A stretch of DNA of 64,000 nucleotides from Roseovarius aestuarii (GTDB lineage Bacteria > Pseudomonadota > Alphaproteobacteria > Rhodobacterales > Rhodobacteraceae). Under the pieces are notes generated by a model. It was not told the origin of the DNA. It ran no database searches and saw only the letters and a list, made by a program, of their open reading frames with translations. Shown here piece after piece: positions 1 through 64,000 of this stretch (position 1 is the stretch's first letter; every line of letters begins with the position of its first letter). The stretch is from the NCBI RefSeq assembly GCF_019966515.1, contig NZ_JAIMIB010000008.1, forward strand, positions 124,001 through 188,000. The letters are read 5' to 3'. A program made the position numbers and the translations under genes.

Positions 1-109
1 GGATATCTGGGACATCGCCAATGTGACCGGGTTCTTCAACATGTCGAACCGGGTGGCCAGCGCCACGGGCATGGTGCCCAATGCCGATTACCACGCGCAG
101 GCTCGCTGA
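1..109 (+). CDS. Peroxidase-related (AhpD-like) protein, 3' end only
   Basis: The last 35 codons of a gene cut by the window edge, ending in TGA at 107-109. The tail reads DIANVTGFFNMSNRVAS, then TGMVPN and YHAQAR. This resembles the C-terminus of the uncharacterised peroxidase-related branch of the carboxymuconolactone decarboxylase/AhpD family, where a phenylalanine-asparagine-rich helix precedes a short tail with an MxPN-type motif. The catalytic CxxC region would lie outside the window, so activity cannot be judged. The next gene starts 5 bases after the stop codon, so the two may be cotranscribed. The family call rests on a short tail only. Confidence 0.6.
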   Translation, partial: DIWDIANVTGFFNMSNRVASATGMVPNADYHAQAR

Positions 110-114
110 ACGCG

Positions 115-1047
115 ATGCGATGCTGGCTGATCCCCATGGCCTGTGCGGCCTTGTTGACCGGGCCCGCCCGTGCCCTTGATCTGACCCTGCCGGGCAATGC
201 CACCCAAAGTGTAGACGTGTTGCGTGCTGCTGATAGTTACATGCTGCCGGTCGGCCCCTTCGCGGACGGCACCTTGCCGGTGATAGGGGTCGAGGGGCGC
301 GTGCATCAGCAGGCCTGGCGGATCGACCAGACCGGGATGACGACGCTGCAGCTGATCCGCCCGTTTCGTGACGAGTTGACACGGGCGGGCTATGAAATTC
401 TGTTGGATTGCAGCGGGCAGGAATGCGGCGGCTTTGATTTCCGCTTCAACACAAAGGTGCTGCCGGCGCCGGATATGTATGTCGATCTGTTTGATTTCCG
501 GTTTCTATCCGCCCGCAAAGCTGGAGCTGCGGGCAATGTCGTCTCGGTGATTGTTTCTCAGGCGGGCGGTGCCGGATATGTACAGATGATCCAGGTGACT
601 GCGAATGGCGACACGGATGACCTGCGTGTGACGGCGGCGACGTCGTCGACAGAACCCGCTCAGGAAAACCTGCCGCTGATAGGCGCATTGGTCGAACAGG
701 GGCATGTCATTCTGAGGGATCTGGATTTCGGCACGGGGTCGTCCGCCTTGGGGCCGGGGCCGCATGGCACGCTCGAGGCGTTGGCGGGATATCTTCTGGC
801 CGATAAAAAACGGCGGATCGCGTTGGTGGGCCACACCGATCGCGTGGGTACGCTGGAAGACAACATTACCCTGTCGCGGCGGCGGGCAAATTCGGTGCTG
901 GAGCGTCTGGCGGGCGAACACGATGTGCCGCGCGCCCAGCTTGAAGCGAATGGCGTCGGTTATCTTTCCCCGATTGCACCCAACCAGACCGCCGAGGGGC
1001 GCGAGGCCAACCGGCGCGTCGAAGCGATTTTGCTGAGTACGGAATAG
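115..1047 (+). CDS. Exported OmpA-domain protein
   Basis: 310 residues. The N-terminus is a signal peptide (MRCWLIPMACAALLTGPARA, cleavage near residue 20), so the protein is exported. Residues about 30-190 are an unrecognised domain with a Cys pair (DCSGQECGG). Residues about 195-305 are an OmpA C-terminal, peptidoglycan-binding domain, shown by VGHTDRVG, the following SRRRANSVLERL helix and EGREANRRVE near the end. Such proteins are usually anchored to the cell wall in the periplasm or outer membrane. The start is the first ATG after the upstream stop. The gap of 5 bases to the upstream peroxidase-related gene suggests a shared transcript; the next gene, rlmN, is probably unrelated in function. 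Confidence 0.85.
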   Translation: MRCWLIPMACAALLTGPARALDLTLPGNATQSVDVLRAADSYMLPVGPFADGTLPVIGVEGRVHQQAWRIDQTGMTTLQLIRPFRDELTRAGYEILLDCSGQECGGFDFRFNTKVLPAPDMYVDLFDFRFLSARKAGAAGNVVSVIVSQAGGAGYVQMIQVTANGDTDDLRVTAATSSTEPAQENLPLIGALVEQGHVILRDLDFGTGSSALGPGPHGTLEALAGYLLADKKRRIALVGHTDRVGTLEDNITLSRRRANSVLERLAGEHDVPRAQLEANGVGYLSPIAPNQTAEGREANRRVEAILLSTE

Positions 1048-1119
1048 CTTCCGAATCCTTTGGCATCGGCGAAAAACTCCTATATGGAGGCGCATCTGAA
1101 CCCTGAAAGCCGCGCCGAG

Positions 1120-2298
1120 ATGACCGACAACACCGCCCCCATCACCCAGGATGTCCTGACCATCCCCCGGAAATTGCCGGGGGGACCGGTCAATCTTGTG
1201 GGTCTGACCCGTGATGCGCTGCGCGATCTGCTGATCGAAAACGGAACGCCCGAGAAACAGGCCAAGATGCGTGTCGGCCAGATCTGGCAGTGGATTTACC
1301 AGTGGGGCGTGCGCGATTTTCACGCCATGACCAATCTGGCCAAGACCTACCGCGCCGAACTGGCCGAGAAATTCGTCATCGAAACGCCCGAGATGGTCGA
1401 CAAACAGATCAGCGCAGATGGCACGCGCAAATATCTCGTACGGATCGCTGGGGGGCACGAGGTCGAGGTGGTTTACATCCCCGAAGAGACGCGCGGGACA
1501 CTGTGCATCAGCTCTCAGGTTGGCTGCACGCTGACCTGTTCCTTCTGCCATACCGGTACGCAGAAACTGGTGCGTAATCTGACGGCCGGAGAAATCGTTG
1601 GCCAGATCATGATGGCACGTGATGATCTGGGCGAGTGGCCGGAACCCGGCACCCGCAAGGATGAAACCCGACTGCTGAGCAACATCGTACTGATGGGCAT
1701 GGGCGAGCCCTTGTACAATTTCGACAATGTGCGCGACGCAATGAAGATCGCGATGGATGGCGAGGGAATTTCGCTGAGCCGTCGGCGGATCACGCTTTCC
1801 ACCTCGGGCGTGGTGCCCGAGATTGCCAAGACAGCGGAAGAGATAGGCTGTTTGCTGGCGGTTAGCTTTCACGCGACCACCGACGCGGTGCGCGACAAGC
1901 TGGTGCCGATCAACAAGAAATGGAACATCGAGACGCTTCTGGGGGCGCTGCGCGAGTATCCGCGCCTCAGTAACTCCGAGCGTATCACCTTTGAATATGT
2001 GATGCTGAAGGATGTCAACGACAGCGATGCCGATGCCCGCCGTCTGGTGCAGTTGATCAAGGGCATTCCGGCCAAGATCAATCTTATTCCGTTCAACGAA
2101 TGGCCGGGCGCGCCGCATGAGCGCAGCGACTGGGAGCGGATCGAGAAATTTGCCGATATCATCTATAAGGCCGGATATGCCAGCCCGATCCGCACCCCGC
2201 GCGGCGAGGATATCATGGCCGCCTGCGGGCAGTTGAAATCCGCAACTGAACGCGCCCGCAAGAGCCGCGCCCAGATCGAGGCCGAAACCCGTAGCTGA
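1120..2298 (+). CDS. rlmN: 23S rRNA (adenine2503-C2)/tRNA (adenine37-C2)-methyltransferase RlmN
   Basis: 392 residues from ATG 1120. RlmN is a radical-SAM enzyme that methylates C2 of A2503 in 23S rRNA, and in some bacteria A37 of tRNAs. The radical-SAM cluster motif CTLTCSFC gives Cys136, Cys140 and Cys143. The methyl-carrying C-terminal Cys lies in the MAACGQL motif near residue 367, and GMGEPLYN is the usual SAM-binding segment. An in-frame upstream ATG at 1084 (MEAHLNPES) is possible, but the family usually begins close to the [11 protein letters not shown] residues chosen here. No strong Shine-Dalgarno sequence separates the choices, so the exact start is less certain than the function. 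Confidence 0.95.
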
Positions 2299-2352
2299 GC
2301 GTCATGTCGCATTTGGGCGAGATCGGGCGAAAATCGCCTGTAGCCTGCCCTT

Positions 2353-3534
2353 ATGGACAACAAGAATAACCACTGCGGCCATACCGATGCGCCGCTGAGC
2401 GAGGTTCTGAGACTGCTCAGGTCGGCGACCTCGGAGGCGTTCGAGACCGCTCATCCGATCCCGGCGGCGGTGAACCATTCGCGTGCCTTCCATACCCATG
2501 AGCGAGAGCGGGTGTTCCTGCAGGAATGGATCTGTGTCGGGCGCGCGGACGAGGTTGCAGAAGCGGGCGACTATCTGACTCATGAAGTGGCGGGCGTACC
2601 GGTGTTGGTGGTGCGTCAGGTTGATGGCAGCGTGCAGGGGTTCGTCAATGCCTGTGCGCATCGCTTTGCCTGCGTGGTATCTGAGGTCAAAGGACAGGCG
2701 AAACGTTTTGTGTGCCCCTATCACGCCTGGACCTATGATCTGTCCGGCGCATTGATCCGCGCACCTTTCATGGAGATGAAAGACGGGTTTGATCCAGCGG
2801 AACATCATCTGCGCAGGATTGCGACCGAGATCTGGGAGGGGTTTCTCTATGTCAGCCTGTCGGAGACGCCGAAATCTCTGGCAAAGGCGTTGGAGCCGTT
2901 TCGCGCGGGCGTGGTCGGGCGCTATGACATGGGCTGTTATCGTACGGTGATGCGAGAGACCATGACATGGGGCGCCAACTGGAAAAATCTGATCGAGAAT
3001 TTCACCGAGAGCTACCATGTGCCAATGGCGCACAAAAAGACCTTCGCCAAGCACAAGAAACCGCTGGATGTCTATGTCTGCGGCGAGGACAGCTTGCATT
3101 ATGGCTATCACCGCGCGCCGCAACCCTCTGAGACCGGAGGCGGCGCAGCCCATCCCGATAATGACCGCCTGGAGGGCGAATGGCGGCGGATGATGGTGGA
3201 TTTCTGCATCTTTCCCTGTCAGCTGGTAACGGTGATGCCGGATTTCCTGTGGTATATCTCGGTTCAGCCCAGCGGAGTGGGGCAATTTCAGGCTACCTGG
3301 GGCGTCGCGATCCCGCCGGAGGTTCTGGACGATATTCTGCCGGAGGAATATGACCGCTGGCTAAGTGACCTGCGCGATTACATGAACGTGGCGAATGACG
3401 AGGACAAGCTGCTTGTCGAGGCGCTTTTCAAAGGCACGTCGTCACCGTTTTTACCAGAGGGGACATTTCATCCTATCGAGCGGAACCTTTGGCAGTTCAC
3501 CCGGTATCTAGCCGCGAAATGCTGCGGTGGATAA
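2353..3534 (+). CDS. Rieske aromatic ring-hydroxylating oxygenase, alpha-subunit family
   Basis: 393 residues. A Rieske [2Fe-2S] centre is visible as Cys101-Ala-His103, then 17 residues on, Cys121-Pro-Tyr-His124. The catalytic mononuclear iron site is ENFTESYHVPMAH, with His222 and His227 and the preceding acidic residues. The enzyme therefore inserts O2-derived oxygen into a substrate using electrons from a separate reductase. The closest-looking groups are glycine-betaine/choline-type monooxygenases and related dioxygenases, but the substrate cannot be read from sequence. No reductase or ferredoxin gene lies beside it. It follows rlmN with a 54-base gap. Confidence 0.88.
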   Translation: MDNKNNHCGHTDAPLSEVLRLLRSATSEAFETAHPIPAAVNHSRAFHTHERERVFLQEWICVGRADEVAEAGDYLTHEVAGVPVLVVRQVDGSVQGFVNACAHRFACVVSEVKGQAKRFVCPYHAWTYDLSGALIRAPFMEMKDGFDPAEHHLRRIATEIWEGFLYVSLSETPKSLAKALEPFRAGVVGRYDMGCYRTVMRETMTWGANWKNLIENFTESYHVPMAHKKTFAKHKKPLDVYVCGEDSLHYGYHRAPQPSETGGGAAHPDNDRLEGEWRRMMVDFCIFPCQLVTVMPDFLWYISVQPSGVGQFQATWGVAIPPEVLDDILPEEYDRWLSDLRDYMNVANDEDKLLVEALFKGTSSPFLPEGTFHPIERNLWQFTRYLAAKCCGG

Positions 3535-3655
3535 GGCGGTCGAATTAAGGCAGACGCCCCGGAATTATCCCATACCCGCCCTTTTCTGAGACGATTGTTG
3601 CCACCGGTACCAATTACCTGTGGTTATAAGTTATGTCTGACGAAAGGCTGCCAAA

Positions 3656-3859
3656 ATGGAAATTCTAAACCAGGAAACAAAGGCCAAGATCCGTGATCTG
3701 GTCATGCGCGAACGTGAAATGGCAATCTCTGAGCGCGAATGGAAACACCGGCTGCGCGGATATGGTTACGCGATCATGGATACCGAAGAAGGCCGGATCG
3801 TCACCTCGTTGCTGCGCGGCGCGCGCCTGTGCAGTCTGCCGGGTCGGGTTTTGCACTAA
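3656..3859 (+). CDS. Conserved-looking small hypothetical protein
   Basis: 67 residues, highly charged, with an alpha-helical N-terminal half (KAKIRDLVMRERE, then SEREWKHRLRGYGY) and a short C-terminal segment rich in Leu and Arg. No signal peptide or membrane segment is present. The ATG follows a modest purine-rich stretch (GAAAGG) with suitable spacing, and base composition matches flanking genes. I recall similar short proteins in roseobacter genomes, but I assign no function. It sits alone between a Rieske oxygenase and convergent panC, and is followed by a GC-rich hairpin. Confidence 0.6.
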   Translation: MEILNQETKAKIRDLVMREREMAISEREWKHRLRGYGYAIMDTEEGRIVTSLLRGARLCSLPGRVLH

Positions 3860-3875
3860 AACGCTGTTAAATTGA

Positions 3876-3931
3876 GCGCGTTTCACGCGCGCCTGATGTC
3901 TCGTCACCCGCGCTCCGCGTGGTCTCCTCGG
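3876..3931. repeat. Intergenic hairpin plus 33-bp dispersed element, copy 1
   Basis: A GCGCG-TTTCA-CGCGC hairpin at 3876-3890 is followed at 3899-3931 by a 33-bp element beginning TCTCGTCA and ending TCCTCGG. A second copy lies at 13483-13515, identical at roughly three quarters of positions, with the outer blocks conserved and the centre changed. The element lies between convergent genes, so it may act as a bidirectional terminator or be a small dispersed repeat. Confidence 0.5.
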
Positions 3932-3988
3932 GCCGCACGACCTAGATGTGGTACCAGTCCGAGCCCGTCACAGCGACCGGGATGTGGC

Positions 3989-4837
3989 TTAATCCCTGAC
4001 TGAAATGTTGTCGATCAGGCGGACGCCAGCCAGCCAGGCAGCGGCCAGAAGCCGCGCCGGACGGGTAGGTTTGTCAAGCTCTTCCAGCGTGTCGTTTGCT
4101 CGAACTTCCAGATATTCGACATTGGTGAAGCCTGCATTCTCGATGCGCCTGATGGCATCTGCCTGCAAGTCGGAGAAGGCGGCACCTTTTGCCAGCTCAC
4201 CGGCGATGCGTTCCATCTCTTCATTGAGGGCCGGCGCCTTGACCCGGGCGCGGTCGCTGAGCAGAAGATTGCGCGAGGACATGGCAAGACCGTCGATTTC
4301 GCGGATCGTGGGACAACCATGCACCGTGATCGGAATGTCCAGATCACGGGCCATGCGGCGGACGATCTGCAATTGCTGGAAATCCTTTTCGCCGAAATAG
4401 GCATCGGTTGCGCTGGTTTGCAGGAAAAGCTTTGCCACCACGGTGGCCACGCCTTCGAAATGGCCGGGACGAAAGACACCTTCCATCGGCTGGCTCAGCC
4501 CCGAAACGATGACCGCCGTCGCGAACTCGGCCGGATACATCTGGTCGCCGCCGGGCACATAGATCACATCGACGTCAAACCGTTCCAGCTTGTGGGCATC
4601 TTCATGTTCGGTGCGGGGATAATTCTCCAGATCGTCGGGATTGTTGAACTGCAATGGGTTCACGAAAATCGTAACGATCACCCGGTCGCAATCGCGCTTC
4701 GCGGCCTCGACCAGCGAGAGATGCCCGTCATGTAGTGCGCCCATGGTGGGCACAACGCCAATGCGTTCACCGGCGCGCTGCCACGGGGCGGTCTCATCGC
4801 GCAATTCGGCCAGGCTGCGCAGAATCGGAGCAATCAT
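3989..4837 (-). CDS. panC: Pantothenate synthetase (pantoate-beta-alanine ligase)
   Basis: 282 residues, the usual family length. PanC condenses pantoate with beta-alanine using ATP, the last step of pantothenate (vitamin B5, CoA precursor) synthesis, in the cytoplasm. The nucleotidyl-transferase signature [14 protein letters not shown] is at residues 30-43, and [14 protein letters not shown] and the MSSRN loop are intact. Its ATG overlaps the panB stop codon by 4 bases (ATGA), so the two are translationally coupled in a panB-panC operon on the reverse strand. Confidence 0.97.
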
Positions 4838-5685
4838 TTCTTCGTGCCTTTGCCGCCGCTCTTACCGGGGGCCTGATCCGCAAATGTGTGTTCCGGTGCC
4901 GGGAAGCTACGGGCGCGCACCTCGGCGGCATAGGCGCTGATCGCTTTCTCGCCATCTTCACCCAGATTGCCAAATCGCTTGACAAATTTCGGTTTGAACT
5001 CGGTGAAAAGGCCCAGCATGTCGTCGACCACCAGGATCTGGCCGTCACACCCGGCGGACGCGCCGATGCCGATGGTGGGAATGGGAATGTCGTTGGTGAC
5101 ACTATCTGCCAGACTGGCGGGCACCTTCTCGAGCACTACCGAAAATGCCCCGGCATCGCTTATCGCCCTGGCATCGGCCAGTAACTTGTCGGCCCCGGCA
5201 TCGCGGCCTTGTACCTTGTAGCCGCCCAGCGTGTTGATTGATTGTGGTGTCAGGCCGATATGCGCCATGACCGGCACACCGCGGGCGACCAGAAACGCGA
5301 TTGTGTCGGCCATATGCTGACCCCCCTCCAGCTTGACCGCCGCCGCGCCGGTTTCGCGCATCAGCGTCGCGGCATTGGCGAAGGCCTGTTCGGGGCTTTC
5401 CTCGTAGCTGCCAAAGGGCATGTCGATGACAAGCATGGCGTGCTCAAGTCCACGGGCGACCGCCTGACCATGCAGGATCATCATCTCCATCGTGACACCG
5501 AGGGTCGAGGGTAGCCCGTGCAACACCATGCCAACGCTGTCACCAACCAGAACAAAATCGCAATGGGCATCCATCATGCGGGCCATTGGCGTTGTGTAGG
5601 CGGTGAGGCTGACAATCGGTTTGCCGCCCTTCATGGCGCGAATATCATCGGGCAATGGGGCGGATTTCTGGGCTGTGGCGCTCAT
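4834..5685 (-). CDS. panB: 3-methyl-2-oxobutanoate hydroxymethyltransferase
   Basis: 283 residues from ATG 5685; an in-frame start 14 codons upstream (5727) adds residues not typical of the family. PanB transfers a hydroxymethyl group from methylene-tetrahydrofolate to 2-oxoisovalerate, giving ketopantoate. The metal-binding and active-site regions are clear: [10 protein letters not shown], the LPSTLGVT loop, KLEGG and [11 protein letters not shown]. It is the first gene of the panB-panC pair and is divergent from the solute-binding-protein gene at 5846, sharing about 160 bases of upstream region. Confidence 0.96.
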
Positions 5686-5845
5686 TTTCTTGTCCGATTC
5701 ATGCTGCGTTGCAGCAAATCCTAACAAGTCTTCTCAGTAATTTCCACCGTTCTATTAACCGGACTGGCCTTGATCGCGCGGGTGATTTACACAAAGATTC
5801 GCGTAAAATGCCGGAATTGCTGCCGGATCAGATCGGAGGCGCGCA

Positions 5846-7336
5846 ATGTCTGCGCTGCGCAAAGTTGTACTTGCCGGGCTAGTCGGCCTCCTGACCACTC
5901 CGGTCCAGGCAGAAGAGGGCATCGTGGTCGGCCTTAGCCATGAACCGCCACATCTGGACCCGACAGGCGCTGCTGCCGGGGCGATTGATCAGGTGCTTTA
6001 TGCTAATGTGTTTGAAGGCCTGACGCGCGTGGCACGCGATGGATCGGTGCGGCCAGGGCTGGCCGAGACCTGGACTGTTTCGGCCAGCGGGAAGGAGTAT
6101 ATCTTCAGGTTAAACGCGGGTATCACGTTTCACGATGGCACCGAGATGGATGCCGGCGACGTCAAGTTTTCTTTTGAGAGGGCGCAGGATGAAGCGCTCC
6201 AGAATGCCCAAAAAGCCGCCTTCGACATCATCAAGACCGTGGATGTGATCGGGCCGCTGCTGATCAAGATCACCCTGAAAGAGCCGAAGGGCGATTTCCT
6301 GTTCAACCTGGCGCTTGGTGATGCGGTGATCGTAGCGCCGGAAAGTATCGGCGAGATTCGCCAGAAACCCATTGGCACCGGCGCCTTCAAGTTCCGGAGC
6401 TGGGTGCAGGGTGAACAGATCGAGCTGGAGCGAAATCCGGACTACTGGGGCGAACCGGCGGGACTGGATCATGTTACCTTCAGGTTTATCAGCGATCCGC
6501 AGCAGGCTTTTGCGGCGATGATGGCGCAGGAACTGGACGCCTTTCCCAATTTTCCTGCCTTGGAAAACCTGACGCAATTCGAGGCCGACCCAAAGTTTCA
6601 GGTGCTGGTCGGCAGCACCGGTGCCGAAACCATATTGGCGATCAACAACAAGCAAGAGCCGTTTGACGACATCAGGGTGCGCCGCGCGATTGCCCATGCG
6701 ATCGATCGCAAGGTGCTGATCCGTGATGCGACATCGGGCCTGGCGGTTCCGATTGGAACACATTTCCCGCCTTATCATCCGGATTATGTCGATTTGCTTG
6801 AAAAGTCTCCCTACGATCCGGCGCTCGCCGCGCAGCTTCTGGAAGAGGCCGGATTTGAAGACGGGTTCGAGGTAACGCTTAAACTGCCACCAACGGAGTA
6901 CGCCAGCGCGGGTGGCGATATCATTGCCGAGCAATTACGTGCGGTCGGAGTCGAAACCGAGATCATCCATCTGGGGTGGCCGGAATGGCTTGAGCAGGTG
7001 GTCGGCAATAGTGATTTCGGGCTCAGTATCGTCAGCCACCCTGAACCGCTGGATATCCGGAACTACGCGCGTCCTGACTATTATTTTCAGTATGACGATC
7101 CGGTTCTTCAGGCGGTTATCTCGGGGTTGAATGCCGAAACCGACAGGGCGCGCCGCTCAGAATGGCTAACCGCCGCGCAGCGATTGATTTCCGAGGGCTA
7201 TGTAAATGCTTATCTTTTTCAAGAGCCTTTTGTCACCGTTGCCGACGCAAGGCTGCGCGGGCTTTGGCAAAACGCGCCACTGAAGGCGACCGATCTGACC
7301 GGTGTTAGCTGGGGCGAAAAAGCACTCGACGAATAG
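5846..7336 (+). CDS. ABC transporter substrate-binding protein, family 5 (peptide/nickel type)
   Basis: 496 residues with a signal peptide ending near residue 22 (TTPVQA|EE). The mature protein is a periplasmic solute-binding protein of SBP family 5. Typical motifs are PPHLDPT, VFEGLTR, LAETW, the FHDGTEMDAGDVKFSFERA block and IGTGAFKF. The family binds oligopeptides, nickel, opines or other small solutes for an ABC importer. No permease or ATPase genes adjoin, so it is an orphan or pairs with components elsewhere, and the ligand is unknown. A good ribosome-binding site (GGAGG) precedes the ATG. Confidence 0.9.
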   Translation: MSALRKVVLAGLVGLLTTPVQAEEGIVVGLSHEPPHLDPTGAAAGAIDQVLYANVFEGLTRVARDGSVRPGLAETWTVSASGKEYIFRLNAGITFHDGTEMDAGDVKFSFERAQDEALQNAQKAAFDIIKTVDVIGPLLIKITLKEPKGDFLFNLALGDAVIVAPESIGEIRQKPIGTGAFKFRSWVQGEQIELERNPDYWGEPAGLDHVTFRFISDPQQAFAAMMAQELDAFPNFPALENLTQFEADPKFQVLVGSTGAETILAINNKQEPFDDIRVRRAIAHAIDRKVLIRDATSGLAVPIGTHFPPYHPDYVDLLEKSPYDPALAAQLLEEAGFEDGFEVTLKLPPTEYASAGGDIIAEQLRAVGVETEIIHLGWPEWLEQVVGNSDFGLSIVSHPEPLDIRNYARPDYYFQYDDPVLQAVISGLNAETDRARRSEWLTAAQRLISEGYVNAYLFQEPFVTVADARLRGLWQNAPLKATDLTGVSWGEKALDE

Positions 7337-7472
7337 CGCGGCGGACGCTGCAATTTTCTGTCACGGCGGCTCTGTGCTGTCGCGGGGTTTTCATTCAGAA
7401 CAAAAGCTCTACACATATACATGCAGGGCAATACAGGATTGCCTGCGGGGGCGGATCGGTAAGGAAAAAAAC

Positions 7473-8273
7473 GTGCAGATCTTCCCATTGATAGCGGCAG
7501 CAGTCATCAGCGCGAGCACGATTATTGCTGCGACCAAGCCCGGCATCGCGCAGGATAATTCCTTTCGCAAATCCGATATCGTGCGCTTGATTGGGGAACT
7601 GCCGAACTATACGCCAATCCGCGAGGATATGATCGCGCTGGGATTTAAGGGCGAAAAGCTTGAAATGGCGGTGAACCAGATCGCCAGAATGCTGAACGAT
7701 CCGGTGATCGCCAGCAACATTGCGGATCGCGTGATAGCGGCGCGCAACCCGTCGATCGAGCCGGCCGAGGCCGGTGGGCTGTTCTGGCCGCTGGTCGATC
7801 GTGGGCTGGGACACCTTCCCCCGCGTGACCTGCGCTATTTCTATCTTGTCGAACAGACCATGCTGAAGGCACTTCCGACGCGTCAGTGCGGGTTGGCGGT
7901 CAAGGAAAGATTGGCGCCCGACAAGCTCGCGGCGGCGACAGGCCGGGTGGCTGCACGGCTGAACACACCGGCATTGCGGGAATATTACCGGATTCAGTAC
8001 GAGGCCGCGCGCCTCGGGGCCTCTCGCGATGTGACAATGCTGAGCAAGCGTGACGAGGCGCGTGTTGTCGAGAAGATCAACGAGGCCCTTGGCCGGACAC
8101 TGGCCGACAGACCGGATGCCCCCGCGTTGCTAAGGGCCTACGAGGACCTCAACCGCGTCAGCAACCGACGCGCCTGTATAGCGGGGCGCGTCTTCATGGA
8201 TGCGGTACTGGCGATGGAAGGGCGTGACCTGCATCATGCCCTCATTCTGCTGAGCGTGCCGTTGGGGTCCTAA
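7473..8273 (+). CDS. Exported hypothetical protein
   Basis: 266 residues from a GTG at 7473 preceded by AAGGA at 7461-7465; upstream in-frame codons lack this signal and give unlikely sequence. The N-terminus is a signal peptide (QIFPLIAAAVISAST, cleavage near the GIAQ residues), followed by a mostly helical domain without transmembrane segments. I see no catalytic motif. Two Cys residues (near QCGLAV and RACIAG) could form a disulphide. It lies 136 bases after the solute-binding protein and 3 bases before the YcaQ-like gene, so it probably shares a transcript with the latter. I do not recognise the family. Confidence 0.7.
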   Translation: MQIFPLIAAAVISASTIIAATKPGIAQDNSFRKSDIVRLIGELPNYTPIREDMIALGFKGEKLEMAVNQIARMLNDPVIASNIADRVIAARNPSIEPAEAGGLFWPLVDRGLGHLPPRDLRYFYLVEQTMLKALPTRQCGLAVKERLAPDKLAAATGRVAARLNTPALREYYRIQYEAARLGASRDVTMLSKRDEARVVEKINEALGRTLADRPDAPALLRAYEDLNRVSNRRACIAGRVFMDAVLAMEGRDLHHALILLSVPLGS

Positions 8274-8276
8274 GAG

Positions 8277-9446
8277 ATGGTGCTGAAGATTGCCAATCGC
8301 GATGCACGGCGGCTCTGGCTTTGGACAAACGGCCTGTCGCCAACGCCGGTGGGCAAGCCGGATGTCATGGAGATGATCCGCCGGTTGGGCTTTGTTCAGA
8401 TTGATACGATCCGCAACGTGACCCGTGCGCATCATCACATATTGTGGACGCGCAACCAGAATTACCGGGAAAAGATGCTATGGCCATTGTTGCAGTGCGA
8501 CAGGGCGATCTTTGAACACTTCACCCATGACGCCTCGCTGATCCCGATGGAGTATCTGCCATATTGGCAGCGACAGTTTCGCCGGCTGGGGGAAAAGGCA
8601 GCGCAGGGGCCGTGGTATCAATCGGGCCTTGCTCAGCAGGAAATCCGGAATATTCGCGCCCGAATAGAGCGGGAAGGCGCGCTGTCCACCCATGCTTTTG
8701 ACACCAAGATCGAGGGAAAGCGCGAAATGTGGGCGAGGCCGCCACACAAGAAAGCGCTGGACCAGATGTGGTATGCGGGCGACCTGGCTACCTGTTTCCG
8801 CGAGAATTTCGTGAAATTCTATAATCTCAGTGAACGTGTCTTTCCCGCCCACCTAAGAGAAGGCCCCAGTGAGGCCCGCCAGATTGACTGGCTGTGCCAT
8901 CAGGCGCTTGACCGGCTGACATTTGGCACCAGTGGCGACGTGCAACGCTTTTGGGATGTGGTCGGGGCGCAGGACGCAAAGAACTGGTGTGGCGAAATAC
9001 CTGATCTGGTACCTGTTGAGGTGCAGTCTGCAAGTGGCGATTACAACACCGCTTGGGCGGTTCCTGACATTGAAGAGCGGCTCAACAACTCGCCCGCACC
9101 GACCAAACGCCTGCGCCTGTTGAACCCTTTCGATCCGGCTATCCGGGACCGGAATCGGTTGACGCGGCTTTTCGGATTTGAATACCGAAACGAGATGTTC
9201 GTCCCCGCCGCCAAACGCCGCTGGGGCTATTACGTCTACCCGCTGCTTGAAGGCGATCGGTTTGTGGGCCGTATTGAGCTGAAAGCCGATCGTGCGCAGG
9301 GATGGATGAAGGTGACCGGTTTCTGGCCCGAGGTGCCGGTAAAATGGGGCGCCGCACGGTTGGAAAAGCTGGAGGCCGAGCTTGGGCGGTTTGCGCGGCT
9401 TGCTGGAATAGAGGATATTTCCTGGCATGCGCATCGGGCAGACTAA
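8277..9446 (+). CDS. YcaQ/AlkX-type winged-helix DNA glycosylase family protein
   Basis: 389 residues. It belongs to the HTH_42/AlkZ-like superfamily of tandem winged-helix proteins, some of which are DNA glycosylases that unhook interstrand crosslinks or remove alkylated bases. The catalytic Q-hydrophobic-D/Q motif appears as Gln41-Ile42-Asp43 within LGFVQIDTIRNVTRAHHH, the QxD form of the YcaQ/AlkX branch rather than the QxQ form of AlkZ. Downstream family features include LLNPFDP and a C-terminal RIELKADR strand. Activity is inferred from the motif only. It starts 3 bases after the exported hypothetical gene. Confidence 0.85.
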   Translation: MVLKIANRDARRLWLWTNGLSPTPVGKPDVMEMIRRLGFVQIDTIRNVTRAHHHILWTRNQNYREKMLWPLLQCDRAIFEHFTHDASLIPMEYLPYWQRQFRRLGEKAAQGPWYQSGLAQQEIRNIRARIEREGALSTHAFDTKIEGKREMWARPPHKKALDQMWYAGDLATCFRENFVKFYNLSERVFPAHLREGPSEARQIDWLCHQALDRLTFGTSGDVQRFWDVVGAQDAKNWCGEIPDLVPVEVQSASGDYNTAWAVPDIEERLNNSPAPTKRLRLLNPFDPAIRDRNRLTRLFGFEYRNEMFVPAAKRRWGYYVYPLLEGDRFVGRIELKADRAQGWMKVTGFWPEVPVKWGAARLEKLEAELGRFARLAGIEDISWHAHRAD

Positions 9447-9469
9447 GTAGGGCTGGAAAAGGGGCAAAG

Positions 9470-10210
9470 ATGCGACTCGAGGGGAAAACCGCAATCGTGA
9501 CCGGGGGTGCCAGCGGATTTGGTGCAGGCATTACCCGCAAGTTTCTGACCGAAGGCGCGCAGGTGATGATTGCCGATCTGAACAACGAGGCCGCGGCGGC
9601 GATGGCGGCCGAGCTTGGCTGCGCCGCCTGCATGGTCGATGTCTCTGACGCGGCCAGCGTTGAAGGTATGAAACGGGCTGCGGAACATACGTTTGGTACA
9701 CCTGACATTATCGTCAACAACGCGGGCATCACCCATCTGCCGACGGCGCTTGAAGACGTGACCGAAGCGGATTTCGACCGTGTACTGGCGGTCAACTGCA
9801 AGTCGGTTTTTCTGACCGCGCAGGCCTTTGTGCCGGAAATGAAGGCGCGGGGCAGCGGGGTATTCCTCAACGTGGCGTCGACCGCCGGGGTCAGCCCCCG
9901 GCCAAAGCTGAACTGGTACAACGCCTCCAAGGGCTGGATGATCACCGCAACCAAGGCTATGGCCGTGGAACTGGCGCCCGAAGGCATCCGCGTGAACGCG
10001 CTGAACCCCGTTGCCGGGGAAACGCCGCTCTTGCGCAGTTTCATGGGCGAGGACACGCCCGAAATGCGCGCCAAATTCCTCAGCACGATCCCGCTGGGCC
10101 GGTTTTCAACGCCCGAGGATATGGGAAACGCGGCGGCGTTCCTCTGCAGTGACGAGGCCAGCATGATCACAGGCGCCAGCCTTGAGGTCGATGGCGGGCG
10201 CTGCATCTGA
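9470..10210 (+). CDS. SDR-family oxidoreductase
   Basis: 246 residues from ATG 9470, which gives the standard classical short-chain dehydrogenase length; upstream in-frame codons lie inside the preceding gene. The Rossmann motif TGGASGFG is at residues 11-18, NNAG at 83-86, and the catalytic Ser137, Tyr150 and Lys154 (YNASK) are present. Asp36 at the end of beta-2 (IADLNN) suggests NAD(H) preference. A C-terminal VDGGRCI is typical. The substrate is unknown. The gene is 23 bases downstream of the YcaQ-like gene and may be cotranscribed with it. Confidence 0.92.
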
Positions 10211-10275
10211 CCCCTGTTCATCGGCGCGCGAAAGCTTTATCCGGGGGCAAAGGCAAAGGTAGCGACGAGGCAAAG

Positions 10276-11334
10276 ATGGCGAAAACCGCACTCATCACCG
10301 GCGTGACCGGGCAGGACGGGGCCTATCTGGCTGAATTCCTGCTGGATAAGGGCTATCGCGTGCATGGCATCAAGCGCCGCACGTCGCTGTTCAATACCGC
10401 GCGGATCGACCACCTGTTCGAAGGTGAGCCCGGTAAATCCGGCCAATTTCAGCTGCATCATGGCGATATGACCGACAGCTCGTCACTGACCCATATCCTG
10501 CAAAAAACCCGACCTGACGAGGTGTATAACCTCGCCGCGCAAAGCCATGTCGCCGTCAGCTTTGAAGAGCCTGAATATACCGCCAACTCCGACGCGATGG
10601 GGGCGCTGCGCCTGCTCGAAGCGATCCGGTTTCTGGGCATGGGCGAAACCACGCGGTTCTATCAGGCCTCAACCTCGGAACTTTACGGGCTAGTACAGGA
10701 AACCCCGCAGACCGAGCGGACGCCGTTCTATCCCCGCTCTCCCTACGCGGTAGCCAAGCTTTACGCCTATTGGATCACCGTCAACTACCGCGAGGCGTAC
10801 GGGATGTATGCCTGCAATGGCATTCTCTTTAACCACGAAAGCCCCATTCGTGGCGAAACCTTTGTTACCCGCAAAATCACCCGGGCGCTGGCGCGGATCA
10901 AGCTGGGCATGCAGGATGAACTGCTCCTTGGCAACATGGACGCCAAACGGGACTGGGGCCATGCGCGCGACTATGTCCATATGATGTGGCTGATGCTGCA
11001 GCAGGACACCCCCGAGGATTACGTGATTGCCACCGGCCAGCAATATTCGGTACGTGAATTCGTGTCGCGTGCCGCCGACGCGCTGGAGATGACGTTGACG
11101 TTTGAGGGGGACGGCGTGGACGAGGTGGCGCGTGATGCGACCGGCCGCGTGGTGGTCAAGGTCGATCCGCAGTATTTCCGCCCCGCCGAAGTTGAGACCC
11201 TATTGGGCGATGCCAGCAAAGCACGGCAGCAACTGGGCTGGGAGCCGGAAACAAGTTTTGCGGAACTGGTGCGCGAGATGGTCGATGCGGATCTGGCGGA
11301 AGCAAAGGCGCAGCAACGCGCCGCCGCAACATGA
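10276..11334 (+). CDS. gmd: GDP-mannose 4,6-dehydratase
   Basis: 352 residues. Gmd converts GDP-D-mannose to GDP-4-keto-6-deoxy-D-mannose, the branch point for GDP-fucose, GDP-perosamine and GDP-colitose. The NADP-binding motif [15 protein letters not shown], the STSELYG active-site segment, the YAVAK catalytic pair and [19 protein letters not shown] are all present. A CGAGG ribosome-binding site precedes the ATG. Its stop overlaps the next start by 4 bases (ATGA), opening a tightly coupled three-gene sugar-nucleotide operon with fcl and colD. Confidence 0.96.
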
Positions 11335-12257
11335 AAATCTTTCTGACCGGCGGGCGCGGCATGGTGGGCCGCGCCATTCAGTACTATCCGAATGCTTCAG
11401 GGCATCAAATCGTGGCCCCGAACAGTGACGACCTGGACCTGACCGACAGGCCCGCCGTCATGGACGCGCTCGCCACTGAGCGACCCGACATGGTGATCCA
11501 CGCTGCGGGGCGTGTGGGCGGCATTCACGCCAATATGGCCGACCCAGAGGCGTTTCTGGTCGAGAATATGGATATGGGGTTCAATATCGTGCGGGCCGCC
11601 AAGGCAGCGGGGGTGATCCGGCTGATCAATCTTGGATCCAGCTGTATGTACCCTCATGACGCGCCCAATCCGCTGCACGAGGACAGCCTGGGCAAGGGCG
11701 AACTTGAACCCACAAACGAAGGGTATGGGCTGGCAAAACTGGCGGTGGCACGCCTGTGCGACTTCATTGGCCGGGGAGGCGATTTCGCCTATAAAACATT
11801 GATTCCCTGCAACCTTTACGGGTTGCACGACAAGTTTGATCCAAAGGTTTCGCATCTGTTGCCGGCGATCATTCGCAAGGTGCACGAGGCGAAACAATCG
11901 GGCGCCGGCACGGTCGAGATCTGGGGCGATGGCACAGCCCGGCGCGAGTTCATGTTCTCGGGCGATCTGGCGGATGGCGTCTGGCATGCGGTGGCGCATT
12001 TTGATGGCCTGCCGGGCTGCATGAATATCGGTTTGGGTCATGATTATTCGATTAACGAATATTACGCCGAGGCCGCGCAGGTGATCGGCTGGCAGGGTGC
12101 ATTCTCCCATGATCTGAACCGACCCACCGGCATGAAACAGAAGCTTTTGGCCGTGGATCGGCAGACGGCATTTGGCTGGTCGCCGAAAACAACGCTGCAG
12201 GATGGTATCGCACAGACTTACGCGCATTTTCTTGAGCTGGAGGGCGAAAACGCATGA
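11331..12257 (+). CDS. fcl: GDP-fucose synthase family epimerase/reductase (Fcl or ColC type)
   Basis: 308 residues, an extended SDR that epimerises C3/C5 and reduces C4 of GDP-4-keto-6-deoxy sugars. Visible features are [10 protein letters not shown] at the N-terminus, [19 protein letters not shown], and the YGLAK catalytic Tyr/Lys. GDP-L-fucose synthase and GDP-L-colitose synthase (ColC) share this fold. Here the IPCNLYG-x-x-DKFDP segment differs from the usual Fcl form (PTNLYGPxDNFH), and the neighbouring ColD homologue favours the ColC role. It is coupled by 4-base overlaps to gmd upstream and colD downstream. The family is certain; the exact product is inferred. Confidence 0.88.
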
Positions 12258-13438
12258 GCGAGCAGGGGTTTCCGCTGGCCACGACAAGTTGGGACGAGAA
12301 GGAATATGCCGCCATCGACCGGGTGGTCAAATCCGGCATGTTCTCGATGGGGCCGGAAGTGGCGCGGTTCGAGGAGCAGTTCGCCGCCGCGATGGGCAGC
12401 AAGTATTGCGTGATGGTCAATTCCGGCTCGTCCGCGAACCTGATCATCGTTGCGGCTCTTCGTTATCACTCCAGACACGGGTTGCCTGAGGGCGCCGAGG
12501 TGATCGTGCCTGCGGTCAGCTGGTCAACCACCTATTATCCGCTGCATCAATATGGGTTGCGCCAGAAATTCGTCGATATCGACCGGAATACGCTGAATTA
12601 TGATCTTGACGCGCTGGCCGAGGCGATCAGCCCAGAGACGCGGGCAATCATGGTGGTGAACCTCCTGGGCAACCCGAATGAGTTCGAGCGGATCGGCAAG
12701 ATCATCGGTGATCGTGATATCCTGCTGATCGAGGACAATTGCGAGTCACTCGGGGCCACGTATCAAGGGCGTCAGGCGGGGACTTTCGGGATTGCGGGCA
12801 GCTACTCTTCGTTCTTTTCTCACCATATCGCGACCATGGAAGGTGGCCTTGTGGTGACCGATGACGAGGAATTGCATCACATCATGCTGTCGGTACGCTC
12901 ACACGGCTGGACCCGGCATCTGCCCAAGTTCAACCACGTGACCGGAGAGAAAAGTGACGATCCGTTCGAGGAGAGCTTCAGGTTCGTGTTGCCCGGTTAT
13001 AACCTGCGCCCGGTTGAGATGAGCGGCGCGATCGGGCAGGAACAGATCGCGAAACTACCGATGATCGTGGAAGAGCGGCGCAAGAACGCCGATAGCTTTC
13101 GCGCGTTGATGCAGGGCTATCCGCAGATCCGTATTCAGCAGGAGATCGGCGAAAGCAGCTGGTTCGGGTTCTCACTGGTGATTCAGCCGGATGCCGGTTT
13201 CGATCGGGCAGCGCTTATTCGGGCATTGGGAGATCACGGTGTAGAGTGCCGCCCTATCGTGACCGGCAATTTTGCCAAGAACGACGTGGTGAAAAATCAC
13301 ATGGATCACGTTATCCACGGGGCGCTGAAGAACGCGGAAGATATTGATAAAAATGGTCTTTTTATCGGTAATCATCACTATCCGCTGAACAAGAAATGGG
13401 GGTTGTTGCGCGCGGCCTTTGACCAGTTGATCGACTAA
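12254..13438 (+). CDS. colD: GDP-4-dehydro-6-deoxy-D-mannose 3-dehydratase (ColD type)
   Basis: 394 residues of the DegT/DnrJ/EryC1/StrS PLP-dependent family. In aminotransferases of this family a Lys binds PLP; here the corresponding segment is SSFFSHHIATMEGG, with His190 in its place. That replacement is the hallmark of ColD, which removes the C3 hydroxyl of GDP-4-keto-6-deoxymannose. Long stretches (VPAVSWSTTYYPLHQYGL, VNLLGNPN, EDNCESLGAT, LPGYN-x-RP-x-EMSG) also fit ColD. It overlaps the upstream epimerase/reductase gene by 4 bases. Together with gmd the set would make GDP-L-colitose, a 3,6-dideoxy sugar of O-antigens. Confidence 0.87.
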   Translation: MSEQGFPLATTSWDEKEYAAIDRVVKSGMFSMGPEVARFEEQFAAAMGSKYCVMVNSGSSANLIIVAALRYHSRHGLPEGAEVIVPAVSWSTTYYPLHQYGLRQKFVDIDRNTLNYDLDALAEAISPETRAIMVVNLLGNPNEFERIGKIIGDRDILLIEDNCESLGATYQGRQAGTFGIAGSYSSFFSHHIATMEGGLVVTDDEELHHIMLSVRSHGWTRHLPKFNHVTGEKSDDPFEESFRFVLPGYNLRPVEMSGAIGQEQIAKLPMIVEERRKNADSFRALMQGYPQIRIQQEIGESSWFGFSLVIQPDAGFDRAALIRALGDHGVECRPIVTGNFAKNDVVKNHMDHVIHGALKNAEDIDKNGLFIGNHHYPLNKKWGLLRAAFDQLID

Positions 13439-13477
13439 GCGTGCTGTTCTCAAAAGGAGTGCGCTGACGAGCACGCT
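13438..13477. repeat. 8-bp inverted repeat at the end of colD
   Basis: AGCGTGCT (13438-13445) and AGCACGCT (13470-13477) form a perfect 8-bp stem with a 24-base loop, beginning at the last base of the colD stop codon. There is no T-run, so it may be an RNA-stabilising stem or weak terminator rather than a classic intrinsic terminator. Confidence 0.4.
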
Positions 13478-13482
13478 CGATA

Positions 13483-13515
13483 TCTCGTCATTCGCGCTTT
13501 GCGCTGCTTCCTCGG
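13483..13515. repeat. 33-bp dispersed element, copy 2
   Basis: This copy begins TCTCGTCA and ends TCCTCGG, like the copy at 3899-3931. The centre is a GCGC-TTT-GCGC mini-hairpin. As with copy 1, it lies between two convergent genes (colD and kdsD), which suggests a role at 3' ends. Confidence 0.5.
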
Positions 13516-13535
13516 ATTGGCGCGTGAGGAGAGCT

Positions 13536-14495
13536 TCAGGCTACCCCGGCGCGGAGGGCGTCGTGGATATGGACAAGGCCGACCAAATGGTGATTTTCGT
13601 CAGTCACAAGCATCGTCGTGCGTTTGTGGGTGTTCATCACGCCGAGAGTTTCAATCAGCAGCGTGTCGGGGGTCGTGACCATCGGTTTTCGCGTGGCGAC
13701 CTCTCCCGCGGTGCGGCTCATGAGCCCCTCCATGTTGCGGCGCAGGTCGCCATCGGTGATCACGCCCGTCAGACGCGCGTTTTCGACCACGGCGGCGACG
13801 CCGAACCCTTTGGCGGTCATTTCGATCAGCGTATCGCTCATCGGGGTGGTTTCATGCACGATGGGCAGATCCTCACCCTTATGCATCACCGCGCTGACCT
13901 TCAGCAGTTGCGCGCCAAGAGTGCCGCCGGGATGGAACGCAAGGAAGTTTTCGCGCTCGAACCCGCGGTGCTTCATCAGCGCCACCGCCAGCGCGTCGCC
14001 CATGGCAATCGTGCAGGTGGTCGAGGTAGTGGGCGCCATGCCGATGCCGCAGGCCTCGGGAGCGTTGGGCAGCGGCAGCAGGAAATCCGCCTGCGTGCCA
14101 AGGGTGCTGGCGGGTTTTTTGGTAATGGCAATCAGCGGAATGGCGTAGCGGCGCGTATGGGCGATGATGTCGGCCAGTTCACGGGTTTCGCCCGAGTTTG
14201 AGATCAGGATCACTGCATCATCGGAGGTGATCATGCCGAGATCGCCGTGGCTGGCTTCGCCCGGGTGAACCGTTTGCGCCGGGGTGCCGGTACTGGCCAT
14301 GGTGGCGGCGATCTTGGCGGCGATATGGCCGGATTTTCCCATGCCGGATACCACCACCCGACCACGCACCTTGAGCAGTGTTTCGATCACCTTGTCGAAA
14401 TTGTCCGGCAGGTTGTCCCGCATCTGCTGCAACGCGTCCCCTTCGATGCTGAGCACATCGTGGGCGATCTGGCTTGGTGTTTTCTGCGCGGTCAT
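13536..14495 (-). CDS. kdsD: Arabinose-5-phosphate isomerase, KpsF/GutQ/KdsD family
   Basis: 319 residues from ATG 14495, preceded by GGAG about 10 bases upstream on the coding strand; longer in-frame starts add non-conserved residues. An N-terminal SIS sugar-isomerase domain (GMGKSGHIAAKIAATMASTG, HPGEASHGDLG, ISNSGETREL) is followed by two CBS domains (about 205-319, including GVITDGDLRR). The enzyme interconverts ribulose-5-phosphate and arabinose-5-phosphate, the first step toward Kdo for lipopolysaccharide or capsule. It lies in a polysaccharide-precursor neighbourhood between colD and ugd, on the opposite strand. Confidence 0.93.
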   Translation of the reverse strand: MTAQKTPSQIAHDVLSIEGDALQQMRDNLPDNFDKVIETLLKVRGRVVVSGMGKSGHIAAKIAATMASTGTPAQTVHPGEASHGDLGMITSDDAVILISNSGETRELADIIAHTRRYAIPLIAITKKPASTLGTQADFLLPLPNAPEACGIGMAPTTSTTCTIAMGDALAVALMKHRGFERENFLAFHPGGTLGAQLLKVSAVMHKGEDLPIVHETTPMSDTLIEMTAKGFGVAAVVENARLTGVITDGDLRRNMEGLMSRTAGEVATRKPMVTTPDTLLIETLGVMNTHKRTTMLVTDENHHLVGLVHIHDALRAGVA

Positions 14496-14666
14496 TTTGT
14501 TGGGGCTCCGGCGGTGATGCGACGCCGCGTGATAGCGCGCGTTCGGGTGCTCGCCAAGCCCCCAACGCGTACCTGCATCGGTTCCATGCCGTGTTGTGCG
14601 TCCTGAATTGACTTGAAAGCAGGGCTGCCGCATAACCCGAAACGGGGCAGTAACGAGGATGAGCAG

Positions 14667-16001
14667 ATGAAAATCGCGGTGATTGGAACCGGATATGTCG
14701 GGCTTGTGTCCGGCGTGTGTTTTTCAGATTTTGGGCATGATGTGGTCTGCGTGGATAAAGATCCTGCAAAGATCGACATGCTGGGGCGGGGCGAGGTTCC
14801 AATTTACGAGCCGGGTCTTGACACGCTGATGGAAAAGAATGTCGAGGCGGACCGTCTGAAATTCACCACCGATCTGGCCAGCGCGGTGGACGGTGCCGAA
14901 GCGATATTTATTGCGGTGGGAACACCCGCCCGGCGTGGTGACGGCCATGCCGATCTGAGCTTCGTGATGGCGGCGGCCGAAGAGATTGCCGGTATCGCCA
15001 AGAATTACGTTGTCATTGTCACTAAATCCACCGTGCCGGTCGGGACCAACCGGCAGGTCAAGCAGGTCGTGAAAAAGGCCAATCCGGATCTGGATTTCGA
15101 CGTGGCCAGCAACCCCGAATTTCTGCGCGAAGGCGCCGCGATCGACGATTTCATGAAGCCCGACCGTGTGGTTGTCGGTGTACAATCCGACCGCGCGGCT
15201 GAGGTCATGGCCGATATCTATCGTCCGCTATATCTGCGCGATTTCCCGATCATTACCACCGATCTGGAAAGCGCCGAGATGATCAAATATGCCGCGAATG
15301 CCTTTCTGGCAACCAAGATCACCTTCATCAACGAAATCGCCGCGCTGTGCGAGCGCACCGGCGCTGATGTGAAGCAGGTGAGCCACGGCGTGGGTCTGGA
15401 CGGGCGCATCGGCAACAAGTTCCTGCATGCCGGGCCGGGCTATGGCGGAAGCTGTTTTCCCAAAGACACCAAGGCGCTGGCGCGGATCGGCCAGGAGTAC
15501 GGTTCGCCGATGCAGATCACCGAAACCGTGATCAGCGTCAACGAAGAAATCAAGCGCCGCATGATCGACAAGCTGCGTGATCTCTGTGACGGATCATTCA
15601 ATGGCAAAGTGATCGGGATCTTGGGCGTGACGTTCAAACCCAATACCGATGATATGCGCGACGCGCCCAGCCTGACGATCGTTCCGGCACTTGTGGGCGG
15701 CGGTGCGAAGGTACGGGTGACCGACCCGCAGGGTCGTCACGAGGGCGAGGCGCTGTTGCCGGGTGTCAGTTGGTTCGACGATCCCTATAAATGCGCCAAT
15801 AATGCCGACCTGCTGGTCATCCTGACCGAATGGAACGAGTTTCGGGCCCTCGACCTTAAGCGGATTGCCCGGAAGATGAACAGCCCGAGGATGGCTGATC
15901 TGCGCAATATCTATGCGCCCAAGGATGCCAAGCGTGCCGGGTTCGATGCCTATGACAGCATCGGACGCGAAGGATTTTTGAAACTTTCGAACGACTCCTG
16001 A
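14667..16001 (+). CDS. ugd: UDP-glucose 6-dehydrogenase
   Basis: 444 residues from ATG 14667 (CGAGGA ribosome-binding site upstream). The enzyme oxidises UDP-glucose twice with NAD+ to UDP-glucuronate for exopolysaccharide, capsule or lipid modification. The N-terminal Rossmann motif GTGYVGLV is at residues 7-14, and the catalytic Cys263 sits in GGSCFPKD. The C-terminal domain has GVTFKPNTDDMRDAPS. It is divergent from kdsD, with the two starts about 170 bases apart, and closes the nucleotide-sugar block. Confidence 0.96.
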   Translation: MKIAVIGTGYVGLVSGVCFSDFGHDVVCVDKDPAKIDMLGRGEVPIYEPGLDTLMEKNVEADRLKFTTDLASAVDGAEAIFIAVGTPARRGDGHADLSFVMAAAEEIAGIAKNYVVIVTKSTVPVGTNRQVKQVVKKANPDLDFDVASNPEFLREGAAIDDFMKPDRVVVGVQSDRAAEVMADIYRPLYLRDFPIITTDLESAEMIKYAANAFLATKITFINEIAALCERTGADVKQVSHGVGLDGRIGNKFLHAGPGYGGSCFPKDTKALARIGQEYGSPMQITETVISVNEEIKRRMIDKLRDLCDGSFNGKVIGILGVTFKPNTDDMRDAPSLTIVPALVGGGAKVRVTDPQGRHEGEALLPGVSWFDDPYKCANNADLLVILTEWNEFRALDLKRIARKMNSPRMADLRNIYAPKDAKRAGFDAYDSIGREGFLKLSNDS

Positions 16002-16180
16002 AATTCGGGTTGAGTAGCCGGACCAGAATACATGCCGAGGCTGGCGTACTAACGGATTTGAGCGCTGCGCCGAACCAAGGGCCTGACCCGGGTTTCGGCT
16101 AAAACCATCCGATATCTGGCGCTGGGGCGACTTTCGACAAAGCAGAAGGGTCGATTTGGCGTTCAAAATAGCGCGACGCT

Positions 16181-16663
16181 TTATGTAGCGTTCTTCGCTT
16201 TGGATGCCGCGATTTGTCTGCAGAGCCGGATGACTGTGTCTGCTTCGGTCTCAGACAGACCAAGACGGTCAAACACCTCTGACGACACGCTGCAGCTTTT
16301 CGTCCAGATACTGCGCCCGGCATCTGTGAGAGATACGATTTTTTGCCGTTCGTCCCCCTCGCGAAATTCGCGCAGCAGCAGCCCTTTTTCTTCCAGACGA
16401 CGCAGCAGGAGCGTCATTGTCGCCTTGGATACTTCCAGCCGTCCGGCGAGGGATGTGATCGACACCGCGTCGTCCTCGGCCAGCGCCATCAGCACAAGAT
16501 ATTGAGAATAGGTGAGGCCCTGAGCCTTCAGAAGCGTCTGGTAGTGCTGCTCAACCGAATGTGATGCGGCGTAAAGCGCAAAACATAACTGATTGTCCAA
16601 GCGGACACTGGGTTTTCCAGCAGATTTTGTTTGTTCTGACAATGGCTTCCGGCTTTCTTTCAT
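16181..16663 (-). CDS. MarR-family regulator, OhrR-like (peroxide-sensing type)
   Basis: 160 residues from ATG 16663, chosen for its AGAGG site 9 bases upstream; starts at 16687 and 16705 fall closer to or inside the operator region. The winged helix spans about residues 60-120 (SITSLAGRLEVSKATMTLLLRRLEEKGLL, then FREGDERQKIVSLT). The N-terminal LDNQLCFALYAAS places a Cys at residue 27, matching the peroxide-sensing Cys of OhrR. OhrR represses peroxide-defence genes until that Cys is oxidised. The divergent neighbour is a catalase-like gene, and the shared gap has palindromes. The peroxide-sensing role is inferred. Confidence 0.85.
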   Translation of the reverse strand: MKESRKPLSEQTKSAGKPSVRLDNQLCFALYAASHSVEQHYQTLLKAQGLTYSQYLVLMALAEDDAVSITSLAGRLEVSKATMTLLLRRLEEKGLLLREFREGDERQKIVSLTDAGRSIWTKSCSVSSEVFDRLGLSETEADTVIRLCRQIAASKAKNAT

Positions 16664-16699
16664 GACGGGGTGCCTCTTCAGTACCATTAAAAATTCCAC

Positions 16700-16746
16700 T
16701 TGCATATAGTAAGTATACTAATTATAAACAAGTTTATATTATGCAA
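16700..16746. promoter_or_regulatory. Nested palindromes between OhrR-like regulator and catalase-like gene
   Basis: An AT-rich divergent promoter region. It holds TATAAAC-AA-GTTTATA (16723-16738, perfect 7-bp arms), AGTATACT inside TAGTA-AGTA-TACTA (16707-16720), and outer arms TTGCATA (16700-16706) and TATGCAA (16740-16746). MarR/OhrR dimers bind such palindromes, so these are the probable operators for autoregulation and control of the catalase-like gene. Confidence 0.65.
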
Positions 16747-16763
16747 AAACAGGAGTACCGACG

Positions 16764-17714
16764 ATGCGCACGATTCTTATGGCGACATGCCTTTCACTTG
16801 CCTCTCTGCCCGCTGCCGGGGGTGAGTTCGATACCGAAGGCGGGTTTGCCGCTTTTGAAAATCTTTTTGGCGTAACCGAAGGAAAGCGACGCAATCACAC
16901 CAAAGGGTTCTGTGTCGAGGGCGAGTTGACACCCGTCGACGAGGCGATCAAAGCCTATTCCACAAGCCCTCTTTTTACCGGTACCTCGGACGTAATAGCG
17001 CGGGTGTCGCACAAGGGCGGTAAGGCCAATCCGGCGGACGACAAATACGGTTTGCTTGGCTTGTCGATGGAAATTAGCACGCATGATGATGATCTTCATG
17101 TGATCGGGATGAATACCGAACATTTCTTCCCGGTCTCGACCAGTGAGGCGTTCATCGAGCTTTTGCGTGCCAAAGCCACTGGCGGGGACGCGGTAAAGGA
17201 ATTCGCCGCCGCTCATCCCGAATTGAAGGCCTACAAGGCCTACCACGGGGCTCTTGATAAGACGCTGCGCCCCTATGAAGGCACGACCTATAACAGCGTA
17301 AATGCGTTTTACCTGGTGAACGAGGCCGGCGAAAAAACGGCGATGCGCTTTTCCTTCCGGCCATCGGGCGACGAGGCGATCGTGGTGGACACGCATCCCG
17401 ATTTCTTCCTGGACAACATGCAGGCAAATATCGCCCAGGGCACGGTTTCATGGGACATGGTGGTGACATTGGCCAATCCGGGCGACCCGGTTGCAGATCC
17501 TTCCGCGCAGTGGACCGGAGATCACACCGAGATCGTCGCTGCCCGATTTACAGCGAATGCCGCAATGTCCGAAGAGGACGGGCAATGCGATGCGATCAAT
17601 TTCGATCCGACCGTGCTCAGCAACGGGTTCGAGCCTTCCGAGGATCCTATGCTGCAGGTTCGCTCCATGATCTATGCTCATGGCGTCGGAAAGCGCCTGT
17701 CTGAAAAGGAATGA
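16764..17714 (+). CDS. Exported catalase-family (SrpA-like) haem peroxidase
   Basis: 316 residues, shorter than a monofunctional catalase and close to the small catalase-like group. A signal peptide (about residues 1-20) sends it to the periplasm. The distal haem His45 lies in RRNHTKGFCVEGEL. The mid-region NSVNAFYLVNEAGEKTAMRFSFRP matches the catalase core, and the proximal haem Tyr is probably in RSMIYAHGVGKR. Catalase or organic peroxidase activity is likely. An AGGAG site precedes the ATG. It is divergent from the OhrR-like regulator, which probably controls it. Confidence 0.87.
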   Translation: MRTILMATCLSLASLPAAGGEFDTEGGFAAFENLFGVTEGKRRNHTKGFCVEGELTPVDEAIKAYSTSPLFTGTSDVIARVSHKGGKANPADDKYGLLGLSMEISTHDDDLHVIGMNTEHFFPVSTSEAFIELLRAKATGGDAVKEFAAAHPELKAYKAYHGALDKTLRPYEGTTYNSVNAFYLVNEAGEKTAMRFSFRPSGDEAIVVDTHPDFFLDNMQANIAQGTVSWDMVVTLANPGDPVADPSAQWTGDHTEIVAARFTANAAMSEEDGQCDAINFDPTVLSNGFEPSEDPMLQVRSMIYAHGVGKRLSEKE

Positions 17715-17745
17715 TCTGCTGACCATCGCTACCGGGCAGGATTAC

Positions 17746-17759
17746 GGCCCCACGGGGCC
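17746..17759. terminator. GC-rich hairpin between convergent genes
   Basis: GGCCCC-AC-GGGGCC forms a 6-bp stem between the 3' ends of the catalase-like gene and nhaA. There is no T-run on either side and the loop is tight, so this is only a possible bidirectional terminator. Confidence 0.3.
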
Positions 17760-17792
17760 CTAGTCACACTTGCCGCGCCTTGTGTCGCAGAA

Positions 17793-19058
17793 TCAGGTCT
17801 CCAAAGCCCCCTGGATCGTTTGTTTTTGCACCCTCAGGACCTTGCCAGCGATGATCGACAGGATTGCTGCCGCAAAACTGAACAGCGCGCCCATCTTGGC
17901 AGCGTCCTGAACCGGCCCGGGATCGAAGGCGACTGAGGCCACGAACAGAGACACGGTAAAGCCGATGGCGGCAACGAAGCCGATCACCACCAGATCGACA
18001 ATGCGCATGCCTTGGGGGATGCCCAGCCCCATCGGTTTCGCGGCCACCCAGCCAAAGAGCAATATGCCCACCGGTTTGCCGATGATCAGACCTGCGAGCA
18101 CCAGCCAGGTGGCATCCCCGATTGACGAAAATTCGACCCCTGCATTCATTAGCCCAAACAGGAACAGCACAATTTCGACGGGGTGTTTCAGCGCATGTTC
18201 CAACACGTTCAGAAGGTCTTTCAGGTATTTCTCGGCCGCGCTGAAAATACCAAAGGCACGGTCTGCGTGTGGAATGGCAGGGACGATGGGCAACAGGCCA
18301 AGCGCCGGATGCAGGCCCGAGCGCATGAACCCGTACCAGCAGGCGCAGCCCGCAACGATATAGGGGGCACCGCCCAGACTCGCGCGAATGCGGGTCGAAT
18401 TGGGCCGGTCCTGTTTGCCCCGGTCCAGACGGCGGGGCAACCAGTTGAACAGCAGATAGACCATCGCCGCCGCGCCGAACGAAAACAGCAACCACATCGG
18501 CGCCAGATCGCCCGACGGGTAGAAGACCGCCAGAATGATCAGCCCCGCCGCGTCGTCGGCAATGGCCAGTAGCAGCAGAAACCTCACCGCCGGATGGCCT
18601 GCACCAAAAACGATCCGCCCGATCAGGTAACTGAAGGCGATGTCGGTGGCTGTCGGAATGGCCCAGCCATTGGCCACGGCGTCATAGGTGTCTGACCCCA
18701 TCAGTGCGGCCAGTCCCAGATAGACCGCGATTGGCCCGAACATGCCGCCCGCGGTTGCAAACAGGGGCGTTGCAGCCTTTTTGCCGCGCAATGAGCCGTT
18801 GCTGAGGATCACCGCCTCCCACACTTCCTTGGCGGCGATGGCAAAGAACAATGCCATCAGGATATCGTTGACCAGATAGTGCAGTGTCAGCGTCCGGTGG
18901 CCATCATGCAGATGCCCGATCGGGGCATGATCCCAGATCACGAACTCGGTGAAGGCATGGTAGCTATGGGCGTCGATATTGGCCCAGATCAAAGCGATCA
19001 ACGCGCCGAAGATCAGCAGCAGTGAATACTCGGCGACAAAATTCCAGACGCGATACAT
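17793..19058 (-). CDS. nhaA: Na+/H+ antiporter NhaA
   Basis: 421 residues, about 12 membrane helices. NhaA expels Na+ (or Li+) in exchange for protons at the inner membrane, giving sodium and alkaline-pH tolerance, useful in a marine bacterium. The hallmark segments are present: IPTATDIAFS (the TATDIA loop) and the adjacent transport aspartates in LLLAIADDAAGLI. The C-terminal half includes GKPVGI, the family Lys-containing segment. It is a single gene, convergent with the catalase-like gene, with the permease gene upstream on the same strand 93 bases away. Confidence 0.94.
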   Translation of the reverse strand: MYRVWNFVAEYSLLLIFGALIALIWANIDAHSYHAFTEFVIWDHAPIGHLHDGHRTLTLHYLVNDILMALFFAIAAKEVWEAVILSNGSLRGKKAATPLFATAGGMFGPIAVYLGLAALMGSDTYDAVANGWAIPTATDIAFSYLIGRIVFGAGHPAVRFLLLLAIADDAAGLIILAVFYPSGDLAPMWLLFSFGAAAMVYLLFNWLPRRLDRGKQDRPNSTRIRASLGGAPYIVAGCACWYGFMRSGLHPALGLLPIVPAIPHADRAFGIFSAAEKYLKDLLNVLEHALKHPVEIVLFLFGLMNAGVEFSSIGDATWLVLAGLIIGKPVGILLFGWVAAKPMGLGIPQGMRIVDLVVIGFVAAIGFTVSLFVASVAFDPGPVQDAAKMGALFSFAAAILSIIAGKVLRVQKQTIQGALET

Positions 19059-19151
19059 GTGACCACCCTGTTTCGCAGCTTCCAGGTTCAGACCTAGGGT
19101 ATTTAGCGAAACGGGGCAACCAGAGGCGCGAACGGTCGCAAATGTCAGGCG

Positions 19152-20180
19152 TCAGGCAACGGCCTGCCAGGCCACGCCCGCCAGCACCGCGCCCATCATC
19201 GCATAGCCGATATAGGCGGCAAAGACCCTTGGCTTGACCAGCGCCCAGACGGCGATGGCGGCGGGGATGCAGCTTACGCCGCCCGCGATGACAAAGCTCA
19301 TCGCAGCGCCCTGGGTCATGCCCTGAGCAAGCAGCGCGTCGACCAGCGGCACCGCTGCATAGCCGTTGAGGTAGGCAGGTGCGCCGACTACGGCCCCCAG
19401 GATGATCGGCATCAGCCCGTCGCCGCCCAGCACAGAGGCTACCAGATCGGCGGGAATATATTCCAGCATCAGCGCCTCGATCACATAGGCCAGTGCCAGC
19501 CATTTCAGCAGGAAATGCGCATTGTCGAGCGCGCTCGTCCTGAACGCCTGACGCCGGGCATTTTCGCCCCAGAACTTCCACACCGGCTTGCCCTCAAACG
19601 GCTTGTCGCTGCTGCAGCACCCGCCACAGCCCTGTTTTTTCTCGCGCAGGGGGTCGGCAAAAACCGCGCTTCGCGCCGCCAGCATGGTGGCAAAGCCACC
19701 CATCAACCCGATGCTGACCGCTGCCAACGTCTTGGCGATGGCAAATTCCCAGCCCAGCGTCCCAGAGGTGATCAGGAACATCGCCGGGTCCATCAGGGGC
19801 GAGGCCAGCCAGAACGCCATCACCGCGGCCAAAGGCGCACCAAGCGCCAGCATCGCCGCGATGAACGGGATTACCTCGCAGGAACAGAAGGGCGAAAGGC
19901 CCCCCAACAGCGCCGCCAGCACGATCATGCGTACCTGCCGTCCCTCGAAAGCTTTCGCCAGCAGGCTCTCGGCGCCGCTGGCCTTCATGTAGGCCACGGC
20001 CAGCACCGCGAAGGTGATGAAAGGCGCCGTGTGCCACAGCGCATCGCTGGCGAAGGTGATTGTCGGCCATAGCTGCGCCCAGTCGAATACCGCCACCAGC
20101 GCCAGAATGATGACCAACGCCACCCACGCCTTGTCGAGACGCCATTTCGGCCCCTGGGATTGTACCGTCGTGTCAGTCAT
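19152..20180 (-). CDS. DUF318/ArsP-type permease
   Basis: 342 residues from ATG 20180 (AAGGA 8 bases upstream). About 8-10 membrane helices are split by a hydrophilic loop with GCGGCCSS (residues about 185-195), a likely metal- or thiol-binding patch. The conserved membrane motif SPFCSCEVIP is typical of this permease group, which includes ArsP exporters of methylated arsenicals and related Cys-containing permeases. Its start lies inside the last 8 bases of the arsR-like gene, so the two form an operon. The substrate (arsenical, other metalloid or metal) is inferred from that pairing. Confidence 0.82.
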   Translation of the reverse strand: MTDTTVQSQGPKWRLDKAWVALVIILALVAVFDWAQLWPTITFASDALWHTAPFITFAVLAVAYMKASGAESLLAKAFEGRQVRMIVLAALLGGLSPFCSCEVIPFIAAMLALGAPLAAVMAFWLASPLMDPAMFLITSGTLGWEFAIAKTLAAVSIGLMGGFATMLAARSAVFADPLREKKQGCGGCCSSDKPFEGKPVWKFWGENARRQAFRTSALDNAHFLLKWLALAYVIEALMLEYIPADLVASVLGGDGLMPIILGAVVGAPAYLNGYAAVPLVDALLAQGMTQGAAMSFVIAGGVSCIPAAIAVWALVKPRVFAAYIGYAMMGAVLAGVAWQAVA

Positions 20181-20517
20181 GTCCGTGTCCTTCATGCGGG
20201 TGATCACTGTCGGCGCAACATTCGCGCAGCAGGAATTCCGAGATGCTTTTCAATTCGTCATAAGCGACCGCTGCGCAGATGATGCTGCGCCCGCGTTTCT
20301 CCTGGGTGACCAGCCCGGCCTGCGCCAGAATTTTCATGTGATGGGTCAGGGTCGATCCGGTCACACCGGTCCGTTCTCCCAACTCGCCGATGCTCAGCCC
20401 CTCGGGACCGGCCCGCACAAGGCTGCGCAACACCATAAGCCGCTGCTCGCTGCCAAGCGCTGCAAAGGTCGAGGCCGCCAGGGCCAGGTCAAGATCGGGA
20501 ATCGCTGTCTGTTTCAT
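20173..20517 (-). CDS. ArsR/SmtB-family metal(loid)-responsive repressor
   Basis: 114 residues from ATG 20517. The winged helix covers about residues 15-85 (ALGSEQRLMVLRSLVRAG, then SIGELGERTGVTGSTLTHHMKILAQAGLV). The C-terminus CCADSDHPHEGHGHD has a Cys pair and several His residues that could sense a metal or arsenical; the common ArsR helix-4 Cys motif is absent. ArsR proteins repress metal-export operons and leave DNA when the ligand binds. It overlaps the permease start by 8 bases and has two palindromes upstream of its start. Confidence 0.9.
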   Translation of the reverse strand: MKQTAIPDLDLALAASTFAALGSEQRLMVLRSLVRAGPEGLSIGELGERTGVTGSTLTHHMKILAQAGLVTQEKRGRSIICAAVAYDELKSISEFLLRECCADSDHPHEGHGHD

Positions 20518-20518
20518 G

Positions 20519-20536
20519 TTTCTAGAATTATAGAAA
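20519..20536. promoter_or_regulatory. ArsR-type operator palindrome, proximal
   Basis: TTTCTA-GAATTA-TAGAAA, 6-bp arms and a 6-base spacer, lies right at the start codon of the ArsR-family gene. A second palindrome with the same spacer length follows 20 bases upstream on the coding strand, and both share the TTTC/GAAA edges, as expected for operators of one dimeric repressor. Confidence 0.65.
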
Positions 20537-20555
20537 TAAAATCCGGATGCAACCT

Positions 20556-20579
20556 TTATTTCGAATATTGTCGAAATAA
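20556..20579. promoter_or_regulatory. ArsR-type operator palindrome, distal
   Basis: TTATTTCGA-ATATTG-TCGAAATAA, perfect 9-bp arms with a 6-base spacer. It lies about 40-60 bases upstream of the ArsR-family start and is the strongest operator candidate in this divergent gap. It may also affect the divergent glycosylase gene at 20710. Confidence 0.7.
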
Positions 20580-20709
20580 TGTATGGACGGCCGAAGGACC
20601 AATCTACCAAATCTTCGTGCCGATCGTTCGTCATGATCCGGCATCGCCCGGCTGGACGTGCAAAACGTACAGAACTCGCGTACGTTCCGTACATCCTGTA
20701 CCGAATGAC

Positions 20710-21297
20710 ATGACCGATCTTACAGTTAACATTTCCCGCTGCCGTCTGTGCGCCGACCGCTTCGCCGCGACCCACACGGCGCATGAACCGCGCCCTGTCG
20801 TCTGGTTCAAACCCTCGGCGCGGCTGTTGATCGCCGGGCAGGCGCCAGGGATGCGCGTGCACAAGTCAGGCAAGCCCTTTGATGATCCCTCGGGGGATCG
20901 CCTGCGCGACTGGCTGGGGCTAAGCCCTTCAGAATTCTACGATAAATCCCGCGTTGCCGTGGTGCCGATGGCGTTTTGTTTTCCGGGCTACGACGCCAAG
21001 GGATCGGATCTGCCACCGCCCAGGATCTGCGGCACGACATGGCACGATCAGGTCATGCAAACCCTTGATAAGGTTGAGCTTACTGTGCTTGTGGGCGGCT
21101 ATGCCCATAAATATCACATGGGCGTGAAAACTGGCGTGACGGATACGGTCAGGGCATGGGAATCGCACGCGCCCCGCCTCTTTCCCTTGCCTCATCCCTC
21201 GTGGCGCAATACAGGCTGGCTTAAGAAAAACCCGTGGTTCGAGGAAAATCTTTTGCCGAAATTACGCGCGCAGGTTCAAAGGGTTATACATGGCTGA
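20710..21297 (+). CDS. Uracil-DNA glycosylase family protein
   Basis: 195 residues from ATG 20710. The UDG-superfamily motif I is visible as GQAPGMRVHKSGKPFDDPSG (residues about 41-60), and motif III as LPHPSWRN (about 158-165). These enzymes remove uracil or damaged bases from DNA. An N-terminal CRLC pair (residues 11-14) is present, but not the full four-Cys iron-sulphur set of family 4 or 5 enzymes, so the exact branch is unclear. Its stop overlaps the sseB start by 8 bases, so the two genes are coupled. The upstream gap is shared with the ArsR operators. Confidence 0.82.
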   Translation: MTDLTVNISRCRLCADRFAATHTAHEPRPVVWFKPSARLLIAGQAPGMRVHKSGKPFDDPSGDRLRDWLGLSPSEFYDKSRVAVVPMAFCFPGYDAKGSDLPPPRICGTTWHDQVMQTLDKVELTVLVGGYAHKYHMGVKTGVTDTVRAWESHAPRLFPLPHPSWRNTGWLKKNPWFEENLLPKLRAQVQRVIHG

Positions 21298-22066
21298 GAC
21301 CATTCTGGATGCTGCCCATGCCGCCATGCAGGCCGACGTTAACGATGACGCCGCCCGGCTGCACTTCTATGAAAAACTGGTCGGGAGCGAGCTGTTTCTG
21401 TTGCTCGAATCAGAACCCGAAGATGATCAAATTACCCCGCATGTGTTTGATTTAACGGATGAATCCTTTGTTCTGATCTTCGATCGCGAGGACCGGCTGA
21501 CGCAATTCACCGGCATCACCTCTCCCTATGCGGCCTTATCGGGGCGCACGGTGTTTCAACTGCTGGCCCCGCAGGGGCTGGGCGTGGGGTTCAACCTCGA
21601 TGTTGCACCCTCGTCGATCCTGCTGCCTGCCGAGGCGGTGGACTGGCTGGCCAATATGGAAATTGCCCCCGACGAAATCTCTCAGAAAGTGGAAAAATTC
21701 AACGCGCCCAAAGGGTTGCCCGAAGCGTTCCTGAGCGCGCTCGACACCCGTCTTGCGGCCGCCACGGGGCTGGCCGATCTCGCCTATCTGGTGGCGGCCG
21801 ATTACGCCAATGGCAGCAACGGCCATCTGCTTGGCTTTGTTAACGCCCGTCCGGATGCCCATGCCGCATTGACGCAAACTGTGGCCCAGGCCCTTGTTTT
21901 TTCAGGCCTTGAGGCCGGTACAATTGATGTCGGTTTTTTCGATGCCGCCAATCCGGCGGCGGCAAAACTGGCGAAATGCGGGTTGCGATTCGATCTGCCT
22001 CAGCCGCAGGTCACGACGCGGTCAGCCCCCGGATCAGACCCGGAAAAGCCGCCTATTCTCAGGTAA
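21290..22066 (+). CDS. SseB-family protein
   Basis: 258 residues, cytoplasmic, with no signal peptide. The N-terminal SseB-type domain (about 5-120) shows HFYEKLVGSELFLLLE, LIFDREDRLTQFTG and AALSGRTVFQLL, followed by a second domain (about 120-250) resembling SseB C-terminal regions. The molecular role of SseB-family proteins is not established; some are linked to serine sensitivity or secretion. It overlaps the glycosylase gene upstream. It ends directly against the convergent ghrA stop codon with no intergenic base. Confidence 0.8.
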   Translation: MAETILDAAHAAMQADVNDDAARLHFYEKLVGSELFLLLESEPEDDQITPHVFDLTDESFVLIFDREDRLTQFTGITSPYAALSGRTVFQLLAPQGLGVGFNLDVAPSSILLPAEAVDWLANMEIAPDEISQKVEKFNAPKGLPEAFLSALDTRLAAATGLADLAYLVAADYANGSNGHLLGFVNARPDAHAALTQTVAQALVFSGLEAGTIDVGFFDAANPAAAKLAKCGLRFDLPQPQVTTRSAPGSDPEKPPILR

Positions 22067-22999
22067 TTAGTATCCCAGGCTGCGATCCACAAGATGCAGG
22101 AACGGCTCGCCCGCCTCGCCCCGGCGGATGTTCTCGGCGATCACCTGTGCGGCCGTTTCGGGCCGCGTCTCGGACGCGATATGCGGGGTCACGGTAACTT
22201 TTGGATGTGCCCAATAGGGGTGATCGCGGGGCAGGGGCTCCACCCGGAAGACGTCCAGCGTGGCATGGCCGATCTGGCCCGCATCCAACGCGTTCAGCAG
22301 CGCGTCATCGTCAATCAACGGCCCTCGTCCGGGGTTGATAATCACCGCGCCTTTGGGCGTCTGTGCCAGTGTTTTGGCATTCAGGATATTTTCGGTCTGC
22401 GGCGTAAAGGGCAGCAACAGAACAAGAATTTCAGCGGTGCCCAAGGCCTGAGCTAATCCATCCTCGCCGGACAAGCAGGTGATGCCGGTGGCGTCCTTGG
22501 GGGATCGGCTCCACCCGGTGACGTCAAAGCCAAGCCTCGCCAATGCGGTGCCGCAGGCGGCCCCAAGCGTGCCCAGCCCCAGGATCGTGACGCCGCGATG
22601 CTCCGCCAGCGGCGGGATTTCCTTACGCCATTCCCCGTCCTGGCCGTTAACATGAAGGTCGGTGTTTAAATGGTGTCGCAGCACATGGCCGGTGACCCAT
22701 TCGATCATTCCCTGCGTCAGCCCGTGATCGACCATCCGCGCCAGCGGAATCTTAAGGGTCTGGTTACCCACAACATCCTCAACCCCCGCCCAAAGGTTAA
22801 GAACTGCCCTGGCGCGGGTGAATTTCGTGAAATCCTGCACCTCGCTATTGGGCGCGTAGACGATGTAATCAACCTGCTCCGGCGGCAGATCCGTGCTCAG
22901 AGCGACATCTAGACCGGCGGCGGAAAAAGCTGATTTCAAGGGGTTTTCGTAGGTTTTCCACCGCTCGTACATGGCGGCAAACAGCACGTTGACGGTCAT
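22067..22999 (-). CDS. ghrA: Glyoxylate/hydroxypyruvate reductase A
   Basis: 310 residues from ATG 22999, which has AAGGTG six bases upstream; an alternative GTG at 23008 overlaps the rodA stop. A D-isomer-specific 2-hydroxyacid dehydrogenase: the NAD(P) motif GLGTLGAACG is near residue 140, the substrate Arg lies in NPGRGP, the Glu in VEPLPRDHPYW and the catalytic His in TPHIASETRP. GhrA reduces glyoxylate and hydroxypyruvate with NADPH. It is the last gene of the mreB-to-rodA run and may be read through from it. Confidence 0.92.
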   Translation of the reverse strand: MTVNVLFAAMYERWKTYENPLKSAFSAAGLDVALSTDLPPEQVDYIVYAPNSEVQDFTKFTRARAVLNLWAGVEDVVGNQTLKIPLARMVDHGLTQGMIEWVTGHVLRHHLNTDLHVNGQDGEWRKEIPPLAEHRGVTILGLGTLGAACGTALARLGFDVTGWSRSPKDATGITCLSGEDGLAQALGTAEILVLLLPFTPQTENILNAKTLAQTPKGAVIINPGRGPLIDDDALLNALDAGQIGHATLDVFRVEPLPRDHPYWAHPKVTVTPHIASETRPETAAQVIAENIRRGEAGEPFLHLVDRSLGY

Positions 23000-23004
23000 C
23001 TTTG

Positions 23005-24144
23005 TCACCTTGGTTTATGGATATGCGCACTCTGGATCAGGCCAAAACCGATGAGCAGGATCAGCATCGCCGATCCGCCGTAGCTGACCAGCGGCAAAGG
23101 CACCCCCACCACCGGCGCCAACCCCATGACCATCGACATGTTGACCGCGTAGAACAGGAAAAAGGTTGCCGCAACACCGAGGATCAACAAGGACGAAAAG
23201 CGATCCTTGTTGGACAGCGCAGCGATGATACAGAAGAAAACGATCAGCGCATAAAGCGACAAAAGTGAAAAAGCACCGACAAACCCGAACTCTTCCGCCA
23301 GCGTTGTAAAGATAAAGTCCGTGTGCTTTTCGGGCAAGAAATTCAGTCTTGATTGCGTGCCTTGCATGAACCCGCGCCCTGCCCAACCGCCGGACCCTAA
23401 AGAGATTTTGGATTGTGTGATGTGATATCCCGCCCCCAGCGGGTCGCTGGAAGGGTCCAGAAACGTATCAATGCGCCGGAACTGGTAGTCCTTCAATAGC
23501 TGCCAGGGTGTTCCCCGACTCTGGAATACAGTTGTGATAAGCGCGACAACCGCCGCGATCACAACCGCGAAATATCCCCAATGCACGCCCGCCAGGAACA
23601 TCACAAGCGCTCCTGCGGTGATTAGCAGGATCGACGTGCCGAGATCTGGCTGCTTCAGGACCAATGCTACCGGGATCAGGATCAGGATCACTGGAAGCAC
23701 GACCCATATGAAACGCGAGGTCTTCTTCAGGGGCAGCCAGTCGTAATAGGCGGCCAGCACCATGACGAGCGCGATTTTCATCAGTTCCGAGGGCTGAAGA
23801 CGCATGAATCCGAGGTTTATCCAGCGCTGCGCCCCTTTGCCTTCGATGCCGACAAGTTCCACCGCGACAAGCAGCAGGAGCGAGATGATGTAGGCGACGA
23901 CCGACATGTTTCGCCAGAACCATATGGGCACCATGGCGACGAAGAGCATCAACACGAGACCAAGCGCGAAACGCTTCATCTGTGGTCCGGCCCAGGGTGA
24001 AAAAGATCCGCCCGCCACCGAATAGAGCATCAGAAAACCCGCCGAGGCGACCGCGATCAACAGGACGATCAAGGGCCAGTTGAGATAGAGCACCTTGCGG
24101 AACCCTGTGGGCGTGGTCTTGACGGTATATTCCAGATAACTCAT
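23005..24144 (-). CDS. rodA: Rod-shape-determining peptidoglycan polymerase RodA
   Basis: 379 residues, about 10 membrane helices, a SEDS-family glycosyltransferase that polymerises lipid II during cell elongation in partnership with PBP2. SEDS features include the QSKISLGSGGWAGRGFMQGTQSRLNFLPEKHTDFIF region, cut here for length at the conserved LPEKHTDFIF, and VGVPLPLVSYGGSAM near the C-terminus. It overlaps the mrdA stop by 4 bases (ATGA), so its synthesis is coupled to PBP2. Confidence 0.96.
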   Translation of the reverse strand: MSYLEYTVKTTPTGFRKVLYLNWPLIVLLIAVASAGFLMLYSVAGGSFSPWAGPQMKRFALGLVLMLFVAMVPIWFWRNMSVVAYIISLLLLVAVELVGIEGKGAQRWINLGFMRLQPSELMKIALVMVLAAYYDWLPLKKTSRFIWVVLPVILILIPVALVLKQPDLGTSILLITAGALVMFLAGVHWGYFAVVIAAVVALITTVFQSRGTPWQLLKDYQFRRIDTFLDPSSDPLGAGYHITQSKISLGSGGWAGRGFMQGTQSRLNFLPEKHTDFIFTTLAEEFGFVGAFSLLSLYALIVFFCIIAALSNKDRFSSLLILGVAATFFLFYAVNMSMVMGLAPVVGVPLPLVSYGGSAMLILLIGFGLIQSAHIHKPR

Positions 24145-26084
24145 GCGCGGTCGCTTTTGTCTTTATGGCGATCTGGCCGGATCTGGCGTAGCCTTTCCTG
24201 CTGTTCCTTGATCCGGGCACGATCGGCTGTTGGATAGGCTGTCAGCGGTGGCTCGCCGCCGTAAAGCGCCTGCAACGTAACATCCCGCGCAATCGGCGCC
24301 GCCGCGGTCGAGCCGCCACCGCCATGTTCGACCACGACGCAAACCGCAATCTTGGGTTTGTCGAACGGTGCAAAGTTCACATAGAGCGCGTGATCGCGCC
24401 GCTCCCACGGCAGGTCGCGGTTACGGGTCACACCACGCGCGCGCTCGGCCTTGGTGATGTTCCGCACCTGGCTGGTGCCCGTCTTGCCCGCCATCTTGAA
24501 GGCATCTTCGACGATCCGGCTGCGGTAGGCGGTGCCACGGTTACTGTTCGAGACCGCGTACATCGCCTTGCGCACCAGTCTCAGAAGGTTTTCGTTGAGC
24601 CCAAGATCCTCGGGCGGCTCAATGGCTTCCTCGACGCCATTGATGGATTTGATCAGCCGCGGCTTGATCATCTTGCCGGTCGCAAGCCGTGCGGTCATCA
24701 CCGCAAGCTGCAACGGAGAGGCCAGAACATAGCCCTGTCCAATCGCCACATTCACCGTATCGCCGCGCAGCCATTCGCTGCCCTTGCTCTCCAGTTTCCA
24801 TTCATTGGTCGGCGCCAGCCCTTGAGAAACGCTTGTCATCGGCAGGTCATGCACGACGCCAAGGCCCAGGCGCCGGGCCATGTCGCTTATCCGCTCGATG
24901 CCCGCACGTTGTGCCATATCGTAATAGTAGACATCGCAGCTTTCGCGCAATGAACGGTGCAGATCCACATAGCCGTGGCCTGCGCGTTTCCAGCAGTGGA
25001 AGCGCCGCCCGCCGACCCTCAGATGTCCCGGGCAATAGACCGTATCGCCCGGAACGGCCACGCCGCTTTCAAGCGCTGCCAGCGCGGTGACCATCTTGAA
25101 GGTTGATCCCGGCGGATAGACACCTTGAACGGCCTTGTTTGGCAAAGGCCGGTATTTGTTTTCCAGAAGTGCCTTGTAGTCAGCGCTGGAGATGCCGCGG
25201 ACAAAGAGGTTGGGATCGTAATTCGGCGACGAGGCGCAGGCCAGCAGATCGCCGGTTTCGCAATCGATCACCACCGTTGCGGCACTTTCTCCATCAAGCC
25301 TGTCGTTGACATAGGCCTGCAGCTCGTTGTCGACGGTGATCTGGATATCTTGTCCCGCCACACCTTTCTTGCGGTCAAGTTCGCGCATGACACGACCGGC
25401 TGCGTTGACCTCGACCCGCTTGGTACCGGCGGTGCCGCGCAACGTATCTTCCATCTTCACTTCCAGACCGATCTTGCCGATCTGGAACCGGGGGATAAGC
25501 AGCAAGGCGTCCGGCGCGTCTATATTCTCGAGATCGCGGTCACTGACGGCGCCGACATAGCCGACGATATGGCCGTAATCGCCACCACCGGGATAGTGTC
25601 GTGACAGTCCGACCTCGGGTGTAATACCGGGCAGGGCAGGGGCGTTGACCGCGACACGGCTGATCTCGTCCCAACTGACGCGATCGGCCACCGTCACTTG
25701 GGTATCGCCGCGCAACTCCTTCAATTCGCGCCGCGCGCGTTTCAGCAGGTCCGGGTCAAGCTCGACCAGTTTTGACAGCCGGGTGATAACCTCTTCCACG
25801 TCACCGGCATCCTCGCGCACCATGGTGATGCGATAACTGGGGGCGTTTTCGGCCACAATCGCACCGGTGCGGTCAAAGATGCGGCCACGTGCCGGCGGTA
25901 TCAGACGTATATTGATGCGGTTCTCTTCGGCAAGCAGGCGAAACTGATCAGCCTGTTCCACCTGCATATATCGCATTCGCAGCGCCAGGAGGGTCATGAA
26001 ACCAGCCTGTGCCCCGCCAAGAATAAGCCCGCGCCGCGTGATCTTGCGCTGACTGTCGGCAGTGTCTTTGGCCGGGCGCTTCAT
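24141..26084 (-). CDS. mrdA: Penicillin-binding protein 2 (elongation transpeptidase)
   Basis: 647 residues from ATG 26084, which overlaps the mreD stop; a much longer open frame upstream lies inside mreD and is not used. A short N-terminal membrane anchor (about residues 20-40) is followed by a pedestal domain and the transpeptidase domain. The catalytic Ser lies in STFKMVTALAAL, with SCD as the second motif and KTGTSQ as the third. PBP2 cross-links peptidoglycan in the elongasome with RodA, MreB, MreC and MreD. Confidence 0.96.
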   Translation of the reverse strand: MKRPAKDTADSQRKITRRGLILGGAQAGFMTLLALRMRYMQVEQADQFRLLAEENRINIRLIPPARGRIFDRTGAIVAENAPSYRITMVREDAGDVEEVITRLSKLVELDPDLLKRARRELKELRGDTQVTVADRVSWDEISRVAVNAPALPGITPEVGLSRHYPGGGDYGHIVGYVGAVSDRDLENIDAPDALLLIPRFQIGKIGLEVKMEDTLRGTAGTKRVEVNAAGRVMRELDRKKGVAGQDIQITVDNELQAYVNDRLDGESAATVVIDCETGDLLACASSPNYDPNLFVRGISSADYKALLENKYRPLPNKAVQGVYPPGSTFKMVTALAALESGVAVPGDTVYCPGHLRVGGRRFHCWKRAGHGYVDLHRSLRESCDVYYYDMAQRAGIERISDMARRLGLGVVHDLPMTSVSQGLAPTNEWKLESKGSEWLRGDTVNVAIGQGYVLASPLQLAVMTARLATGKMIKPRLIKSINGVEEAIEPPEDLGLNENLLRLVRKAMYAVSNSNRGTAYRSRIVEDAFKMAGKTGTSQVRNITKAERARGVTRNRDLPWERRDHALYVNFAPFDKPKIAVCVVVEHGGGGSTAAAPIARDVTLQALYGGEPPLTAYPTADRARIKEQQERLRQIRPDRHKDKSDRA

Positions 26085-26614
26085 ATCCTGTATCCCCGCG
26101 TATCGGTATCTCTGGGGCCGCGCCTGCGGATGCCAAAGACGCTTTGGGTTATCAGCACGACGATGGGATACGCGATCAGCGTCATCACCATCTGGATCAG
26201 GCTGAGGCCAAGCGGTGCCTGATCGATTACCGTCAGCCCGAGGATGATGCGATACCCCAGGGTCATGATCACCAGCGTCGTGGCGACGGTCAGCCATTCG
26301 ACAGGGAAGGTCAGATCACGCAAACCGGGCGCGCGGTTTCGCAGCGTTTCGCTGCCCAGAAGCACCAGTGCTGCCCATAGCCCGGGGGGGCGTTGCACCA
26401 GAAAATCAGCCAGCAGAAAGATTAGTGCGATCAATACAGGCGGTGCACAATCGGGCCGTCTGAGCACCCAGGCGAAGGTAACCGCCAACATCAGTTCGGG
26501 CGCAGCCCAGGCCTTGGGGACGGTATCGAGCGGCAAGAGCTGCAGGAACAACAGGACCACGCAAACCAGAACATAGAGGCTGCGCATCATCAGGGGGCGC
26601 CGAGTGTCAGCCAT
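26081..26614 (-). CDS. mreD: Rod-shape-determining protein MreD
   Basis: 177 residues from ATG 26614, which has GGAGG six bases upstream; a GTG two codons earlier is too close to that site. Five or so hydrophobic segments span nearly the whole protein, as in MreD. MreD is an inner-membrane elongasome component that works with MreC. Sequence conservation in this family is low, so the call leans on position between mreC and mrdA. It overlaps mreC by 8 bases and mrdA by 4. Confidence 0.9.
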   Translation of the reverse strand: MADTRRPLMMRSLYVLVCVVLLFLQLLPLDTVPKAWAAPELMLAVTFAWVLRRPDCAPPVLIALIFLLADFLVQRPPGLWAALVLLGSETLRNRAPGLRDLTFPVEWLTVATTLVIMTLGYRIILGLTVIDQAPLGLSLIQMVMTLIAYPIVVLITQSVFGIRRRGPRDTDTRGYRI

Positions 26615-27533
26615 TTTCACCCTCCGCCGTTGTGTCGGTGGAGGTTTCAGGCGTCTCGGATGGATCGTTCCGAAGCGCCGGGGCGATCAGGTTGCCAGGG
26701 TCGGTGATAGATTCGTTACCGTAGTGGCGCAGGACGCGTAGAAATTTCAGGCGTTCATAGTCGGCGGCCAGCCGCACCCGCATGCGTCCGCCCGGGTCTT
26801 CCGCGACCTGACCGACAAGCAATCCGGCCGGAAACACACCCCCATCGCCCGACGACATGACCCTGTCGCCCGGCCTGACCTGATCGGCATCTTCGATGAA
26901 ATCAATCGGCGGGGCGGCAGTATTATCCCCAATCAGCAGTGCCTGTTGACCGGACGGCTGGATGGTAACGGGAACGCGGCTGGAGGTATCGGTCAGCAGG
27001 ATCACCCGCGCGGTATTGTTGCCAACACCTGAAATGCGCCCGATGAGCCCAAGACCATCCATCGCGGCCCATCCATCGACAATCCCGTCGCGCCCGCCGA
27101 CATTCAACAGCACCGACTGGCGAAACGGCGATCCACTGTCAGCCAGCACGACGCCGGTGACATAGGTCAGGCGCGGATCGAGCTGTACATTGTTCAAATC
27201 CAGCAAGCGCGCATTTTCCTGCTCTAGCTGTAGCGCGGCCTCTTTCCAGGCCTTCATCTGCTGCAATTCGCGCCGCAATTCCTGATTTTGCTGGTAGATG
27301 CGGCGATAGCTCTGAAAGTCACGCAGGATGTTTACAGTACCTGTCACCGGCGCCATGGCCCAGTCAAAGCTGGGTACGACCCGGTCAACCACCTGCGCGC
27401 GAAACCGTTCGACCCGGGGGCTGTCAATGCGCCACAGCAGGAAGAGCCCAAGCAGAAACAGCAGCAAGACCCCGAAAAGCAATCGCCTTAACGGGCCGGT
27501 GAATTCGCCGGATTGTTCTCGGTCACTCGCCAA
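26607..27533 (-). CDS. mreC: Rod-shape-determining protein MreC (TTG start)
   Basis: 308 residues. The start is TTG at 27533, supported by AAGGAG five bases upstream and by the absence of a suitable ATG. One membrane helix (about residues 17-35) is followed by a coiled coil (about 75-110, QELRRELQQMKAWKEAALQLEQEN) and the beta-rich periplasmic MreC domain, including VGGRDGIVDGWAAMDGLGLIG split at VGNNTARVILLTD. The C-terminal tail is acidic and Thr/Ser-rich. MreC links MreB filaments to PBP2. The mreB stop lies 31 bases upstream. Confidence 0.95.
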   Translation of the reverse strand: MASDREQSGEFTGPLRRLLFGVLLLFLLGLFLLWRIDSPRVERFRAQVVDRVVPSFDWAMAPVTGTVNILRDFQSYRRIYQQNQELRRELQQMKAWKEAALQLEQENARLLDLNNVQLDPRLTYVTGVVLADSGSPFRQSVLLNVGGRDGIVDGWAAMDGLGLIGRISGVGNNTARVILLTDTSSRVPVTIQPSGQQALLIGDNTAAPPIDFIEDADQVRPGDRVMSSGDGGVFPAGLLVGQVAEDPGGRMRVRLAADYERLKFLRVLRHYGNESITDPGNLIAPALRNDPSETPETSTDTTAEGENG

Positions 27534-27564
27534 TGGCTCTCCTTTTGTCTAAAAGGTGGTCGCC

Positions 27565-28913
<1,349 letters not shown>

Positions 28914-29120
28914 ATGATTGTCGGCATGGTATTCTGCTCTGTTTTATTTGGCGTCGTTTTTGGCATAATCACCTACGCGTCGGGTTCGACGCTTTTAATG
29001 GCCTTCGCAGCCTATGCCATTTCCGGCGCACTACTGTTGCTTGGGATGACCTTGCTTCAGACAATCCGGGTTATGGCGGCAGACGCACTGCACGAGCCGC
29101 AGCCAGACCGCTCAAGCTGA
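28914..29120 (+). CDS. Small two-helix membrane protein
   Basis: 68 residues from ATG 28914, with GGGAAG upstream; a TTG five codons earlier is less likely. Two hydrophobic segments (about residues 2-22 and 28-50) predict a small inner-membrane protein, followed by an acidic, Pro-containing tail. No recognised domain. It is divergent from mreB and sits opposite the coiled-coil/OmpA pair. It could be a genuine small membrane protein, but length alone makes this only moderately certain. Confidence 0.55.
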   Translation: MIVGMVFCSVLFGVVFGIITYASGSTLLMAFAAYAISGALLLLGMTLLQTIRVMAADALHEPQPDRSS

Positions 29121-29219
29121 TCGGTAAAGTGCGCGCTGATCGCCGGGTTTGAAATATGATAGCTCGACAGCAGCTCTGCTGAATGGCCCCTGGTGAATAC
29201 AAGCACCGACAGAACCGAT

Positions 29220-29558
29220 TTAAGCCTCAGGTTGACTTTGGCTCATGCGTTCAAGATGGCCGCGCAGGTCCTCAGCCTCTCGGCGGGCTTCGCGCAGCCC
29301 GTCCATAGTGGCGGATAGTTCGGCCTCGGTCTGGCTGAGCTGGTTGGTCAATTCCGCTTCACGCTGCTGCAAATAGGTGATGGCCTGATCGCGGGTTTCT
29401 TCTGCTTCGTGCAATTCCTGTGCCATTTTCTCCAATTCGCCCACGTCCGACCCGGCCACACGGATGAAGCGATGCACCAGCCAGTTGGCGAACCATCCCA
29501 GGCAAAACGCCACGAACAGCACGATGGCGGTGGCAATGATAAACTCAGTTCTGTTCAT
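29220..29558 (-). CDS. Membrane-anchored coiled-coil protein
   Basis: 112 residues from ATG 29558. One membrane helix (about residues 6-27, IIATAIVLFVAFCLGWFANWL) is followed by a long coiled coil from about residue 40 to 105, rich in Glu, Ala and Leu (GELEKMAQELHEAEETRD, LTNQLSQTEAELSATMDGLR). Its start overlaps the end of the OmpA-domain gene by 14 bases, so the two are translationally coupled and may work together at the envelope, perhaps in tethering. No catalytic motif is present. Confidence 0.75.
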   Translation of the reverse strand: MNRTEFIIATAIVLFVAFCLGWFANWLVHRFIRVAGSDVGELEKMAQELHEAEETRDQAITYLQQREAELTNQLSQTEAELSATMDGLREARREAEDLRGHLERMSQSQPEA

Positions 29559-31467
29559 CTGGCGTATCTTCCTGGTTCTGTTCGGCTGTGTTTGCCGGGT
29601 CTTCGACCTGAATTTGTTCTTCCAGGCTTTCAAGCCCCGTCTGTCTTTCCTTGATCGGCTCGGGGCGGATCAATTTGAATTCTATACGGCGGTTGGCTTC
29701 GCGGCCTTCCTCGCTGTCATTTTCGGCGATCGGCGCGCTTTCGCCATAGCCCTTGGCGGTCAGGGCCGATGTCAGCACGCGGCGTTCGCGCAAAGCGCTG
29801 AGCACTGCACGAGCGCGCGATTGGCTGAGTTGTTGGTTCATGACTTCGCGACCCTGACTATCGGTATGACCGCCGATTTCCATGCGAAGCTCGCCGCATT
29901 TCTTCAGGATTTCAGCAATGTCATCTATGATCACCACGCCATTTTCGTCGATCGTGGCTGAACCGGGTTCGAAATTGATCTTACGCTCGGTCAGGATGCT
30001 TGCAATCGTGGCTTCACACTCATCGGGTGTTGGAATGCTGGCAACCGGATCAAGTGCCTTTTGGTAGTTAACATCGATTGAAAACTCTTTCGCATCGCCC
30101 AGTTTGTCTGACAGGAACTGCGCGATGACGGCATTGGCACCCCTCTGACCGGTATTGCCAGAGATCTCGACAATTTCGGGCGTAACGGTGACCGCACCGT
30201 TTGACAGGTACGAAAGCGCTTCAAGACCAGTGAGGATACGTGTCGGCCAGTCCTGCGGCAGGCCGTTGGCGATCCGGGCGGTATTGTGCACGCTGTCCGA
30301 GGAGAAACGGGCCTTGGCAAAGCTGTTGACCGTGTCGCGGGTCGTCTCGCTACCCACTCTCCCGCGGATCTGGACCAGCCCTTCGGGCGACAGGGTGACG
30401 ACAAATTCGGGTGTAATTTCAGTGGTTTTTTCAGGCGCGGATGGCAGAACTGCATGCAGGGCGAACACCTCGGGCAGCGAGGTTTCGAGAGTGCCCACCA
30501 CATCGTCAAAGCGGTTTTCCACAATACCCTGCGCTGCCACCAGCGTAATGTCGGCATCGGAAAAGGTGACACTTCCACCACCAAGCTGACCGAGGGCGGC
30601 AATGGCCTGCGCTGCGGCCTTGCCCCATTGCGGCGACGGGACACCCAGACCGATGGTGCAGTCTGCATCGTAGCGCAGCCCGGCTTTGGCGGCGGCCATC
30701 AGAATCGCATCACGCGCCGCCTCGGTATCGGCCGAACAAGCATCGAATCGCGCCTGCCCATCCTGAATCAGGAACCTGAGTGTAAAGGGAGTGATAACCG
30801 GACGCGGCGCCGATATATCAATTGCCAGGCGAATGCCGTCAGGGATATTGCGCGCCAGATCAGCTTCGATCTTGTCCTTCTGCTCTGCCGTATCCGCCAT
30901 CGCCGTAATTTCAATACGCTCTGCGGCGACGGAAATTTTGGTGCGCGGTAGTTTTTTGATCGTGCGCACCGCATAGTCCAGGGCATGATCCCAAGTGTCA
31001 GCGGCCGGATAATCTGCGGTTTCCAGCAAATCTATCACCTCTGAGCCATCGGCTGCATCGATCACGTCTTCCAGCAGTTGTTCGCGGTCGGTCGAAGCTG
31101 GAATAAGACCAATCAAGGAAAGGCCGCTGTCGTTACGCAGGATTTCAATCGAAAAATCAGGTGGTGCAATGTCGGCACTATCGGCCACATCCATCTGGTC
31201 AATAACGCGTGCTGCATCAACAATCGTACCGGCAACGGACAATGCCTTGAACCGGAGTGCTTCGGTTGGTGCGGTGCCGCCCAGAAACACCTGCAATCCA
31301 TCGGCATCGACCTCGGACCAGATCAGGCCCTCCCGGTCCAACTCATCGCGCACGTCGTTGCGCGAGACGTCTTCGATGATGCGGACGGAAAAGCTTGCTG
31401 CGATCAGGCAGAGAATCGCCGCGACGATAAAGCTGGCGGTAACCGCAAAGATGGCAGACAGGCGCAT
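29545..31467 (-). CDS. Long OmpA-domain protein with repeated BON-like segments
   Basis: 640 residues. An N-terminal hydrophobic segment (about residues 5-30) is a signal anchor. The central 450 residues are alpha/beta segments recurring at about 80-150-residue spacing (for example WSEVDADGLQVFLGG, TKISVAAERIEITAMA, VTLSPEGLVQIRGRVGS), reminiscent of BON lipid-binding domains. Residues about 500-605 are an OmpA C-terminal domain (INFEPGSATIDENG, IGGHTDSQG, EGREANRRIEFKLI). The tail is acidic. It probably spans the periplasm and grips peptidoglycan. The downstream overlapping gene encodes an anchored coiled coil. Confidence 0.82.
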   Translation of the reverse strand: MRLSAIFAVTASFIVAAILCLIAASFSVRIIEDVSRNDVRDELDREGLIWSEVDADGLQVFLGGTAPTEALRFKALSVAGTIVDAARVIDQMDVADSADIAPPDFSIEILRNDSGLSLIGLIPASTDREQLLEDVIDAADGSEVIDLLETADYPAADTWDHALDYAVRTIKKLPRTKISVAAERIEITAMADTAEQKDKIEADLARNIPDGIRLAIDISAPRPVITPFTLRFLIQDGQARFDACSADTEAARDAILMAAAKAGLRYDADCTIGLGVPSPQWGKAAAQAIAALGQLGGGSVTFSDADITLVAAQGIVENRFDDVVGTLETSLPEVFALHAVLPSAPEKTTEITPEFVVTLSPEGLVQIRGRVGSETTRDTVNSFAKARFSSDSVHNTARIANGLPQDWPTRILTGLEALSYLSNGAVTVTPEIVEISGNTGQRGANAVIAQFLSDKLGDAKEFSIDVNYQKALDPVASIPTPDECEATIASILTERKINFEPGSATIDENGVVIIDDIAEILKKCGELRMEIGGHTDSQGREVMNQQLSQSRARAVLSALRERRVLTSALTAKGYGESAPIAENDSEEGREANRRIEFKLIRPEPIKERQTGLESLEEQIQVEDPANTAEQNQEDTPDEQN

Positions 31468-31528
31468 GACAAGGCCGGTAACTAGTTGTTCCTCTGACGT
31501 GTTTAGGGCCCTGCGCCCCCGAGTTCAA

Positions 31529-32494
31529 TCAAAGGAAAAGGGCAGCGGCGAAAAACGGCAGGGGCAGCAGTCCGGCATCACGATTTGACCGGAAGAGTTT
31601 CAGCAGACCTGCCGGATCGTCGATATCCAGATGCCTGAGCTGCCATTGCAGGTGCCAGCCGAGCGCCCAGGGCCCGCAGATTGCTACCAGCACAGCAGCG
31701 AAATGCCCGTCGAGTGTTGTCAGCATCACCGCCAGCGCCATCAGCGTCACCGTCAGCACCAAAAACCAGCGCAACCACCTCGGAGAGTTCGACCCGAACA
31801 GGCGCGCGGTGGATTTCACCCCGATCAGAGCGTCATCATCGGCGTCCTGATGGGCATAAATCGTGTCGTAAAACAGCGTCCAGGCGATACCGGCCAGATA
31901 GAGGATCACCGCAGGCCAGTGCAATGCGCCGGTATGAGCTGTCCATGCCAGAAGCGCGCCCCAATTGAATGCAATGCCCAGAAACGCCTGTGGCCACCAG
32001 GTAAAGCGTTTGGCAAAGGGGTAGATCGCCACCGGCAAGAGCGACAACACACCCAGTCCGATCGCGGCAATGTTGAAGCTCAGCAGGATGGCGAAGGCGA
32101 TCAGCGCCTGCGCGGCCAGCCAGATCAGCGCGCCACGGACGCTGACCTGCCCGGATGGAATAGGCCGTGAGGCGGTACGCGCGACGGATCCATCGATATG
32201 CCGGTCGGTGATATCGTTCCAGGTACAGCCTGCACCGCGCATCAGGAACGCGCCGATTGCGCAACCGGCAAAGATCCACAGATCATGGGCGCTGGCGCGT
32301 CCGTCATAAAGCATCGCCAGTAACAACCCCCACCAACAAGGAAGCAGCAACAGCCATGTACCAATAGGACGATCGGCGCGGGAAAGCCTCAAATACGGGC
32401 GCGTCGCGGGAGGTGCCAATCGGTCAACCCAGTTGCCGCGATAGGCATCGGCGACCTGGCCCGCTGCCTCTGGCGTCTTGTCAGTCTCGGTCAT
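31529..32494 (-). CDS. ubiA: 4-hydroxybenzoate polyprenyltransferase UbiA
   Basis: 321 residues from ATG 32494; a TTG eight codons upstream is less likely. UbiA prenylates 4-hydroxybenzoate in the inner membrane, an early step of ubiquinone synthesis. The first Asp-rich motif is NDITDRHID (about residue 100), the second YDTIYAHQDADDD (about residue 215), both for Mg2+-diphosphate binding. About eight to nine membrane helices are visible. It is divergent from rsmE with only 11 bases between the start codons, so their promoters must overlap each other's genes. Confidence 0.94.
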   Translation of the reverse strand: MTETDKTPEAAGQVADAYRGNWVDRLAPPATRPYLRLSRADRPIGTWLLLLPCWWGLLLAMLYDGRASAHDLWIFAGCAIGAFLMRGAGCTWNDITDRHIDGSVARTASRPIPSGQVSVRGALIWLAAQALIAFAILLSFNIAAIGLGVLSLLPVAIYPFAKRFTWWPQAFLGIAFNWGALLAWTAHTGALHWPAVILYLAGIAWTLFYDTIYAHQDADDDALIGVKSTARLFGSNSPRWLRWFLVLTVTLMALAVMLTTLDGHFAAVLVAICGPWALGWHLQWQLRHLDIDDPAGLLKLFRSNRDAGLLPLPFFAAALFL

Positions 32495-32505
32495 ATGTTG
32501 GCCCC

Positions 32506-33231
32506 ATGACGTCGGCAAAGATCAGGCTTTATGTAGAGCACCCTCTGGGGCAAGGGCAATCGGTTCCTCTGAACCGCGATCAGGCGCATTATCTTTTCGG
32601 GGTGATGCGGCGTTCGGTGGGGGACCTTGTTGCGCTCTTTAACGGAAAGGACGGCGAATGGCAGGCCGATATCACCGAGGCCGGGAAACGCGGCGGCGTT
32701 TTGGCGGTCAAGACCCAGTCGAAAGCGCTTCAGATGCCACCCGATCTGTGGCTGATCTTTGCGCCGATCAAAAAGGCCCGCACTGATTTTATCGTTGAAA
32801 AAGCCGCCGAGATGGGCGCGCGGCGCATCTGTCCGGTCCAGACTGATTTCACCAATGCCGACCGTATCCGGCAAGACCGTCTGCAGGCCCACGCGGTTGA
32901 GGCCGCCGAGCAATGTGGCGGCACGTTTGTGCCTGAGGTGTGCGAACTGCAAAAGCTCAGCCGTGTACTGGAAGAATGGCCCGAAGATCGCCAGTTGATG
33001 TTCTGTGACGAGGCTCTGGTCGGTGCCGCCAAGACGTTGCGCATGGCAGGTGGAGAGAAATGGGCCATTCTGATCGGTCCCGAGGGTGGGTTTTCGCAAG
33101 CCGAACGTGCGCGTTTGGGCGATGCGGCTTACGCTCACTCAGTCAGCCTTGGTCCCCGCATCCTGCGCGCCGATACTGCGGCGGTCGCGGCGCTGACGGT
33201 TTGGCAGCAGGCATTGGGAGACTGGACATGA
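32506..33231 (+). CDS. rsmE: 16S rRNA (uracil1498-N3)-methyltransferase RsmE
   Basis: 241 residues from ATG 32506. RsmE uses SAM to methylate N3 of U1498 in 16S rRNA. It is a SPOUT-fold enzyme: a PUA-like N-terminal domain (about 1-70) precedes the knot, shown by ILIGPEGGFSQAE and LGPRILRADTAAVAAL near the C-terminus. Its stop overlaps the start of the next gene (ATGA), coupling it to a small membrane protein. It is divergent from ubiA. Confidence 0.95.
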   Translation: MTSAKIRLYVEHPLGQGQSVPLNRDQAHYLFGVMRRSVGDLVALFNGKDGEWQADITEAGKRGGVLAVKTQSKALQMPPDLWLIFAPIKKARTDFIVEKAAEMGARRICPVQTDFTNADRIRQDRLQAHAVEAAEQCGGTFVPEVCELQKLSRVLEEWPEDRQLMFCDEALVGAAKTLRMAGGEKWAILIGPEGGFSQAERARLGDAAYAHSVSLGPRILRADTAAVAALTVWQQALGDWT

Positions 33232-33746
33232 ATTTTATTCGCCCCGAAGCGCGCCGCGCGATCTGGCAGTGGCGCGAGGTGCTGGTGGCGATCGCGGTTC
33301 TTGTCGTGGGGGCCTATTGGGCGATTAGCACAGGTGAACTACTGCGCTGGCTGGGATATGTGGTGTTGGCCGTGGGCATATTTTTATTGCTTTCGGGGGT
33401 GCAGCGCGGTCGGTTCCGCGGCAATCAGGGCGGCCCTGGCGTTGTGCAGGTGGATGAGGGGGCTGTTGCCTATTTCGGTCCGCTCAATGGCGGCGTGGTA
33501 GCCCTGCGCGAGATGAACAGCCTGACCCTCGATCCGACGGGAACCCCGGCGCACTGGGTGCTCAGCCAGGCTGGCCAGGCCGATCTGTATATACCGCTCA
33601 ACGCCGCGGGTGCCGAAGCGCTGTTCGACGCCTTCGCTAGCCTGCCAGGCATCAGAACCGAATTCATGCTGGCCGAGATGGGGCGCAGTTCTGCCCGCCC
33701 GATCATAATCTGGGAACGGGTCCCCGATCTTTCAAAACTGCATTGA
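33228..33746 (+). CDS. Membrane protein of unknown function downstream of rsmE
   Basis: 172 residues from ATG 33228, overlapping the rsmE stop by 4 bases. Two membrane helices (about residues 17-35 and 40-60) are followed by a soluble beta-rich domain of about 100 residues (VVQVDEGAVAYFGPLNGGVV, LREMNSLTLDPTG, QADLYIPLNAAGAEALFDAF). The C-terminal domain looks like a small PH-like or strand-rich fold, but I cannot assign it. The coupling to rsmE suggests conserved co-expression without telling the function. Confidence 0.75.
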   Translation: MNFIRPEARRAIWQWREVLVAIAVLVVGAYWAISTGELLRWLGYVVLAVGIFLLLSGVQRGRFRGNQGGPGVVQVDEGAVAYFGPLNGGVVALREMNSLTLDPTGTPAHWVLSQAGQADLYIPLNAAGAEALFDAFASLPGIRTEFMLAEMGRSSARPIIIWERVPDLSKLH

Positions 33747-33772
33747 TGCATTAGTGGTTGGGAAACTCGATC

Positions 33773-34303
33773 TTATTGCGCGCTCAGCCGCCCTTCGCGC
33801 GGGTTCCCGGCCCAACGGGTGACCGCGTCCAGATAGTTCTTGCGCTTTTGTTTCTGTGATGAAACTCCCCATCCGGTTTCAACGTCTTTGCGGGCCTGCG
33901 CGACCTCCTGGCGTAAAATATCGCTGCGTGCCTGCAGCCGCGAGACTTTCATCAACTTGCCTAACAGGGCATTGGTTCGGGGCAGGTTGGAATAGCCCAT
34001 CCTGAACAGTTCCACCGACATTTCAGGTGAAAAGCCTTCCACATTATAGTTTAAATTTTGACTGTACTCGAAATGCTTGCTGCGCGAACCCCGCATGAAT
34101 TGCGCCTGAGTAATGCTCGATGTACGTGCGGCATTTTTGCGTTTGGCCCGCCGCTGCTGCTCTTCCCGGTCTTGGCGCGCATCACCGCCGCCGCCACGCG
34201 CCACGGCCAACTTACTGGTGCCGATAACAGTTGCTAAAGCTGTGAATAGGCCGACGGAAAATTGCCGACGGGAGTGGTCGGTTGGGGCGGCTTCTTTGCG
34301 CAA
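33773..34303 (-). CDS. Tat-signal hypothetical protein (TTG start)
   Basis: 176 residues from TTG 34303, preceded by AAGGAG eight bases upstream; a longer reading in the same frame lacks such a site. The N-terminus MRKEAAPTDHSRRQFSVGLF carries a twin-arginine motif (Ser11-Arg12-Arg13-Gln14-Phe15) before a hydrophobic stretch, so the protein is likely exported folded through Tat. The mature part is basic and Gln/Arg-rich (RQDREEQQRRAKRK), then helical, with no recognised catalytic motif. It is divergent from gshA. Function unknown. Confidence 0.65.
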   Translation of the reverse strand: MRKEAAPTDHSRRQFSVGLFTALATVIGTSKLAVARGGGGDARQDREEQQRRAKRKNAARTSSITQAQFMRGSRSKHFEYSQNLNYNVEGFSPEMSVELFRMGYSNLPRTNALLGKLMKVSRLQARSDILRQEVAQARKDVETGWGVSSQKQKRKNYLDAVTRWAGNPREGRLSAQ

Positions 34304-34461
34304 CAGGCTTACTCCTTTTTTGAACGAAATAGCGTAGAGGTTGTGTACAGCTACAGAACAAGCATCAAATTTCTGTGTCTTTGTGCAGGCAATCGCCGCT
34401 TGACACCCCGAACCAGTCGTTTCACCACTGGCGCCCGAAACCACATGCAGGAGCGTCCACC

Positions 34462-35832
34462 ATGTCCATTCCTCAATCCGGCGGCGGACCGATAGAGCAC
34501 CATGAACAATTGGCCGGATATCTGGAAAGCGGCTGCAAGCCCGAGGATGAGTGGCGCATCGGCACCGAGCACGAGAAATTCGGCTATTGTCGTGATACGC
34601 TCAAGCCCATCCCCTATGATGGCGAGCGCAGCGTTCTGGCCGTGTTGGAGGGGCTGCGTGATCTGCATGGCTGGGCCCCGCTGGAAGAGGGCGGCAAGCT
34701 TATCGGGCTGGAAAAGGATGGGGCCAATGTCTCGCTTGAGCCGGGCGGACAGCTGGAACTGTCGGGCGCTCCGGTAGAGACCATTCACGAAACCTGCGAC
34801 GAGGTGAACGCGCATCTGCGCGACGTGAAGGACATCGCCGATAAGGTCGGTGTCGGCTTCATCGGTCTGGGCGCGGCGCCGCAATGGTCGCATGAGGAAA
34901 TGCCGATGATGCCCAAGGGCCGCTACAAGCTGATGGATGCCTATATGCAGAAGGTTGGCACCATGGGCCGGTCAATGATGCGCCGGACCTGCACGGTGCA
35001 GGTCAATCTGGACTTCGCGTCCGAGGCCGACATGGTGCAGAAGCTGCGTGTGGCGCTGGCCCTGCAACCAGTGGCGACTGCACTATTCGCGAATTCGCCG
35101 TTTTTTGACGGCAAGCCCAATGGCCACAAGAGTTGGCGCAGCCGTGTCTGGCGCGATCTGGATGCGGACCGGACGGGCATGCTGCCCTTCGTTTTCGAGG
35201 AAGGTTTCGGGTTCGAGCAATACGCGGATTATGCCCTTGATGTACCGATGTATTTTGTCTACCGCGATGGCCGGTATGTCGATGCGTTGGGCATGTCATT
35301 CCGTGATTTCCTGAAGGGTGAATTGCCTGCACTGCCCGGTGAAAAACCGACCCTGAGCGATTGGGCCGATCACCTGACAACGACCTTCCCCGAAGCCCGC
35401 ATTAAGAAGTTCATGGAGATGCGCGGCGCCGATGGTGGCCCTTGGCGCAGGCTTTGCGCGCTACCGGCCTTCTGGGTCGGGCTGATGTATGATCAATCCT
35501 CGCTCGATGCGGCATGGGACCTGTGCAAGGACTGGGACACCGAGACCCGCGAGGCCCTGCGCGTGGCCGCCAGTGAAAACGCTTTGCAGGCGCAGGTGGG
35601 CAAGATCAACATGCACGATCTGGCGCGCGAAGCCGTCGCGATCTCAGAGGCCGGGCTGAAGGCACGGGCACGCAGCGGCGCAGGTGGGCTGGTGCCGGAC
35701 GAGACACATTTTCTCAATGCGCTCAAGGAAAGCGTGGAGAGCGGAAAGGTCCCTGCGGATGAGTTGCTTGATCACTACAATGGCGACTGGAACGGTGATC
35801 TGGATCGGATTTATGCCGAATACAGCTATTGA
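34462..35832 (+). CDS. gshA: Glutamate-cysteine ligase, plant/alphaproteobacterial type
   Basis: 456 residues from ATG 34462 with a GCAGGAG site upstream. The enzyme joins glutamate and cysteine with ATP, the first step of glutathione synthesis. The sequence fits the GCS2-type family of plants and alphaproteobacteria: EWRIGTEHEKFGY near residue 30, GGQLELSGAP, RRTCTVQVNLDF, and the conserved KSWRSRVWRDLD/RTGMLPF region. It is a single gene; gshB is not in the window. A low-GC gene follows 66 bases downstream. Confidence 0.94.
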   Translation: MSIPQSGGGPIEHHEQLAGYLESGCKPEDEWRIGTEHEKFGYCRDTLKPIPYDGERSVLAVLEGLRDLHGWAPLEEGGKLIGLEKDGANVSLEPGGQLELSGAPVETIHETCDEVNAHLRDVKDIADKVGVGFIGLGAAPQWSHEEMPMMPKGRYKLMDAYMQKVGTMGRSMMRRTCTVQVNLDFASEADMVQKLRVALALQPVATALFANSPFFDGKPNGHKSWRSRVWRDLDADRTGMLPFVFEEGFGFEQYADYALDVPMYFVYRDGRYVDALGMSFRDFLKGELPALPGEKPTLSDWADHLTTTFPEARIKKFMEMRGADGGPWRRLCALPAFWVGLMYDQSSLDAAWDLCKDWDTETREALRVAASENALQAQVGKINMHDLAREAVAISEAGLKARARSGAGGLVPDETHFLNALKESVESGKVPADELLDHYNGDWNGDLDRIYAEYSY

Positions 35833-35855
35833 TTGAAATGATCGCTTTGTGGACG

Positions 35856-35866
35856 AAGCGGACGTT
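35856..35866 (+). repeat. AAGCGGAC-type motif, left of the DUF4304 gene
   Basis: AAGCGGACGTT occurs 32 bases before the low-GC DUF4304 gene. An inverted copy (AAGCGGACAGT on the reverse strand) is at 36396-36406 just after that gene, and a third copy (AAGCGGACATT) is at 60019-60029 beside another accessory gene. The motif is short, so this is suggestive only. Confidence 0.35.
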
Positions 35867-35898
35867 GAGCATTTGACATAAGGTGCTAACGTAGAAAA

Positions 35899-36372
35899 AT
35901 GTTTGGTAAACTCCTTAGGCCTCTTCGAAAAACAGTGTATAACTCCAAGCGGAAAACGATGGAAGCTGCGCTCAAGGAGCGGTGTGTTCCGGTGTTGCGA
36001 GAACAAGGGTTTAAGGGCTCGTTTCCAAATTTCTATAGAGAAAGCGATAAGTTTATAGCTCTAGTTAACTTCCAATATTATAGTGCAGGTGGCAGCTTTT
36101 GCGTGAACCTTGGGTATGCTGATCCTGAGCGAAAGAATGTCTTCTTTGAACCCCAAGCGAAGACAAATAGGCTGAGAGTCAGTGCAACCAAAGACCAACG
36201 AAGATTAGGTGCACTAGATGGCGGAGATCGGTGGTTTAGCTTTGGCAAGACAAGCTATGGCGAGTATCGAGGAACGCCATCAGGAGTAGCAGAAATAGCC
36301 GACACATGTACTCAGTTGCTGCTATCTGAAGCAAAAAATTGGTGGCAAGAAAAGCAAGGGCTATATCAGTAG
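35899..36372 (+). CDS. DUF4304-like hypothetical protein, low GC
   Basis: 157 residues. The order of features (a basic N-terminal helix, LREQGFKGSFPNFYRES, IALVNFQYYSAGGSFCVNLGY) fits DUF4304-type proteins, a family of unknown function often found in accessory regions and near polymorphic-toxin immunity genes. Codon use is visibly AT-richer than the flanking gshA and DEAD-helicase genes, consistent with recent acquisition. It is flanked by inverted AAGCGGAC motifs. There is no clear ribosome-binding site. No toxin gene adjoins, so an immunity role is not supported here. Confidence 0.65.
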   Translation: MFGKLLRPLRKTVYNSKRKTMEAALKERCVPVLREQGFKGSFPNFYRESDKFIALVNFQYYSAGGSFCVNLGYADPERKNVFFEPQAKTNRLRVSATKDQRRLGALDGGDRWFSFGKTSYGEYRGTPSGVAEIADTCTQLLLSEAKNWWQEKQGLYQ

Positions 36373-36773
36373 TAGGCTCGGCATCTATCGTCTGCACTGT
36401 CCGCTTTGGGCTCGTAGCAGAATTTAGTCGTATCTTCGCTCATCCAGCCATCGCGCATACATTCTGCGAATATCTGCTTTTGTGTGCAGATGACAGAGGC
36501 TATGTTGCACATTCGGTTGGAGAACGGCCCACTTACCCAAATTGGTCAACGTCGTCGTCAGGTGGGCGGGGTCCATGTATTTAGGACAGCAACAAATTTG
36601 CATGACACGTCGTAGCCGTCTGAGAGAAATAGGGTGACTTTAGGCGCGACAGGAAAACCTTGCCTATACAAATTGCGCTTCACCCGATAGTGCACTGTCT
36701 TTAACCTTGGATGACGCGTCGCTTGTGATTCCGTACGGCCCATATCACCTGCCCAATACAAAGAACCTCCGCC
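36373..36773. other. Gene-free 400-base stretch before the DEAD-box helicase
   Basis: No open frame here looks coding. Near the left end (36396-36406) is an inverted AAGCGGAC-type motif. The right part is presumably the promoter and 5' leader of the helicase gene. Composition is lower in GC than its flanks, so part of it may belong to the insertion that carries the DUF4304 gene. Confidence 0.5.
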
Positions 36774-38771
36774 TTGAAAAAAACGATCGCAGATGCGCTT
36801 GCCCGCAAGGGCTATGATACTTTGACGCCTGTTCAACAGGCCGTCACCCAACCGGAACTGCAGGGGCGAGATCTTTTGGTTTCAGCCCAAACCGGATCGG
36901 GCAAAACCATCGGGTTTGGATTGGCGATCGCGCCCACGTTGCTGGGCGACGGTGAGACATTCAGCGAGGCAGGCACGCCGCTGGCTCTGATCATCGCCCC
37001 GACACGTGAATTGGCAATGCAGGTTAAGCGTGAACTTGGCTGGCTTTATGCGGATGCAGGCGCGTCTCTCGCCTCCTGTGTCGGAGGTATGGACATGCGC
37101 GACGAACGCCGTGCATTGGCACGCGGCGCCCATATCGTTGTCGCTACACCGGGACGGTTGCGCGACCATATCATGCGCGGCTCGATTGATCTGACCAAAG
37201 TCCGCTCGGTTGTGCTGGACGAGGCCGATGAAATGCTCGACCTGGGTTTTCGCGAGGACCTGGAATTCATTTTACAGGAAACACCAGCACAGCGTCAGAC
37301 GCTGCTGTTTTCCGCCACCGTTCCCAGCTCGATCACCAAGCTTGCGCGAAGCTATCAACGCGACGCGGAACGGATATCTACGGTTGGCGAACAAACGCAA
37401 CATACCGATATTGAGTACCGTGCCATGATGGTGGCTGCGCGCGACGGGGAAAACGCAGTCATCAATGTGCTGCGCTACTACGAGGCACCCAATGCGCTTG
37501 TGTTTTGCAACACCCGTGCAATGGTGTCGCGCCTTACAACGCGGCTGTCTAACCGTGGTTTTTCGGTCGTGGCGTTGTCCGGTGAACTGACCCAAAGTGA
37601 ACGAACCAACGCATTGCAAGCCATGCGTGACGGGCGGGCGCGGGTCTGTGTCGCGACAGATGTCGCTGCCCGGGGGATTGATCTGCCTAAGCTTGATCTG
37701 GTGGTCCATGCCGAATTGCCGGGCAGTCACGAAACCCTCTTACACCGATCGGGCCGTACCGGTCGCGCGGGGCGCAAGGGCGTGAGCGCACTGGTGGTTG
37801 TGCCGTCGTCGCGTAAAAAGGCGGAACGCATTCTGAATTTCGCCAAACTCAATGCGGATTGGGGCTCGGCGCCCTCGGCTGCCGACGTGGACGCACGCGA
37901 TCAGGTACGTATGCTTGCTGCGGAGGACTGGCAGGCCGAGATCACCGAGAGTGAACGCGCCGCAGTCGATAAACTGATCGAGAAATTCACACCTGAACAA
38001 ATCGCCGCAGCTTATATGCGGCAATACAAGATGCGCCATTCCGCGCCCGAAGAACTGGGCGCGGTTCAGCCCGAGGATCGCAAAAAACGCGCCGCCTTCG
38101 GCCCCAGCGTTTGGTTTTCACTGTCAGAAGGACGCAATCAAGCCGCGTCCCCGCGTCATTTGCTGCCAATGATTTGTAAGGCGGGCGATATAACCAAAGA
38201 CGATATTGGCGCGATCCGCATCACCGACGACCTGTCCTATGTCGAAATCCGCGAAGCCAGCGTCAAAGGCTTTCTGGCCGCAGTTGGCCCCGGCATGAAG
38301 ATTGAGGGGTCTAAAGATATTGTGCGTCTGGACAAAGCGCCAGACCTGCCGGCTTTCAAACGCGCCAAGCCTGATCGTGGGCCCAAGTCCGGGTCAGGCC
38401 ATCGCAAAGGCGGCACACTGCCTATTGACTGGAACGACGCGCCGGAACCACGTCGCCGCAAACCTAAGCCCGAAGATCGCAAACCCCGCAAACCGCAGGG
38501 TCAAAAACCTGGTACGGAAGGATTAGACACCGCTGTGCACGCACCTTTGAACAGACAAAAACCTTCGAAGTCGCGTTCCGAGGGCAAGTCAAAAGCTGGC
38601 GAAGGCAGCACGTCAAGCAAGGCCGTGGGCAAGGATGGTATTCACAAACCTCGCGGTGGCGGCAAAGGGCCACCTCCCCCTAAAAGCAAGCCAAACAGCA
38701 AGAAAAACCGCGCCCGCGCCGCTGTGGCGAAGGCCGTGAAAGGCAAGCAAGCCGCGCCAAAAAAGCGATAA
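36774..38771 (+). CDS. DEAD-box RNA helicase with C-terminal RNA-binding and basic tail (TTG start)
   Basis: 665 residues from TTG 36774; no in-frame ATG lies before the Q motif, so TTG is the likely start. Helicase motifs are complete: Q motif GYDTLTPVQQA, Walker A SAQTGSGKT, PTRELA, DEADEMLDLGF, SATVP, and HRSGRTGRAG. Residues about 440-530 resemble a DbpA-type RNA-binding domain (IGAIRITDDLSYVEI), followed by a long Lys/Arg/Pro/Ser-rich disordered tail. Such enzymes unwind RNA in ribosome assembly, decay or cold adaptation. The exact target is unknown. Confidence 0.93.
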   Translation: MKKTIADALARKGYDTLTPVQQAVTQPELQGRDLLVSAQTGSGKTIGFGLAIAPTLLGDGETFSEAGTPLALIIAPTRELAMQVKRELGWLYADAGASLASCVGGMDMRDERRALARGAHIVVATPGRLRDHIMRGSIDLTKVRSVVLDEADEMLDLGFREDLEFILQETPAQRQTLLFSATVPSSITKLARSYQRDAERISTVGEQTQHTDIEYRAMMVAARDGENAVINVLRYYEAPNALVFCNTRAMVSRLTTRLSNRGFSVVALSGELTQSERTNALQAMRDGRARVCVATDVAARGIDLPKLDLVVHAELPGSHETLLHRSGRTGRAGRKGVSALVVVPSSRKKAERILNFAKLNADWGSAPSAADVDARDQVRMLAAEDWQAEITESERAAVDKLIEKFTPEQIAAAYMRQYKMRHSAPEELGAVQPEDRKKRAAFGPSVWFSLSEGRNQAASPRHLLPMICKAGDITKDDIGAIRITDDLSYVEIREASVKGFLAAVGPGMKIEGSKDIVRLDKAPDLPAFKRAKPDRGPKSGSGHRKGGTLPIDWNDAPEPRRRKPKPEDRKPRKPQGQKPGTEGLDTAVHAPLNRQKPSKSRSEGKSKAGEGSTSSKAVGKDGIHKPRGGGKGPPPPKSKPNSKKNRARAAVAKAVKGKQAAPKKR

Positions 38772-38959
38772 GGCTGGGTTTAGCTTAGTCTGCGTTCGGG
38801 TCCATTCCTGCTCTTGACCAGCCAACGGGCTGCAGCATTCGCTTTGCATACGTCACTTGGATTTGCAGAAATCCGGACAATAAGGCCGAGTATCTCACGG
38901 AGCTTTCGGAAAAATCTCGAAGCTCGGTTTTCTAGGTTCCTGCAAGAAGTCTGGAAGGG

Positions 38960-40963
38960 TCATTGGGCAAGTCCGGCAAGCTTATTCTCAATCCGTTCCT
39001 GCGCTGCGTGAAGCAGGTCAACTTCGCGGCCAGCAGCACCAAGTTCTACCGCCCGTTTGAGATGCGCCTGCGCTTGATGCAACAGGTCTAAAGCCTCTGG
39101 CGCAGGTAATGCTAGAGCACGCATTTCCTTCGAGATAGACAGCTTGCGCAGCAGCGCCACTTCGAGCAGGGGCTGTTCGGTGTCCCGATAATGTGCCGCG
39201 GCATCGCCAAGCGCAGACTCAGCCGCGGTCAGGAGTGAGACGATATGTTCCGGAGGCGCGTTCGTCGCGTGGGTCAGCAGGGCAGAGCCCATGGCCCCGG
39301 AGGCCATAGCAGCATCCTGCGGCATCTTTTGCTCACGGTAGAATTGCCGCGCTTTGTCGAACTCGTCGATCGCCCGCTTCCGCCGCGCCGGATCACCATA
39401 GACTTTCGCCTGGCGTTCGATCACCGTAGCGACGCCAAACCTCGCGCCGGCCATGTTTATGATGTCCCCAAGGTCACCAAACAGCCGTGTGGCGCGGTCG
39501 AGAGCCGAGAACGCCTGGTCGAGGGTCTCAACAAGTTCGGCGCCATCTAACTGGTCGGCGAGCAATAGATGAGCATTGCCCAAATTGTTGAGCGCTCGTG
39601 CCACCGACGGCTGGTCATCACCAAACAGCTCGATCGCTTCACGCGACCCCGTGATCGCTGCGCGTAGCAAGTCTACCCGATCAGACGGCTTGGCGCGATG
39701 GGCCTGAGTCATCCGGGTCATCGAAAGATGATCCAGTGACGCCGCGCGTAAGTGTCCATCCGGCGTGTTCGCGGTGATTGTAAACGCTTCGATAGCCCGG
39801 TTTAGGATGTCGCTGCCGCTGGCGTCGGTGGCATACCGGCCCTGAGACAAGAGGGAGAGGCCGAGCAGGTTCTGCGCCTCGGCGAAAATCTTGGGATTGG
39901 AGGTGTCGACGGCTGCCAGAATCGCGTGTGCGACGCGTTCCGCAAATTCGGTTACAGGACCACCAAAACGCTCGCCATATTCGTAGAAGGCCCGCGCATA
40001 GGACAGGCGCCTGCGTGATGGTTCAAGCGGATCAAGGGCTGCGAAGCTGTCGGCGGCGCTCGAAAATAGCGTGAACGCCCGCTCAGGTCGCTGGCGCATC
40101 ATCGCAATGCGGGCCTGGGCCTCCATCACGCGCGCATTGTCCTCCAACGGTTTTCGGAGCGCGTCAGAGCTGGTCTCGCGGACCGAGACGAGGAGGCGTT
40201 CAGCCTCTTCGAGGTCGAGAGTCGCAATTGAGGCTTCGACTGCTGAAAGCACGTTGTCGATGCGCGGCGTTGTACCACGGAGCGTCTCTACTTCTTGTTG
40301 GAGGGCACGGTAATCATGCGCCTTCTCGATCAGGAACGCGCGCAGGTTGGCTGAGGTCATCTCCTCCGGCGCGGGCTCCCCGAAGCGAAGAGCCAGGGCA
40401 TCGAGGGTATCCCTGGTTTGTGCCTCAAGATTGTCGAGCTTTGCGGCGACGTGGTCGATCTTGTGCTCGGCGCGGTGTGCTGACTGCAAGCTTTCCGCCA
40501 TGTAGGCGGGTGTCAGGTCGGCCGCGTACGCCTTCGTGCGAAATAGCGGGACAAGCGTGGACTGAACAATCCCGGTAAAGAGCTTGCACATTTCCGGGCG
40601 ACGCATCTCGCCGGTCGGATCGGTCTTGTCAGAGAGTTTGGCCAGCATCGCCGTGGTGCAAGCCTCGGCATCCATGCTATTTGCCGTGATCTCCTGTGGC
40701 GTCAGAAGGCCCGCTTCGACCATCTGGACGAAAAGGATGTCTGCGTCCTTTGGTGCATCAAGAGCGCGGGCCAGAGCGGTTCGGGCGGCCTCGGTCAGTT
40801 CGTCGGCCATGGTTACAAGTGATTTCGGCGGACGTGCGGCGATCTTGCGGATGGCATCGTAAACCGCGAGGCCGGATTTTGGACTGGGGGCCGAAACAAA
40901 TCCACTCATTGCGGCGAGCAGACGGATGCCATTAGCGAGGTTGTCTTTCTGGCGAATAAACAT
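38960..40963 (-). CDS. Large TPR-containing protein of unknown function
   Basis: 667 residues from ATG 40963; a TTG five codons upstream is possible. No signal peptide or membrane helix. Residues about 1-150 are helical and include a FTGIVQSTLVPLFRTKAYAADL segment (cut here at 20 as FTGIVQSTLVPLFRTKAYAA). A coiled linker follows (KIDHVAAKLDNLEAQTRDTL), then LRAFLIEKAHDYRALQQEVE, and from about residue 250 to 660 repeated helical pairs of TPR type. This arrangement recalls the sensor halves of bacterial conflict proteins, but no nuclease, protease or NTPase effector is visible. It is divergent from the 808-residue gene. Confidence 0.8.
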   Translation of the reverse strand: MFIRQKDNLANGIRLLAAMSGFVSAPSPKSGLAVYDAIRKIAARPPKSLVTMADELTEAARTALARALDAPKDADILFVQMVEAGLLTPQEITANSMDAEACTTAMLAKLSDKTDPTGEMRRPEMCKLFTGIVQSTLVPLFRTKAYAADLTPAYMAESLQSAHRAEHKIDHVAAKLDNLEAQTRDTLDALALRFGEPAPEEMTSANLRAFLIEKAHDYRALQQEVETLRGTTPRIDNVLSAVEASIATLDLEEAERLLVSVRETSSDALRKPLEDNARVMEAQARIAMMRQRPERAFTLFSSAADSFAALDPLEPSRRRLSYARAFYEYGERFGGPVTEFAERVAHAILAAVDTSNPKIFAEAQNLLGLSLLSQGRYATDASGSDILNRAIEAFTITANTPDGHLRAASLDHLSMTRMTQAHRAKPSDRVDLLRAAITGSREAIELFGDDQPSVARALNNLGNAHLLLADQLDGAELVETLDQAFSALDRATRLFGDLGDIINMAGARFGVATVIERQAKVYGDPARRKRAIDEFDKARQFYREQKMPQDAAMASGAMGSALLTHATNAPPEHIVSLLTAAESALGDAAAHYRDTEQPLLEVALLRKLSISKEMRALALPAPEALDLLHQAQAHLKRAVELGAAGREVDLLHAAQERIENKLAGLAQ

Positions 40964-41284
40964 CTTAAAACCCGTCAATCAATGGCAAAAGAGTGCCATA
41001 TAGCTGTCCGGTTTGGCAACCGTGAAGCAATGATGTCAGATTACGATGCTCTCTGGAGCTGTGCCGCACGGACATGCGTCATGGCGAAAAATTATTATTT
41101 ATTTCAAAGATTTAGGTGATGTTTCCACCTGTTGCATGGGTTGACCGACGCAGAGGGTCGCCGGGGTATGAATCTCCATTCCAGTAGACATCTGCGGGTT
41201 GCTCGTGTGACGATCACAATAGTTTGCAACACATCAATTTAATGAACGGTTTGGATCACTCCCATTCTAACAGGAGCATTGCGC
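40964..41284. other. Divergent intergenic region between the TPR gene and the 808-residue gene
   Basis: About 320 bases without a supported gene. It holds the promoters of both flanking genes. An AT-rich tract (AATTATTATTTATTTCAAAG, about 41083-41102) is the most promoter-like part, and AGGAG precedes the forward start. I see no clear palindrome or terminator. Confidence 0.5.
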
Positions 41285-43711
41285 ATGGCACAGACGACAA
41301 CTCTTGGAAAGCTCATCAAGGACAAGTTCGGCGGGACGCTTGCCGTCACCTCCATTGGTGACATCAAGATCGTGATCACCAACGATCCCGATTACAAGGC
41401 AAAGACCTGGACCGTTACCGCCACCGGGGCCTCCAAATCCTATGCGTATCCACTTTTCGGAAACGATGCACTCTCGCTCAAGGATATCTCGGTTAGCCTG
41501 ACCTATAACGGGGCGAAGAGAGCGGCAAAAGGATTGCTCCGTGCCGATCTCAACTTCGGTGGGATCGACTTCGACGTAGAAGTTGCGCTTTCCAAGCGGA
41601 CGGAGAGTTTCAGCCTGACGTCCCAGCTAAGCAAGCCGGCCTCGCTGAGTTCGGTCGTTAGCAAGCTCAGCGCCGGTAAGGCCAAGGCCCCCGGTCAGAT
41701 GAAAGAAACGCTTATCGACCTGATCACCATGTCCATCGAAAGGGATGGTAAGAAGGGCTGGACGCTTGCGTCAAAGGGCAGGCTGAAACAGGCCGATTTC
41801 CTGCCGTTCGCAAGCAGCGCGACAAGCCTGTCGCTGATGATCGAGTACAGCGGCAAGAAGAAGCTAAGACTTACCCGGCTCGGGCTGGAGGGCGAGACAC
41901 GCATCGGCAGGTCTGGCGCCCTCTCAATCGGCTATACGTTCGGCCCGAAAATATCTGTTCTTTCAGGTAAGCTTAAAACCGACCCCAAGTCACCTGTCGT
42001 GTTCGAGGATGTTCTCAAGGTTTTGGGCCTCAAGGGGAGCGGTCCAAGGACGGACAAGCTTTCCACGCCAAAGGGCCTCGACATGGTAGCGGGTGAGCTG
42101 ACGCTCAATCTTGCCGATCAAAACCTGTTAGTCGCCGGGAGGAATTCACTCAAAGAGGATGCCTTTGTCTATGTCGCACGCACAACAGACTCGCCCACAC
42201 TCGCGCTGGGGGTGGCGACGCAAAAGGGTTGGAAGATGTCCGACCTTTCCCGGGATTTCGCGGTCGTCGACAAGGTTCTGACCTTTCGCCAATCCTTCCT
42301 TGCTCTGTCGACCAGCAATGTTTCTATCGAGAGCAAATTTTTTCCCAAGCTTGGTGCCCACACGTTCGATCTGACGACGGGGCTGAATGTCGGCGCAGAC
42401 CTCGCGATGAATAAGTCTCAGTCATCAGTTCTGGGCAAGGCGGTCTCGGGGCTGCTGGGGGGAACGCCCGAACTTCTGTTGCAGGCCAGCATCGGCCCCT
42501 CGGCCAAAGACACGACGTTTTCCGCCAATCTCGGAAATCTGGATCTGCATCTCAAAGTGCCCGGTACCCGCAAACCCGCGACCATGGAAATCAAACGTGC
42601 CAAGATGGAATTGTCCCTTGAGCCGTCTATCGCGGTCAGCGGTGACGTCCTGTTCCCCGCACCGCAGGGTCAGACCGTTGAGGTTACCGGCGCCGTCAAA
42701 GCCGAAGAGACCAAAGCGGGTCCCGTCCTGAGCTTTGTCGGACATGCGCACGACCAGTCCCAGAGCCTCGCCCCGCCGAAGAACGCCACGGGCCTGACAC
42801 TCAAGGACATCGGCGCAAGTTTCTCGATCGAGCCCGAAGCTTTCATCATCGGTCTGGACGGCTCCATGTGGATTGGAAAGGAGAGTGCGTCATTTGGCTT
42901 CGCCTTCGCGCTGCCGGAACTCAGCCCGACTTTCCTCAAGGCGAGCTACAGCCATCTTGATCTCGCGCCGATGTTCAAAGTGTTGTGCCGCGGCGCGAAA
43001 CTACCCAGAGAGCTCAATCGCGGCATCTCGTTCAGCAACCTGCTGATCTGGAGCTGCACCGATCCTTCCGGCACCTGCCGCCTGTCCGACAGGTCGTGCT
43101 ACGATGACGGGTTCGCGTTCCAGGGGGATGCGGATATTTTCAACTTTCCGGCCCATGCCGATTTGCAGATCACGACCAAGGGCATGTCCGGAAGCTTGTC
43201 CACGAGTAAGGCGTTTGGCGTTCCGAAAGTCTTTACCGTGGCCGATGCCCGCGACCATTCGAAGGGGCCGCAATTCGCCTTTAGCACCAGCAAACCTCCC
43301 TATCTGCACGCCAGCTATTTCGTCGATGTCCTGGGTTTTTCGGACACGACGAGCCTTGAGCTGACCAATCAAGGGTTCTCGCTTAGCGCAGTGATCAAGT
43401 TCAAGGGAGAGAAGATTTCGCTTAATTGTGTTCTTGGTGCGCGCAGCCCCGGACACTACGTGGCGTCGATGTCGGCAAGCGCTGACTTCAAAAAACATCC
43501 GATTGATCTCGGGGGAGGTCTGAAACTTAAATCTCTCAGTATCGGTATGTCGTCAAAGACTGGCATTTTCAGCGTCAAGGCCAAGGCAAAATATGGACCT
43601 TTACCCAAGTCCGCAAACATCACGATCTCGCTCAAGGATATCGCCCACCGGTTGGACCGCCTCGGCAAAGAGATCGAGAAGGAGCTGGGCAAGATCGGGA
43701 ATTGGTTCTAA
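41285..43711 (+). CDS. Large beta-rich protein of unknown family
   Basis: 808 residues from ATG 41285 (CAGGAG eight bases upstream). No signal peptide, membrane helix or catalytic motif is visible. The sequence is made of alternating hydrophobic/polar strands (VALSKRTESFSLTSQL, LSIGYTFGPKISVLSGKL, FGFAFALPELSPTFLKASYS) that recur with similar spacing, suggesting stacked beta modules. A Cys-rich patch (LIWSCTDPSGTCRLSDRSC, about residues 590-610) could hold disulphides or metal. The C-terminus is an amphipathic helix ending in Trp-Phe. I do not recognise the family; its partner may be the divergent TPR gene. Confidence 0.8.
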   Translation: MAQTTTLGKLIKDKFGGTLAVTSIGDIKIVITNDPDYKAKTWTVTATGASKSYAYPLFGNDALSLKDISVSLTYNGAKRAAKGLLRADLNFGGIDFDVEVALSKRTESFSLTSQLSKPASLSSVVSKLSAGKAKAPGQMKETLIDLITMSIERDGKKGWTLASKGRLKQADFLPFASSATSLSLMIEYSGKKKLRLTRLGLEGETRIGRSGALSIGYTFGPKISVLSGKLKTDPKSPVVFEDVLKVLGLKGSGPRTDKLSTPKGLDMVAGELTLNLADQNLLVAGRNSLKEDAFVYVARTTDSPTLALGVATQKGWKMSDLSRDFAVVDKVLTFRQSFLALSTSNVSIESKFFPKLGAHTFDLTTGLNVGADLAMNKSQSSVLGKAVSGLLGGTPELLLQASIGPSAKDTTFSANLGNLDLHLKVPGTRKPATMEIKRAKMELSLEPSIAVSGDVLFPAPQGQTVEVTGAVKAEETKAGPVLSFVGHAHDQSQSLAPPKNATGLTLKDIGASFSIEPEAFIIGLDGSMWIGKESASFGFAFALPELSPTFLKASYSHLDLAPMFKVLCRGAKLPRELNRGISFSNLLIWSCTDPSGTCRLSDRSCYDDGFAFQGDADIFNFPAHADLQITTKGMSGSLSTSKAFGVPKVFTVADARDHSKGPQFAFSTSKPPYLHASYFVDVLGFSDTTSLELTNQGFSLSAVIKFKGEKISLNCVLGARSPGHYVASMSASADFKKHPIDLGGGLKLKSLSIGMSSKTGIFSVKAKAKYGPLPKSANITISLKDIAHRLDRLGKEIEKELGKIGNWF

Positions 43712-44094
43712 CCGCGGCATTTCTTGAGCGAAAGATGTGCCGGTGATGAAGGTTGTACACACGGTCAAATGATCCCCGCAGTTTAGGCTCTTCGCTCGTG
43801 ATACAAAGCGGGCACCTGTTGTGTTTTCTGATGACACGACTTTTTGGCGATGGATCGCCCAAGCCTCGTAATTCTAGCCCAATGCGGACATTGGCCAATC
43901 AAGCCTTGAATTGCTGAACTGGGCGTCAAATGGTCCGCGAATGGTCCGCGAATGGTCCGCGAATGGTCCGTGACTCCAAGCTTTCAATCTGGCCGGTGTG
44001 ATTTCGATCAAGGCGATGGTTGGTTATCACGTCCATAGGAAAATCTCCGACCCATTATGAATCGCTGTCCACCCCTTTGTTCGGAGACCGTTCG
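43712..44094. other. Gene-free stretch before the Pat-like gene
   Basis: About 380 bases separating the 808-residue gene from the acetyltransferase gene. It contains a four-copy 11-bp tandem repeat (43929-43972) and no open frame that looks coding. The start of the following gene at 44095 is preceded by GGAG. Confidence 0.5.
43929..43972 (+). repeat. 11-bp tandem repeat, four copies
   Basis: The unit AATGGTCCGCG occurs three times exactly (43929-43961), then a fourth copy with one change (AATGGTCCGTG, 43962-43972). It lies about 120 bases upstream of the Pat-like gene. Eleven-base spacing puts successive units on nearly the same DNA face, so a binding array is possible; slippage-generated repeat is the simpler view. 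Confidence 0.85.
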
Positions 44095-46776
44095 ATGAAA
44101 TCCAATCCGCTCGCTCCCATGCTCGACCCTGTCTCAATCGCCGTTTTTGGGGCCAGCGCCTCGGGCAAAAGCGTCGGTTCGCAAGTCTATGCCAACCTGC
44201 TGAGCGGGGGCTTTACCGGCCCGGTTGTGCCGATCAATCCCAAGCACGACAAAATCGCCGACAAAGCCTGTCACGCGACCCTCGGTGAGGTCGGCGCGCA
44301 TATCGACCTGGCGGTTATTGCCACTCCCGCCCACACGATACCCGACATCATTCGCGATTGCGCCAAATCAGGCACCAGACACGCTATCGTTCTGTCTGCC
44401 GGCTTCGGAGAGGCAGGTGACGTAGGAAAACGGCTGGAAGCAGAATTGCTGGAAACAGCGCGGCGCAACGGCATCCGATTGCTTGGACCAAACTGCGTTG
44501 GCTTGGTCCGCCCGACTATTGGAATGAACGCAACCTTCCTGAAATCGGCGACACCAAAAGGGCGTATCGCGTTGATTTCTCAATCCGGAGCGCTGTGTTC
44601 CGCAATATCCGATTGGGCCGGCCCCAACCACCTTGGCTTTTCGGCGCTGGTTTCTTTGGGCAATTCTGCGGATGTGGGATTTGGCGATGTGCTGCAATAT
44701 CTGGCATCCGATCCGGATACTGACGCCATTTTGCTTTATGTCGAAGGTATCCGTCAGGCCCGGTCTTTTGTCAGTGCGCTGCGCGGGGCTGCGCGGATAA
44801 AACCCGTGATAGTGCTGAAATCCGGGCGCCATGTGCAAAGCTCGAGGGCGGCAACCACGCATACGGGTGCCCTGATCGGATCTGACGCGGTGTTCGATGC
44901 GGCGCTCGGACGTGCCGGCGCGGTGCGGGTCGACACGTTCGGCCAGCTTTTTGCTGCCGCTGAAATCCTTTCCGCGCATCGCCGCGCGGGTGGCAACCGA
45001 TTGGGCGTCATCACCAATGGCGGCGGCGCGGGCGTTTTGGCTGCCGATCGGGCAGGAGATTTCAATATCGATCTGTCTCAACCCTCGGAAACGACACTCA
45101 AGACACTGGACAAGGTCCTGTCGCCGAACTGGTCGCGGGGCAATCCGATCGACATCATCGGGGACGCAACCGCAGACCAGTTCGGCGCGGCGATAGCCGC
45201 TGGCGTGAAGGATGATGCGTTTGACGGGTTGCTGGTGATGCTGACACCGCAATCTATGACCGATGCCACTGCCGCGGCGCAGGCCGTTGTTGAAACAGTG
45301 GGCAAGCGACCGAAAAAACCGGTTTTGGCCTGTTGGATGGGTGAGACATCGGTAAATGAAGGGCGCGCCTTGCTCAGCAGCAACGGCATCCCGGATTTTA
45401 CAACACCGGAACGTGCGGTCGAGGCGTTTTCCTATCTTGCCCAGCATCACGCCAACCGTCTTCTGGCACAAGAAACGCCGGGTCCGCTTTCGGATCTTGA
45501 ACCGGCCGACCTGGAAGGTGCGCGGATGATCATCCAAGGCGTGCTTGCTGACGGCAGGTCGATGCTGTCCGACATTGAAGCTAAGGCGCTGATGCGCTGT
45601 TTCCACATCCCGGTCACGACAACGTTACCGGCTGACAGCGCCGCATCGGCCTTGATCGCTGCCGAGACGGTGGGTTTTCCCGTGGCGATGAAGATTAACT
45701 CGCCGCAGATTTCGCACAAATCCGATGTGCACGGCGTTCGCACCAACATAATGGGTGCCAGTGATGTAAAGCGCGTCTTTCACGAGATCATGGAGGCCGC
45801 TGCCCTGGCGCGTCCCGATGCATCCCTGCTAGGTGTAACGGTCGAGCGGATGGCAGCTGTCAGCGACGCCCGTGAATTGCTGGTCGGGGCAAGCCGCGAC
45901 CCGGTTTTCGGCGCCAGCATCGTGTTTGGAGCGGGCGGTACCATGGTCGAAGTGTTGCGCGACAGCTCCGTCACGCTGCCACCGCTGAACGAGGTGCTTG
46001 CAAACCGTTTGATCGACCGGACGCGGGTGTCAAAGCTGCTGACAGCAGTGCGAGATCGCGAGGCCGTGGACCGCGCCGCTGTTATCAACGTGCTGTGCCG
46101 CGTGTCGGAACTTGTAACCGAACTACCCGAAGTGCACGAACTGGACATCAACCCGCTTTTTGCCGGACCGGAGGATGTCATGGCGGTCGACGTGCGTATC
46201 GTTGTCCATCGCCCGCCAGCGGGCGACGGTCCGTTTGATCACCTTGTGATTGCACCTTACCCAAAACATCTTTCCCGCGCGTACCATCTGGATGACGGAA
46301 CGGCGTTGACAATTCGACCAATCCGCCCCGAGGACGCCGAAAGTGAACAGGCATTTGTGCGTGAACTGTCTCCGGGCGCGAAACAACTGCGCTTCATGGC
46401 CACGCTGAAAGAACTGAGCCCCGCCATGCTCTCGCGCTTCACCCAGATCGACTACGACCGGGAAATGGCCTTGGTTGCTGTGACCAAAAAAGACGGCAAG
46501 ACCCGGCAGCACGGCGTGGCGCGCTATTACATCAATGATGACAATACCAGCTGCGAATTCGCCATCGTGGTATCGGACGATTTGCAGCATCAGGGCATCG
46601 GTACGAAGCTGATGAAAGCACTGATGGAGGCCGCCCGCGATCATGGCCTGACCTCTATCGAAGGCTCTGTTCTGGCGCGAAACCAGCCGATGCTGGATTT
46701 GATGAAAGAACTTGGATTCAGCATCCAGACGTTCGCCAGTGACAGTGATGTCGTGCAGGTTGAGCGCTCGTTATGA
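44095..46776 (+). CDS. Pat-like protein: NDP-forming acyl-CoA synthetase fused to GNAT acetyltransferase
   Basis: 893 residues from ATG 44095. Order of domains: CoA-binding Rossmann (about 5-130), two succinyl-CoA-ligase-like domains (about 145-460), ATP-grasp (about 480-700) and a C-terminal GNAT domain (about 740-890, with the acetyl-CoA motif HQGIGTKLMKALME). This is the layout of PatZ/YfiQ and Salmonella Pat, which acetylate lysines of acetyl-CoA synthetase and other enzymes. His256 in THTGALIGSD matches the phosphorylated His of active ADP-forming acetyl-CoA synthetases, so the front half might still be catalytic. A deacetylase gene follows 31 bases downstream. Confidence 0.9.
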   Translation: MKSNPLAPMLDPVSIAVFGASASGKSVGSQVYANLLSGGFTGPVVPINPKHDKIADKACHATLGEVGAHIDLAVIATPAHTIPDIIRDCAKSGTRHAIVLSAGFGEAGDVGKRLEAELLETARRNGIRLLGPNCVGLVRPTIGMNATFLKSATPKGRIALISQSGALCSAISDWAGPNHLGFSALVSLGNSADVGFGDVLQYLASDPDTDAILLYVEGIRQARSFVSALRGAARIKPVIVLKSGRHVQSSRAATTHTGALIGSDAVFDAALGRAGAVRVDTFGQLFAAAEILSAHRRAGGNRLGVITNGGGAGVLAADRAGDFNIDLSQPSETTLKTLDKVLSPNWSRGNPIDIIGDATADQFGAAIAAGVKDDAFDGLLVMLTPQSMTDATAAAQAVVETVGKRPKKPVLACWMGETSVNEGRALLSSNGIPDFTTPERAVEAFSYLAQHHANRLLAQETPGPLSDLEPADLEGARMIIQGVLADGRSMLSDIEAKALMRCFHIPVTTTLPADSAASALIAAETVGFPVAMKINSPQISHKSDVHGVRTNIMGASDVKRVFHEIMEAAALARPDASLLGVTVERMAAVSDARELLVGASRDPVFGASIVFGAGGTMVEVLRDSSVTLPPLNEVLANRLIDRTRVSKLLTAVRDREAVDRAAVINVLCRVSELVTELPEVHELDINPLFAGPEDVMAVDVRIVVHRPPAGDGPFDHLVIAPYPKHLSRAYHLDDGTALTIRPIRPEDAESEQAFVRELSPGAKQLRFMATLKELSPAMLSRFTQIDYDREMALVAVTKKDGKTRQHGVARYYINDDNTSCEFAIVVSDDLQHQGIGTKLMKALMEAARDHGLTSIEGSVLARNQPMLDLMKELGFSIQTFASDSDVVQVERSL

Positions 46777-46807
46777 TCAGGCTTCCGCCATCCGAAAGAG
46801 TGCATAA

Positions 46808-47722
46808 ATGCTAGGTTTTGTTTCGCACTCCGACTGTCTGGAACACGACGCAGGCCCATGTCATCCCGAATGCCGCCAGCGGCTTGAGGCAATCGACAAC
46901 CAGTTGTTGATGTCGGGGTTGGATTTCGTCATCCGCCGCTACGATGCCCCCAAGGTTAGCCGGGAGGCTTTGGAACGCGTTCACGACCGAGAGTATATTT
47001 CGCGAGTCTATGACATGGCCCCCACAGACGGATCTGTCGAGATCGACGGAGATACGGTGATGTCTCCCGGCACACTGGCCGCAGCCGAACGCGCGGCTGG
47101 CGCAGGGGTGTTGGCCGTCGATCTGATCATGAAAGCCGAAGCTGGCCCGGTCTTTTGCGCGGTACGCCCCCCGGGCCACCACGCCGAACATGATCAGGCA
47201 ATGGGGTTTTGCCTGTTCAATAACATTGCTGTCGCCGCAGCCCATGCGATGGACGTTCACGGTGTAGAACGGGTGGCCATCGTGGATTTCGACGTGCATC
47301 ACGGCAACGGGACAGAGGATATTTTCATGCGCGACAATCGTGTGTTGTTCTGTTCCAGTTTCCAACACCCGTTCTACCCGTTTGCCGGCCACGATTCAGA
47401 GACTGCAAATCTGGTCGATGTACCACTCAGCGCGGGTACTGATGGCGCCGGTTTTCGCACCGCGATTTCCGACCACTGGTTGCCCGCGCTGCGCAAGTTC
47501 CGCCCCCAGTTTCTATTCATTTCCGCCGGGTTCGATGCGCATGTACTTGATGACATGTCGTCACTGGCGCTGTCCGATGCGGACTATGCCTGGATCACCA
47601 AAGAACTGCAGGCGATCGCGCAGGAGCATTGCAGTGGTCGGATCGTGTCGATGCTTGAAGGTGGATACGATCTGACGGCGTTGCCTCGCAGCGTGGTGGC
47701 TCATCTGAAAGAACTGCTGTGA
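46808..47722 (+). CDS. Histone-deacetylase-family (class II-like) amidohydrolase
   Basis: 304 residues. This zinc-dependent family removes acetyl groups from lysines, acetylpolyamines or related amides. The key motifs are intact: RPPGHHAE with the catalytic His pair (about residues 116-123), the zinc ligands in DFDVHHGNGTED, SAGFDAH for the second Asp, and EGGYD near the C-terminus. It begins 31 bases after the Pat-like acetyltransferase, so the two are probably cotranscribed, an arrangement pointing to reversible lysine acetylation. The true substrate could also be a small acetylated amine. Confidence 0.9.
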   Translation: MLGFVSHSDCLEHDAGPCHPECRQRLEAIDNQLLMSGLDFVIRRYDAPKVSREALERVHDREYISRVYDMAPTDGSVEIDGDTVMSPGTLAAAERAAGAGVLAVDLIMKAEAGPVFCAVRPPGHHAEHDQAMGFCLFNNIAVAAAHAMDVHGVERVAIVDFDVHHGNGTEDIFMRDNRVLFCSSFQHPFYPFAGHDSETANLVDVPLSAGTDGAGFRTAISDHWLPALRKFRPQFLFISAGFDAHVLDDMSSLALSDADYAWITKELQAIAQEHCSGRIVSMLEGGYDLTALPRSVVAHLKELL

Positions 47723-47932
47723 TCGCCAGTCAAGGCTGACCGCAGATGGCGAAGGAGCATTGGAAATGAACTCCTGCTCTCAATCGGTCGTTACGTGCGT
47801 TTTGTACTCATTGTTGGGTGAAAACCAGAGCGTCTTATCACGGCGGGTGCCTTCGTTGGCTTGGTGTGTATTTCTATGGCATTTGCCGAAGGCTTCGACA
47901 CCCTTGAAGGTGAATGCTGTCTGCGGTTGGCC

Positions 47933-50377
47933 TCAGGCTTTGACGCGCAACATCTCCGGATCATATAGCGGCGTCATGTGAACCTGCGTCCGCACCCGTT
48001 CGGTTGCGACTTCCAGCTCGTAACTGCCTGACAATATGAATTCTTCGGTGACACCACCGGGATCGCGGATATAGCCTAGGCCGATGGATTTGCCGACCGT
48101 ATGGCCGAACCCGCCAGAGCTTAACCAGCCGACGCGCTTGCCGTTGCGATAGATGGTTTCGCGACCCAGCAGGACGGTATCAGGGTCAACTATAAAGCCG
48201 GCAAGCATCTTTTTGACACCGCCTGACCTTTGCGCTTCGACCGCTGCCCGGCCTTTGAAATCCAGGTTTCGGTTCAATTTGACGGCCCAGCCCAGCCCCG
48301 CCTCGAAAGGTGTATGATCCGGGCCGATATCCGATCCCCAGGCGCGATAGCCTTTTTCGAGCCGTAACGATTCAATCGTGCGGTATCCGGCGTTGATCAA
48401 CCCGTGATCCGCGCCCGCTTGCATCAACGCGGCATAGACCGTTTGCGCGTATTCGACCGGCAGGTGCAGCTCCCAGCCGAGCTCGCCCACATAGGTGATC
48501 CTGAGCGCCTGAACCGGGCAACCAGCGATGCCGATGGTGCGGATGGTGCCGAATTTAAAGGCGTCATTCGACACATCGTCGCGGGTGACTTGTTGCAGGA
48601 TATTGCGCGCCTCCGGCCCCATCAACGACAGCACCGCGTACGAGGAAGTGACATCGAAGAGCTGGCAATTCATGCCCCGAGGGATGTTGCGGCTGATCCA
48701 GTCAAAGTCGTGGGTGGCAAAGCCGGTGCCGGTGACGATGTAGAATTCATCATGCGCGACGCGTCCGATGGTCAGATCGCATTCGATCCCGCCATGATCG
48801 TTCAACAGCTGGGTGTAGGTCAGGCTGCCCACGGGTTTGTCAACGTTGCCCGCGCAGATCCAGTTCAGGGCCGAGAGCGCATCAGAACCTTTCAGCGTGA
48901 ACTTGGCGAAGGAGGTTTGATCAATCAGGATTGCGGCCTCACGCGCGGCCCGGTGTTCGCGCGCATTGGCGGCAAACCAGTTCTGGCGACCAAAGCTGTA
49001 GACGTCTTTCGGGGTCTCACCCAGACTGGTATCGGCAAACCAGTTGGGGCGTTCCCAGCCCAGCTTTTCGCCGAAACACGCACCTTGCGCCTTGAGCGTG
49101 TCGTAAAGCGGGGATTTGCGACAGGGGCGGCCGCTGTCATGTTCCTCGTACGGCCACGCCATGGTGTAGTGCTTGCCATAGGCCTCGACCGTGCGGGTGC
49201 GAACCCAATCGGTGTCGAAATGTGGGCGGCCAAAGCGGCGGATATCGGCGGACCACAGATCAAACGGTGGCTCGCCCTTGCTTGCCCATTCAGCCAGCGC
49301 CATGCCCGCGCCGCCGCCCGAGGCGATGCCGAATGCATTGAAGCCAGCACCGACGAAGAAATTCCGCAGCTCGGGGGCTTCGCCGATGATGAAGTTACCA
49401 TCAGGGGTAAAGCTTTCGGGGCCATTGGTAAGGGTCTTGATGCCCGCGGTCTGCAATCCCGGCACGCGCCCAAGAGCCTGCTCCATGATCTGTTCGAAAT
49501 GGTCGAAATTGCTGTCGAGCAGGGTGTAGTGGAAACCCTCGGGGATGCCATCCGCGGCCCAGGGGATCGGGTTCGGCTCATACCCGCCCATGACCAGCCC
49601 GCCGACCTCTTCTTTGTAGTAACACAGCCGGTCCGGATCGCGCAGCGTTGGCAGGTTGCCGGGTACGTTCATCGGTTCGGTGACCATGTACTGGTGTTCC
49701 ATCGACACCAGCGGCACGTTGACGCCAAACCGTTTGGCAAAGCTCCGCGTCCATTGTCCGGCGCAGACAATAACCTTTTCGCATTCGATCCGGCCCCGCT
49801 CGGTGATTACCGCACGGACCTTACCATCCTCGACCTCAAGATCGGTCACTTTGGTGTCCTCGAAGATGGAGGCCCCGGCCATGCGTGCGCCCTTTGCTAA
49901 AGCCTGGGTGATATCCGACGGATTGGCTTGGCCGTCGGTGGGCATAAAGGCCGCGCCCACCAGATCGGAGGCATCCATCAGCGGCCACAGATCCAGCGCC
50001 TCCTGCGGGGTCAGAAGCTCCATCTCCAGCCCGAAACTATGCGCGGTGGTGGCCTGACGCTTGACCTCGGTCCAGCGTTCCTGATTGCAGGCCAGGCGCA
50101 ACCCCCCATTCATCTTCCAGCCGGTGCCAAGGCCGGTTTCCTCTTCGATCTTGTTGTAAAGATCAACGGAATAGCCCAGCAACTGGGTGATATTGGCGTT
50201 CGATCGTAACTGCCCCACCAGGCCTGCCGCGTGGAAGGTCGTACCGCTTGTCAGCTTCTTGCGTTCCAGCAAAACCGTATCAGTCCAGCCCAGCTTGGCC
50301 AGATGATAGGCGGTCGAGCAGCCAATGATGCCGCCGCCGATGATGACCGCCTTGGCGGTTGAGGGGAGAGTTGCCAT
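47933..50377 (-). CDS. FAD-dependent oxidoreductase-GcvT fusion (dimethylglycine/sarcosine dehydrogenase type)
   Basis: 814 residues. The N-terminal DAO-type FAD domain starts with VIIGGGIIGCSTAYHLAKLG. The covalent-FAD His is probably His49 in SGTTFHAAGLVGQLR. The C-terminal half is a GcvT/aminomethyltransferase-like folate domain, with DIGPDHTPFEAGLGWAVKLN near the end. Such fusions demethylate dimethylglycine, sarcosine or related methylamines, passing the methyl carbon to tetrahydrofolate. It heads downstream of a choline-kinase-like gene and a betaine-type transporter on the same strand, fitting methylated-amine catabolism. The exact substrate is not determined. Confidence 0.9.
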   Translation of the reverse strand: MATLPSTAKAVIIGGGIIGCSTAYHLAKLGWTDTVLLERKKLTSGTTFHAAGLVGQLRSNANITQLLGYSVDLYNKIEEETGLGTGWKMNGGLRLACNQERWTEVKRQATTAHSFGLEMELLTPQEALDLWPLMDASDLVGAAFMPTDGQANPSDITQALAKGARMAGASIFEDTKVTDLEVEDGKVRAVITERGRIECEKVIVCAGQWTRSFAKRFGVNVPLVSMEHQYMVTEPMNVPGNLPTLRDPDRLCYYKEEVGGLVMGGYEPNPIPWAADGIPEGFHYTLLDSNFDHFEQIMEQALGRVPGLQTAGIKTLTNGPESFTPDGNFIIGEAPELRNFFVGAGFNAFGIASGGGAGMALAEWASKGEPPFDLWSADIRRFGRPHFDTDWVRTRTVEAYGKHYTMAWPYEEHDSGRPCRKSPLYDTLKAQGACFGEKLGWERPNWFADTSLGETPKDVYSFGRQNWFAANAREHRAAREAAILIDQTSFAKFTLKGSDALSALNWICAGNVDKPVGSLTYTQLLNDHGGIECDLTIGRVAHDEFYIVTGTGFATHDFDWISRNIPRGMNCQLFDVTSSYAVLSLMGPEARNILQQVTRDDVSNDAFKFGTIRTIGIAGCPVQALRITYVGELGWELHLPVEYAQTVYAALMQAGADHGLINAGYRTIESLRLEKGYRAWGSDIGPDHTPFEAGLGWAVKLNRNLDFKGRAAVEAQRSGGVKKMLAGFIVDPDTVLLGRETIYRNGKRVGWLSSGGFGHTVGKSIGLGYIRDPGGVTEEFILSGSYELEVATERVRTQVHMTPLYDPEMLRVKA

Positions 50378-50385
50378 GATAAGCC

Positions 50386-51255
50386 TCAGCTTTTCTTGAA
50401 GTCGTCAAATGCCGTGCGAAACAGCGCGAGGTTCTCTGCCGTGTAAGCCGCGTAATCGAAATCGATCTCCGAGGTGATTTCCGAAACCATGCTCCACATC
50501 GTTTCCCTTAGAAGAGACGCGCATTTCATCGCCGAATAGCGGTGCCGTAGGTGGTCGGTGATCGGCACCTCGAAATATGTCTCTAACATCCAGTTTTCCT
50601 GCGCTTCGCTGAGACCATTGTTCGACGCCAGCCCACCCAGATCGAAGAGCGGGCTGTTGAAACCGGCATAGTCGAAATCGATCAGCCAGAGGCGGCTGCC
50701 ATCATCGAGAAAATTACCGCAGAGCAGATCATTATGACCAAAGACCATGTCAAACGGCCCTGCCGCCCGTTCCAGCTCATTGCCGATGCCGACCAGCTCC
50801 GGAATCACCAGGGCGTGACTGCTCTCTCGCTCCAGCAGGCTGGTGGCGTAATCACGGATCACATGGAACACCCAGAACACCAAGCTTGGCCCGCGCAGGT
50901 GTTTTGGTACCTCGCGGTGGCACCGCGTCACCAGTTCCAGCACACGCGGCAGCATATCGGGTGCTCGCACGTCTTCCTCAGTCAGGGTGCGGCTTTCAAT
51001 GTAGTCCAGAACGGTGATGCCGCTCTCGGCATGGACAACCTTTGGCGACAGCCCGGCGGCATGGGCGGCTCGGCTGGCGGCTAACTCATTGAAGCGCATC
51101 ACCTGATGCAGGGGGATATCATCACCCACCCGGACAACATATTTGCCGGTATCATCGCTCACCAGATAGTTCACGTTGGTGATCCCTCCGGTCAAAGGCT
51201 CGGCGGTGATCTCTCCATGCCAGATCGGAAGGGTGCGGAAATCGGGATGGGTCAT
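50386..51255 (-). CDS. Choline/ethanolamine-kinase-like phosphotransferase
   Basis: 289 residues of the APH/choline-kinase fold. The catalytic loop is FGHNDLLCGNFL (about residues 172-183) and the Mg-binding motif is IDFDYAGFNSPLFDLG (about 195-210). The Gly-rich start LTGGITNVNYLV is also typical of choline kinases. It would phosphorylate choline or a similar amino alcohol with ATP. It sits between the transporter permease (3 bases upstream) and the FAD-GcvT gene (8 bases downstream), so it belongs to the same operon; substrate inference comes from that context. Confidence 0.87.
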   Translation of the reverse strand: MTHPDFRTLPIWHGEITAEPLTGGITNVNYLVSDDTGKYVVRVGDDIPLHQVMRFNELAASRAAHAAGLSPKVVHAESGITVLDYIESRTLTEEDVRAPDMLPRVLELVTRCHREVPKHLRGPSLVFWVFHVIRDYATSLLERESSHALVIPELVGIGNELERAAGPFDMVFGHNDLLCGNFLDDGSRLWLIDFDYAGFNSPLFDLGGLASNNGLSEAQENWMLETYFEVPITDHLRHRYSAMKCASLLRETMWSMVSEITSEIDFDYAAYTAENLALFRTAFDDFKKS

Positions 51256-51258
51256 GTC

Positions 51259-53256
51259 TCAGCTCTCCAGTCCATAGCGGATACGGGCTTTGCGGGCCCC
51301 GGCGTTGACCAGCCGGTCGGCGATGATGGCGATAAAGGCGATTGCAAGTCCCGCCACCAGGCCGCGGCCCGTATCGGCCTTGGTCAGGGCAATATAAACC
51401 TCCTGACCCAGATCACGGGTGCCGACGAGGGCGGTGATCACCAGCATCGACAGGGCCAGCATGATGGTCTGGTTGATGCCCAGCAGGATCTCGGGCAGGG
51501 CCAGCGGCAGGCGCACGAGGCGCAGAAGCTGTCGGGGTGTGCAGCCCGAGACAATCCCTGCTTCGATCAGGTCTTCACTGACATTGCGAATGCCGTGGGC
51601 AGCGTAGCGCACCGCCGGTGCAAGCGCATATAGCACGATGGCGATCAACGCGGTGAAATCACCCACCCGGAACAGCATGACCACGGGGATCAGGTAGACA
51701 AAGCTGGGCAGGGTTTGCAGCGTGTCGATAAAAACGCCGATCGCAACGCCTGCGCGTTTGTTTAGCGCTGCCAATACGCCCAGAGGCACACCGATGAGCG
51801 TGGCCAGTATAACCGAGGCACCGCAGAGGTAGACCGTCACCATCGCCTTGGCCCAAAGTCCCGTGACCACGATCAGACCGGACAGGGCGCCACACAGGAG
51901 TGCCAGCCTGATACCGCCGGCACGCCAGCCCAGCAGGGTCAGCATGGCGATGGCCCAGGGCCAGGGAATGCCCAGCAGGGTTTTCTTGATCGGCAGCAGG
52001 AAGTAGTGCAGGAAAAAGACTTTGATCGCTTCGAACGTGTCGAAATAGTTCACGTTCAAATACTTCACTGTATTGTCCCAGAAATCGCCGGTGGTGATGG
52101 TCTGGGTCTCGGGATATTCCAGAAACAGCGGTGAAAAACGGCCCAGCAGCCATGTCGCACTAAGAAGGACAAGCACCAGAACCGTGCGCCGGTGGCGCGA
52201 GGCCCAGCTGGCATCCTGTTTCGAATGGTGGACCTGGCCCATCCGCTCTGCGAAGGCCTGGCTCAGCCGATCGACGGCGATGGCCAGAACCACGATCGCG
52301 ATACCGGCCTCTAACCCGGCGCCGATATCGAGACGGCGCAGCGCGGCCAGCACGTCAAAACCCAGACCCCCGGCGCCGATCATCGAGGCGATGATCACCA
52401 TATTCAGCGTCAGCATGATCACCTGATTGACCCCAACCATCAGGCTGTGCGAGGCCGACGGGACCAGCACGCGCCACATCAGCTGGCGCGGGGTCGAGCC
52501 GACCATGCGGCCGAAATCCACCAGTTCGGGGTCTACCGACTTCAGCGCCAGAATCGTCACGCGCACCATCGGCGGCGTGGCATAGATGATCGTGGCGACC
52601 AGTGCCGAGACCGGGCCAAAACCAAACATGAAGAGGATGGGCACGAGATAGGCAAAGATCGGGATTGTCTGCATCAGGTCGAGAACGGGCGACAGGACAC
52701 GCTCACCAAGCGGATGGCGATAGGCCCAGATTCCAACCAACAGACCGCCACCAGCACCGATTGGTACGGCAATGAGGACCGAGGCGAGCGTGACCATCGC
52801 GCTGTCCCACTGGCCGAAAATCGCCAGATAGAGAAAACAGGCCCCGACCAGCGCGGCCAAGGCCCAGTCGCGGCAATACTGACCAAGGGCAATCACCGCT
52901 GCGGTGACCGCAATCCAGCTTATCGCGGGCAGCACCGTGCTGGCCTCTTTGCCCTGACCGACGCTGAAACCTTCGGCCAGCAACGACAGGACGAATTGAT
53001 AGGGTTGTTCAATCAGCCAGGCGATGGCACGGGTGACATCAGTGAACGAAAGCGGGCCAATGGCCGCCTCTTCGACCAGCCATTTCATCGCCGTCGAGAT
53101 GTAGGTTTTGAACGGGATAAGCCATGCCGAGGGGAACTTGATCAGCCAGCGCGCGTCCAGAGCCTTGGACAGGTCGCGCCCGTACTGGCCGAGCAGGATG
53201 GTGACAACGATCAGCGTGCAGATAAGGGCCAGCTGATTGCGATTGTCGATCATCAT
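51259..53256 (-). CDS. Betaine/choline-type ABC transporter permease, two fused permease domains
   Basis: 665 residues with about 12 or more hydrophobic segments. Two ProW/OpuAB-like permease domains are fused: each carries an EAA-like loop, GSTPRQLMWRVLVPSASHSL (about residue 255) and GCTPRQLLRLVRLPLALPEI (about residue 590). Most family members have a single domain, so this protein can supply both halves of the membrane channel. Its ATG overlaps the ATPase gene stop by 4 bases. It imports a quaternary amine such as choline or glycine betaine, judging by family and neighbours. Confidence 0.9.
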   Translation of the reverse strand: MMIDNRNQLALICTLIVVTILLGQYGRDLSKALDARWLIKFPSAWLIPFKTYISTAMKWLVEEAAIGPLSFTDVTRAIAWLIEQPYQFVLSLLAEGFSVGQGKEASTVLPAISWIAVTAAVIALGQYCRDWALAALVGACFLYLAIFGQWDSAMVTLASVLIAVPIGAGGGLLVGIWAYRHPLGERVLSPVLDLMQTIPIFAYLVPILFMFGFGPVSALVATIIYATPPMVRVTILALKSVDPELVDFGRMVGSTPRQLMWRVLVPSASHSLMVGVNQVIMLTLNMVIIASMIGAGGLGFDVLAALRRLDIGAGLEAGIAIVVLAIAVDRLSQAFAERMGQVHHSKQDASWASRHRRTVLVLVLLSATWLLGRFSPLFLEYPETQTITTGDFWDNTVKYLNVNYFDTFEAIKVFFLHYFLLPIKKTLLGIPWPWAIAMLTLLGWRAGGIRLALLCGALSGLIVVTGLWAKAMVTVYLCGASVILATLIGVPLGVLAALNKRAGVAIGVFIDTLQTLPSFVYLIPVVMLFRVGDFTALIAIVLYALAPAVRYAAHGIRNVSEDLIEAGIVSGCTPRQLLRLVRLPLALPEILLGINQTIMLALSMLVITALVGTRDLGQEVYIALTKADTGRGLVAGLAIAFIAIIADRLVNAGARKARIRYGLES

Positions 53257-54275
53257 TCGCCCGCCCCCTCACCGAAGAGAACTTTCGCAACCGCGAGCCG
53301 GTCGATTGAGCCGACGATTTGCCCGTCGATATCGGTGACGGGTACGGGGCTGTCAGCAACAATGATACGCTCAGCAATATCCGAGATGCGGGCAGATTGT
53401 GGGACGGGCTCACCGCTGCCGCTGCCGCCTCTGGTCATCAGCCCGCCTGCGGTCAGCACCTTGGAGCGCGGGATGTGGCGGGTGAATTCCTCGACGTAGT
53501 CGGTGGCCGGGTTCACCACTAGTTCTTCCGGCGTGGCGATCTGGATGATCTCGCCGTCCTTCATGATGGCGATGCGATCGGCCAGTCGCACGGCCTCGTC
53601 AAAGTCATGGGTGATGAAGACGATCGTTTTGTGCAAACGCGCCTGAAGGCTCAAAAACTCATCCTGCATCTCGCGGCGAATGAGCGGGTCGAGCGCCGAG
53701 AATGGCTCGTCCAGAAACCAGAGATCAGGTTCGGCCACCAGCGAGCGGGCGATGCCGACGCGCTGTTGCTGGCCGCCGGAAAGCTCGCGCGGATAGTAAT
53801 CCTCGCGACCCCGGAGGCCGACGAGGTCGACTACTTCACGGGCCTTGGTGAGAGCTTCGTTTTTTTGGGCAGCTTGAACCGTCAGTGGGAACACCACGTT
53901 TTGCAATACGGTCAGATGCGGCAAGAGAGCAAAATGCTGGAATACCATGCCCAGCTTGTGGCGGCGGATCTCGATCATCTCGGCATCGCTGGCGCTGAGC
54001 AGATCGACGCCGTCAAAAAGCACCTCACCGCCGGTGGGTTCGATCAGCCGAGACAGACAGCGCACCAGTGTGGATTTGCCCGATCCCGAAAGGCCCATGA
54101 TGACGAAAATCTCACCCTCGGCGATATCGATACTGGCGTTGCGCACGGCCCCGATGATGCCTGCCTTGCGAATGTCATCCGTCGAGGGGGCGGGGTTACT
54201 TCGCAAGAACCGGTCGGGGTCAGCGCCATAGAGCTTCCACACGTTCCGGCATGACAGTTTGATGTTGGGCGTCAT
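53253..54275 (-). CDS. Betaine/choline-type ABC transporter ATP-binding protein
   Basis: 340 residues from ATG 54275 (GGAG six bases upstream), eight codons inside a longer frame. Walker A is [10 protein letters not shown], the ABC signature [15 protein letters not shown], Walker B LWFLDEP and the switch His in THD. ProV-type proteins have a longer N-terminal extension before Walker A, seen here as about 65 residues. The C-terminal tail ends in a partial CBS-like segment ([19 protein letters not shown]). It drives import with the fused permease and the binding protein encoded 105 bases upstream. Confidence 0.92.
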
Positions 54276-54333
54276 GAAGGTCTCCAGGCCAGCCAGCAAA
54301 TCGGGGCAGGTTTACTGATAGCATGAAAATATT

Positions 54334-54373
54334 TGGCCGGGGTCGGGGAGAGATCGCTTGGCAACCCCGGCCA
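54334..54373 (-). terminator. Intercistronic stem-loop after the binding-protein gene
   Basis: TGGCCGGGGT (54334-54343) and ACCCCGGCCA (54364-54373) form a perfect 10-bp GC-rich stem with a 20-base loop, just after the binding-protein stop codon and about 60 bases before the ATPase start. It is followed on the transcribed strand by AATATTTTC. It is likely a partial terminator or 3'-stabilising stem that keeps binding-protein levels above those of the membrane genes. Confidence 0.7.
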
Positions 54374-54380
54374 GATCGAA

Positions 54381-55322
54381 CTACTGGTTGATCCAGCCAG
54401 ACCAGCGGTCCTTGTTCGCATCCATCCAGTTGGCCACGACCGTATCGACCTCGACACCGTTCAGATCGGCCTCGCCGACCATAGCGCTCATTTCCTCGTT
54501 GGTCAGCGTGTAGGCTTCGATGACGCTATACGCACCAGGCCATTTGTCCTGCAGACCAGCCCACGCTGCCTTCCAGATCGGGCCACGCGGCTTGCCGCAA
54601 TCATAGGCCAGATCGGGGTTCACGCCGACCGAGGGGTCAGAATAGCACTCGGCGGTAAACGGTGGGAACTCAACGAATTCACCTTCGTATTTCGCTGGCG
54701 CCCAATGCGGTACATAGACCCAGAGAATGACCGGATCCTGCCGCTGATAAGCTGATTCAAGCTCGGCAAAAAGCGCCGCATCCGTGCCCGCGTGCACCAC
54801 CTCGAAATCCAGTTCCAGCGCCTCGACACGTTCATCGTCAAACCCGCCCCAAGTCACCGGTCCACCCACATACCGCCCGTTCGGTGCGGTCTCTGCGGTA
54901 GCGAATTCCTCGGCGCAGTCCTTCAGCGCTTCCCAGTTTGGCAGGCCCGGGCAACGCTCTTTCATATAAAGCGGATACCACCACTCCTCGATCGCCTGCA
55001 GGCCGGTTTCGCCGACATTGACGACATTGCCGGTGGCGGTGGCCTCGTCCAGCGCCTCGCGACCTGTGGTTTCCCAGATTTCCATCGCCAGATGCAGATC
55101 ACCGGTCTTGAGGCCGGCAAACTGGGCAATATAATCTGCCTGGACATATTCAACATTGTATCCCGCTTCTTCAAGGATACTGCCCATGATCTTGGTGTTG
55201 ATAAGCTGCCCCGACCAGTCATGCAGGGTCAATTTGATCGGGTCTGTCGAATCGGCGGCCCAGGCCGCTGACGTTGCAAATGTAAAGGCGGTCAACGCGC
55301 CCAAGGTTTTGATTTTTTGCAT
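54381..55322 (-). CDS. Betaine/choline-type ABC transporter substrate-binding protein
   Basis: 313 residues. A signal peptide (about residues 1-22, cleavage at SAAWA|AD) exports it to the periplasm. The OpuAC-type domain has LTLHDWSGQLINTKIMGSIL and YVQADYIAQFAGLKTGDLHLA near the start, aromatic residues throughout (EEWWYPLY, VTWGGF, ILWVYVPHW) suited to a cage for a quaternary ammonium group, and paired Cys residues. It is the first gene of the transporter operon, followed by a stem-loop. Ligand is inferred, not proven. Confidence 0.9.
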   Translation of the reverse strand: MQKIKTLGALTAFTFATSAAWAADSTDPIKLTLHDWSGQLINTKIMGSILEEAGYNVEYVQADYIAQFAGLKTGDLHLAMEIWETTGREALDEATATGNVVNVGETGLQAIEEWWYPLYMKERCPGLPNWEALKDCAEEFATAETAPNGRYVGGPVTWGGFDDERVEALELDFEVVHAGTDAALFAELESAYQRQDPVILWVYVPHWAPAKYEGEFVEFPPFTAECYSDPSVGVNPDLAYDCGKPRGPIWKAAWAGLQDKWPGAYSVIEAYTLTNEEMSAMVGEADLNGVEVDTVVANWMDANKDRWSGWINQ

Positions 55323-55411
55323 CTTTTATCTCCCGGCGATGTGGTTTTTTGTGTTTATCTGCTAATTGCATTTAAAAATTTGCGTTAAAGCTTGGCTTTA
55401 GTCAATATAAA

Positions 55412-55486
55412 CCACAAAAACGCTCGATTTTTGCTTGAAAAATTGGAAATCCGGATCAAAAACGTGTGCGATGTTGTTTTTTGTGG
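55412..55486. promoter_or_regulatory. Inverted CCACAAAAA repeats in the binding-protein/deoR divergent gap
   Basis: CCACAAAAA (55412-55420) and TTTTTGTGG (55478-55486) form inverted 9-bp arms. A partial third copy (TTTTTTGTG) lies at 55345-55353, near the binding-protein start. The gap is AT-rich and lies between the DeoR-type regulator and the operon it probably controls, so these are candidate operators. Confidence 0.4.
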
Positions 55487-55518
55487 CTTTTGACGGTAGC
55501 TCTGAGATAGGAGGCACC

Positions 55519-56298
55519 ATGATCCAGTCGCGCAGAACCACGAACCAACGCGAAGAAGAAATCCTCAGAGAGCTTCAGAAAGCGGGGGGGTCTTGCCGGG
55601 TCAGCTATCTGGCCAAGCAACTGACTGTGTCGAACGAAACCATCCGGCGCAACATTCGCACGCTCGAAGAAAGCAAGATCGTGCGCAAGGTGCATGGCGG
55701 CGTTCATCTGATTGAAGATATCGGTGAAGAGCCGTTTCAAAGTCGCATTTCAACCCACGCACATGAAAAGGCGCGGTTAGCGTCGGCGGTGGCTGAAAAC
55801 ATCGGCGACGGCGATTCCGTGTTTCTGGATATCGGCTCGACAACCGCCTATGTCGCAATGGAGCTGAAGCAGCGCAGTAATCTCTTTGTGGTGACCAATT
55901 CCGCTTTTGTCGCGAATACGCTGACCACACGGAACGGCAACAGGGTTTTTCTGGCCGGTGGGGAATTGCGCGCCCATGATGGCGGTGCCTTTGGCGCCGA
56001 GGCGCTGGATTTGGTGCAGCGGCTAAACGTTCAGTTCGCGGTTTTTTCCGTCGGCGCGGTGAATGCAGAGCTGGGGTTTATGCTGCATGATCTGGAGGAA
56101 GCGAATTTGGCGCGCGTTGCCGCGGCAAATGCGCAGGTGCGGATCGTGGTGGCCGACAAGGATAAGTTCAACAAACGTGCGCCCGTGTCTATCGGAAGCG
56201 ACACGCAGTTCGACGTATTCTACACAGATGCTCAGCCACCCGACGCAATCACCCAAATGCTTGAAGCCAAGGATATTGACCTGGTCGTCGTTGATTAA
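55519..56298 (+). CDS. DeoR/GlpR-family transcriptional regulator
   Basis: 259 residues from ATG 55519, which has AGGAGG seven bases upstream; a longer frame reading back to 55435 is rejected. The winged helix (about residues 10-60: REEEILRELQKAGG, VSYLAKQLTVSNETIRRNIRTLEE) precedes the DeoR sensor domain (about 75-250: FLDIGSTTAYVAMEL, VVTNSAFVANTL, FLAGGELR). Such proteins are repressors that bind phosphorylated sugars or small metabolites. It is divergent from the amine transport and catabolism operon and probably regulates it. The effector is unknown. Confidence 0.9.
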   Translation: MIQSRRTTNQREEEILRELQKAGGSCRVSYLAKQLTVSNETIRRNIRTLEESKIVRKVHGGVHLIEDIGEEPFQSRISTHAHEKARLASAVAENIGDGDSVFLDIGSTTAYVAMELKQRSNLFVVTNSAFVANTLTTRNGNRVFLAGGELRAHDGGAFGAEALDLVQRLNVQFAVFSVGAVNAELGFMLHDLEEANLARVAAANAQVRIVVADKDKFNKRAPVSIGSDTQFDVFYTDAQPPDAITQMLEAKDIDLVVVD

Positions 56299-56507
56299 GG
56301 ATCGGTGCCGGTACGCCTAGCTGCACGCTAAATGGTGGTCGTTTCGTGGCGTTTCGGGGCCATTTTACTATGGCGAAACACGGGGTCAGTCGATGCGCCA
56401 TTACGTGTTGGTTTTTGACCGCCGCACCCGGCTAAGGCCGCGAATGGGCCTAAACATGCCGATTTGGAGATATCGAGAATCAGGTTTAGACTACATAGCT
56501 ATCTCGT

Positions 56508-56524
56508 CCTGATACAATATCAGG
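56508..56524. promoter_or_regulatory. CCTGATA palindrome upstream of the HisA-like gene
   Basis: CCTGATA-CAA-TATCAGG, perfect 7-bp arms with a 3-base centre, ends 25 bases before the HisA-like start. It could be an operator or a small 5' hairpin. No known regulator motif fits exactly. Confidence 0.45.
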
Positions 56525-56549
56525 GAGATTGATTCTGAGGATCACGACA

Positions 56550-57293
56550 ATGATCATCTATCCCACTTTGGAACTTCTGAATGGTAAATGCGTCTCCCTG
56601 AAACGGGGTCGCCTCGATGAGCCAGTGATCTGGCATGTCGACCCGCTGGAGACCGCGCGGCAATTTGCGGCAGCCGGCGCCGAATGGATGCATGTCACCG
56701 ACATGAATGCCCTGGGCGGAGACGGCAACAATGACGAGTTGATCGAAGAGATCATTCGCGCCGCAGGTATTCCGGTGCAGTTGGGCGGCGGCTTTCGTTC
56801 GCGTGAGCGCGTCGAACACTGGATCGGAAAGGGCGCGGGGCGTGTCGTGGTGGGCACGATGGCCGCACATGAACCCGACTGGGTGACTCAGCTGGCAAAC
56901 CGCCATCCCGATCAGATCGTGCTGGCGGTGGATATGTTCCAGGGCCATGTGATGACCGAAGGCTGGCAGAAATACAGCGCGCTTGAGCCCGAAACATTCG
57001 TCGCGGCCTTCGATGCGGCACCGCTTGCGGGCATCATCGTCACCGATATCGATGCAGATATTGAGGATCAGGATGGCCGGATCGGCGTAATTTCCGGCCT
57101 GGCGGCAAAAACCCGCCACCCGGTGATCGCACGCGGCACGATTCGCACCGCGGATGACGTTGCACGGCTGAAATATGTCTACAACATCGCAGGCTCGCTG
57201 ATCGGTCGGGCACTTCTGTCCAAAGACGTCGATCTTGCCGAAGCCCTGCTGATCGCGCGACCAGAGCCCGAGCGCGTAGCTGAATTCCAGTAG
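56550..57293 (+). CDS. HisA-like TIM-barrel isomerase paralogue
   Basis: 247 residues from ATG 56550 (AGGA about eight bases upstream); a TTG seven codons earlier is less likely. The fold and motifs fit HisA: IIYPTLELLNGKCVSLKRG, VQLGGGFRS and the phosphate-binding GSLIGRALL. In HisA the first catalytic residue is an Asp at this position; here it is Glu8. The second acid is Asp128 in LAVDMFQG. It lies outside any histidine operon, between the DeoR gene and fabF, and ends in a clear terminator. It is either a HisA with an altered acid or a relative with another substrate. Confidence 0.85.
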   Translation: MIIYPTLELLNGKCVSLKRGRLDEPVIWHVDPLETARQFAAAGAEWMHVTDMNALGGDGNNDELIEEIIRAAGIPVQLGGGFRSRERVEHWIGKGAGRVVVGTMAAHEPDWVTQLANRHPDQIVLAVDMFQGHVMTEGWQKYSALEPETFVAAFDAAPLAGIIVTDIDADIEDQDGRIGVISGLAAKTRHPVIARGTIRTADDVARLKYVYNIAGSLIGRALLSKDVDLAEALLIARPEPERVAEFQ

Positions 57294-57314
57294 ACTGAGC
57301 ATCATCCCGGGTGA

Positions 57315-57340
57315 CCGGGCCGCCAAAACGGCCCGGTTTC
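57315..57340 (+). terminator. Rho-independent terminator after the HisA-like gene
   Basis: CCGGGCCG-CCAAAA-CGGCCCGG is an 8-bp GC-rich stem with a 6-base loop (57315-57336), followed by TTTCCCTCTC. It lies 22 bases after the HisA-like stop and separates that gene from fabF. Confidence 0.85.
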
Positions 57341-57416
57341 CCTCTCGTGATGGACTTGCCCCTCCCATATAAGACAAGGTATGAGCAGCCATTGAATTAC
57401 GAGAAAGGGCAGCATT

Positions 57417-58676
57417 ATGCGGCGTGTCGTTGTCACCGGTCTTGGACTGGTTACCCCCCTTGCGGATGGGGTTGAGGAAAGCTGGAAACGTCTGTTGGAC
57501 GGTCAATCCGGCGCGGGTCCGATCACGCGGTTTGACGCCTCGAACGTGGCGACATCCTATGCTTGCGAAGTCCCGCTGGGCGATGGCAGCAACGGCACGT
57601 TCAACACCGACACCTATATGGAGCCGAAAGAGCGCCGCAAGGTCGATGATTTCATCTGCTACGGCATCGCCGCCGCGCAGCAGGCGGTCGAGGATGCGGG
57701 CTGGATACCCGAGGACGAAGAAAGCCGCCAGCGCACCGGTGTGCTGATCGGTTCCGGCATTGGCGGGCTGCGCTCGATCGAGGAGACAACGCTGATCATC
57801 CGAGACAAGGGCGTGCGCCGGGTGTCACCGTTCTTCATCCCCGGTGCGCTGATCAACCTGATCAGCGGCCAGGTGGGTATCCGCTACGGCTTCAAGGGCC
57901 CGAACCATTCGGTAGTGACCGCCTGTTCGACCGGCGCCCACGCAATCGGCGATGCGGCGCGGCTGATCATGTTTGGTGATGCCGATGTGATGATCGCGGG
58001 CGGCGCCGAGGCCGCGATCTGCGAAATCGGCATTGCCGGGTTCAACGCCTGCAAGGCGCTCAGCACCAAACGCGCCGACGATCCGAAAGCCGCCAGCCGC
58101 CCCTACGACGAGGACCGTGACGGGTTCGTCATGGGCGAGGGCGCGGGCATCGTCGTGCTGGAAGACTACGAACACGCCAAGGCGCGCGGCGCCAAGATCT
58201 ATGCCGAGGTGCTGGGCTATGGCCTTTCCGGCGACGCCTATCATATCACCGCGCCGTCGGAAGATGGCGATGGTGGCTATCGCGCCATGGTCTCGGCCCT
58301 CAAGCACGCGGGCGTCGAACCGAAGGATGTGGATTACATCAACGCCCACGGCACTTCGACCATGGCCGACACGATCGAGCTGAAGGCGGTCGAAAGACTG
58401 ATGGGCGATGCGGCAAGTAAGGCTACCATGTCATCGACCAAATCCGCCACAGGGCACCTGCTGGGTGCTGCGGGCGCGATTGAGGCGATTTTCTCCATCC
58501 TCGCGATCCGCGATCAGGTGGCGCCACCGACGATCAACCTTGACAACCCGGCGGTCGATACCCCGCTCGATCTGGCTCCGAAGGCCAAGCGCGAGCGCGA
58601 GATCAACGTGGCTCTGTCGAACAGTTTCGGCTTCGGTGGCACCAATGCCTCGGTCTGTTTCGGGAAAGTCGGCTGA
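57417..58676 (+). CDS. fabF: Beta-ketoacyl-ACP synthase II
   Basis: 419 residues. FabF condenses malonyl-ACP with acyl-ACP in fatty-acid elongation. The nucleophile is Cys170 in VVTACSTGAHAIGDA, and the two catalytic His residues are in NAHGTST and GHLLGAAGAIEA. The C-terminal FGFGGTNAS motif is present. Its stop codon overlaps the mltG start (TGATG), so the two are translationally coupled. A terminator upstream separates it from the HisA-like gene, so its own promoter is in 57341-57416. Confidence 0.97.
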   Translation: MRRVVVTGLGLVTPLADGVEESWKRLLDGQSGAGPITRFDASNVATSYACEVPLGDGSNGTFNTDTYMEPKERRKVDDFICYGIAAAQQAVEDAGWIPEDEESRQRTGVLIGSGIGGLRSIEETTLIIRDKGVRRVSPFFIPGALINLISGQVGIRYGFKGPNHSVVTACSTGAHAIGDAARLIMFGDADVMIAGGAEAAICEIGIAGFNACKALSTKRADDPKAASRPYDEDRDGFVMGEGAGIVVLEDYEHAKARGAKIYAEVLGYGLSGDAYHITAPSEDGDGGYRAMVSALKHAGVEPKDVDYINAHGTSTMADTIELKAVERLMGDAASKATMSSTKSATGHLLGAAGAIEAIFSILAIRDQVAPPTINLDNPAVDTPLDLAPKAKREREINVALSNSFGFGGTNASVCFGKVG

Positions 58677-59830
58677 TGTGGCGGCACATCGCTTCGAACG
58701 CAATCACCTTCCTCGTTGTTCTGGTCTTCCTGCTGGGCGGGGTCGTGCTGTGGGGTCAGAATGAATATACGTCCGAAGGCCCTCTGACGGAACGTATCTG
58801 CCTGCAGGTCAAACCCGGGTCGAACATGCGCGGCGTATCACGGCAACTTGAAGATGCCGGTGCGATCTCGAATGGATCCATCTACCGGGTCGGAGCAGAA
58901 TATTCCGGCAAGAACAGCCGCCTGAAAGCCGGAAGCTGGCTGGTGCCCGAAGGTGCCAGCATGCAGGAGATCGTCGATATCGTTACCCGCGGCGGGGCCA
59001 GCACCTGTGGCACCGAGGTGGTCTATCGCATCGGGGTCACGCGGTCCGAGGCCCGGGTGCGCGAGCTTGATCCGGCGACCGACGCTTATGTCGAACGCGC
59101 CGAGTTCGATCTGGCCGCCGAGGAACGCCCGGAGATCTATGCCAAGGTCCGTGAAGAGGCAGACACCCGCTACCGAATTGCCATCGCCGAGGGCGTGACA
59201 AGCTGGCAGATCGTGAACGCCCTTGGTCAGATTGACCTGCTGGAAGGTGCGGCGGACAAGCTGCCGCCCGAGGGCAGCCTTGCACCGGACAGCTACGAGG
59301 TCAGCGCGGGTGATACCGTGGCTGGCGTACTCGAAAGAATGGACGCAGAGCAGGATCTGCGTTTGGCCGAAACCTGGGAAAACCGGGCCGAGGGCATTCC
59401 GCTGAAAGACCCCTACGAGGCGTTGATCCTGGCCTCGATCATCGAAAAGGAAACCGGCCTGCCGGAAGAGCGCGGGCAGGTGGCCAGCGTCTTTACCAAC
59501 CGGCTTGAGCAAGGGATGAAACTGCAAACCGACCCGACGGTGATTTACGGCGTCACCGAAGGGAAGGGGGTTCTGGGCCGGGGCCTGCGGCAAAGTGAGC
59601 TGCGCAAGCGGACCGACTGGAACACCTATGTGATCGACGGCTTGCCGCCCACACCCATTGCCAATCCGGGTCGCGCCAGCCTTGAGGCGGCAGTCAACCC
59701 CGAGGATACGGATTTCATCTTCTTTGTGGCCGATGGTACCGGCGGACATGCCTTTGCCCGGACGCTGGAAGAGCACAACAAGAATGTCGCCGAGTGGCGT
59801 AAAATCGAGGCGGAGCGCGCGACGGAATGA
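58676..59830 (+). CDS. mltG: Endolytic murein transglycosylase MltG
   Basis: 384 residues. An N-terminal membrane helix (about residues 8-28) anchors the protein in the inner membrane facing the periplasm. A LysM-like part (about 40-90, LQVKPGSNMRGVSRQLEDAG) precedes the YceG catalytic domain. The catalytic Glu is in ASIIEKETGLPEERGQ, and the conserved LQTDPTVIYG and DGLPPTPIANPG follow. MltG cleaves nascent glycan strands and may end their polymerisation. It is coupled to fabF by a one-base overlap, an arrangement also seen for the fatty-acid gene neighbourhood of other proteobacteria. Confidence 0.95.
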   Translation: MWRHIASNAITFLVVLVFLLGGVVLWGQNEYTSEGPLTERICLQVKPGSNMRGVSRQLEDAGAISNGSIYRVGAEYSGKNSRLKAGSWLVPEGASMQEIVDIVTRGGASTCGTEVVYRIGVTRSEARVRELDPATDAYVERAEFDLAAEERPEIYAKVREEADTRYRIAIAEGVTSWQIVNALGQIDLLEGAADKLPPEGSLAPDSYEVSAGDTVAGVLERMDAEQDLRLAETWENRAEGIPLKDPYEALILASIIEKETGLPEERGQVASVFTNRLEQGMKLQTDPTVIYGVTEGKGVLGRGLRQSELRKRTDWNTYVIDGLPPTPIANPGRASLEAAVNPEDTDFIFFVADGTGGHAFARTLEEHNKNVAEWRKIEAERATE

Positions 59831-60018
59831 GACGTTGGCGCTGCCTCGGCGGCGCGCGCAGCATCCAAATGCAAGAACCGGGTTGATCCCGGCGCAGTGC
59901 CGAACACCTTGCCCGGTTCATCCTGTAAGGTGTCGGAAGGCCGGTAAACCTGCATGGGTGTCAGGCATTTTCGATCTATGCATCAAGCATATCTACTCCA
60001 ACGTCGGCAATGCGGACT

Positions 60019-60029
60019 AAGCGGACATT
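60019..60029 (+). repeat. AAGCGGAC-type motif beside the broken accessory gene
   Basis: AAGCGGACATT overlaps the end of the frameshifted gene (stop codon at 60028-60030 on the reverse strand). Related copies are at 35856-35866 and, inverted, at 36396-36406, both beside the low-GC DUF4304 gene. Confidence 0.35.
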
Positions 60030-61127
60030 AGTTGATTTCAAAATTTTTAATCAAGCGACCTACTTCTGATCGAAGCTCGGGTACTTCCAAAATTTCTTCT
60101 TTCCATTTGCTAAGGTCGGCATTTTCCAAATGAGCTTCAAAAGCGCTCTTGAATTTTGAAACTCGGCCTTGAGGAAAAACAGCCTCGGCTACGATTGTGT
60201 CGCCTTGCATTCTGCCTACGACATGAGAGTCACTCCATCCTATACTTGGGTTCTTATTATTGCGGTTTGCGGTCCATTCATCAAATTGACTGGGGAATTG
60301 GATTCGTTCGTTCAGCAAGGGACGCGCTCCAACATGCCAAGTCAGTAACTGTGCACGCCAGTACGGGCATCCGATTGAAAAAATCGAATCCACCCAGCCT
60401 TGGAGTTCCTTGTCCTCGACCAAGCGAAGACAGACTAGAAGCGAAGCGGCAAGGTCGCCGCTCACATTCGCCCAACCCCACCATTTCGCGGGGTTATTGT
60501 TCGACGGATGAAGAGTGTTACCAACGACTATCTTACCGTCCTTCCATCGATTTTCGGCCATTATGACGTGCCCAAGTGTGCTAAGAACTTCACCGCCGTC
60601 ATACGCATTTCGACCCATGTGATTGGTCGCAAGATCAACTTGCAAAAAGGCGCTACACAGGCTTTCGAACAGCCAATCTACAAAGCGTTCGTGGCATCGC
60701 GGCACAACTCTCGGCAACAGATAGCGTAACCAAGCCTCCCATTCTTCATGAAGGCCGAAGGCGCTCGCGCCGCCTGCGATTTCTCGTAGCACTTCCTGCA
60801 AATATTCAGTTGATACGGTCTCAAAATTACCGCTTAGCTCGGTGTACATCTTTCGTGTTTCACCCATAAACCAAGCTTCACCCATCAGAATGTCTGGTTG
60901 CGGCGCTGCTTTGCGCATTGAAGCAAGAGTTGTCTCGCAAGGGCCCACGCCCGGCGTCCAGTTAAATCCCAAATGCTTGCTCCGAATTGGTGATCGATTA
61001 GAAAACCTACTCGCTCTTCAAAATCAGTCCAGTCAAAAATGAACCGTCTGACGCCTGTAGGTATGGGCTCACACCAGACATCCGATATCGCTTTATTGTC
61101 GGATATAGGAAATGCCGTGATTGCCAT
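60028..61127 (-). pseudogene. Unrecognised accessory gene broken by one frameshift
   Basis: Two overlapping reverse-strand frames join into one plausible protein of about 366 residues. The first (ATG 61127 to about 60981) reads VRRFIFDWTDFEERVGFLID then HQFG; the second (from about 60981 to stop 60028) reads SKHLGFNWTPGVGPCET and continues for about 317 residues. Joining needs a single missing base at about 60981 (equivalent to a -1 shift). There is no slippery heptamer, so mutation or sequencing error is likelier than programmed frameshifting. The downstream part alone is an intact frame of 314 codons from a TTG at 60972. No known domain; composition is AT-richer than its neighbours. Confidence 0.7.
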
Positions 61128-61464
61128 TGGGCACTTAGTGCGACATGTGCGTTTTTGGCGGGGTAGGAGGTCGGTCAGGCAATACCTCGTGACGCCCTTC
61201 TGGCGCTGTTGACAACCCAAACGACTCCCCCTATACGCGCCCCATCCAGCCAAGGGGGTCGCCCCGGCAGCTGATATCAAAACTGAAGTGGTCAAGATCC
61301 GGGCTGGTTTATGCGCCCCGATCCTCTGAATAGCCAGCCGCGTCGTTCGCCTCGGAATGGGAACGATTGCGGTCATTTCGCTTTGCGGACGCGTGAGGCG
61401 AGTGAGATTTAACCGCATGGGTTCCCATGCAGACACATGTGTTGAGAGACGGGGAAGAACCGGA
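61128..61464 (+). promoter_or_regulatory. Leader region of the str (rpsL) operon
   Basis: About 340 bases without a supported gene. Near the end are two palindromes: GCATGGG-TT-CCCATGC (61415-61430) and ACACATGTGT (61433-61442), the second ending 22 bases before rpsL. They could fold as adjacent small hairpins in the mRNA leader. A promoter must also lie here, since the preceding gene runs the other way. Confidence 0.5.
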
Positions 61465-61836
61465 ATGCCAACGATCCAACAGCTGATCCGCAAACCGCGG
61501 CAGCCGAAAGTAAGAACGCAGAAGTCGCAGCACCTGCAAGGGTGCCCGCAGAAACGTGGCGTTTGTACGCGCGTTTACACCACCACACCGAAGAAGCCGA
61601 ACTCGGCCATGCGGAAGGTCGCCAAGGTGCGCCTGACCAATGGCTTCGAGGTGATCAGCTACATCCCCGGCGAAAGCCACAACCTGCAGGAACACTCGGT
61701 CGTTCTGATCCGGGGTGGCCGGGTCAAAGACCTTCCGGGTGTGCGCTATCACATTCTTCGCGGTGTTCTGGATACCCAGGGCGTCAAAGACCGTAAGCAA
61801 CGCCGTTCGAAATACGGCGCCAAGCGTCCTAAGTAA
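61465..61836 (+). CDS. rpsL: 30S ribosomal protein S12
   Basis: 123 residues from ATG 61465, the standard S12 length. S12 shapes the decoding centre of the small subunit and is the site of streptomycin-resistance changes. The sequence begins [13 protein letters not shown] and holds the conserved [19 protein letters not shown], with the wild-type Lys in the PKKPNS loop, and [13 protein letters not shown]. It opens the rpsL-rpsG-fusA operon; rpsG follows after 12 bases. Confidence 0.98.
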
Positions 61837-62319
<483 letters not shown>

Positions 62320-62340
62320 ACATTCAGAGGCAAGAGACCT

Positions 62341-64000
<1,660 letters not shown>

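What the first reader, a model, noticed from the sequence alone, without database searches (positions are those of the whole stretch)
44095..47722. Protein acetyltransferase and deacetylase encoded side by side
A Pat-like acetyltransferase is followed after 31 bases by a histone-deacetylase-family enzyme. Bacteria more often pair Pat with a sirtuin encoded elsewhere. This adjacency suggests a self-contained on/off switch for lysine acetylation using a zinc-dependent eraser.
Basis: partly seen in the sequence, partly recalled or inferred. Interest (0 to 1): 0.5.

Follow-up and report, generated by a model that had tools for sequence, protein, structure and literature searches.

The report
Paired acetyltransferase and zinc deacetylase genes
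Two neighbouring bacterial genes encode an enzyme that probably attaches acyl groups to proteins and one that probably removes them; the two stay together in scattered marine bacteria and some relatives, which suggests a portable on/off switch, although neither enzyme's target has been tested.

Summary
Window 44095-46776 (+) encodes an 893-residue Pat-type protein: an NDP-forming acyl-CoA synthetase fused to a GNAT acetyltransferase. After 31 bases, 46808-47722 (+) encodes a 304-residue HDAC-family zinc deacylase with its catalytic residues. The pair is not unique. Of 39 HDAC relatives found in a scan of species genomes, 35 have Pat directly upstream and three have it next door in other arrangements. 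No third gene is shared by most loci. It is patchy, not a general roseobacter trait: 8 of 218 genomes of the family sample, this one included; 2 of 23 other genomes of the genus. The HDAC is separate from the copy most relatives carry. Motifs favour protein deacetylation, but the substrate is untested. "Self-contained" is too strong: this genome also holds a sirtuin and two more HDAC-family genes. Added here: the synthetase half keeps the phospho-histidine and ATP-grasp Asp-x-Asn that E. coli PatZ lacks, so it may be active; unpaired relatives keep them too. Best reading: a two-gene reversible lysine-acylation module that works like Bacillus acuA/acuC but is built from different parts.

The parts
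44095..46776 (+). Pat-type protein, 893 aa: NDP-forming acyl-CoA synthetase fused to GNAT acetyltransferase
   Evidence: start chosen from homologous ORFs
44134..44508 (+). CoA_binding_2 domain
   Evidence: P0001 residues 39-163
44557..44970 (+). Succ_CoA_lig domain, carries the phospho-histidine loop
   Evidence: P0001 residues 180-317
44860..44862 (+). codon of the putative phospho-histidine (THTGA motif)
   Evidence: aligned to SHTGA of 4-hydroxybutyrate-CoA ligase 8wzu; absent from E. coli PatZ 9it0; His in 93 of 93 aligned proteins, window included
45007..45402 (+). Ligase_CoA_2 domain
   Evidence: P0001 residues 330-461
45541..46206 (+). ATP-grasp_5 domain, with LDINP
   Evidence: P0001 residues 508-729; Asp-x-Asn in 93 of 93 aligned proteins, window included; Asp-x-His in PatZ
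46306..46719 (+). GNAT acetyltransferase domain
   Evidence: P0001 residues 763-900 (Acetyltransf_3), 809-900 (Acetyltransf_1)
46777..46807 (+). 31-nt intergenic gap
46808..47722 (+). HDAC-family zinc-dependent deacylase, 304 aa
47165..47182 (+). RPPGHH motif: foot-pocket loop and double catalytic His (H124, H125)
   Evidence: motif meaning from PMC11532494
47657..47668 (+). EGGY motif with catalytic Tyr287
   Evidence: motif meaning from PMC11532494

Best explanation
The two genes form a small operon for reversible lysine acylation. The GNAT domain of the first protein acylates lysines of cellular proteins, and the fused synthetase domain binds or makes acyl-CoA and so sets the rate. The second protein, a zinc-dependent deacetylase, removes the group without using NAD. 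Likely first targets are AMP-forming acyl-CoA synthetases such as the AcsA proteins of this genome, which carry PKTRSGK (that this is the usual Acs acetylation site is recalled). Shown here: gene structure, families, catalytic residues, linkage and co-evolution. Inferred: co-transcription, protein rather than small-molecule substrates, shared targets, and the identity of the acyl group.
For: Adjacency in 35 of 39 HDAC-found loci with gaps of 2-110 nt. Three more have the genes adjacent in another arrangement: L078 HDAC then Pat, L080 and L081 divergent; L121 and L122, found with Pat, are divergent too. In the family sample 8 of 8 genomes with the HDAC orthologue, this one included, have Pat immediately upstream. 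Tree distances of the two proteins correlate over 39 pairs (r 0.92, 0 of 2000 permutations reach it; alpha-proteobacterial subset of 35, r 0.82, 0 of 2000). No third gene is shared by most loci. RPPGHH, GFC and EGGY present, Met at the gatekeeper site. GNAT Glu kept in 92 of 93 aligned proteins. Two AcsA genes above cut-off and a third relative carry PKTRSGK.
Against: No activity data. Two family genomes (G087, G165) keep Pat at 59% and 70% without a neighbouring HDAC. L079 has the HDAC without Pat within 7 kb. Seven unpaired Pats of the same clade have no HDAC within about 8 kb. The 44 type I proteins outside that clade show no HDAC within about 1.5 kb, so Pat does not generally need this partner. 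The genome holds other erasers. Tree correlation is also expected if two genes merely travel together. Promoter and terminator scans were at chance level.
Confidence: 0.62

Rival explanations
1. The pair acts on small molecules: the synthetase half activates an organic acid, the GNAT half N-acylates an amine, and the HDAC-family enzyme is an amidohydrolase for that amide or for acetylpolyamines.
For: Cluster 1 of bacterial HDAC relatives includes pesticide amidohydrolases (PMC11532494). The model is as close to HDAC10 (5td7, Z 41.1, rmsd 1.8, 299 aligned) as to HDAC6 (6wyq, Z 40.9, rmsd 1.7, 299 aligned). The synthetase residues look intact.
Against: RPP is complete (RPA in the two small-molecule members), EGGY present, no Glu gatekeeper. 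No catabolic gene is shared by most loci. Type I GNATs studied so far are described as protein acetyltransferases (PMC8556138, section 7).
Confidence: 0.18
2. The HDAC serves Pat itself: Pat acylates its own lysines or a partner, and the HDAC resets it.
For: Close linkage and correlated trees; nothing here tests it directly.
Against: Self-acylation in this clade was not tested; nothing in the calls points to it.
Confidence: 0.08
3. The two genes are only neighbours with separate jobs, kept together by horizontal spread as one piece.
For: Patchy distribution and unrelated flanks in G014 and G016; three Aurantimonas loci (order Hyphomicrobiales) nest among Rhodobacterales in both trees.
Against: Order and orientation differ between lineages while adjacency is kept.
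Confidence: 0.12

Closest known systems
acuABC of Bacillus subtilis (AcuA acetyltransferase, AcuC zinc deacetylase)
   Same: A GNAT writer and a zinc-dependent eraser encoded together
   Different: AcuA is not a type I enzyme with a synthetase domain; AcuB lies in the operon and acsA lies divergently upstream; AcuC falls in cluster 2 with class I HDACs (PMC11532494), while after 5ji5 the window enzyme's best PDB matches are HDAC6, 5zmp and HdaH-type enzymes
Type I Pat: E. coli PatZ (PDB 9it0, 9isq) and Salmonella Pat
   Same: Synthetase domain then GNAT; sequence match over nearly the whole length (E 2.9e-158); fold match Z 37.8, rmsd 15.1, 821 aligned, 35% identity
   Different: PatZ lacks the phospho-His and has Asp-x-His in place of Asp-x-Asn; its eraser CobB is a sirtuin encoded elsewhere (recalled)
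RpPat and LdaA of Rhodopseudomonas palustris
   Same: Protein acetyltransferase opposed by a zinc-dependent deacetylase on acyl-CoA synthetases (PMC6640162, passages)
   Different: RpPat is a GNAT-only enzyme (PMC8556138, passage); whether its gene lies by ldaA was not checked
PDB 5ji5, HDAC-superfamily protein of Burkholderia phymatum
   Same: 51% identity, Z 47.7, rmsd 1.3 over 302 residues
   Different: No function given in the entry title; its gene neighbours were not examined
ADP-forming acetyl-CoA synthetase ACD1 of Ca. Korarchaeum (4xyl and others)
   Same: Same synthetase fold (4xyl_A Z 42.4, rmsd 2.1, 449 aligned); the histidine comparison is with 8wzu
   Different: No GNAT domain; separate subunits

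Membership tests
[quoted passage not shown]
Type I Pat acetyltransferase | Synthetase domain inactive for lack of the catalytic His (as reviewed in PMC8556138, section 7) | tested here: not met
   His present in the window protein and in 93 of 93 aligned proteins, window included; activity itself not tested
Type I Pat acetyltransferase | Acetylates protein lysines | not testable with these tools
   needs enzyme assay
Classical zinc-dependent deacylase (HDAC family) | Double His, Asp/His/Asp zinc ligands, catalytic Tyr | tested here: met
   H124 H125, D162 H164 D243, Y287
Classical zinc-dependent deacylase (HDAC family) | RPP and EGGY motifs of robust deacetylases | tested here: met
   RPPGHH and EGGY against PMC11532494 section 13
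Polyamine deacetylase, HDAC10 type | Glu gatekeeper (PEG) | tested here: not met
   DMS at that place, Met250, by alignment to HDAC6 (PKG, PLG); definition
Polyamine deacetylase, bacterial ApaH type (cluster 4) | L2 polyamine-specificity loop and PIS motif | tested here: inconclusive
   DMS instead of PIS, but no direct alignment to an ApaH sequence was made
acuABC module | acuB gene between or beside the two | tested here: not met
   31-nt gap; the upstream ORF 41279-43711 has no Pfam match and the downstream one is an oxidoreductase on the other strand
acuABC module | acsA divergently upstream | tested here: not met
   The two AcsA genes above cut-off lie on contigs C9 and C57, the window on C58

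The most novel reading that the evidence does not exclude
The pair is an acid-sensing acylation cycle that supplies its own donor: the intact ADP-forming synthetase half makes acyl-CoA from a free acid and ATP, the fused GNAT half passes the acyl group to a lysine, and the neighbouring zinc deacylase returns the free acid. The mark would then report ATP and the acid directly rather than the general acetyl-CoA pool.
Probability: 0.18. Interest if true: 0.72.

Novelty: new variant of a known kind. Interest (0 to 1): 0.42.

Why it matters
It gives a compact, portable writer-eraser pair in Gram-negative marine bacteria whose partners are defined by gene linkage, so substrates of an HDAC-family enzyme could be sought directly. 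It also shows that the published statement that type I Pat synthetase domains lack the catalytic histidine does not hold for the set of proteobacterial relatives read here, so a second enzymatic activity in these proteins can be tested.

Tried and rejected
Pat-HDAC fusion: G087 showed a 1214-aa open frame, but the extra length lies before the Pat start and holds no HDAC match; rejected.

His retention as a special mark of the pair: rejected; unpaired relatives keep it too (93 of 93 aligned proteins, window included).

A third conserved partner: I clustered ORFs of 41 loci (window, L035, L046-L084; L034 dropped as a duplicate of L046). The clusters in 20 or more loci, apart from the two genes, are ORFs on other frames inside them, plus one transporter-like cluster in 24 loci at varying positions that I took as superfamily similarity and did not follow. 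The next, a FAD-oxidoreductase-like ORF (named by eye), is in 16 loci, mostly Aliiroseovarius, and in one of them (L073) at a different place.

Sirtuin in place of the HDAC beside unpaired Pats: none within about 8 kb in 7 loci by tblastn with this genome's sirtuin at E 1e-5; distant sirtuins could be missed.

Promoter and terminator scans were at chance level (3 found against mean 1.7; 5 against mean 4.2) and decide nothing.

Fold comparison cannot separate protein from polyamine deacetylases: HDAC6 and HDAC10 score alike; no ApaH entry is among the 50 rows shown, which says nothing either way. The Pat model is only moderate (mean pLDDT 72.5, pTM 0.55).

Plasmid search: no record with a relative above 60% identity to either protein. 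A Variovorax plasmid has Pat, then a 158-aa ORF that looks like an Hsp20 (by eye, no call), then the HDAC; a Cupriavidus plasmid has the HDAC without Pat within 5 kb.

Paper searches in the held library listed no paper that names such a pair (listings only, except the four papers named in the report); most subscription papers are not held.

Full report
What is there. The window holds two genes on the + strand, 44095-46776 and 46808-47722, 31 bases apart. The first is a fusion of an NDP-forming acyl-CoA synthetase with a GNAT acetyltransferase; its best match among solved structures is E. coli PatZ (9it0, E 2.9e-158; named so). The second is an HDAC-family enzyme, closest to 5ji5 of Burkholderia phymatum (E 1.9e-108; Z 47.7, rmsd 1.3 over 302 residues).

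Conservation of the pair. A scan of one genome per species with an alignment of three HDACs gave 39 loci. The scan used two peptide patterns taken from HDACs that were all paired, so it favours this clade. In 35 of 39 the Pat homologue lies directly upstream on the same strand, gap 2-110 nt; two of these have Pat cut by the contig end (L063, L076), and in L075 the Pat frame is interrupted. L078 has HDAC then Pat, L080 and L081 are divergent, L079 has none within 7 kb. In 218 genomes of the family, this one included, the HDAC orthologue (E at most 1e-110) is in 8 and Pat (E at most 1e-120) in 11, of which nine are 59% identical or more; the other two are 43% (no GNAT part) and 38%. All 8 HDAC genomes have Pat next door; G157's is a fragment at a contig end, not in the list. 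G087 and G165 have Pat alone, with only more distant HDACs elsewhere. Among 23 other genomes of the same genus the orthologue is in 2 (G014, G016). So the pair is real, linked and patchy.

Orthologue or paralogue. The genome has three HDAC-family genes. The copy that the relatives usually carry is 44-52% identical to the window enzyme and falls outside the clade of paired HDACs in the tree (44 tips, the unpaired L079 among them, support 0.83).

Wider Pat family. Type I relatives are common: 83 of 385 genomes of the class and 99 of 398 of the phylum at E at most 1e-150, this genome included in both; a few of these matches stop before the GNAT part. I read only the loci handed out for the best 30 matches of each search. 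In a tree of 93 proteins, 49 form one clade with the window protein (support 1.0), of which 40 are paired; many were found through the HDAC, so this is not an unbiased rate. The 44 outside it show no HDAC within about 1.5 kb, less where a contig ends. Of the ten clade members that came in through the phylum search with Pat, three are paired (L120, L121, L122). The other seven have neither HDAC nor sirtuin within about 8 kb.

Active sites. HDAC: H124 H125, D162 H164 D243, Y287, RPPGHH, GFC and EGGY. RPP and EGGY are marks of robust deacetylases in PMC11532494 (sections 6, 13, 15 and 16 read). The gatekeeper position is Met250, not the Glu of HDAC10. One paired relative, L066, has Asp in place of the zinc-ligand His164. 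Pat: the phospho-His and the ATP-grasp Asp-x-Asn are kept in 93 of 93 aligned proteins, window included, and the GNAT Glu in 92 of 93. PatZ lacks the His and has Asp-x-His. A review says the synthetase domain of type I and II enzymes is inactive, for type II and by reference type I for lack of the His (PMC8556138, section 7). That cannot be taken over for this set; lower-scoring relatives (down to about 35%) were not read. Whether the domain works is untested.

Co-evolution. Distances in the two trees correlate (r 0.92 over 39 pairs, 0 of 2000 permutations; alpha subset of 35, r 0.82, 0 of 2000). Flanks of G014 and G016 differ from each other and no third gene is shared by most of 41 loci; the largest true neighbour cluster is in 16, mostly Aliiroseovarius. 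Three Aurantimonas loci (Hyphomicrobiales) nest among Rhodobacterales in both trees, which points to horizontal spread.

Setting. The genome also has a sirtuin, two AcsA genes above cut-off and a third relative, all with PKTRSGK, so it has likely targets and other erasers. Zinc erasers beside acetyltransferases are known from acuABC (PMC8556138 passages; PMC13121692 outline and abstract); RpPat and LdaA oppose each other in Rhodopseudomonas (PMC6640162 passages).

Verdict. The switch reading is likely but should lose "self-contained", and the new point is a possibly active synthetase half.

Noticed in passing
window 43931-43974: An 11-base unit (TGGTCCGCGAA) repeated about four times in tandem just upstream of the Pat gene.
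   Followed up: no
window 41279-43711 (+): An 810-aa ORF upstream of the pair with no Pfam or NCBIfam match at E 0.001.
   Followed up: no
window 38960-40978 (-): A 672-aa ORF with no Pfam or NCBIfam match at E 0.001.
   Followed up: no
window 47933-53256 (-): Downstream, on the other strand: a DAO plus GCV_T oxidoreductase, a choline-kinase-like protein and an ABC permease with two permease domains that matches choline and glycine-betaine permease models.
   Followed up: no
L154 (Variovorax plasmid), 1235-5915: Pat and HDAC relatives with a 158-aa ORF between them that looks like an Hsp20 chaperone; recognised by eye only.
   Followed up: partly
L066 6822-7733: The Aurantimonas marianensis HDAC has Asp where the zinc-ligand His stands; in alignment A3, which holds its relative L062 but not L066, that His is invariant.
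   Followed up: no
L089 (G111), 7004-9079: A synthetase 43% identical to the Pat but lacking the GNAT part.
   Followed up: no
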